A DNA stretch of 32,375 nt from Flavobacteriales bacterium (lineage in GTDB: Bacteria; Bacteroidota; Bacteroidia; Flavobacteriales; Flavobacteriaceae), in the NCBI GenBank assembly GCA_027061855.1, contig JAMOVT010000034.1, forward strand, positions 1 to 32,375. Direction: 5' to 3'. The stretch's first letter is position 1, and each line of letters opens with the position of its first letter. This document shows, one piece after another, positions 1 through 32,375 of the stretch. The notes beneath the pieces were generated by a model. It worked only from the letters and a program-made list of their open reading frames with translations. It was not told the origin of the DNA and did not search any database. The position numbers and the translations under genes are program-made.

Positions 1-27
1 GCTCAACACAATCATAAATTCTCCATT
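1..27 (-). pseudogene. Third rsmI 3'-end remnant at window edge
   Basis: Read on the minus strand, bases 27-1 give N-G-E-F-M-I-V-L-S. The intact RsmI encoded at 9719-10399 has K-G-E-F-V-I-V-L-S at the matching place near its C-terminus. At the nucleotide level about 21 of the first 24 bases match the rsmI gene. The remnant lies directly after the end of the leftmost operon gene (54), the same position the copy A remnant takes after the gene ending at 5351. It is cut by the window edge, so the rest of this repeat copy cannot be seen. The match is short, but frame, sequence and context agree. Confidence 0.62.
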
Positions 28-53
28 ATGATATTTCCCGATAATAAAAAGCT

Positions 54-683
54 TTAAAAACGAACTTTAAGAGTCGGTAATACAGAAAGATTTTCCATCC
101 CATTCAAAGAATAATAAAATTTTCCTTTTATACCTAACTCTAAATAATCCCTTATAGGAAAATAATATTCCAAAGATAAAAAAACACTAAAATGATCCGA
201 CCTGTTTTTTTCATTTACAAAAACCAACACAAAATCACCATTTGCATACCTATCAGTATAGGTCCGATTATAATAATCGATAAAAAAACTCAGACCTAAA
301 TTGAAACTAAAATTATTCTTGAAAGTTGTTCCGAAATGGATGTCGTAAAAAAGTTTTTCATGTACATTATAATAATTATCAAGAACAATAACCTCATTGG
401 AATTATAAAATCTCATTTGTTCATTTATGGTTTTTGAATGCTGTTGTTTTGAAAAACCCAATCCGATATATCGATTCCCTTTGAGTTTATAATCCAAATT
501 AAATTCCAAAAAAGAGCCCCAAGCGGGAATGTCAAGTTTAACAGGATCCAAAGAGGAATAATCTGCATAATCTATATAAGACATCCCGTAGGAAACTGAA
601 AAATCGAAATGAGTTTTCTTATTTTCTTGAGCAACTACAGAAAGAAAGAAAAAAGTGAAAGCAAATAAAAAATAGTTTTTCAT
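54..683 (-). CDS. Outer-membrane beta-barrel protein, unknown role
   Basis: This 209-aa protein starts with a typical signal peptide (MKNYFLFAFTFFFLSVVAQ, cleavage near residue 19). The rest is a series of short amphipathic strands rich in Tyr, Phe and Asn, ending in the aromatic K-V-R-F that suits insertion by the BAM complex. Length and pattern fit a small 8- to 10-strand outer-membrane barrel. I recognise no specific family. It is the last gene of the leftward operon that begins at 4679; only 2 bases separate it from the preceding barrel gene, so the two are probably co-translated. A role as a surface partner of the cassette peptide is inference. Confidence 0.7.
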   Translation of the reverse strand: MKNYFLFAFTFFFLSVVAQENKKTHFDFSVSYGMSYIDYADYSSLDPVKLDIPAWGSFLEFNLDYKLKGNRYIGLGFSKQQHSKTINEQMRFYNSNEVIVLDNYYNVHEKLFYDIHFGTTFKNNFSFNLGLSFFIDYYNRTYTDRYANGDFVLVFVNEKNRSDHFSVFLSLEYYFPIRDYLELGIKGKFYYSLNGMENLSVLPTLKVRF

Positions 684-685
684 AA

Positions 686-1354
686 TTAAAAGTTTTTACC
701 AATTAATATTTCAAGGTTATAGTAGGAGGGATATACAGGAATTGTTTCAGTATGTTCATTATCAAATAAATAAAAGAATGAAGGGTTTATTCCTACGAAA
801 TAATTTTTGTGAAAAGTATATTGAAATTGAATTCCGAAACTTCTGTAAAAATTATTCATTTTTTCTTTAATTAATTCACTGGAATATTTTATTAATTCCC
901 CTGTTTCGTAAACATAGGAGAAGTTGTTTATATAAAAAAATTCCGAAGTGCTAAAAGCATATCCCAAACCGGCATTAAAGCTTAATAAAAAACGAGTATT
1001 GTTCACAAACGAATACCCTATTTTACCACCCAGTTGGTATATTCTTATGTTATCCCACATAAGATTAAAGGGAAAATCATTCTCATAAACATTATGAGAC
1101 AAAATATAACGGTCGAACTCTTTTTTATTTTTATAAAAACTGGGGAAATTATCACTTTGTGCATAGCCAATATTCACCCCATAAGAAAAGGATTTGCTGA
1201 ATCTGTTTTGATAATTAATCCCAACTGAAAAATTATTAAGGTTCTTGTCTTTATCCGGAAACCATGGTTTGCCGAATGAAATATATCCGGATTGGGTTTG
1301 TCCTTGCATCAGGAGGGTAGGTATAAAAAATAATAAGAAATATATTTTTTTCAT
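686..1354 (-). CDS. Outer-membrane beta-barrel protein, unknown role
   Basis: The start chosen is the ATG at 1354, giving MKKIYFLLFFIPTLLMQGQTQ, a clear signal peptide. The frame is open 12 codons further upstream, but that extension would spoil the signal peptide. The mature part (about 200 of 222 aa) has alternating hydrophobic and polar residues, many Tyr, Phe and Asn, and ends with G-K-N-F, an aromatic C-terminus typical of outer-membrane barrels. It resembles the next gene (54-683) in size and layout; the pair may be distant paralogues. The gene ahead of it ends at 1469, leaving a 114-bp gap in which I see no convincing promoter or terminator. Confidence 0.7.
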   Translation of the reverse strand: MKKIYFLLFFIPTLLMQGQTQSGYISFGKPWFPDKDKNLNNFSVGINYQNRFSKSFSYGVNIGYAQSDNFPSFYKNKKEFDRYILSHNVYENDFPFNLMWDNIRIYQLGGKIGYSFVNNTRFLLSFNAGLGYAFSTSEFFYINNFSYVYETGELIKYSSELIKEKMNNFYRSFGIQFQYTFHKNYFVGINPSFFYLFDNEHTETIPVYPSYYNLEILIGKNF

Positions 1355-1468
1355 TGTTTTTTCTTTGATAAACCAAGATGGCCTTTGCACTCTTAGTTTG
1401 ATTTTGTATAATATATTTTTAACGAGTTCTTTTCTTTCTATTACTTTATAATCTTTTAATTTGTTGAA

Positions 1469-2071
1469 TCAAAATTGATTTTCTTTGAAAAAAAAATGAT
1501 CCGTATTAATTAATATAATTTGCGCATCTTTCACCTTGTTTGTTTTTAGATTGTTAATTACCAAATAGATAGCATCTTTTGAAATTTTCTCAAACATCCT
1601 TGTCCAAAATATAATTATTGTATATTTTTTTAGCTTATCATTAAATTGAAATATCTCATTGATTTTTTTGAATCTAATTGAGTTAAAATCCTCTGGGTTT
1701 TTAGCCGAGTGAGGCGGAAAGATGGAAAAGCGATTTTCATAATTCCAATCCAAGCCGGATAGTTGACCTTTTGCATAGCAATTAGCATGAAAAGAAACCA
1801 AAGAATCTCTATCAAAATATAGTATCTGAATAGGTTGACTTAAATCTTTTCTCTGTATAGAATCTTTTCCAAGTGCTATATAATTGTAAAATTCGTTATA
1901 GGTAGAAACTTTATCATTCACCGGGTAGCTTTGTTTAATTTCAGCAATGAATTTATCATATTCTTTTTGGTCAAATTCTTTAATTTCCTTATATCCATAC
2001 ACATTTTTCAATAATAATGAACAGGATGAGAAAAGAAAAAGCATTGTTAATAATATCGGATTTTTTTTCAA
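1469..2071 (-). CDS. Lipoprotein of unknown function (TTG start)
   Basis: The start codon is TTG at 2071. It gives KKNPILLTMLFLFSSC, a lipoprotein signal with its lipidated Cys near residue 17; the first ATG (M10) would leave almost no signal, so TTG is preferred. The 200-aa product has no recognised domain. Residues about 140-190 (YTIIIFWTRMFEKI, then a helix and ILINTD) resemble the core strand-helix-strand of a thioredoxin fold in which the CxxC is absent. The preceding gene product (2086-2784) shows a similar stretch, so the two may be paralogues with a degenerate thioredoxin fold. That relation is inference. The gap to the preceding gene is 14 bp, consistent with one operon. Confidence 0.68.
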   Translation of the reverse strand: MKKNPILLTMLFLFSSCSLLLKNVYGYKEIKEFDQKEYDKFIAEIKQSYPVNDKVSTYNEFYNYIALGKDSIQRKDLSQPIQILYFDRDSLVSFHANCYAKGQLSGLDWNYENRFSIFPPHSAKNPEDFNSIRFKKINEIFQFNDKLKKYTIIIFWTRMFEKISKDAIYLVINNLKTNKVKDAQIILINTDHFFFKENQF

Positions 2072-2085
2072 AGCTTTTATTTTAA

Positions 2086-2784
2086 TTATTTTAGTGGCAA
2101 CTTTCCAAATTTCATATCATATTTTTTATGACCTGTTTTTCGTATCAACATTTTCATTTTTTTCCCTTTTTTCAGCCCCCAATCCTCCCGCAAGTCATTA
2201 TTTATTTTGATTATAAAAACCTTCTTGTTGATTTTTTTTAACCAATCTTTAAACATTAAATAGTCTTCGAAAGTTATTTTTTTTGACTGTGCATAGATAC
2301 TCCAATTATACATGAAATAGTAATCTGCAGCCGGCAAATCCCTTTTTGTTATTTTTTTATTTTCAAGGCTGACAGTATGCGCCAATAAAGAGTCCAGCCT
2401 ATCAAAGTAATAATAATTTTGCCGGTCGATTGTGTCATTACAGTCTGATATTAAATGCTCATAATCTTCTGCAATTTGAGCCAATTGCACAGCCTCACAA
2501 GTTTCATTCCCATCATAACATTTTCGCTTGCCCTCCCGGTCATAAATAATGAGTTTTGATAAAAACATATTCCCCGTAATTTTTTTTATCTCATCTTTAG
2601 GCACTTTATCAAAGAGTAAATTTAAATAGGCGTCATCTAATTCCGAATTTTTGACAAAATTTTTTATGCTGGTTTTTGTTTCTACTTTTGGATTTTTAAA
2701 GCCTCCCATAAAGCGATAAACACTTATGCATGAGGTATTTATACTGAGAAATACAAAAATAATTAGAGAGCCTTTTTTAATCAT
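2086..2784 (-). CDS. Lipoprotein of unknown function
   Basis: The 232-aa product begins MIKKGSLIIFVFLSINTSC, a lipoprotein signal with the lipid Cys at residue 19. The mature protein is charged and has Cys residues around 90-115 (RKCYDGNETC, SDC). Residues about 165-210 (ADYYFMYNWSIYAQ, then a helix and VFIIKINNDLREDW) recall a TlpA or thioredoxin-like core with no CxxC. No family is recognised with confidence. The gene overlaps the end of the preceding thioredoxin-like gene (stop at 2777) by 8 bp, which indicates translational coupling. It may sit in the outer membrane facing the periplasm as a partner of that oxidoreductase; this is inference. Confidence 0.7.
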   Translation of the reverse strand: MIKKGSLIIFVFLSINTSCISVYRFMGGFKNPKVETKTSIKNFVKNSELDDAYLNLLFDKVPKDEIKKITGNMFLSKLIIYDREGKRKCYDGNETCEAVQLAQIAEDYEHLISDCNDTIDRQNYYYFDRLDSLLAHTVSLENKKITKRDLPAADYYFMYNWSIYAQSKKITFEDYLMFKDWLKKINKKVFIIKINNDLREDWGLKKGKKMKMLIRKTGHKKYDMKFGKLPLK

Positions 2785-3643
2785 TATCCATTTTTTCTTT
2801 TAAAAAGCCGGGAACTGAGTGCGAATTTCCAATTCCTATAATTTCGTTATTTTTAATAATCAGCGTAGTTGGATATCTATAAACATGTATGCTATCCAGG
2901 ATTTTTTCTGTACCTTTATAAAACAACACTTTATAAGGCCATTTTTTTACCAAAGCAAGGTTATCTTCCAGTTTTTCATTTCTAAAAGGCACATTGACAA
3001 TAAAAAAGTGTACATTATCCAAAGTTTTAATTTTATCATAAAAAGTACGATATTCATCAAAACCCAAATAACAATAACCACAACTACTTGTCCAGAAATC
3101 CAATATGTAATAATCGTCTTTACTATTTAAGTAAACCCGTTTATTATTTTCATCTATAAGTTGCAAATCCTTTATTTTGATAGTTGTGTCAATTTCCGGT
3201 TGGAAATTTCCATAATTTAATTTATGAAGCCACATTTGATATCCTTTATTTATTCCCATAAAACCTGAAACAAGCATTAATAAAAACACATACTTAAAAT
3301 ATCTAAGCGATGTAAGCAGTCCTAAAACAACTCCCAAAATAAAAGATAGAGAGCTGGGAGTTGCAATTTGATAAAATTTCCAATTGTTTACATGAAAAAC
3401 AAAAAATATCATGAAAAAATTAGGAAGCAGAAAAATCATATACCACAATAACTTATTTTTTTTCGCATATTTTTTCAATAGGACCATACCTAAAAAACCA
3501 TAAAACAAATACACAAATGCTTTGATATGATGCCCAAAAGGCTTACCCCCTAATCTTGCAATACCCACAGTAATTGCTAAAGAAAAAAGCAAGCCTACGA
3601 ATAATAATAACCTGTAAGAAACAATTTGAGTTTTTTTAATCAT
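2777..3643 (-). CDS. Membrane protein with C-terminal thioredoxin-like domain
   Basis: The first 140 residues of this 288-aa protein hold about four to five hydrophobic membrane segments (near 12-30, 42-56, 66-84, 98-112, 117-132). They are followed by a thioredoxin-fold domain with LDFWTSSCGYCYLG, giving a redox pair at C188 and C191. A cis-Pro candidate follows in HVYRYPTTLIIKNNEIIG. The architecture, a multi-helix membrane part carrying a periplasmic thiol-disulfide domain, fits TlpA-like or MauE/DoxX-associated redox proteins. It overlaps both neighbours (8 bp and 4 bp). Next to a protein with eight cysteines, a job in making or isomerising its disulfides is a reasonable inference. Confidence 0.78.
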   Translation of the reverse strand: MIKKTQIVSYRLLLFVGLLFSLAITVGIARLGGKPFGHHIKAFVYLFYGFLGMVLLKKYAKKNKLLWYMIFLLPNFFMIFFVFHVNNWKFYQIATPSSLSFILGVVLGLLTSLRYFKYVFLLMLVSGFMGINKGYQMWLHKLNYGNFQPEIDTTIKIKDLQLIDENNKRVYLNSKDDYYILDFWTSSCGYCYLGFDEYRTFYDKIKTLDNVHFFIVNVPFRNEKLEDNLALVKKWPYKVLFYKGTEKILDSIHVYRYPTTLIIKNNEIIGIGNSHSVPGFLKEKMDND

Positions 3644-4026
3644 TCTCTTTTTTTAACAAATCCCTTAATATCAACAATTGAGAATATTTCTTTTATATTG
3701 GATTTAATCACAATACTCCTTTCAAATCTTCCCTTGACTTCAGGTAGTATTTTCACTTCTATAAATGTATCTTGTTTAGGGTCAATAATTGAATCCTTAA
3801 TTTTAGCAATAGTGCAGCCACAATCAGATGACACGCTATATAATTTTAATGTATTGTCACCTATATTTTTAATATTGATCCTTCTAGTTATTTCTTTATT
3901 AATGAAAATTGTATCTAAATTCAATTCATTGGGAATTATATACATATTTATTTTTTCTTTCTTACTTTCAGAATTACAAGAAAGAAGAAAAACTAGTAAA
4001 ATACCTAAAATACAAATCTTTCTCAT
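3640..4026 (-). CDS. DUF1573 domain lipoprotein
   Basis: The 128-aa product starts MRKICILGILLVFLLSC, a lipoprotein signal with the lipid Cys at residue 17. The mature part is one Ig-like DUF1573 domain: the family's core SSDCGCTIAKI is present at about residues 66-76, followed by the usual I-x-P-K-x-x-x-x-I-x-V pattern. DUF1573 proteins are common surface or periplasmic proteins in Bacteroidota with no settled biochemical role. The gene lies 17 bp after the fulvocin-C-like gene and overlaps the next one by 4 bp (ATGA). This neighbourhood of a DUF1573 protein, a thioredoxin-like membrane protein and a Cys-rich peptide suggests one functional set. Confidence 0.85.
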   Translation of the reverse strand: MRKICILGILLVFLLSCNSESKKEKINMYIIPNELNLDTIFINKEITRRINIKNIGDNTLKLYSVSSDCGCTIAKIKDSIIDPKQDTFIEVKILPEVKGRFERSIVIKSNIKEIFSIVDIKGFVKKRE

Positions 4027-4043
4027 TTTAAAATATATTAAAT

Positions 4044-4679
4044 TTAGTAACTACACTTATCTCCATTACAGTCTTGGCTCCAAAATCCTCCACAGCCACC
4101 ATCTGTCATAACGCATTTTGTTCCAGAACATTCTCCATATTCTATTCCCACAGATATATAGCCAATAGAAGTAAGTCGCCCGCAAGTATACCGCGAGCCT
4201 CTAGCACAATTACATACCCTTTGTTGATTTTTTTTGTTTTGCATCAAATCACTATTTATTAAAAGAAAATCATCATTATTCAAATCAAAAAGTAAAGAAA
4301 AAAGAGTTTTAGAATCAAATAGTAGCTTACCTTCTTTAATTAACTCATCCATAATTACAGTGTTGGTGATTTTATGTTTTTTGGAAGATTTTATAAATAA
4401 ATTTTTATCAATTAAGTTTATTAAATTATCAATATATGTTAATTGATCTCTATTAAAATTTCCCATATATTTTAAATGTCTATATTTTGCTTTCCATAGA
4501 TTAGCCTTTTCTTCAGCAGATAAAGTTCTAAATGCATTACGTTGTTTTGAAAGATTTTTAATTGCGGTAATATTATTATATAAATCATCAGTGGAATCAA
4601 ACATTGCTTCTTTCTTACAGGATTGAAGAACCACGAGTCCTATTAAAAGTATAATTAAAGTTTTAAATATTTTTTTCAT
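4044..4679 (-). CDS. Fulvocin C-related Cys-rich lipoprotein (putative bacteriocin-like)
   Basis: The 211-aa protein has a lipoprotein signal (lipid Cys at residue 21), a helical charged middle of about 130 residues, and a C-terminal domain of about 57 residues with eight cysteines at 156, 158, 166, 184, 189, 196, 204 and 209. Their spacing, with V-C-N-C at the front and C-S-G-T-K-C, G-G-C-G and C-N-G near the end, resembles fulvocin C, a four-disulfide bacteriocin of Myxococcus fulvus, and the 'fulvocin C-related' proteins of Bacteroidota. It is the first gene of the leftward operon, 256 bp from a strong promoter. Bacteriocin activity is not shown by sequence; a cell-surface, contact-delivered or cleaved toxin, or simply a disulfide-rich surface protein, are all possible. 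Confidence 0.78.
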   Translation of the reverse strand: MKKIFKTLIILLIGLVVLQSCKKEAMFDSTDDLYNNITAIKNLSKQRNAFRTLSAEEKANLWKAKYRHLKYMGNFNRDQLTYIDNLINLIDKNLFIKSSKKHKITNTVIMDELIKEGKLLFDSKTLFSLLFDLNNDDFLLINSDLMQNKKNQQRVCNCARGSRYTCGRLTSIGYISVGIEYGECSGTKCVMTDGGCGGFWSQDCNGDKCSY

Positions 4680-4928
4680 AATTAATAATTTTTAAAGTTT
4701 AAAGTTTGTTTTATGATAAGTTACAGCTACCTATCAAAGCTTCCTCTCTTCATAAAAGAAGTTAAGCGCTCCAAACTTTATTTACTCTAAAAATAGTATC
4801 TTTGTCTTGACTAAACAAAGTTTGGTCTCTATGGGAAGGCTGCTCGAAGTTTTCCACGACGCCGGCAGCTTTCCCTCCTTTATATATTTTCTTCCCGTTA
4901 AGTCATATAATTTATTTTTTAAATTTTC
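4680..4928 (-). promoter_or_regulatory. Long structured 5' leader of cassette 1 operon
   Basis: Between the promoter at 4935-4965 and the first gene lie about 250 nt that can fold on the minus strand. The stem GGGAA/GCTGC pairs 4865-4875 with 4833-4843. Its counterpart in copy B reads GCTAC with GTAGC, so one pair has changed on both sides (G-C to A-T), which supports a real stem. A 9-bp stem CCAAACTTT/AAAGTTTGG joins 4817-4825 to 4771-4779 in both copies. A hairpin GATAGGT/ACTTATC near the start codon (about 4714-4735) keeps pairing through a G-U wobble. Whether it is a riboswitch-like control, a stabilising leader or the source of a small RNA is unknown. Confidence 0.55.
4797..4804 (+). promoter_or_regulatory. 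Candidate rightward -7 element
   Basis: TATCTTTG matches the Bacteroidota -7 consensus TAnnTTTG and is kept in copy B (9313-9320). No TTG is found 17-23 bp upstream, so it is a weak call. If active, it would make an RNA antisense to the leftward leader that runs towards the 36-codon ORF. Just downstream, GACTAAAC/GTTTGGTC could form an 8-bp hairpin on this strand. Confidence 0.3.
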
Positions 4929-4934
4929 TGTCAG

Positions 4935-4965
4935 CAAATATAATACCCCCCCGGCAACATGCAAA
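4935..4965 (-). promoter_or_regulatory. Bacteroidota promoter with G7 spacer, cassette 1
   Basis: On the minus strand this reads TTTG, a 19-bp spacer, then TATATTTG, a full match to the Bacteroidota housekeeping promoter. The spacer contains seven consecutive G (4946-4952 as C on the plus strand). Copy B has eight G and a 20-bp spacer. The promoter faces the fulvocin-C-like operon and lies about 256 bp ahead of its start codon. Confidence 0.8.
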
Positions 4966-5021
4966 CAAAAACGCAATATTTATTTAATTATATTGCATTT
5001 TTATCAATTTATTAAAGTTTT

Positions 5022-5132
5022 ATGAAAAATAGAAAAAAATTAAATTCCCTTTTAATAGGGGAAGCCATTGTGTTTATTGGGGAAGCAATAAAACAGGGAA
5101 GTTTTACAATTATATTAATCTCATTATTTTAA
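5022..5132 (+). CDS. 36-aa small protein candidate, copy A
   Basis: An ATG-to-TAA frame of 36 codons: a basic N-terminus MKNRKKLNSLL, then I-GEAIVFIGEAIKQ with a doubled GEAI, and a hydrophobic tail GSFTIILISLF. It is preceded by AT-rich DNA (TTAAAGTTTT) as is usual for this phylum. Copy B encodes the same peptide with one change (Ile12 to Arg). With one base difference in 111, this is the best conserved stretch of the repeat. It points away from the leftward operon and towards the rsmI end. A small basic and hydrophobic peptide of this type could be a membrane-active or toxin-like peptide, but the family is unknown and it may not be translated. Confidence 0.42.
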   Translation: MKNRKKLNSLLIGEAIVFIGEAIKQGSFTIILISLF

Positions 5133-5203
5133 GAAAACTGAGAAAAAATTAGAGCAATCTCAATAAATTATCAAGCAAATAAAAGCAAAAATTTTCGATT
5201 TTA

Positions 5204-5337
5204 TTATTTTTTCTGTGCACCGCTCAATACAACCACAAAATCTCCTTTGGGCTTTTTCTGTTCGAAATAGTCCAGGAGTTCTTGAAGGCTTCCACGGTGC
5301 ATTTCTTAATAAAGCTTGGAGATTCCCAGAAAAATGG
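5204..5337 (-). pseudogene. rsmI 3'-end remnant, copy A
   Basis: On the minus strand the sequence encodes HRGSLQELLDYFEQKKPKG, then D-F-V-V-V-L-S-G-A-Q-K-K and a stop. The intact RsmI ends almost identically (E-F-V-I-V instead of D-F-V-V-V). Upstream, an in-frame TAA at 5306-5308 replaces a Glu codon, similarity fades, and it ends near 5337. It cannot encode a methyltransferase, since the catalytic N-terminal region is absent. It marks the outer edge of the direct repeat and lies 12 bp from the end of the receptor gene at 5351. Confidence 0.9.
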
Positions 5338-5350
5338 AGGCAATAATAAG

Positions 5351-8011
5351 CTAAAAACGGTATTCCAATAACAAAACAACCAATCTGGGATTCAATCTAA
5401 AACTATATAAAGAAGTGCCTATATCGAAAACCGAATAAAGCTCAAAACTATCTTCATTCAAAAGATTTCTAAGTTGCAAACTCATTTGCATTTTTTTCGG
5501 TATTAATGAATAGTCCACTTCCAAATCGATAAAATGAAATTTATTGTCATCGCTTAATTTTTTTAAATAATATGATTCCCATTGGATTTCCGCCTTCCAT
5601 TTTGAATGGAAATTTACAAAGAAATCCGAATAGATTAAAAAATCATCACTCGTATATTTGGCATTATTCAGTTCGGACTCCATATAATTCCATTTCACTC
5701 CTGCATAATAATTAACCGGAAAGGAATAATTGGACTTGATTTCCATACCCAAAGAATAATTATTATAGCGAACATCTCGCATTCCGAGCATATTTACTTT
5801 ATTTTGAAAGCTCATTTGCGAATGACTAAGTTTAAATTTTAAATTATTTTTTAAAGATTTAAAATAATAGTCCAGTTCGGAGTTGATACTGAGAAAATTT
5901 TTATTATGAATAAGCATTTCTTTGGAAACGGAATAATCATCATAATAAAAAATGTCTTGAGAAAAATAATCAAAAGAACGGGTGAAGAGAAAAGTGGTAT
6001 TCATAAAAAAAAGATCACTCCAATTTCCCAGCTGATAATTAAGCAAAAGAGAAGATTGAGCCAATTCATCTGATTTTCCATACTTTTTTTGAACGGAAGT
6101 ATAATTCTTAAACATAAAATGCTCCGGCAAATTTTGCAGAGGCATTGTCTTGATTTTATAGGAATATTTGACAAACATCCGGTTATTATTGTTTATTTTC
6201 CAATTAACCCCTAAACCCGGAGTAAAATAAAAAGGAGAAAATTGCCTTTTATTTTCTTCCTGAGTATTATTCTTATAAAAAGTATATACATTTAATATGG
6301 GAGAAAATTTTACTGATTTCCATGGAAATAGATAAGAAATAGTCAAATAAATTTTTTTATCAATATATCTAATATCATTTATAAAATCATCCGGACGAGT
6401 TATATTTTGAGCTTCCTCAAAAATGTCCAAATAGGATTGAAAAATATAATCACGCATTTTTATTCCACTGGAAATTTGAAGTGTTTTGTCATTTATTTTC
6501 TTCAAATAAACCCCTTGTATTCCCCCAAAATAAAGTTCTCCCTCGGTTTTTTGCCTCATTTTGTCTGCGGAGTTTACTTGCGGCAAAATCTCCTCATACA
6601 AAAAGCGATTAAAACTATAAGTTTGTGGAATATTTTGATATCCCAGGTTGCCCGAAAAAAGAAAAACACTTTGCTTATTTAGCTTATGAGTATATAAAAA
6701 ATTTGAATTCCATAATTTATTACTTGTCAGCAAACTTTCATTTAAAGGGTTTTGATTATATAATAAGGAAGCCCGGTCTTTGCTGTCTTTATAAGAAAAA
6801 TCCGTTTGAAAATAAAGCTGCTGATGGGATGATATTTCCGATAACCAATCGAAATGAGCACTTATATTATAAGCTTTTAAAAAAGTAGCGTTTTGTTCCG
6901 TATAAGAAATATTTTCATCTCCTAAATAAATATTCTGATTGAAACTACGGAAATAATCGGAAGTATTTTTTTCGGCCAAAACATAGGAATGTATTTTTGA
7001 TTGATCGTTGAATTTATAAATCCAATTGAAAAAAGCCAAATGAGATTCCAAATCCACATAACGGTTTTGTTTAAATTTCAGTTGGAAAGGTGTCATTTGA
7101 ACGATGGGATTTAAAACCTCATCATTCTCTATAGAATATTGTTCCTCGTCTTTTGAGGAAAACAAAATGCTGAAAACATTCCCCGAGAGATCTCTACCGA
7201 TATTATTCCCCCCGGTATATAAATAAACCTTTGATTTCTTTTTGAAGTTCATCAGATTCAATTTATAATCATAGGATTTATTATTTCCCGCTCCTGCTTC
7301 TATATTTCCAAACCAAATATTTTTCGCTTTTTTATCCAAAATTAAATTAAGAGCCACTTTATCAGATTCTTCAATATTCTTTAATAGTTTATTGGAGGAA
7401 TAATGCTTTAAAATCTCAACCTTTTTAATAGTATAGGAAGGCATATTTTTTGAAATCAACTGATAATTTTTATCAAACATATCATCTCCTTCTATTAATA
7501 ATTTATCAACATTTTGATTTCCTACACTAATTATTCCGTCATCATCTACATTAATATTAGGCAATTTTTTTAATAGGTCTTCCACATTTTTTTCTTCTCC
7601 TTGAACAAAATGTTTCACACTATAAATAATAGTATCTTTTTTCACAACTACCGGCAGATCAATATTAATGATTACATCATCTAACTGATATTCTTTTTCC
7701 TCTAATAAAATATCCAAATATTGGTTCGGTTGATTTTTTATTTCATTCAAAAAAATTTTCTTCGTTTTATATCCGAGTGAGGCAACAAACAAAAAAAGAG
7801 AATCCGACAAGGGAGCTTGGATAGAATAGTTTCCCAAAGAATCGGTATAACTATAAGCGATAATTAGATTCTTTTTTTGCAAACTTACCGAAGCATTTTC
7901 AATGGCTTGTTTCTTAAAATTTAATATTTTACCTTTAATCAATAGGCCTTGTTGCGCAGAAATACGAAAGCTAAAAAAAATTATTATACAGAAATTAATT
8001 ATCGATTTCAA
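5351..8011 (-). CDS. TonB-dependent-receptor-like outer-membrane barrel with CarboxypepD_reg domain
   Basis: The 886-aa protein starts at a TTG (8011) that overlaps the end of the GLPGLI gene by 17 bp. The start gives KSIINFCIIIFFSFRISAQ, a good signal peptide, and no ATG lies nearby. Residues about 24-105 form a carboxypeptidase-regulatory-like domain (GKILNFKKQAIENASVSL, then DSLGNYSI). Residues about 115-225 are plug-like (VEDLLKKLPNINVDDDG, then LLIEGDD). The remainder is a large beta-barrel ending in L-E-Y-R-F. This layout fits the Bacteroidota outer-membrane barrel family often found beside GLPGLI proteins. No TonB box is visible. It may transport or display the exported protein of the same operon; that is inference. 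Confidence 0.85.
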   Translation of the reverse strand: MKSIINFCIIIFFSFRISAQQGLLIKGKILNFKKQAIENASVSLQKKNLIIAYSYTDSLGNYSIQAPLSDSLFLFVASLGYKTKKIFLNEIKNQPNQYLDILLEEKEYQLDDVIINIDLPVVVKKDTIIYSVKHFVQGEEKNVEDLLKKLPNINVDDDGIISVGNQNVDKLLIEGDDMFDKNYQLISKNMPSYTIKKVEILKHYSSNKLLKNIEESDKVALNLILDKKAKNIWFGNIEAGAGNNKSYDYKLNLMNFKKKSKVYLYTGGNNIGRDLSGNVFSILFSSKDEEQYSIENDEVLNPIVQMTPFQLKFKQNRYVDLESHLAFFNWIYKFNDQSKIHSYVLAEKNTSDYFRSFNQNIYLGDENISYTEQNATFLKAYNISAHFDWLSEISSHQQLYFQTDFSYKDSKDRASLLYNQNPLNESLLTSNKLWNSNFLYTHKLNKQSVFLFSGNLGYQNIPQTYSFNRFLYEEILPQVNSADKMRQKTEGELYFGGIQGVYLKKINDKTLQISSGIKMRDYIFQSYLDIFEEAQNITRPDDFINDIRYIDKKIYLTISYLFPWKSVKFSPILNVYTFYKNNTQEENKRQFSPFYFTPGLGVNWKINNNNRMFVKYSYKIKTMPLQNLPEHFMFKNYTSVQKKYGKSDELAQSSLLLNYQLGNWSDLFFMNTTFLFTRSFDYFSQDIFYYDDYSVSKEMLIHNKNFLSINSELDYYFKSLKNNLKFKLSHSQMSFQNKVNMLGMRDVRYNNYSLGMEIKSNYSFPVNYYAGVKWNYMESELNNAKYTSDDFLIYSDFFVNFHSKWKAEIQWESYYLKKLSDDNKFHFIDLEVDYSLIPKKMQMSLQLRNLLNEDSFELYSVFDIGTSLYSFRLNPRLVVLLLEYRF

Positions 8012-8771
8012 TACCTTGCTCTTTATTTTTAATTTTTAAATTGGAAACTTTGGCGCCTGAACCCAATCTTAGAAAGGCAGCTTTTAGTTTCTCTCCCAAT
8101 TCTTTTGTATATTGTTTTTTGATAGCTAAAAACTCTTTGCGATTAACAGGGTCTTCCGGAATTTCTATAGAGATAACTTCCCCCTTATAGGACGAAATCT
8201 GTTTAGCTTTAATAATGACTTCTTTGGTATCATCAAAAATAATCAATATCAAACCCGGAAGCCTTCCGAATTTCATGGGGCCAAAAAAACCGGGCAGATC
8301 TTTTGCAAACCAAGCTGTATAATCACGCCCTCTAAAAGAAGCTGTTGCTTTTTGTACAATATAATCCCCTACCTTTTTGGTTTGGGCTTGTATTTTCCAT
8401 TGTAGGGAAGGAATCTTCTCTGTAACCATGATACTCTTTTTTTGTAACGGATTCAGAGCATTGAAATATAGACTATTATTTTTTTTATCAATAAAGATAT
8501 AATGTTGTAAAGTGTCTTTAACCACTATCTGATAATCGAGGTTTATATTCCCAAATTCATCTTTCGATTTCTTTTCATATTCATTCGATTTATCAAGATG
8601 AGCAGGAGAATAGAAAAAATAGGAGAAATTATCGTTAAATAAAAGTTGTGCTTTATAAATTTGATCATAAAGCATCATTTCATATGTAATTGATATTTCA
8701 GGCCTAAAATTAGTTTGAGATATAGAAAGAAAAAAAGTAAAAAAAAATAATATAGCCAGTTTTGTTTTCAT
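7995..8771 (-). CDS. GLPGLI family protein
   Basis: The 258-aa protein has a signal peptide (MKTKLAILFFFTFFLSISQT). It carries the family hallmark at residues 168-176, F-G-R-L-P-G-L-I-L, preceded by the typical A-W-F-A-K-D-L-P-G-F-F-G-P. GLPGLI proteins are periplasmic or outer-membrane-associated in Bacteroidota and are usually paired with a carboxypeptidase-regulatory-domain barrel protein, as here (17-bp overlap with 5351-8011). Their biochemical role is not established. The gene follows the exported small-protein gene, separated from it by a 50-bp gap that contains a strong hairpin. Confidence 0.88.
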   Translation of the reverse strand: MKTKLAILFFFTFFLSISQTNFRPEISITYEMMLYDQIYKAQLLFNDNFSYFFYSPAHLDKSNEYEKKSKDEFGNINLDYQIVVKDTLQHYIFIDKKNNSLYFNALNPLQKKSIMVTEKIPSLQWKIQAQTKKVGDYIVQKATASFRGRDYTAWFAKDLPGFFGPMKFGRLPGLILIIFDDTKEVIIKAKQISSYKGEVISIEIPEDPVNRKEFLAIKKQYTKELGEKLKAAFLRLGSGAKVSNLKIKNKEQGIEIDN

Positions 8772-8787
8772 CTGTATGATTTTTAAA

Positions 8788-8813
8788 GGCTATATGCAAA
8801 ATTGCATATAGCC
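8788..8813 (-). terminator. Intra-operon hairpin after the peptide gene
   Basis: GGCTATATGCA and TGCATATAGCC form a perfect 11-bp inverted repeat around a 4-base loop. On the minus strand it lies 8 bp after the stop of the small exported-protein gene and is followed by the interrupted run TTTAAAAAT. It could partly end transcription or protect the 3' end of the upstream message, so that the small protein is made in excess over the GLPGLI and receptor proteins. The weak T-run makes a full terminator less likely. Confidence 0.65.
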
Positions 8814-8821
8814 AATTAATT

Positions 8822-9196
8822 TTATGTAACCGAGTCTTTTAGCATTTGGATTAATTCTTTAGTTGCTTTTTTTGCATTTTCACAACTAGTAGTGATTTCT
8901 CCACTAACAGTAACAGTTACATTCCCCACTTTTACTGAGACCGAGGCTGTTATTGTAACGGTACAGGTATCATCTACTATATAATCTTTAATTTTATTTT
9001 GAAATTCAAATTTTGAAAAATCATTTAATTCATTAAAGTTATATACTAAATTAAGATTCTCTATGTCATTATTTGTAAAGGCATACTGTATTGTAGCCTC
9101 TTCAAATTCTTTAACATTATTATTAAATAAAGAATTTGTGTTTGCAAAAGCACCTATGTTAAGGAGCATTAGAGTTAAAATTATAACTTTTTTCAT
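8822..9196 (-). CDS. Small exported two-cysteine protein, unknown
   Basis: The 124-aa product starts MKKVIILTLMLLNIGAFA, a Sec signal peptide cleaved near residue 18. An acidic, Asn-rich middle follows. Then comes a stretch between C78 and C105 with strongly alternating Val, Thr and Ser (TVTITASVSVKVGNVTVTV), which looks like a beta-hairpin closed by one disulfide, and a short C-terminal helix (NAKKATKELIQMLKDSV). No family is recognised. As first gene of cassette 2, it takes the same place behind the same repeat as the fulvocin-C-like gene of cassette 1. It may be an exported effector or peptide precursor handled by the GLPGLI and receptor proteins; this is inference from position. Confidence 0.7.
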   Translation of the reverse strand: MKKVIILTLMLLNIGAFANTNSLFNNNVKEFEEATIQYAFTNNDIENLNLVYNFNELNDFSKFEFQNKIKDYIVDDTCTVTITASVSVKVGNVTVTVSGEITTSCENAKKATKELIQMLKDSVT

Positions 9197-9442
9197 AATT
9201 ATTTTTTTTAAAGTTTAAAGTTTGTTTTATGATAAGTTACAGCCACTTATCAAAGCTTCATCACTTCCTAAAAGAAGTTAAGCGCTCCAAACTTTATTTA
9301 CTCTAAAAACATTATCTTTGTCTTGACTAAACAAAGTTTGGTCTCTATGGGAAGGCTACTCGAAGTTTTCCAGACCAGCAGTAGCTTTCCCTCCTTTATA
9401 TTTTCTTCCCGTTAAATCATATAGTTTATTTTTTAAATTTTC
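9197..9442 (-). promoter_or_regulatory. Long structured 5' leader of cassette 2 operon
   Basis: About 245 nt separate the promoter from the start codon at 9196. The main stem pairs 9380-9391 with 9349-9360 (GGGAA, bulge, GCTACT with AGTAGC, bulge, TTCCC); relative to copy A it carries a paired change. The 9-bp stem between 9333-9341 and 9287-9295 is unchanged. The hairpin GATAAGT/ACTTATC near 9231-9251 is perfect here. No open frame of useful length is shared by both leaders, because a 2-base length difference near 9400 shifts the frame. This favours an RNA function over a leader peptide. Confidence 0.55.
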
Positions 9443-9448
9443 TGTCGA

Positions 9449-9480
9449 CAAAAATAACACCCCCCCCGGCAATATCCAAA
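9449..9480 (-). promoter_or_regulatory. Bacteroidota promoter with G8 spacer, cassette 2
   Basis: On the minus strand: TTTG, a 20-bp spacer, TATTTTTG. The spacer contains eight G (9460-9467 as C on the plus strand), one more than copy A. It drives the operon of the small exported protein, the GLPGLI protein and the receptor. Confidence 0.8.
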
Positions 9481-9536
9481 CAAAAACGCAATATTTTTTG
9501 CGTTATATTGCATTTTTATCAGTTTTTTAAAGTTTT

Positions 9537-9647
9537 ATGAAAAATAGAAAAAAATTAAATTCCCTTTTAAGAGGGGAAGCCATTGTGTTTATTGGGGAAG
9601 CAATAAAACAGGGAAGTTTTACAATTATATTAATCTCATTATTTTAA
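9537..9647 (+). CDS. 36-aa small protein candidate, copy B
   Basis: The frame matches the one at 5022-5132: basic start MKNRKKLNSLL, then R-GEAIVFIGEAIKQ and hydrophobic tail GSFTIILISLF. Only residue 12 differs (Arg here, Ile in copy A). It converges on rsmI, ending 72 bp from the rsmI stop. A weak hairpin TGAGA/TCTCA follows in both copies (about 9654-9677 here) and might end either transcript. Candidate -7 element at 9313-9320 (TATCTTTG), about 220 bp upstream. Confidence 0.42.
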   Translation: MKNRKKLNSLLRGEAIVFIGEAIKQGSFTIILISLF

Positions 9648-9718
9648 GAAAAATGAGAAAAAATTAGAGCAATCTCAAAAATTCATCAAGTAAATAAAAG
9701 CAAAAATTTTCGATTTTA

Positions 9719-10399
9719 TTATTTTTTCTGTGCACCGCTCAATACAATCACAAATTCGCCTTTGGGCTTTTTTTGTTCGAAATAGTCCAGAAGTTCTTGA
9801 AGGCTTCCCCGGTGGGTTTCTTCATAGAGCTTGGAGATTTCACGGGAAACGGAGGCACGGCGGTCGGCACCGAAATAGGATATAAAATCTTTGAGGGTTT
9901 TGAGCAATTTATGAGGAGATTCATAAAAAATCATGGTGCGTTTCTCGTCTTGCAAATTTTCCAAAAAAGTTTTTCTTCCTTTTTTTACGGGAAGAAAACC
10001 AAGGAATACAAAAGATTCCGCCGGCAATCCGGAATTGACCAATGCCGGTACAAAAGCCGTAGCACCCGGTAATGTTTCTACAGGAATTTCTTTCTCTATG
10101 GCTTTATGCACGATGAGATAGCCGGGATCGGAAATGGCAGGCGTACCTGCATCCGAGATCAAGGCCATTACGGTTCCGTTTTCCATTTGTTCAACCAATT
10201 GATCCACTGTTTTATGCTCGTTAAATTTATGATAGGAACGTTGGGGCGTGTCTATTTCAAAATGTTTTAATAATTTTCCCGAAGTACGCGTATCTTCTGC
10301 CAGAATCAAATCGACATCTTTGAGCACTTCAACAGCCCGGAAAGTCATATCCTTTAAATTTCCAATGGGAGTCGGGACGATAAATAATTTTCCTTTCAT
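9719..10399 (-). CDS. rsmI: 16S rRNA (cytidine1402-2'-O)-methyltransferase RsmI
   Basis: The 226-aa protein is a full-length SAM-dependent tetrapyrrole-methylase-fold enzyme that 2'-O-methylates C1402 in the 16S rRNA decoding centre. Visible hallmarks are VPTPIGNLKDMTFRA near residue 8, LAEDTRTSGKLL near 33, SDAGTPAISDPGY near 83 and P-G-A-T-A near 109. Its start overlaps the stop of the upstream gene by one base (TGATG), so the two are translationally coupled. The last 45 codons lie inside direct repeat B. Stubs of the same 3' end occur at 5204-5337 and 1-27, which makes the end of this gene the anchor of the cassette row. Confidence 0.96.
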   Translation of the reverse strand: MKGKLFIVPTPIGNLKDMTFRAVEVLKDVDLILAEDTRTSGKLLKHFEIDTPQRSYHKFNEHKTVDQLVEQMENGTVMALISDAGTPAISDPGYLIVHKAIEKEIPVETLPGATAFVPALVNSGLPAESFVFLGFLPVKKGRKTFLENLQDEKRTMIFYESPHKLLKTLKDFISYFGADRRASVSREISKLYEETHRGSLQELLDYFEQKKPKGEFVIVLSGAQKK

Positions 10400-11049
10400 C
10401 AGTTAAATTTTAATTCAAGCAATTGAATCAAACGGAATTCATATTCATCCTTATCCTCCCAATGATTAAAACGGGGTTTTACCTCATTATTTAAATAGAC
10501 CAAGGCTTCTTCATAAGAGTCAATTTCATTCAATTTTTCAATTACTTTGTTATAAGTCGTACTGTCATTATTAAACAAATGCCGTATAAAGGCAATTTTA
10601 TCATTTAAACCGATATTCATTTTTTTTCCTTCTCCGTTTGCAGCTTTCACCGCTACTTTTTTTTCTGCGTTTTCTTTCGGCACAAATTTCATATTGGAAA
10701 CCGATTTATAAATTCCTTTCGAAGAAAAATTACCTTTTTTTTCCGGTTTTTTGTACGTATATTTATCAGCAGGCTTTCCCTCCTTTATATTTTTATTATA
10801 ACCTTCTGAATTACCGGAAACTTTATTGGTTTTATCCGTTTCTTCGGGATAATTTGCCAATATTTCTTCCAGTTCTTCGGCATCCATCAATTTGGATAAT
10901 TGATAGACCGCATTTGTTTTTTCATAAAGTTTCCGGGAAGATTTATATATATCCTTGATGTCTTTTTTATGAATATCTTTGATAATTTCTTGAGCCAAAA
11001 GGGTTAACTCGGCTTTGAGAATATTAATTAGTTCGGTTTTATCTTTCAT
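10399..11049 (-). CDS. Conserved hypothetical protein upstream of rsmI
   Basis: The start chosen is the ATG at 11049 (MKDKTELINILKAELTLLAQ). The frame stays open to 11175, but that extension lies in the AT-rich gap shared with the divergent tdk gene. The 216-aa protein has a helical N-terminal part (about 1-75), a Lys-rich low-complexity linker (about 80-140) and a compact helical C-terminal region (about 145-216: NIGLNDKIAFIRHLFNN, then YEFRLIQLLELKF). It has no signal or membrane segment and is presumably cytoplasmic. I recognise the C-terminal region only as a type common in Bacteroidota genomes, with no known function. Confidence 0.8.
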   Translation of the reverse strand: MKDKTELINILKAELTLLAQEIIKDIHKKDIKDIYKSSRKLYEKTNAVYQLSKLMDAEELEEILANYPEETDKTNKVSGNSEGYNKNIKEGKPADKYTYKKPEKKGNFSSKGIYKSVSNMKFVPKENAEKKVAVKAANGEGKKMNIGLNDKIAFIRHLFNNDSTTYNKVIEKLNEIDSYEEALVYLNNEVKPRFNHWEDKDEYEFRLIQLLELKFN

Positions 11050-11182
11050 ATCCTGAGGTTTTAGAAGTAAGGAAAAGCAAATTGTTAATAAAAATTTGGT
11101 CTTTGCTTCAAAAGCAAGAGATAAAAATTTTAATTTCGTTTTAACAAAAATAATGAAATTAATCGACAAATACACTTGATCT

Positions 11183-11773
11183 ATGTTTTTAGAAATACCT
11201 GTAAATCACAAAGAAAATCTCGGGTGGATAGAAGTAATCACAGGGAGTATGTTTTCCGGAAAAACCGAAGAACTGATACGCCGGCTGAAAAGAGCTAAAT
11301 TTGCCAAGCAAAAAGTGGAAATTTTCAAACCCAAAGTAGACAACAGGTATCACGATACTAATATTGTTTCTCACGACAAAAATGAGATACATTCCACCGC
11401 CGTAGACAATGCATTGGAAATCCTCATGCTTGCAGAAGGAGTGGATGTAGTGGGAATCGATGAAGCACAATTTTTTGACGAAGCCATTGTCGATGTATGT
11501 AACGATCTGGCTAATAAAGGAATACGGGTCATTGTTGCCGGTTTGGATATGGATTTTATGGGAAAACCTTTCGGACCGATGCCCTACCTGATGGCCATTG
11601 CCGAATATGTGACAAAAGTTCATGCGGTTTGCACCAGAACAGGCAACTTGGCTCATTACAGTTATCGTCTTTCGGATGATGACAAGTTGGTTTTGCTCGG
11701 AGAAACCCAAGATTACGAACCTCTTAGTCGTGCCGCTTACTACAAAGCCATGCAGGAAAGAAAGAATAAATAA
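11183..11773 (+). CDS. tdk: Thymidine kinase (type II)
   Basis: The 196-aa enzyme phosphorylates thymidine to dTMP in the salvage pathway. The P-loop GSMFSGKT lies at residues 21-28, the D-E-A-Q-F catalytic segment follows in GIDEAQFF, and A-G-L-D-M-D-F is present. In many type II kinases four Cys or His bind zinc in the lasso domain; here the first pair is C-T-R-T and the second is S-R-A-A-Y, so at most one ligand remains. I believe this is usual for Bacteroidota enzymes, so it does not argue against activity. Only 4 bp separate its stop from the alr start, indicating co-transcription. Confidence 0.95.
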
Positions 11774-11777
11774 AAAA

Positions 11778-12878
11778 ATGCACAGGGAAACACTTTTGGA
11801 AATCGACAAAGCCCGGTTGGAGCATAATCTTGATGTTTTCCGCAGTCTTATAAAGCCTGAAACCCAAATTTTGGCAAATCTCAAAGGAAACGCTTACGGT
11901 TTGGGAGCTTCTCTAATAGGGCGAACTTTGGAAAAATTGGGGATTGATTACTTTTCCGTGGCTTTTATCAATGAAGGTATGGATTTAAGAAAAGCCGGTA
12001 TTAAATCAAATATATTGGTTTTTAATCCCTCCTTATTTCATTTTAAAGAATTAATAGAGTATGAGTTAGAGCCGGAAGTAAGCTCGATCTATTACCTTAG
12101 AAAACTTATCGAATTTCTAAAAATCAAGAAGATAAAAAAATATCCGGTACATATTAAATTGGATACCGGTATGCATCGGGCCGGAATAGAAGAAAAAGAA
12201 TTGGATAGTTTGATTGACCTAATTCACCATTCGGAAGAAATCAAAGTGAAAAGCATATTTTCTCATTTGGCAGCGGCTGAGGATCCTGATAAAGATGATT
12301 TTACAAAACAGCAATTCGAATTATTTGACCGGTTTACATCAAACATAAAACAAAAAACCGGAGAAGATTTTTTCCGGCATATATTAAACACCGCCGGGGT
12401 TTTTCGTTTTACGGAGAAACAATATGAAATGATCCGGCCGGGTTTGGGAATTTTCGGTTACAATTTGATAGAAAAACCTCATAAAGAACTGCTTCCCATT
12501 GCACAATTAAAAACAAATATCAATCAGATCAAAACTTTGCAAAAAGGTGAAAGCGCAGGCTATAATAACAGGTTTACAGCCATCAAAGACAATACAACAA
12601 TAGCTCTGTTACCTTTGGGCTATGCAGACGGAATAGACCGGCGATTGGGGAATGGCAATTGGAAGGTTCACATCAATGGGAAAGAAGCTCCCATTATCGG
12701 TGCGGTTAGCATGGACACAATGAGTATAGATATAAGCGGAATAAAATGCAATCCGGGAGATGAAGTAATTGTGTTTGACAATAAAGACGACATTTACAAA
12801 ATGGCCGCTCTTTTGGAAAGCATTCCCTATGAAATGACTACAAGATTAACAAACAGAGTGGAAAGGAGATTAAAATAA
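11778..12878 (+). CDS. alr: Alanine racemase
   Basis: The start is the ATG at 11778 (MHRETLLEIDKARLEHNL), 4 bp after tdk; the open frame extends upstream only as an overlap with tdk. The 366-aa enzyme has the usual two-domain form: a PLP barrel with the Schiff-base Lys in ILANLKGNAYGLG (about residue 39), M-I-R-P-G-L-G-I-F-G-Y for cofactor binding, the catalytic Tyr in SAGYNNRF, and the C-terminal G-A-V-S-M-D-T-M-S-I-D segment. It makes D-alanine for peptidoglycan. Expression probably depends on the tdk promoter, and a strong terminator follows 17 bp after the stop. Confidence 0.95.
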   Translation: MHRETLLEIDKARLEHNLDVFRSLIKPETQILANLKGNAYGLGASLIGRTLEKLGIDYFSVAFINEGMDLRKAGIKSNILVFNPSLFHFKELIEYELEPEVSSIYYLRKLIEFLKIKKIKKYPVHIKLDTGMHRAGIEEKELDSLIDLIHHSEEIKVKSIFSHLAAAEDPDKDDFTKQQFELFDRFTSNIKQKTGEDFFRHILNTAGVFRFTEKQYEMIRPGLGIFGYNLIEKPHKELLPIAQLKTNINQIKTLQKGESAGYNNRFTAIKDNTTIALLPLGYADGIDRRLGNGNWKVHINGKEAPIIGAVSMDTMSIDISGIKCNPGDEVIVFDNKDDIYKMAALLESIPYEMTTRLTNRVERRLK

Positions 12879-12894
12879 GTATTTGCAAATAAAA

Positions 12895-12924
12895 TAAAAA
12901 AACGGCTCATTGAGCCGTTTTTAG
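12895..12924. terminator. Bidirectional terminator between alr and peroxiredoxin
   Basis: AAACGGCTCA and TGAGCCGTTT form a 10-bp stem with a one-base centre, or a short loop once the inner pairs open. It is flanked by an A-run and a T-run, so it can end both the rightward alr transcript and the leftward peroxiredoxin transcript. Confidence 0.9.
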
Positions 12925-12951
12925 TTTGCGTGTGTAATAAAGAATCTTAAT

Positions 12952-13611
12952 TTATGATTCTTTTAATTCTTTATGACAGAACCACCAATCGAAACAACCG
13001 GGTTTTCCTTTTCTTTCCATTGCCGTTTGAATATCGGTGGCAGGAGGAATGATTACATGGTCTCCGATTAATTCGTTATTGGGCCAATTTTCAGGAGTAG
13101 CTACTCCATATTTATCAGAAATTTGAAGCGCTTTTACAGCTCTCAATACTTCATCAACGCTACGACCTATTTCTTGCGGATAGTAAATCATCAAACGCAT
13201 TTTTCCTTGAGGATCCACTACAAATACCGCACGAACCGTATTGCTTTGTGATTTTCCGGGATGAATCATACCTAATTTTTTGGAAACTCCTTCGGCACTA
13301 TCGGCAATGATAGGGAAAGGAATTTGAACATTCAGATTTTCTTCAATCCATTCATCCCATTTGATATGAGAAAAAACTTGATCTACAGAAAGACCGATTA
13401 ATTCAACACCTAATTTTTTAAATTCTTCGGCTTTATTAGCAAAAGCTACAAATTCAGTAGTACAAACCGGAGTAAAATCTGCCGGATGACTAAATAATAT
13501 AAACCATTTTCCTGCATAATCATCAGGTAAAACTTTAGGGCCATGAGTTGTTTGAACTTTTACCTTGGGAAACTCTTCTCCCAACAATGGCATTCTTGTT
13601 ATTTCTTCCAT
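12952..13611 (-). CDS. Peroxiredoxin, Prx6 subfamily
   Basis: The 219-aa enzyme reduces peroxides using a peroxidatic cysteine at residue 50, in D-F-T-P-V-C-T-T-E. Two more cysteines lie near the C-terminus (C206 and C212 in [11 protein letters not shown]). This pattern matches archaeal-type Prx6 proteins such as that of Aeropyrum pernix, where C50, C207 and C213 take part in catalysis. The gene stands alone, has its own -7 element (13641-13648), and ends towards the shared terminator at 12895-12924. No OxyR-like operator can be identified by eye. Confidence 0.94.
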
Positions 13612-13640
13612 AATTGTATATTTTTTAGATTAATTTGATG

Positions 13641-13648
13641 CAAATTTA
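13641..13648 (-). promoter_or_regulatory. Candidate -7 element for peroxiredoxin
   Basis: On the minus strand TAAATTTG matches TAnnTTTG, 29 bp ahead of the start codon, giving a short leader. No clear TTG is present at the expected upstream distance. Confidence 0.4.
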
Positions 13649-13786
13649 AAGCCTATTGAAAGCTATTCCTTATATTTTTAATATTTTTAATTAATAAGCC
13701 GATAAAATAATTTTATAATTCAATTCAAAGTGATTATTGTTACTTATTATTTTGATATATTCTTAAAATTACAAAATATTTGCCAA

Positions 13787-13814
13787 ACAAAAAAACCGGA
13801 CAATTTTTGTCCGG
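13787..13814 (-). terminator. Intrinsic terminator of serS
   Basis: CCGGACAA and TTGTCCGG form an 8-bp stem around TTT, followed on the minus strand by a run of seven T. It lies 28 bp after the serS stop. Confidence 0.92.
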
Positions 13815-13841
13815 CTCTGTAAATCTGTCAGTTTTTCCCTT

Positions 13842-15113
13842 TTAATCTATTTTATCAAAGCCCGCATAGGAATGCAAAACTTCGGGAAGTTTAATACCTC
13901 CTTCAATTTGATTGTTTTCCAAAAGAGCTGCTACCACACGAGGAAGAGCTAAAGAACTTCCGTTTAAAGTATGTGCCAAACGTTTTTTACCGTCTTTATC
14001 TTTAAATCGTAATTTTAATCGATTGGCTTGAAAATCTTCAAAATTGGAAACCGAACTTACTTCAAGCCAGCGTTTTTGAGCAGCGGAATAGACTTCAAAA
14101 TCATAGGTCAATGCGGAAGTAAAGCCCAGATCCCCTCCACAAAGCCGCACGATACGAAAGGGTAATCCCAGTTCTATCAAAATTTGTTTAACGTGTTCTA
14201 CCATCTCTTCTAATGCTTCATAAGAGCGATCAGGGTGCTCCAAGCGTACAATTTCTACCTTATCAAATTGATGCAAACGGTTCAGTCCGCGCACATGAGC
14301 CCCATAAGAACCTGCTTCACGACGAAAACATGGTGTATAAGCAGTATTTTTAATAGGAAAATCTTTTTCACTCAACATTACATCACGGTATAAGTTGGTT
14401 ACCGGAACCTCGGCTGTCGGGATTAAATAGAGATTATCACGTTCAATGACATACATTTGTCCTTCTTTATCGGGCAATTGACCGGTTCCATATCCGGATG
14501 CTTCATTGATTAAATGAGGAACTTGCATTTCTCTGTACCCGGCCTCTTCGTTTTTATCGAGAAAATAATTGATCAAAGCCCGTTGTAATTTAGCCCCTTT
14601 CCCTTTGTAAACAGGAAATCCGGCTCCGGTGATTTTATTTCCCAAATCAAAATCAATAATGTCATATTTTTTGGCCAAATCCCAATGGGGCAAAGCATTG
14701 TCATTCAATTCCAAAATATCACCATAGGTAAAGACCACCTCATTATCCGATTCGTCTTTTCCAAAAGGGACCAAGTCATTGGGAATATTGGGTAACTGAT
14801 ATAAAATTTCCTGTAGCTCTTGTTTCACTCTTTCCAGCGTCTCGGTCAATTCCTTGATTTGCTCTTTGAGTTCTATTGTTTTTAATTTGAGTACTTCGGC
14901 TTTTTTTGGTTCTCCCGATTTATAAAGTTTTCCTATTTCCTTGGAAAGTTTATTCATCTCGGCCAATAAAGAATCGTTATCCGCTTGGGTTTTTCTCCGT
15001 AGGGAATCCAATTCAATGGCTTTTTCCAATAAAGGAGCTGCATCGAAATTTCGCTTTTTCATCGCTTGGATGATTTCGTCTTTTCTATCGCGGATAACTT
15101 GAATTTGTAGCAT
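13842..15113 (-). CDS. serS: Seryl-tRNA synthetase
   Basis: The 423-aa class II synthetase charges tRNA-Ser. Residues about 30-100 form the long antiparallel coiled-coil arm that grips the tRNA variable arm. The catalytic core shows the T-A-E-V-P loop at 233-237, motif 2 F-R-R-E-A-G at 263-268 with HQFDKVE after it, and motif 3 NGSSLALPRVVAALLENNQ at 384-402 with Arg392. Length is normal for the family. It is a single-gene unit with a terminator at 13787-13814. Confidence 0.97.
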   Translation of the reverse strand: MLQIQVIRDRKDEIIQAMKKRNFDAAPLLEKAIELDSLRRKTQADNDSLLAEMNKLSKEIGKLYKSGEPKKAEVLKLKTIELKEQIKELTETLERVKQELQEILYQLPNIPNDLVPFGKDESDNEVVFTYGDILELNDNALPHWDLAKKYDIIDFDLGNKITGAGFPVYKGKGAKLQRALINYFLDKNEEAGYREMQVPHLINEASGYGTGQLPDKEGQMYVIERDNLYLIPTAEVPVTNLYRDVMLSEKDFPIKNTAYTPCFRREAGSYGAHVRGLNRLHQFDKVEIVRLEHPDRSYEALEEMVEHVKQILIELGLPFRIVRLCGGDLGFTSALTYDFEVYSAAQKRWLEVSSVSNFEDFQANRLKLRFKDKDGKKRLAHTLNGSSLALPRVVAALLENNQIEGGIKLPEVLHSYAGFDKID

Positions 15114-15223
15114 AATAATTTCTAATTAAATTAATACTACAAAATTACTTTTAAAATTTGCAATACACAAATTTAAAGCCAGAATAGTCCTTTATACAAA
15201 GTATATAAAAAAGAAAGGAAAAT

Positions 15224-16276
15224 TTAATCCAGATTAATTTTATTCGCCAGTTGTCCGCAAGCAGCATCAATATCTTTTCCGCGGCTGCGACGAACCGTAG
15301 AAATAATTCCCGCTTCTTTCAAGGCTTGTTGGTATTTGTCCAATACCTTATCATCCGCCTGCTGAAAACGGTCGCTATCGTCTATGGGATTATATTCAAT
15401 AAGATTTACTTTGGAAGGGACTTTTTTAGCAAAATCGACCAAAGCTTTGATGGACCTCTCATCATCGTTGATTCCTTTAAAAACAAGATATTCGAAAGTA
15501 ATTCTCGATTTGGTTTTATCATACCAATATTGCAATGCTTTTAAAAGCTCTTTCAGCCCTCCTTGCCGGGCATTTACAGGCATTATTTCCGTTCGAATAT
15601 CATCGATGGCAGAATGAAGAGAAACCGCCAATTTTACACGGGGATTATCATCTGCCATTTTTCGTATCATTTTGGGTATACCCGAAGTTGAAACCGTTAT
15701 TCTGCGAGGAGACATACCCAAGGCTTTATCGGAAGTGATTTTTTCGATGGCAGACATCACATTGTCATAATTCAACAATGGCTCACCCATTCCCATAAAC
15801 ACAATATTTGATAAAGGATGACCGTAATATTCCTTACTTTGAAGATCAGCTTCTACAACTTGATCCACGATTTCATCGGGACTGAGATTACGCATTCTTT
15901 TAAGGCGTGCCGTAGCACAAAATTTACAATCCAAGGAACAGCCCACTTGCGATGACACACAAGCCGTGGTACGAGTATCGGTGGGTATCAATACTGATTC
16001 TACAATTAGGTTATCTTGCAAGTTCACGGCATTTTTAATGGTGCCGTCCGAACTTCGTTGGAAATGTTTGATTTTGATATGCGGAATACTAAAATGCTTA
16101 TCTAAGAATGTTCTAAGATCTTTTGATAAATTGGTCATTTCATCAAAATTACGGGCATTTTTCTTCCAAAGCCATTCATATACTTGTTTGGCGCGGAAAG
16201 GTTTTTCTCCGTGTTTCACAAAAAAATCTTTCAGCTCTTCTTCTGATAAGCTCCTGATATTTGGTTTTTTATTCAT
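15224..16276 (-). CDS. rlmN: Dual-specificity RNA methyltransferase RlmN
   Basis: The 350-aa radical-SAM enzyme methylates C2 of A2503 in 23S rRNA and, in many bacteria, A37 of some tRNAs. The [4Fe-4S] ligands are C113, C117 and C120 in VGCSLDCKFC. The catalytic pair of cysteines corresponds to C106 (T-T-A-C-V-S-S-Q) and C340 (DIDAACGQLA). The SAM-binding G-M-G-E-P segment is also present. It ends 110 bp before serS starts on the same strand; no terminator is visible in that gap, so the two may share transcripts. Confidence 0.97.
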   Translation of the reverse strand: MNKKPNIRSLSEEELKDFFVKHGEKPFRAKQVYEWLWKKNARNFDEMTNLSKDLRTFLDKHFSIPHIKIKHFQRSSDGTIKNAVNLQDNLIVESVLIPTDTRTTACVSSQVGCSLDCKFCATARLKRMRNLSPDEIVDQVVEADLQSKEYYGHPLSNIVFMGMGEPLLNYDNVMSAIEKITSDKALGMSPRRITVSTSGIPKMIRKMADDNPRVKLAVSLHSAIDDIRTEIMPVNARQGGLKELLKALQYWYDKTKSRITFEYLVFKGINDDERSIKALVDFAKKVPSKVNLIEYNPIDDSDRFQQADDKVLDKYQQALKEAGIISTVRRSRGKDIDAACGQLANKINLD

Positions 16277-16296
16277 TACTGCAAAGGTAGGAAGAT

Positions 16297-17610
16297 TTAT
16301 TTCTTTGTCAAGATAAATTTTTGTCCGGCTTGTTTTAAAATTAGTTGCTTTTTCTCCGGAATAAATTCAATCCGGATACCTGCCGGTGTAAATACAAAGA
16401 TGTTTTCGGATTTTGCTGTCAAAGGAAATTCCGATTGTCCCGTAGCTTGGGCTTTAAGAATTCCTCCCTCTAATCTGATTATTATATCCAACGGAAAAGT
16501 ATCGGATCCATATACTCCTTTATATGTTTTGAGCTTTTCTAATGGCACATTTATTTGTTTAAATGACGGTATTTGGAAAGGCATTTGGAAAGCTGCTTTT
16601 AACAAAATTATTAATATATCGTTATTATTTGCATTACTTCCATTTGAAGTAATGGCAGCCCCAATACGATCATCGGGAAAATAAACAAAAACAGAGGTGA
16701 AACCGTCAATACCACCCGTATGTCCAAAACCTTTTTTTATCCCGAATGGCATTAAAAACAAGCCCTTGCGATAGACCGAGTTTCCTTCTGTCATATTCGA
16801 AAGACTTTTGGGAGTGATTATTTTTCCGTTGAATAATGCATCCGCAAAGAGCATCAAATCGGTAGGTGTAGAAACAATGGCTCCGGCTCCCATAGGAACA
16901 CTAGGGTCTGTCTGAGGCATTTTCTGCCATTTATTTCCTTCCCATATATATGAAAAGGCTTCATTTTCTCTCTTTCCGTCCCCACGGAAATAAGTATGTT
17001 TCAAACCCAATGGCCGAATGATTTTTTCATTGAGAATATCTTTATAAGGTTTTTTATAAATTTTTTCCAATATATATGAAAGTAAAACATAATTTGTATT
17101 ACTGTATTCATTCTTTTCTCCGGGAGAAAAAACAGATGGGTATTTTTGGATTATTTCCAGCATTTTTTTCCGGGAAATCGGTTGAGTATAATAACTCGAA
17201 TATAAAGAATCATTGGTAAAATTATACAAACCGCTTTGATGAGAAAGAAGCTGATCTATAGTAATCTGATTGGCATTTTCAAATTGCGGAAAAAAGTCAC
17301 TTAATAAAGTCTTATGCTTTATTTTACCCTCTTCAATGGCTTTCATAATCATGGCAGCCGTAAAAGTTTTTGTTATAGAACCGATTCCATAAGGGGTATT
17401 GGTATTTGGTTTTAATTGTTTTTCCACATCTGCATATCCGGTTTGATTTTCATACACGACTTTTCCTTCTTTCCAAATAGCTGTGCTAAGCATATGACCC
17501 GTGCTGTCAAGTTTTTTAAAATAGGTATTTAATTTCACACTATCCATTTCTTGTGCGAAAACTTGGATAGAAAAAGTGAGAAAGGAAAAGAAAATAAGTA
17601 GTTTTTTCAT
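16297..17610 (-). CDS. Serine hydrolase, beta-lactamase/PBP-like family
   Basis: The 437-aa protein has a signal peptide (MKKLLIFFSFLTFSIQVFAQ), so it acts in the periplasm or outside. The class C type active-site motifs are in order: S78-I-T-K81 (SxxK), Y169-S-N171 (YxN) and H297-T-G-G300. LLSHQSGL near 121 is also typical. Residues beyond about 340 form an extra C-terminal domain of beta-rich type. Family members are D-alanyl peptidases, esterases or amidases; the substrate cannot be told. A dedicated beta-lactamase is less likely than a housekeeping hydrolase. Its stop lies 20 bp from the rlmN start. Confidence 0.9.
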   Translation of the reverse strand: MKKLLIFFSFLTFSIQVFAQEMDSVKLNTYFKKLDSTGHMLSTAIWKEGKVVYENQTGYADVEKQLKPNTNTPYGIGSITKTFTAAMIMKAIEEGKIKHKTLLSDFFPQFENANQITIDQLLSHQSGLYNFTNDSLYSSYYTQPISRKKMLEIIQKYPSVFSPGEKNEYSNTNYVLLSYILEKIYKKPYKDILNEKIIRPLGLKHTYFRGDGKRENEAFSYIWEGNKWQKMPQTDPSVPMGAGAIVSTPTDLMLFADALFNGKIITPKSLSNMTEGNSVYRKGLFLMPFGIKKGFGHTGGIDGFTSVFVYFPDDRIGAAITSNGSNANNNDILIILLKAAFQMPFQIPSFKQINVPLEKLKTYKGVYGSDTFPLDIIIRLEGGILKAQATGQSEFPLTAKSENIFVFTPAGIRIEFIPEKKQLILKQAGQKFILTKK

Positions 17611-17623
17611 TATTTCATCGTAT

Positions 17624-17655
17624 TAAAAAAGCCGGCATATTACTATAACCGGCTT
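17624..17655 (-). terminator. Intrinsic terminator after DUF4270 gene
   Basis: On the minus strand AAGCCGG and CCGGCTT flank a 12- to 13-base loop and are followed by a T-run. It separates the DUF4270 gene from the serine hydrolase gene downstream. Confidence 0.88.
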
Positions 17656-17679
17656 AGATAAAAAATGTTACAAATTTAT

Positions 17680-19233
17680 TTATTGATTAATCGTTGGCAA
17701 GGTATAATAAATTGTCAATTTGGGACGTTTCTCAACCTCCGGAGCCTGGTTACCATGTAAGACGACTCCTTTTGGATTATAATTGTCAGGATCTGTATAT
17801 TCTTGTGATTCCATATAATTAATGGGATCGGAAACCACACGTAAAGACAAGTCTACATTCGGCTCATTATTTTCAATAATGTTTTTTAGATGTTGGGTGA
17901 TTTTAAAACGATAGTATTTATTCCCTTCTTCATCTTCTTCCAATTGCCCTCCAAAAAGTTCATTATTCAGTCCTTTATTATCAGGATCAGCCATATCAAA
18001 AAGAATTTTTTTATTTATTTTGTCAAATAAAATTAAATTTTCAGGCAATAAATCTCCCGATAAGGTTTCATTTACATAAAAAATAATATCAGCTTTATTA
18101 ATTAACCAGTTTTCATCTTTCATCTTATTCAATTCAACATCATCAAACAAATGCACTACTCCTCCACTGGCAGCATCGCCTTTTACATAAATATTATCAT
18201 CGCCGTTAATCATATCACTGTTTGCTAAAGCCGTTTGCATGGGCGTATAAAAATCATTTTCATAATAATTTACTTTTGGAAAATCAAAACGTAAATTTAT
18301 TTCTCCATATTTATCTTCTGTAAAATCATCTGAAGGATCATCGGGAGTAGCATTATCATTTATTACTTCATGCAAAAAAGAGATGTGTAATTTACCTGCC
18401 GGAAAATCCATCATTAAAAAACGTCCGTCAAGACTCATATTTTCAATTTCAAAATAAAGCCCTCGAAAATAATCCTGAAAAGCATTTTTATTTTCCAAAA
18501 CAAAATCTCCTACTTTATCAAAAATCTTTTGTTGAATAAAATTAGGATCAACATTAACAATAAAATGGGGGCCTAATGAATCTTTGACAATTTCCTCTCC
18601 ATTATCATCAACTTTAATACTTCCATCATCATTATGCTCATAAATAATCAACGGTTCAATAGTAGGATGGAAGCCTATTGTATCTGCAATTTGCGTAACC
18701 AATTGACCGGTAAAATCAAAATTTGAATAATATTTTCTTTTCTCCTCCAAATTTGTATTTGGGTCATAGGAAGGCAAGAGGTAACCTAATTCATGGATTT
18801 TAATATCCAAAGTTCCGGTTCCGTAAACAGAATCAAGTTGAATAATCTGGGTTCCATTATCGTCTAATGTATGAGAAAAATAGGGTATTTGAATTTCAGC
18901 CGATAAAATGCGAAAATTTGTTCCTATACTATCATTTGACAATTTAGGATCAGTATTTAAAGTTGTGGTAAATTCCGCTTTGAGTTTTCCAAAAGCAGGC
19001 ATATCAATTTCCCCTATTGCATTTACAGGTAAATTTGTAGAGAATACACTGTCTATAGCTTCGTCATAGGTGATAATTTTTGCTTGATCATAGATTTCTC
19101 CTTCAAAATCCGGAGGAGCGATCAAAGCATTTCCGGTCTTATTAAAATTTTTCTTACAGGAAATATTTACCAGTAAAAAAAGTAACGATATACTTAAAAT
19201 TATTCGTTTATTCAACATAAAATTCGATTTCAT
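17680..19233 (-). CDS. DUF4270 family lipoprotein
   Basis: The preferred start is the ATG at 19233 (MKSNFMLNKRIILSISLL), 10 bp after the stop of the preceding gene; a second ATG at 19218 is also possible, while the longer frame to 19272 would overlap the GT5-like gene. The protein of 517 aa has the lipobox L-L-V-N-I-S-C. The mature part matches the DUF4270 pattern: two long beta-rich regions with the early segment SVFSTNLPVNAIGEIDMPAFG and a closing region ending PKLTIYYTLP. DUF4270 proteins are outer-membrane lipoproteins of Bacteroidota with unknown function. The gene is probably co-transcribed with the GT5-like gene, a pairing I believe recurs in flavobacteria. Confidence 0.85.
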   Translation of the reverse strand: MKSNFMLNKRIILSISLLFLLVNISCKKNFNKTGNALIAPPDFEGEIYDQAKIITYDEAIDSVFSTNLPVNAIGEIDMPAFGKLKAEFTTTLNTDPKLSNDSIGTNFRILSAEIQIPYFSHTLDDNGTQIIQLDSVYGTGTLDIKIHELGYLLPSYDPNTNLEEKRKYYSNFDFTGQLVTQIADTIGFHPTIEPLIIYEHNDDGSIKVDDNGEEIVKDSLGPHFIVNVDPNFIQQKIFDKVGDFVLENKNAFQDYFRGLYFEIENMSLDGRFLMMDFPAGKLHISFLHEVINDNATPDDPSDDFTEDKYGEINLRFDFPKVNYYENDFYTPMQTALANSDMINGDDNIYVKGDAASGGVVHLFDDVELNKMKDENWLINKADIIFYVNETLSGDLLPENLILFDKINKKILFDMADPDNKGLNNELFGGQLEEDEEGNKYYRFKITQHLKNIIENNEPNVDLSLRVVSDPINYMESQEYTDPDNYNPKGVVLHGNQAPEVEKRPKLTIYYTLPTINQ

Positions 19234-19243
19234 AAAAAGGGGG

Positions 19244-20068
19244 TTAATTTTCTTCTTCATGGAAGGCTTCAAAAACTCTTTTCTTTAGTTCCGCTTCATT
19301 CTCTTCCAAATCAATACCGGATACATCCAGCACTTTCAAGTTTTTTTCTTTTATATATTGGGCAATATTATCGGGTAGTTTTTGTGTTCGCAAGATTACT
19401 CCTTCAGACAAGTCCAATGCAGTTTTCAATAAACTTTCAATATCTGCATTTTCAAGTTTCTTGATGAATTCCTCGGGGATTTCATCAAATTCCAATTTCT
19501 TTTTTAAACTCGGGTTCAAAGGATTTTCCAGCATCTCATCGGTTAAAACCACATAAGTTTTTACATCGTGAAAAAGCGGTTCGTTTTTATAGTAAGTATT
19601 TATATATAATGGAAGTAAAGTAGCAAACCAGTCGGCTACAATCAAATAATCAGGTCGCCATTTGAGTTTTTTTACCGTTTCTACCACTCCTTTGGTAAAA
19701 AATACAATTCGCGCATCATTGTCATCAAAAAAGACATCTTTCTCATCTTTAAAAATATGTTTTCTTTTGAAAAGTTCGTCATTGTCTATAAAATAAACTT
19801 GCATTCTTTCTTTGGGAATGGAAGCTACTTTAATAATCAAAGGCATATCGTCGTCATCCACAACTATATTTACTCCGGAAAGCCGGATTACCTCATGCAA
19901 TTGATGTTTACGTTCATTTACCGTTCCGAAACGGGGCATAAACATACGGGTTTGGCCGCCTTTGCTACTGATTGCCCTAGCCAATTTATAGGCTAAACGT
20001 GCCGTATCAGAATTTGCTATATAAGGATAAATCCCCGAAGCAGCTATTAAAAAGTTCTTACCTTTCAT
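19244..20068 (-). CDS. Short glycogen/starch synthase-like protein (GT5 N-terminal domain)
   Basis: The start is the ATG at 20068 (MKGKNFLIAASGIYPYIANSDTARLAYKLARAIS); the longer frame runs into the panC promoter region. The 274-aa product corresponds to the N-terminal Rossmann domain of GT5 synthases: the opening resembles the K-x-G-G-L-x-D loop, here N-S-D-T-A-R-L-A, followed by R-M-F-M-P-R-F-G. The C-terminal ADP-glucose-binding half is absent, so true synthase activity is doubtful. Such short proteins are annotated 'glycogen/starch synthase' in many flavobacteria and sit next to panC. Its true function is unknown to me. Confidence 0.8.
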   Translation of the reverse strand: MKGKNFLIAASGIYPYIANSDTARLAYKLARAISSKGGQTRMFMPRFGTVNERKHQLHEVIRLSGVNIVVDDDDMPLIIKVASIPKERMQVYFIDNDELFKRKHIFKDEKDVFFDDNDARIVFFTKGVVETVKKLKWRPDYLIVADWFATLLPLYINTYYKNEPLFHDVKTYVVLTDEMLENPLNPSLKKKLEFDEIPEEFIKKLENADIESLLKTALDLSEGVILRTQKLPDNIAQYIKEKNLKVLDVSGIDLEENEAELKKRVFEAFHEEEN

Positions 20069-20092
20069 AAAAATGAATTTGGTTCTAAAACA

Positions 20093-20121
20093 CAAAGATA
20101 CGAAATTTTGCCGTATTTTTG
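20093..20121. promoter_or_regulatory. Divergent candidate -7 elements, GT5-like gene and panC
   Basis: In the 91-bp gap, minus-strand TATCTTTG (20093-20100) faces the GT5-like gene and plus-strand TATTTTTG (20114-20121) faces panC. Both match TAnnTTTG; neither has a well-placed TTG upstream. Confidence 0.42.
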
Positions 20122-20159
20122 AAGCCGCAAAGGCTCTTTTGCGCGTTAAATTTTTCATA

Positions 20160-21008
20160 ATGAAAGTATTTGAAAAGAAATCAGATCTCAAAAATTTTAT
20201 TAAAGATTTAAAAAAACAACACCGGAAAATCGGCTTTGTCCCTACAATGGGCGCCTTGCATGAGGGACATTTGGCCTTGGTAAAAAACTCTTTAAAAGAT
20301 AATGATTATACAGTGGTAAGTATTTTTGTCAATCCTACCCAATTTGACAATCCCGATGACTTAAAACAATATCCTCGCACTTTTTTGGAAGACATACAAG
20401 CCCTTAAAACTCTTGACCCAAACATAATTGTGTACTCCCCGCAAGCAGAAGATATTTATGACGGAGAGATCCGGAGCGAAAGCTTTGATTTTGAAGGATT
20501 GGAAAAAGAAATGGAAGGGAAGCACCGTCCGGGACATTTTGACGGAGTAGGGACAATTGTCAAGAAATTATTTCTCATTGTCCAGCCTGACAAAGCCTAT
20601 TTTGGGGAAAAAGATTTCCAACAATTACAGATTATTAAAAAGTTGGTCGAAATAGAAAATATGCCTATTGAAATCATACCCGTTAAAATATATCGTGAAA
20701 AAGACGGCTTAGCCATGAGCTCCCGAAACAAAAGATTAACCCCCGAGGCACGCGCCTACGCACCTTACATTTATCAAGTCCTTTCTGAAACTCAAAAAAT
20801 GTGGAATGAAAAAGAAATCGAGGAAATTAAGAATTATGTAAAAGAAAAAATGGAATCTCATCCTTTTCTACAATTAGAATATTTCGAAATTTCCGATGAA
20901 AAAACCTTAAAACCGGCAAATGAAAAAAAATCCGGTAACAAATACCGGGGCTTTATCGTTGTTTATGCAAATGATATTCGTTTAATCGACAATATCGCCT
21001 ATAATTGA
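20160..21008 (+). CDS. panC: Pantothenate synthetase
   Basis: The start is the ATG at 20160 ([17 protein letters not shown]), with the longer frame excluded because it would read through the divergent promoter region. The 282-aa enzyme joins pantoate and beta-alanine using ATP, the last step to pantothenate. [10 protein letters not shown] at residues 28-37 holds the first ATP-binding histidines, P-T-Q-F and the G-x-x-R-P-G-H-F-x-G-V-x-T loop follow, and the KMSKS-like A-M-S-S-R-N is present. An ABC ATPase gene begins 4 bp after the stop. Confidence 0.96.
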
Positions 21009-21012
21009 AGCC

Positions 21013-21699
21013 ATGAAATTAATTGAACTTAAAGACATTCAACGCCACTTTAAAATGGGAGAAGAAACCGTAAAAGCATTACGGGGAATCAATCTCGATA
21101 TCGACCGGGGAGAATATGTGGCTCTAATGGGACCGTCCGGAAGCGGAAAATCCACTTTAATGAATTTATTGGGCGCTTTGGATACTCCTACAAAAGGTAA
21201 ATACAAACTCAACGGACAAGAAGTAGAAAAACTAAGTGATGATAAACTGGCACAAATACGAAACAAAGAAATCGGCTTTGTTTTCCAAACTTTCAATCTA
21301 TTACCGCGAACTACCGCATTAGACAATGTTGCTCTCCCTTTGGTTTATGCCGGATACTCCAAAAAAGACCGCACAAAAAGAGCTTCTGAAGTATTGAAAA
21401 TGGTGGGATTGGAAGACAGGATGACACATAAACCCAATGAATTATCGGGAGGACAAAGACAACGAGTAGCGATTGCTCGTGCTTTGGTCAATAACCCCTC
21501 TTTAATACTCGCAGATGAACCGACAGGGAACCTGGATTCTACCACTTCCGAAGAAATTATGGAATTATTTGACGAACTACACCGGCAAGGAAATACCATT
21601 ATCCTTGTTACCCATGAAGAAGATATCGCTCAGCATGCCGACCGAATAATCCGGCTGAAAGACGGATTGGTCGTAAGTGATGAAAGAAAAAAGGAGTAA
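21013..21699 (+). CDS. ABC transporter ATP-binding protein, LolD/MacB type
   Basis: The 228-aa ATPase has Walker A GPSGSGKS at residues 40-47, the Q-loop in [11 protein letters not shown], signature LSGGQRQR, Walker B LILADEP and the switch His in VTHEED. The set D-T-P-T-x-G, F-Q-x-F-N-L-L and H-A-D-R-I-I-R-L is that of the LolD/MacB/FtsE group, which works on lipoproteins or extruded compounds through membrane partners. No permease gene is next to it, so the partner lies elsewhere. The gene is tightly coupled to panC (4 bp), although the link in function is unclear. Confidence 0.93.
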
Positions 21700-21792
21700 A
21701 TTTCTTTTAATACCACTCAAGTTACTATTATTACAGTTATTTAACATTTTTTTTGTAAATTGCCACAATTACAATTTATAAAATTTATTATT

Positions 21793-22392
21793 ATGTCAGG
21801 AATTTTAGACTTATTACAAGGCCCCATGGGACAAATGATTATACAAGGTGCCAGCTCTCAATTGGGACAAGACACCAATAAAACACAATCGGCCATTCAA
21901 GCAGCTATCCCTATGTTGATGGGGGCTTTAAAAAAGAATGCCTCTGATCCTTCAAAAGCGGAAGGGCTTATGGAAGCGCTTAATTCAAAACACGACGGCT
22001 CCATCCTCGATAATGTAATGGATATTTTTGGAGGTGGTAATGTCAATGAAGAAGTAATAGAAGACGGTGATAAAATTTTGGGGCACGTTTTGGGAGAAAA
22101 GAAAGAAGTTGTAGCGATGGCTATTGGCAAACAACAAGGCTTGGATATGAGTTCAGCAATGAATATCTTAAAAATGGCCGCTCCAATAGTAATGGGAATG
22201 CTCGGAAAACAAACACGACAAACACAGGTTTCCAATCCGACCGATTTAACTAATATTATCGGTAATATGATGGGAGGAAACAAAGAAGTGGAAAAACATC
22301 AAAGCATGATTGAAAAACTTCTGGATGCCGACGGAGACGGAAGCATTGTGGACGATTTATTCAATATGGGCAAAGGATTTTTTGGAAAATAG
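21793..22392 (+). CDS. DUF937 domain protein
   Basis: The start is the ATG at 21793 (MSGILDLLQGPMGQMIIQG), typical of the family; an in-frame ATG 11 codons upstream is not favoured. The 199-aa protein is mostly short helices rich in Gly, Met and Ala, with the DUF937 pattern of two similar halves (IPMLMGALKKNA and APIVMGMLGKQT). Near the C-terminus D178-A-D-G-D-G-S-I-V-D-D looks like an EF-hand or dockerin-type calcium loop. No signal peptide is present. DUF937 is related to the YidB group, whose function is not settled. A terminator follows 28 bp after the stop. Confidence 0.88.
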   Translation: MSGILDLLQGPMGQMIIQGASSQLGQDTNKTQSAIQAAIPMLMGALKKNASDPSKAEGLMEALNSKHDGSILDNVMDIFGGGNVNEEVIEDGDKILGHVLGEKKEVVAMAIGKQQGLDMSSAMNILKMAAPIVMGMLGKQTRQTQVSNPTDLTNIIGNMMGGNKEVEKHQSMIEKLLDADGDGSIVDDLFNMGKGFFGK

Positions 22393-22420
22393 ATTTATCC
22401 TTTTACAAAATATACTTACA

Positions 22421-22448
22421 GCCGGATTTAATAAAATCCGGCTTTTTT
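22421..22448 (+). terminator. Intrinsic terminator after DUF937 gene
   Basis: GCCGGATTT and AAATCCGGC form a 9-bp stem with a 4-base loop, followed by TTTTTT on the plus strand. Confidence 0.93.
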
Positions 22449-22467
22449 ATTGATATACAGCAAGTTA

Positions 22468-22475
22468 TAAGTTTG
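22468..22475 (+). promoter_or_regulatory. Candidate -7 element of the 47-aa gene
   Basis: TAAGTTTG matches TAnnTTTG and stands 38 bp before the ATG at 22514. A TTG lies 15 bp upstream of it (22450-22452), a little closer than the usual spacing. Confidence 0.45.
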
Positions 22476-22513
22476 GCATAATGATTGAATAATATTAATT
22501 AAAATCAACTGCC

Positions 22514-22657
22514 ATGAAACTTATTTTACTTTACAAACATCTCAAAAAAGAATCGGTTAAATTATTATCCCAAGGTTTGATTGAAGAATATTTTTCGGTT
22601 ATAAACCGTTTGGAAAATCTGGAAAAACAGGTAAACAGGCAATTGATGTGGAATTAA
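22514..22657 (+). CDS. 47-aa small protein, unknown
   Basis: This complete frame (ATG to TAA) encodes MKLILLYKHLKKES, then a stretch with leucines at regular spacing (VKLLSQGLIEEYFSVINRL) and the end ENLEKQVNRQLMWN. The second half is predicted to be one amphipathic helix or a short coiled coil. It is placed between a -7 element (22468-22475) and a strong terminator (22779-22814), and fills a 458-bp gap that otherwise holds no gene. This arrangement as a free-standing unit supports a real small gene. No function can be assigned. About 120 bp of AT-rich untranslated sequence follow the stop before the terminator. Confidence 0.5.
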   Translation: MKLILLYKHLKKESVKLLSQGLIEEYFSVINRLENLEKQVNRQLMWN

Positions 22658-22778
22658 TAAAAATTCTGTAATGTTAAAAAAATAAAAAGTAAACAATTTA
22701 AAAAGTATATTCACTTTTAATTTTAATAAAAAATAAAAATCTGAACCCTTTAATTGGATAATAGATAAAAATTCATTG

Positions 22779-22814
22779 GCAAGTCAAAGTATATATTTTG
22801 GCTTGCTTTTTTTT
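22779..22814 (+). terminator. Intrinsic terminator after the 47-aa gene
   Basis: GCAAGTCAAA pairs with TTTGGCTTGC (10 bp with one G-U), with a 7- to 8-base loop of GTATATAT type, followed by a run of T. It lies 36 bp before the subtilase start, so it must end a transcript coming from the left, presumably that of the 47-aa gene. Confidence 0.85.
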
Positions 22815-22850
22815 ATATATTTAGGCACCAAATAACTAAATAATAAAACT

Positions 22851-24341
22851 ATGAAAAAAATCTCACTACTTATGTTGGCATTTTTAATGCTAAACATTAC
22901 TTCATGTAAAAAAGAAACAACTGAAAAAATTGCCACTCCCGAAGAACAAGAAATTCAACTTACGGGCAAACAAGTGGCCCAAGTCATCAAAAACATTTAT
23001 GATCTGGAAGGCAGTTTCGATTGGAATAAAGTTTCGGCCAATGTACTGTATAGCGCTGTAATGGCCGGCGAAAAAAATGTATTAACCATCGGATATGGAA
23101 ATTATGAGGATTATACAAAAAAACAAAAATCGGCAGAAACGCGTAAAGCTTTTCAAAGTATTTTGGATATAGTTTCCCAAACCGAAGGAAAATCAAAAGA
23201 AGAAAGTTTATTACTGGATGATGATGAATTACAATATGTAGACATTGTAATCACCAAGAAGGAAACCGTAGAGCGTTTAAGAAAACTAAAAAACATCCGG
23301 TATCTGGAGCCGGCTACATATGAATATTTTAAATACGAAGAACAAACCAAAAGTGATAGTGGCTGCAGCAAAGGAGCGGAAACCATTTCTTCTTCCGATT
23401 ATACAAGCTTAAATACCGGAGCCAAAGTTCCATGGAATTACAGCATTCATAAAATCAACCAAGCATGGAATTACAGCAAAGGACGCGGAATTACCGTTGG
23501 GGTTATCGACACGGGAGTTTCGCAATATCAAGCCAATTTAAATGCAAAATTTGATGATTATTATTCCGGCCGTTACATTCAAAAATACGGAACTTTTATC
23601 GACTCGGCTTGGTGGTGGTCTACTAATTATGACGGACCTTATGATCGTTGTGGACATGGAACAAGTACCGCCAGCGCCATTGCGGCTCCTAACAATAACA
23701 ATTACCAACCCATTGGTGTAGCTTATGAATGTAATTTGGTCGCCTACCGCGGAACAGAAGATGTTGTACTCAATGACTATCATGAGAAAAAAGGTGTTAC
23801 GGAAGCTTTAAAAGCTCTTGCCAACCGGAGTGATGTAAAAATCATTTCTATGTCAATCGGATATCCATGGTCAATCGGTAATGTAAAAGATGCCGTAAAA
23901 TATGCCTATGCTAAAGGGAAACTTATTTTTGCGGCCGGGGGAACTTCCACTACCTATACAAATTGGTACCCGGTAATTTTCCCCGCCAGTATGAGTGAAA
24001 CTGTTGCCGTAACAGGTGTTGAGGAAGGAAGCGGTTATGATGAGTGTGATGTTTGCCATAAAGGAAGTCAAATTATCTTTACCTATGTAATGGAAAGAGG
24101 AAATAATCATCATCAACCTGTATTAGGATTTTATAATAATACGGCTAGCTATTTTGGTGGTTCTTCCGTTGCTACTGCCTCTACTGCTGGAATCGCCGCC
24201 TTGGTTTGGGCCAGATATCCCAGCTGGAACAGAGATCAAGTACTTAATCGTATGAAATGGGCAGCTGATTTTTATCCTAATAAACATTCCGATTTCGGAT
24301 ACGGAAATATCGATGCTTTAAAAGCGGTAAGAGGTTATTAA
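22851..24341 (+). CDS. Subtilisin-like serine peptidase (S8) lipoprotein
   Basis: The 496-aa protein starts MKKISLLMLAFLMLNITSC, with lipid Cys19. Residues about 30-165 look like an inhibitor-type prodomain. The peptidase domain shows the triad D220 (G-V-I-D-T-G), H269 (C-G-H-G-T) and S439 (FGGSSVATAS, in place of the usual GTSMA). In the segment that carries the oxyanion-hole Asn in most subtilases (A-A-G-N), this protein has A-A-G-G (361-364). That may lower activity or reflect a shifted alignment. Extra cysteines (172, 267, 294, 399, 402) suggest disulfides. It probably sits on the cell surface or in the periplasm. A terminator follows at 24361-24390. Confidence 0.9.
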   Translation: MKKISLLMLAFLMLNITSCKKETTEKIATPEEQEIQLTGKQVAQVIKNIYDLEGSFDWNKVSANVLYSAVMAGEKNVLTIGYGNYEDYTKKQKSAETRKAFQSILDIVSQTEGKSKEESLLLDDDELQYVDIVITKKETVERLRKLKNIRYLEPATYEYFKYEEQTKSDSGCSKGAETISSSDYTSLNTGAKVPWNYSIHKINQAWNYSKGRGITVGVIDTGVSQYQANLNAKFDDYYSGRYIQKYGTFIDSAWWWSTNYDGPYDRCGHGTSTASAIAAPNNNNYQPIGVAYECNLVAYRGTEDVVLNDYHEKKGVTEALKALANRSDVKIISMSIGYPWSIGNVKDAVKYAYAKGKLIFAAGGTSTTYTNWYPVIFPASMSETVAVTGVEEGSGYDECDVCHKGSQIIFTYVMERGNNHHQPVLGFYNNTASYFGGSSVATASTAGIAALVWARYPSWNRDQVLNRMKWAADFYPNKHSDFGYGNIDALKAVRGY

Positions 24342-24360
24342 CAAATTATAAAAAAACACA

Positions 24361-24390
24361 AAAAAGCCTGCTCTAACGAGCAGGCTTTTA
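24361..24390. terminator. Bidirectional terminator between subtilase and MarC-family gene
   Basis: AAGCCTGCTC and GAGCAGGCTT form a 10-bp stem with loop TAAC, flanked by an A-run on the left and T-run on the right. It lies 19 bp after the subtilase stop and 32 bp from the end of the convergent gene. Confidence 0.93.
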
Positions 24391-24422
24391 TATTGTGACA
24401 AACTCAAAATTATCAAGATGAT

Positions 24423-25001
24423 TTATAACATGGTTTTGATATTTGTTACGAAAAGCTTCACGGCAATTGCCAAAAGAATAATCCCGAAAACTTTTCGAAT
24501 AACAGAGATTCCCGCTTTTCCGATAATTCTTTCAATCTTTTTTGAAGACTTTAATACGGCATAGACAAAAATCATATTCAAGAGAATGGCAATGAAAATA
24601 TTTACCGTATGAAATTCCGCTCTCAATGAAAGAATGGAAGTCAAACTCCCGGCTCCCGCAATCAAAGGAAAAGCCAAAGGAACAACCGAAGCACTCTCGG
24701 GTTCATCATCCACAAATAGTTTGATCCCTAATATCATTTCTATAGCCAAGAAAAATAAAATGAATGAACCGGCTACAGCAAAAGAACCCACATCAATTCC
24801 CACCAAACGCAAAATCCCTTCTCCTACAAATAAAAAGGCAATCATAATTATGGCGGAAATAATACTGGCTTTTTCCGATTGAATATGTCCTACCTTGTTC
24901 CGCAAATCGATAATAATCGGAATGCTTCCAAGTATATCAATGACAGCAAATAGAACCATCGTTGCTGTAAGAATCTCATTCAAATCCAGGTTTAATTTCA
25001 T
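24423..25001 (-). CDS. MarC family integral membrane protein
   Basis: The start is the ATG at 25001 (MKLNLDLNEILTATMVLFAVIDILGSIPIIIDL); an upstream in-frame ATG at 25052 is less typical. The 192-aa protein has about six membrane helices and the family's early N-terminal segment F-A-V-I-D-I-L-G-S-I-P together with F-P-L-I-A-G-A-G-S-L-T-S-I. MarC (UPF0056) proteins are inner-membrane proteins. They were once linked to multiple antibiotic resistance, but that link has not held up and their function is open. Confidence 0.9.
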   Translation of the reverse strand: MKLNLDLNEILTATMVLFAVIDILGSIPIIIDLRNKVGHIQSEKASIISAIIMIAFLFVGEGILRLVGIDVGSFAVAGSFILFFLAIEMILGIKLFVDDEPESASVVPLAFPLIAGAGSLTSILSLRAEFHTVNIFIAILLNMIFVYAVLKSSKKIERIIGKAGISVIRKVFGIILLAIAVKLFVTNIKTML

Positions 25002-25121
25002 ATTTGATAATTTGAGCGGCAAAAGTAAGGAAAAAATTATAAGAAAATTCATTTTTGCGTTAAATTTTTATTAATTTTTTATTTAATTGATTTTCAAGCT
25101 GTTATATAACTACAAGCATAT

Positions 25122-28100
25122 TTAATCTTTGATTTCAAGCATTAAACCTTGGCTATGGGAACTAAATTCCGGCGCATACATGGATTGAATACTGGCAATT
25201 CCTGCCGAAAATATACCGGAATTATTGGCACGTAAATCATATTCAAAAACATAGATTCCTTTTGGCAATTTATTTATAAAAAAATGAGTAGAGACATCTG
25301 TGATTGACTCATAATATCCCAATCCGTTTTTCCATTTATAACCGGACAATACATTGACAGGCTCTAATCCGGCGGCTCTCATATCTTTCAAGTCGACATA
25401 TTCCATATCTCTGTCTACCTTAATTATAATTCGTACTCTAACCAGGTCACCGATTTGAACAGGATGATCCTTTGAGATTTCTTCCAGCTCTTCTCCTCTA
25501 TCGGTAAATTTTCTTATATATAATTTTTTTTCTATCGCCAAATTGGTTTTAGCTTTATCAATTTTATTTAAATCCTCGAAATATTGCCAATATAAAGCGC
25601 CCCATACTATTCCTTTTCCGGTATTTATCATGGTCACCCGGGCCATCTCCGGTTTAATTTCATTTTGTCGCCAAGTTTTTTTGAAATAGCCTGTGCCCGC
25701 TTCCACTTTCACATCCGGCATCTTTGCGGGATCTAAGTTTTTGTTTCCTATTACAATTTTTACATTATTTTTTATAGGTAACCAATTAGTGCCGGAATTA
25801 AGCAGTGCATATATAGCTTCAGCAGTTTGTTTCGAGTTTTTCCAGGCATTTGTTTGTTTATGTTTTAATAACCAAATACGCATTTCGTCGATTTTGGACG
25901 TTTCCATGCCTATTTCTTGGAAAGCTTCTATAAATAAAGCCTGTTGTTCGATACCGGAATGGAAACCTCGCCAAGTATTTTTAGGCGACTTCCAATATTT
26001 ACCCAGTTCGGGGCTATCCACACTATTTTCATCCAAAGCAATGACGATCTCTTTGGCCAAATCTTTATCCCCATTTCTATAAGAAGCAAGAGCCAGAAGT
26101 CCTTGGGAATAGTAATCATAAGAAGTCCAAAACTTTTGAGCTTGGTTCAGGTAATAATCATGAATTTTTTCCACTTCTTTGGTTTTTGGAATCTCCGGAT
26201 AAAAACTTCTTCCATATAAATAATAAATAATTTTTGAAGAAGGAATATATTCTTTAAGGTATTTTTCTTTGTTTTTACTCAATTGGGCTTGTTTCAGCAA
26301 CTCTTCATAAGACTTTTGAGTTTCTTTATCTGTAAAATGGACGGCTTTTTTTATCATATTCTCCGCCATGGAAATATTTACTCCCAAATGTTTCAAATGT
26401 CCCATTCCATTTACAATATACTGGGTAATATATGGATCTGCTTTTGGCGCTCCTTTATACCAGACAAAACCTCCTGACGGCAACTGCATTTGCTCCAATT
26501 TTTGAAGAGAATGAGATAGTTCATAAGCCATTTTATTATAATCAAATAAAAGAGCTATTCTTTTTTTCTGTTCCGCTTCGGTTTCCGCATCACGTACCCA
26601 TGGAGTTGCTTCCAGAACCACCGATTTCAATTCGGGATTTTTTTCCAAAGCCGAAAGCATGGCATCTGTATTTTTCCACTGCTCGAAGACACGACGTATT
26701 TGAGGATATTTTTTTATAATATGCTCGGCCAAACTATTGGCATAAAACCTTGAAAAAATCTGTTCGGAATTGGGGTATTTGGACTCCATTAAATAGGGCA
26801 ACGATTGGATAGCATACCAAGCCGGATTGGAGGTTACTTCCAAGGCTAGCAAGTGATTTTTTAGGCTTTTGGAATGACTCTTCTTAAGTTTTGTCAATTC
26901 AAAAGTCTTCTTTTCACCTGCTCGCACCCACATCGGCAAGGTTTCAGTCACCAGCATCCTGTTAGATAACACAGGCAATATGTTTTGTTCTCCATCCGAC
27001 TGATTTCCGGCGGTGGCTATAAAGGTATATTGAAGAGCTTCTGCGTCATCTTTAATATTTAAAAGCCATGAAACCATTGAATTCCCTTTGGGGGTCACTT
27101 CAAAATCCAGTTCTTTTTTTCCATCTACCCATTCATCAGTCAAGTTTTTCATTGACAAAGCATCATTCAGAATTATTTTAATTTTCCCTTTGATTTTTTT
27201 GCCGGTCAAATTAGTGATTTTAACAGAGGCTCTCAGCTTATCCCCTTCTCTTACAAAACGGGGCATATTAGGAAAAATCATCAAATCCTTTTGGGTTTGA
27301 ACAAAATACTCTTTATAAGCATAGTTCAATTTTTTATCATGTGCCAGAAGTTGCAATTTCCATTTGGTCAATGCATCGGGAACCGTAAAAGAAAATTGAA
27401 ATTTTCCGTTTTTATCGGTCTTTATTTGAGGATAAAAGAAAGCGGTTTCTTGAAGGTTCTTCCTTATTCCAATTCCAATTTCGGTTTTTTTCTCCTTGGA
27501 TATTTCCGGAATTTTTCTAAAAACAGCTATTCCGGCCTCTTCTGTTTCTACTTCCTCCATTTCATCCGAAGCCATTGCTTTTGCAGGCATAGCGCTTTCC
27601 ACCTCTTTCTCTTTCACAGAAAAAGCAATTCCCCTATTTCCTCTTAAATAACCCCTAAAAGCTCTTCCCAAACGAAAACCGAACCATTTCAATTGGGGGG
27701 GACGGACAATTACTATCTCGGGCTTGTTTTCATGAGGATAGTATTGCAGAAAAATAGAATTTTTATCAAAACTTCCGCTCAGCGATAAGGAATAAGACGG
27801 TGTATAATATACATACCGTATGGGATTGAAATGCCATTTATGCATCACAAAGGCATCCAAAGAAGCATCATACATGGAAGCCAGTATTTCCGCACTCACT
27901 TTTTCTCCTTTCGGACCTTTAATTTTAAACGACCAAGTTTCTTTTTGACCGGGCACTAATTTATCTCTGAAAGATAAGGTTTCCACTTTTAATTCTTTGG
28001 AAGGATAAGGAACCTTTATATTTAATTGTCCTTTACGCCAAGTATTGTAAGCATAAAATATATAATGTATAACAAATCCGCCTCTATCTTTTTCGACAAC

Positions 28101-31100
28101 AGGAACTTTTATGGTTTTTGAAGTTCCGCCCATTTTTACCCATTTATCAAAAACAATATTTTTCTCTTTTTCAAGAAGTAATCTCACATAAGAGCCGGGC
28201 ACCGCAGAAGCTATTTTACATAAAACATTTTCATCGGGAGTATATTCCTTTTTATCCGTGTGTACCATAAAAAACGAATGATCCGGAACCGAAGTTTCCT
28301 TAAAACTTATTATATCAAAAAAAGTTTTATCTATTATTTCCTTTCCATCGGCATCCTTGGTTTTAATAAGGGCGATATATTTTCCTTGAGGCATATTTGA
28401 AGAGGGAATTAAAGCTACTTTTTCTTGATTTTGTGTATTTACTTCTTTCTCAAAATATTTTTTAGCCTTTGGCCAATACAAATAATTTCCCTCTTTATCA
28501 TCATAAGGAATATGAGGGAAATTATGAACAAAGTCCTCTTTGCTCATTTCTTGAATATCCGGAGACTGCCAAGGACGCTCCCTTAACACTCTGGAAGGAG
28601 CTTGTAATTTATAAATTTGAATAAGCGCTTTTGCCGGTATTTTTACTCCGTTAAGATTAGTCACTTCAAAAGCAATACTATCTCCTTTATTTTCTTTAAT
28701 AATCACATCAGGCATCTTGATTTTTGCCATTAATGAATGATATCCCGCCTTTACCCGGGAAACAGCCGTATGAGTTTCACCATTGATATCCGTTACTTCG
28801 GCGGTTACCTCATAGATAAAAACCGGATGATCTTCCGGCGAAAGACTTTCATCTGGAATGGCTTTAAAAAGAATCTCAAAACTTCCGTCATCCTTAATTT
28901 TAGTCTTACCATGAGCAATTTCTTGAGGAGTACCCCTATAAAACGGCCTGTACCAATACCACCAGCGGGGAAGTTCGACAATTCTTTTTACCCGGTAGGT
29001 TACATCGGCATCTGACAGGTAGGCGCCGGAATAAGTAATTGCCTCTCCTTTTACTATAATTTCTTCATTTACCTTATAAGCTTTTTTTACGGGGAGAAAT
29101 TTTACTTCGAATTTGGGTCTTTTATAATTTTCCACCTTAAAACTTTTTCTTCCGTAAATATTTTTTCCTCGCACTTCAAGGGTAAAATTACCTGTTAAAG
29201 TTCCCTCCGGCAAGACAAAATTTCCGGCTGCCGTCCCAAAATCATTGGTACGAATTTGTTGTTGGGAAACTTCTTTATAATTGGCATCCTTTAAAATAAC
29301 AGTAAGTAATTCTCCGGGGAGTAAATCGGAACGGTTCTTTTTTTCTTTTAGAGCAAGAGCTTTGAAATATACTATTTGTCCCGGACGGTAAATACCGCGA
29401 TCGGTAAATAGAAAAACCTTAGGCTGTGCATAATCCGGATCGGAATAAAAACGAGAAGTATTGATATTATCTGTAAACCAAGCTACTTTTCCATCATCAT
29501 ATGTTACTTTAATTTTAACGGGCATATATTTTTTTGGTGGTTCAATCACAAAATTTCCTGATTTTTCTTTTTTTACCTGTAAAAAAGGAACATAGGAATT
29601 ATGCATACTTCGTTGTAAAATCTCTACTTTATAATCACTTATACGCATTCCTTTTTCTCGATCAACAACAGCAAAACGGTAATTCTTTTTTGTATGAAGT
29701 TTCTGCAAAGCAACATTGGCCGCTTGCATATAAACATAACCGAAGACAGCCGGTTTCCTGCCGGCATTTTCAATTAATAAAACATACTGGCCGTTTTTGA
29801 GTGGTTTCAGCACTTTCTCAACACTATGTTGTTGATAATCCTTTGTGTCCGGCAATGATTCGGTATAAGTATAAACCAGTTCATTTTTTTGAAGAAAATC
29901 CTTTACTTCTTCTTTTTTCCAATGAGTTTGGATAAAATCCCAGTATTTTAAATAATCGATTTTGTAAACGGATAATTTAATTTTACGTGCATTTTTAAAA
30001 TTTATATGTAAAAGCTGGGGTTTTTCTTCCGGAAAAAGACTTTCCAATTTTACTTCCACTTTTTCACTCAATATATTGTTTTTCAAAGTATAACAGTAAG
30101 AAGCTCCTTCACTTTTGGGATATTTCTCTATCGCTTTTTGACAATATTCCAAAGCTTTTACTAGGGCATAACGGTGTTTTTCATTTTTTCCGGGAATATA
30201 TTTACCCCCTAAATGAAGATAGTATTGAGCTAATTTATGGTAAGCCTTGGCACTTACATCCGAAGAACGGTATCGATCGACAAAATTATGCAAAACCTGC
30301 AAGTACAAGCTATCTTTATTATTAAAAACAGCATGATTATACACATATACAATTCGTTGCAAATCGGCAGTTGCCAGAGCATCTTTTGAGCGGTCGAATA
30401 AATGACTTTTTATCCATTTTTGGTATAGTTTCAAGGCTTTCATTTGAAAAGAAAGACTATCTTTCGACTCTATTTTTAAATCTGCAAATACCTGTACATC
30501 AGAAAGATATACAGGTTTGTTAATTTGAAATTTATAAGCAGGTTGAGGCAATGTATTTTCTTCGGATTGATAAAATTTCAAGGCTTCCTTTAAAAGCAAA
30601 TCATACAAACTGGGATAATATTTTTCCACCGGCCCTTTCATTTCGATAATGTCTTTAAAGCTATTCAAGGGCAGAGTCCTTAATAAGTCTTCTTCTTTCA
30701 AAGATTCATCAAAAAGGCGATTAATTTCTCGAAACAAAGAGGCTATATCCCAGGTACGGAAATCGGTTTCGGGATCAAAGGCTTCCGGGGCCAAATTGGT
30801 CGCAAAACGATGGCGGTTTTGTAAATAATATTTCCAATATATTTGAGCGAGATAATTTTGCAGAATATTACGTAGCGGAGGATCACTTTCATTAATTTCC
30901 TTTTTAAACAAGGATACGGTTTGCAAAAGAGCTTCTTCTTCTACCCTTTGAGAGTATTTGGCAATATATAAAAGGGATTTTACAATTTGGGGAGCATTAT
31001 TTTCCTTTTTTGCTTTGGGATATATTTCATCTTTTACAAATGTAAGAGCGGTTTTTGTCAAGGATTTTTTTTCAAAATCTTTGACTTTTCCCCATAGGTC

Positions 31101-31223
31101 GGCATAGGAATCATAAGAAACGGATTTCATAGAAGTAGATTTTGATGCGTTTTCTTTTACTTCATTTTTATGTGAAGAGCACGCAAAAAGAAGGACGAAT
31201 AAAACAAAAACAATTTTTTTCAT
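25122..31223 (-). CDS. Alpha-2-macroglobulin-like lipoprotein, thioester Cys missing
   Basis: The 2033-aa protein begins MKKIVFVLFVLLFACSS, with lipid Cys15, so it is anchored in a membrane. Residues about 40-400 are helical and TPR-like. From about 590 the macroglobulin domains follow, with the MG2 hallmark FLFTDRGIYRPGQIVYFKAL near 600. The segment TKWKLQLLAHD (about 1285) and NMPRFVREGDKLRASVKITN (about 1310) are characteristic of the bacterial family. The alpha-alpha toroid lies at about 1470-1800. At the thioester site, usually C-x-E-Q, this protein has N1485-S-E-Q1488 (codons 26760-26771), so it cannot form the thioester. Family members trap proteases; a thioester-free form would act by trapping or as a scaffold. 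Confidence 0.94.
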   Translation of the reverse strand: MKKIVFVLFVLLFACSSHKNEVKENASKSTSMKSVSYDSYADLWGKVKDFEKKSLTKTALTFVKDEIYPKAKKENNAPQIVKSLLYIAKYSQRVEEEALLQTVSLFKKEINESDPPLRNILQNYLAQIYWKYYLQNRHRFATNLAPEAFDPETDFRTWDIASLFREINRLFDESLKEEDLLRTLPLNSFKDIIEMKGPVEKYYPSLYDLLLKEALKFYQSEENTLPQPAYKFQINKPVYLSDVQVFADLKIESKDSLSFQMKALKLYQKWIKSHLFDRSKDALATADLQRIVYVYNHAVFNNKDSLYLQVLHNFVDRYRSSDVSAKAYHKLAQYYLHLGGKYIPGKNEKHRYALVKALEYCQKAIEKYPKSEGASYCYTLKNNILSEKVEVKLESLFPEEKPQLLHINFKNARKIKLSVYKIDYLKYWDFIQTHWKKEEVKDFLQKNELVYTYTESLPDTKDYQQHSVEKVLKPLKNGQYVLLIENAGRKPAVFGYVYMQAANVALQKLHTKKNYRFAVVDREKGMRISDYKVEILQRSMHNSYVPFLQVKKEKSGNFVIEPPKKYMPVKIKVTYDDGKVAWFTDNINTSRFYSDPDYAQPKVFLFTDRGIYRPGQIVYFKALALKEKKNRSDLLPGELLTVILKDANYKEVSQQQIRTNDFGTAAGNFVLPEGTLTGNFTLEVRGKNIYGRKSFKVENYKRPKFEVKFLPVKKAYKVNEEIIVKGEAITYSGAYLSDADVTYRVKRIVELPRWWYWYRPFYRGTPQEIAHGKTKIKDDGSFEILFKAIPDESLSPEDHPVFIYEVTAEVTDINGETHTAVSRVKAGYHSLMAKIKMPDVIIKENKGDSIAFEVTNLNGVKIPAKALIQIYKLQAPSRVLRERPWQSPDIQEMSKEDFVHNFPHIPYDDKEGNYLYWPKAKKYFEKEVNTQNQEKVALIPSSNMPQGKYIALIKTKDADGKEIIDKTFFDIISFKETSVPDHSFFMVHTDKKEYTPDENVLCKIASAVPGSYVRLLLEKEKNIVFDKWVKMGGTSKTIKVPVVEKDRGGFVIHYIFYAYNTWRKGQLNIKVPYPSKELKVETLSFRDKLVPGQKETWSFKIKGPKGEKVSAEILASMYDASLDAFVMHKWHFNPIRYVYYTPSYSLSLSGSFDKNSIFLQYYPHENKPEIVIVRPPQLKWFGFRLGRAFRGYLRGNRGIAFSVKEKEVESAMPAKAMASDEMEEVETEEAGIAVFRKIPEISKEKKTEIGIGIRKNLQETAFFYPQIKTDKNGKFQFSFTVPDALTKWKLQLLAHDKKLNYAYKEYFVQTQKDLMIFPNMPRFVREGDKLRASVKITNLTGKKIKGKIKIILNDALSMKNLTDEWVDGKKELDFEVTPKGNSMVSWLLNIKDDAEALQYTFIATAGNQSDGEQNILPVLSNRMLVTETLPMWVRAGEKKTFELTKLKKSHSKSLKNHLLALEVTSNPAWYAIQSLPYLMESKYPNSEQIFSRFYANSLAEHIIKKYPQIRRVFEQWKNTDAMLSALEKNPELKSVVLEATPWVRDAETEAEQKKRIALLFDYNKMAYELSHSLQKLEQMQLPSGGFVWYKGAPKADPYITQYIVNGMGHLKHLGVNISMAENMIKKAVHFTDKETQKSYEELLKQAQLSKNKEKYLKEYIPSSKIIYYLYGRSFYPEIPKTKEVEKIHDYYLNQAQKFWTSYDYYSQGLLALASYRNGDKDLAKEIVIALDENSVDSPELGKYWKSPKNTWRGFHSGIEQQALFIEAFQEIGMETSKIDEMRIWLLKHKQTNAWKNSKQTAEAIYALLNSGTNWLPIKNNVKIVIGNKNLDPAKMPDVKVEAGTGYFKKTWRQNEIKPEMARVTMINTGKGIVWGALYWQYFEDLNKIDKAKTNLAIEKKLYIRKFTDRGEELEEISKDHPVQIGDLVRVRIIIKVDRDMEYVDLKDMRAAGLEPVNVLSGYKWKNGLGYYESITDVSTHFFINKLPKGIYVFEYDLRANNSGIFSAGIASIQSMYAPEFSSHSQGLMLEIKD

Positions 31224-31247
31224 AAAATTGATTTAAAATAGATTTTA

Positions 31248-31275
31248 TAAAGATAGCAAAATAATTTTTTAACAA
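31248..31275 (-). promoter_or_regulatory. Candidate promoter of the macroglobulin gene
   Basis: On the minus strand: TTG, a 17-bp spacer, then TATCTTTA, one base off the TAnnTTTG consensus. It lies 24 bp before the start codon, giving a very short leader. The rest of the 189-bp gap to the deaminase gene shows a plus-strand TAATTTTG at 31384-31391. Confidence 0.5.
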
Positions 31276-31412
31276 TATGCTTAAATAAAACAAACATAGT
31301 GCCGAAACTCGAAGACAAAACTTCAAAATCATGATAAGTAAGATTTAATTGACACTTATAGAAACAGATATCAGTTTTTATTGTAATTTTGTTTATTAAA
31401 CATTTTGATAAA

Positions 31413-31847
31413 ATGCCTTCCAAAGAAAGACAAAAATTATACGATTTCACTTATTTAAAAATGGCTAAGGTTTGGGGAAATTTATCCTATTGCAAACGCA
31501 AAAAAGTAGGCGCATTAATCGTTAAGGATAATATGATTATTTCTGACGGTTACAATGGTACTCCCAGTGGTTTTGAAAATGTATGTGAGGACGAAAATAA
31601 TGAAACCAAATGGCATGTTTTGCATGCCGAAGCCAATGCTATCTCAAAAGTAGCGGGATCTACCCAAAACAGCAAAGGGGCTACACTTTATGTAACCTTG
31701 TCGCCTTGTAAAGAATGTAGCAAATTAATCTTTCAAGCGGGAATCAAGCGCGTCGTCTATCATCAAAAATACAGTGATACCACGGGCTTGGAATTTTTAA
31801 AAAAAGCAGGAGTAAATATTGAACAAATAGAAAATTTAGATGAATAA
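31413..31847 (+). CDS. dCMP deaminase family protein
   Basis: The start chosen is the ATG at 31413 (MPSKERQKLYDFTYLKMAKVW), as typical of the family; the longer frame from 31389 would begin within the -7 element TAATTTTG (31384-31391). The 144-aa zinc enzyme has H-A-E-A-N-A (Zn His and catalytic Glu) and S-P-C-K-E-C (two Zn cysteines), with the long insert NGTPSGFENVCEDENNETKW common in dCMP deaminases. It would convert dCMP to dUMP for dTMP synthesis. Cytidine or other deaminase activity is less likely. The stop overlaps the next gene start by 8 bp. Confidence 0.92.
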   Translation: MPSKERQKLYDFTYLKMAKVWGNLSYCKRKKVGALIVKDNMIISDGYNGTPSGFENVCEDENNETKWHVLHAEANAISKVAGSTQNSKGATLYVTLSPCKECSKLIFQAGIKRVVYHQKYSDTTGLEFLKKAGVNIEQIENLDE

Positions 31848-32375
31848 AAACAACAAAGCATTATATTTAATTTTTTTGGGAATTGCCATCATTGCCGGAA
31901 TGGTAATCGGGCATTTATTGACTTTTCACAGGCAACAAAATGTTCCTTTCAGCATAACCAAAAAAGATAAATTGGAAAATTTAATGCGGCATATCGAAGA
32001 AGAATATGTTGATACCATTAGCACGGACAGTATCGTGGATGTAGTAATTCAGGATGTACTAAAAAACCTGGATCCTCATTCGGTATATATTCCCAAAAAA
32101 GAAGTAGCTGAGGCCGATGAAGAACTCGAAGGGGAATTTACGGGAATCGGAGTTGTTTTTCAGAAATACAAAGACAGTTTTACGATTATTCGTCCGTTGG
32201 AAAACAGCCCGGCTGCACGCGCCGGTTTGCAATCGATGGACCGGATCATTACCGTAGAGAATGATACGGTTTCAGGGAAAAACATCTATATTACCGATGT
32301 GACCGGGAAAATAAAAGGAAAACCGGGAACAAAAGTCAGCCTGGGAATATACCGCAAAGAAGCAGACAGCTCATT
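31840..32375 (+). CDS. S41 family C-terminal processing protease (partial)
   Basis: The ATG at 31840 overlaps the deaminase stop by 8 bp. The visible 178 codons begin with a basic start and one membrane helix (LYLIFLGIAIIAGMVIGHLL), a signal anchor or signal peptide. They continue with the family's N-terminal part (LRHIEEEYVDTIS-like: here MRHIEEEYVDTIS, then VLKNLDPHSVYIP) and a PDZ domain (G-E-F-T-G-I-G-V-V-F, then PLENSPAARAGLQSMDRI). The catalytic Ser-Lys region lies beyond the window. Members such as CtpA cleave exported proteins near their C-termini. Confidence 0.9.
   Translation, partial: MNKNNKALYLIFLGIAIIAGMVIGHLLTFHRQQNVPFSITKKDKLENLMRHIEEEYVDTISTDSIVDVVIQDVLKNLDPHSVYIPKKEVAEADEELEGEFTGIGVVFQKYKDSFTIIRPLENSPAARAGLQSMDRIITVENDTVSGKNIYITDVTGKIKGKPGTKVSLGIYRKEADSS

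Follow-up and report, generated by a model that had tools for sequence, protein, structure and literature searches.

A fulvocin C-related lipoprotein gene and its frequent neighbour, a membrane thioredoxin-like gene, in an operon of a Flavobacteriales bacterium

A 32,375-nucleotide stretch of DNA from a Flavobacteriales bacterium (contig JAMOVT010000034.1; hereafter the window) carries an operon encoding a lipoprotein of the fulvocin C-related family NF033852 and a membrane protein ending in a thioredoxin-type domain, and a gene for such a membrane protein was found downstream of the family gene in 15 of the 19 loci where the family is encoded. The resemblance of the lipoprotein to fulvocin C is that of an already named family and so is not new; the redox pairing of the family seems to be. 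The family assignment, the conserved cysteines, the gene pairing and the catalytic motif of the partner are directly supported, and with moderate confidence we propose on this basis that the operon makes a peptide with four disulfides, probably antibacterial, in the form of an exported lipoprotein precursor, together with a thiol-disulfide enzyme of its own. That so many family genes have a neighbour encoding a thiol-disulfide active site supplies a concrete hypothesis for how the family is matured, and defines two genes to be expressed as a unit.

Organization of the operon

The original prediction described three open reading frames running on the minus strand from 4679 down to 2777, and all three were recovered there in the ORF list and its translations. 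The features of the operon and of the region upstream are as follows.

4044..4679, minus strand: fulvocin C-related lipoprotein, 211 aa, assigned by NF033852, alignment and model; signal peptide (C21), helical middle and eight-cysteine C-terminal domain (about residues 154-211)
3640..4026, minus strand: DUF1573 lipoprotein (PF07610), 128 aa, CGC motif, signal ending in LLSC
2777..3643, minus strand: membrane protein with C-terminal thioredoxin-like domain, 288 aa, C188-G-Y-C191 and a likely cis-proline, P258
2086..2784, minus strand: fourth gene of the operon, putative lipoprotein of 232 aa, no family
1469..2071, minus strand: fifth gene, putative lipoprotein of 200 aa, TTG start in the ORF list, no family
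4680..5203, minus strand: upstream leader with a promoter-like site (4935-4965) and a GC-rich hairpin (about 4833-4875), common to the leader at 9197-9718
5204..5342, minus strand: 3'-end fragment of rsmI, part of the direct repeat 4654-5342 / 9168-9857

The genes are tightly packed, with a gap of 17 nt between the lipoprotein and DUF1573 genes, a 4-nt overlap between the latter and the thioredoxin gene, an 8-nt overlap between the thioredoxin and fourth genes, and a gap of 14 nt before the fifth. The fourth and fifth genes had no family match of weight in NCBIfam, Pfam, PHROG or PADLOC and nothing homologous to them turned up among the ORFs fetched from the other loci. The family scans recognised no exporter, protease or immunity gene in the operon of the window, the PHROG and PADLOC scans gave no match of weight, and scans of the window with Rfam (gathering scores) and for tRNA were empty.

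The lipoprotein and its family

The lipoprotein is a member of NCBIfam NF033852 ("bacteriocin fulvocin C-related protein") by score, with 89.2 bits (E 4.5e-25) against a cut-off of 35. Nine of ten homologues rescanned with the same model lay above this cut-off, and the tenth, from locus L027, fell just below it (34.8 vs 35 bits). When genomes were searched at E 0.001, carriers made up 5/296 of the order, 9/395 of the class and 4/395 of the phylum, each of these samples including the window's own genome; further groups gave 3/12 and 2/36 (two families) and 5/108 and 1/16 (two orders), and the samples overlap. The family was found in 19 genomes altogether, the window's included, among which the matches in G169, G667 and G807 fell under the curated cut-off in the genome searches. 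With the window protein as query, only one of 60 relatives was matched, namely its own genome, and two genomes of the same genus, 90 and 95% complete, gave no match. A single-sequence scan of a genome-contig collection returned no relative, and plasmid and phage collections no match. As the 11-row homologue alignment was too diverse for scanning, a closer four-row subset (A3) was used instead, which recovered three loci from the genome-contig collection, by sequence those of G534, G518 and G586, and had no match in viral contigs.

The signal peptide ends in LQSC, with C21 as the putative lipidation cysteine, and a lipobox was seen by eye in 15 of the 18 readable family sequences. C21, W62 and a GCG motif are invariant in the 11 aligned homologues, and some conserved residues (W62, K65, Q79 and F121) lie in the helical middle. 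In the AlphaFold2 model, built from a four-sequence input, the lipoprotein has helices, with pLDDT values of 71-83 at mature residues 31-80 (window numbering 51-100), 54-69 in the flanking blocks and 25-34 in the cysteine domain. A Foldseek search with this precursor model, including the cysteine domain at its low pLDDT, gave no PDB match at E 0.001. The homologue from L027, of 105 aa, consists of a signal peptide followed by the cysteine domain, without the helical middle domain, which suggests that the cysteine domain is the working part.

The surface-export signal of Capnocytophaga is described as C-x-K-(D/E)2-x (PMC5080379). Read by eye, it is complete in the homologue from L024 only; the window lipoprotein continues after its lipobox as CKKEA, with a lysine at +3 and one acidic residue, and may be surface-exposed.

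The eight-cysteine domain compared with fulvocin C

Fulvocin C of Myxococcus fulvus is reportedly a bacteriocin of 45 aa, sequenced by Tsai and Hirsch in 1981, and is a disulfide-bonded peptide. The cysteines of the window protein stand at residues 156, 158, 166, 184, 189, 196, 204 and 209, with the motif GCGGFW, and all eight are present in each of the 18 readable domains (the 19th family sequence, from L029, is broken and was left out of this count). The window protein had originally been described as having eight C-terminal cysteines spaced like those of fulvocin C. The cysteines stood up to examination and the spacing calls for a minor correction, the third and fourth being separated by 17 residues in the window, compared to 5 in close relatives and in the sequence that we take to be that of fulvocin C.

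The relationship to fulvocin C was nevertheless upheld, by membership in NF033852 and by comparison of this assumed fulvocin C sequence with a profile of the 18 cysteine domains. The sequence scored 28.2 bits, which was reached by none of 1000 shuffles with the cysteines fixed (best 16.2) and by none of 1000 full shuffles (best 10.0). Provided that the assumed sequence is correct, the similarity goes beyond cysteine spacing. The two have eight cysteines in the same order, a CxC start, GCG and a terminal NG in common, and a CSTASD[YW]CP stretch is common to fulvocin C and the homologue from L024. In contrast to fulvocin C, the window protein is a 211-aa precursor with a predicted lipid anchor and a helical middle, is longer by 12 residues between cysteines 3 and 4, and spaces its last cysteines otherwise; its activity would be predicted from this homology. 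The original prediction raised the idea of contact delivery, or of release by proteolysis near residue 150; no conserved cleavage motif was seen by eye ahead of the first CxC among the homologues.

Pairing with a membrane thioredoxin-like gene

The family gene had been proposed to have a dedicated redox gene, a view that would have fallen had no homologue occurred beside one, and it withstood this check. The genes downstream on the same strand were read in all 19 NF033852 loci, systematic annotation being confined to adjacent genes, and in the 15 loci mentioned above they include one for a membrane protein with a thioredoxin-type CxxC domain at its end. Fourteen of these partner genes lie directly next to the family gene and that of the window follows the DUF1573 gene, with spacing from overlap to less than 100 nt. 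In L020 a membrane part is visible, cut off by the end of the contig. L017 has an intact family gene with a DUF1573 gene downstream and no membrane-thioredoxin gene on the same strand, and in L028 nothing follows the intact family gene on its strand, a gene for a small CGPC protein lying immediately ahead of it in the opposite orientation. The family gene of L029 is broken and the next gene is unclassified; it resembles DUF1573 by eye but was not counted, as Pfam made no call. A gene for a MauG-type peroxidase lies upstream in L018.

The similarity matrices of lipoproteins and partners correlate over 13 loci (r 0.49, a value reached in 18 of 5000 permutations); L027 and L051 were excluded for missing parts. 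The NF033852 record, as returned, is silent on a redox partner, and the window differs from it further in the DUF1573 gene that lies in between.

The partner profile (A4) was then scored over 395 genomes of the class, with six candidates per genome. Partners were found in 8 of the 9 family-bearing genomes and in at least 6 of the 386 others, a contrast that leans towards pairing because the profile was built from proteins including those eight and no more than six candidates per genome entered the comparison. Eight of the nine NF033852 genomes of the class supplied the eight highest-scoring matches, each close to full length; the ninth, G030, carries L017. Outside the family, nearly full-length matches occur in G549, G631, G357 and G376 (E 2.6e-38 to 2.5e-35), and G296, G385 and G540 match the profile from position 42-69 onward. 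Those of G296 and G385 (loci L089 and L090) were read and have the same make-up, which G540 may share. No cysteine-rich gene lies beside the partner in the six non-family loci that were read; a 67-aa ORF with six cysteines in L085 was discounted, being inside the partner gene in another frame. In L087 (G357) what is left of a fulvocin-like gene, its final 14 codons, directly precedes an intact partner, and over 87 alignment columns the sequence ahead of the gene can still be recognised by comparison with L053 from the same genus. The partners of L085 and L086 are 38% alike, compared to 26% at most to any paired partner, and may form a separate partner group.

The membrane thioredoxin-like protein

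As a single sequence the partner of the window gave thioredoxin matches under the Pfam cut-offs, and its family profile matched ResA-type enzymes in the PDB at E of about 4e-21; among the best 60 of 246 matches (E 0.001) the names include ResA, StoA, TlpA and DsbE/CcmG. Only C188, C191 and P258 are invariant across 15/15 aligned partners. The structural model, of modest confidence (mean pLDDT 59.8), has five long N-terminal helices followed by a thioredoxin-like order of strands and helices. A CxxC and a cis-proline candidate in a thioredoxin-type domain mark the partner, by its sequence, as a thiol-disulfide oxidoreductase. The partner shares these features, the domain type by profile, with ResA/TlpA-type membrane thioredoxins, and differs from them in the five long helices of the model and in its linkage to a fulvocin-like gene.

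The middle residues of the CxxC vary widely across partners (GY, GG, VP, GV, AP, TP, KP, AY, GN, SI, SN and GA), and no single redox role is therefore evident. The partner of the window has no cysteine before C188, and none is invariant in the membrane part of the 15 homologues. It is thus improbable that this part carries electrons itself in the manner of DsbB, VKOR and DsbD, and a membrane electron carrier of the VKOR/DsbB/DsbD type was set aside.

The DUF1573 lipoprotein

The second gene product matches PF07610 (DUF1573) with 52.1 bits against a gathering score of 26.1 (E 6.7e-14). Its supposed place as a regular partner was not borne out, as Pfam finds DUF1573 in only 3 of the 19 loci (the window, L017 and L054), and it was dropped as a fixed partner. 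A search with the DUF1573 protein of the window over the ORFs of the fetched loci gave no further DUF1573. The motif is CGC in the window and L054 and CSC in L017. DUF1573 selenoproteins are tabulated with the motif UGC (PMC9312934, PMC13188914), which by analogy makes a thiol-active role of the DUF1573 lipoprotein beside the thioredoxin plausible.

Proposed function and alternative explanations

For lipidation, disulfide formation, the direction of the reaction, release, killing and immunity we infer the following course. A fulvocin C-like peptide would be made as part of an exported lipoprotein, forming its C-terminal domain; the lipoprotein would pass through Sec and, by its visible lipobox, be lipidated at C21. 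In the periplasm the membrane thioredoxin-like protein would oxidise or isomerise the eight cysteines to give four disulfides, as the frequent gene pairing suggests, perhaps assisted in the window by the CGC-bearing DUF1573 lipoprotein. The membrane part of the partner could serve to anchor it, to dock the precursor or to protect the producer. The cysteine domain, held at the surface or freed by proteolysis just before the first CxC, would then act on competing bacteria, as expected from the homology to fulvocin C.

Sublancin sets a precedent for such a combination of bacteriocin and oxidoreductase: its two disulfides are formed by BdbB, encoded in the sublancin operon (PMC6391423). That operon likewise combines a cysteine-containing bacteriocin with thiol-disulfide oxidoreductase genes (BdbA/BdbB); it differs in its peptide, its Gram-positive host, the SunT exporter/protease, an S-linked sugar, the separate immunity gene sunI and the lack of a lipid anchor (PMC6391423). 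The SitA toxins of myxobacteria, modular lipoproteins acting between related cells, are a precedent for lipoprotein toxins; they have nuclease C-termini and use outer-membrane exchange (PMC8546572), and the window protein has only the predicted lipid anchor in common with them, its C-terminus being a different domain. In the text available to us, PMC8708641 cites the original fulvocin C work (Tsai and Hirsch 1981) and PMC12333140 gives the name of the fulvocin C-related family merely as a keyword. Literature searches whose coverage left out most subscription journals found nothing on the making of fulvocin C or its relatives, and searches on bacteriocins together with a thiol-disulfide oxidoreductase, or with TlpA and Bacteroidetes, gave nothing that seemed to the point.

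The proposed maturation of an antibacterial peptide draws on the family score, the similarity to the assumed fulvocin C sequence, the pairing, the matrix correlation and the loci L087 and L027, and by analogy on the UGC listing of DUF1573 and on BdbB. Against it we count the ResA/TlpA-like relatives of the thioredoxin domain, the variable CxxC, the absence of a partner from L017 and L028, partners outside the family, the lack of a recognisable exporter, protease or immunity gene in the operon of the window, and the low pLDDT of the cysteine domain.

The strongest alternative, which we consider less probable though far from negligible, is that the protein is not a weapon but a surface or periplasmic lipoprotein with a disulfide-rich domain, involved in adhesion, sensing or the envelope, that depends on a folding enzyme of its own, in which case the name fulvocin would reflect domain descent only. 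A full-length precursor with conserved residues in its helical middle and a widespread lipobox would be in line with this, as would the lack of recognisable immunity, export and protease genes in the operon of the window. The patchy occurrence in order, class and phylum fits an accessory trait better than a housekeeping one, and so does the deleted copy of L087 with its partner kept; the L027 protein, without a middle domain, also speaks against this alternative.

It is doubtful that the membrane-thioredoxin protein is a self-protection (immunity) protein, with or without a role in maturation. Loss of the peptide gene with retention of the intact partner, as in L087, is what would be expected of self-protection, orphan immunity genes occur in other bacteriocin families, and partner-like genes stand without a cysteine-rich neighbour in L085, L086 and L088-L090. 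A single decayed locus is little evidence, however, L085 and L086 are closer to each other than to the paired partners, and the restriction of invariant residues to the CxxC and P258 points to an enzyme. Quite improbable is a reductive or metal-related role, in which the thioredoxin would keep the cysteines reduced and the eight-cysteine domain would bind metal, or the lipoprotein itself would be a redox relay: the listed profile matches are largely ResA/TlpA-like enzymes, which include reductants, and DUF1573 bears a thiol motif, but the similarity to disulfide-bonded fulvocin C speaks against it.

A shared leader at the 3' end of rsmI

A direct repeat of about 690 bp (4654-5342 / 9168-9857; 90.8% identity over 693 columns) spans the whole leader, the 3' end of rsmI and the first codons of the first genes of two cassettes, which are 76% identical there, and gives the operon and the neighbouring cassette a common leader at the rsmI 3' end. 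The leader had no match in plasmid or phage collections. The two cassettes are AT-rich, with 27-29% GC compared to 36% for 9719-24400. What we take to be the Bacteroidetes-type promoter motif is found at matching places in both leaders (4935-4965 and 9449-9480, minus strand); the window holds five such motifs, compared to a shuffle mean of 2.4, and as 8 of 100 shuffles reach five this is not clearly above chance. A GC-rich hairpin folds in both copies of the leader, with one compensatory pair change between them, and the fold of the first copy with its surroundings has a z of -3.49.

We read the repeat as possibly the outcome of recombination at the end of rsmI that captured foreign cassettes in tandem, and with its shared leader and rsmI fragment the locus may be a place where such cassettes are gathered or exchanged. 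The most far-reaching reading of the whole, which we regard as rather unlikely, would be a hitherto undescribed class of Bacteroidota weapons: surface lipoproteins armed with a four-disulfide warhead of the fulvocin type. A dedicated multi-helix membrane thioredoxin would both mature them and protect the producer, and they would be exchanged at the rsmI 3' end in AT-rich cassettes that have a promoter and a structured leader in common.

The intact rsmI copy is located at 9719-10399 (TIGR00096, E 5.1e-76). Over the 45 codons compared between it and the fragment there are 5 synonymous and 8 nonsynonymous differences, one of them a stop, and in the last 31 codons four synonymous versus two conservative differences.

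A repeated leader in front of two cassettes

The same leader precedes two cassettes arranged in tandem, the first headed by the fulvocin C-related lipoprotein gene, and the cassettes are unrelated to each other. The leader lies within a direct repeat of approximately 690 bp, the two copies of which (4654-5342 and 9168-9857) share 90.8% identity:

4654-5342 and 9168-9857, direct repeat, comprising a promoter-like site, a structured leader and the 3' end of rsmI
4833-4875, minus strand, GC-rich hairpin, copy 1
within 9340-9400, minus strand, GC-rich hairpin, copy 2, at the matching place
5351-9196, second cassette, downstream of the repeated leader

The hairpin copies of the two leaders differ by a compensatory change, with a G-C pair in one replaced by A-U in the other, and the hairpin had no match in Rfam at gathering scores. 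The second cassette encodes a 124-aa protein with two cysteines and a signal peptide as judged by eye, a member of the GLPGLI family (TIGR01200, E 2.3e-34), and a protein of 886 aa that contains CarbopepD_reg_2.

Further along the window, a 2033-aa ORF with a lipoprotein-like start (25122-31223) gave no NCBIfam match at E 0.001. A 496-aa protease of the subtilisin family is encoded at 22851-24341, its top NCBIfam match being mycosin TIGR03921, below the cut-off of that model.

Variant loci in other genomes

At L087 (4793-4985), a locus of another genome, only the last 14 codons of the fulvocin-like gene are left, and the thioredoxin-like partner gene is intact. In L028, the fulvocin-related gene is found without its usual partner, and two small CGPC-motif proteins (8075-8605 and 5763-6296, minus strand) are encoded on the strand opposite to it. 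The thioredoxin gene of L027 is flanked by one ORF on each side (6793-7188 and 8072-8389); these have a GKSPDCNGFNFCNV stretch in common and are alike in much of the signal peptide, the eight-cysteine domain being present in only one of the two.
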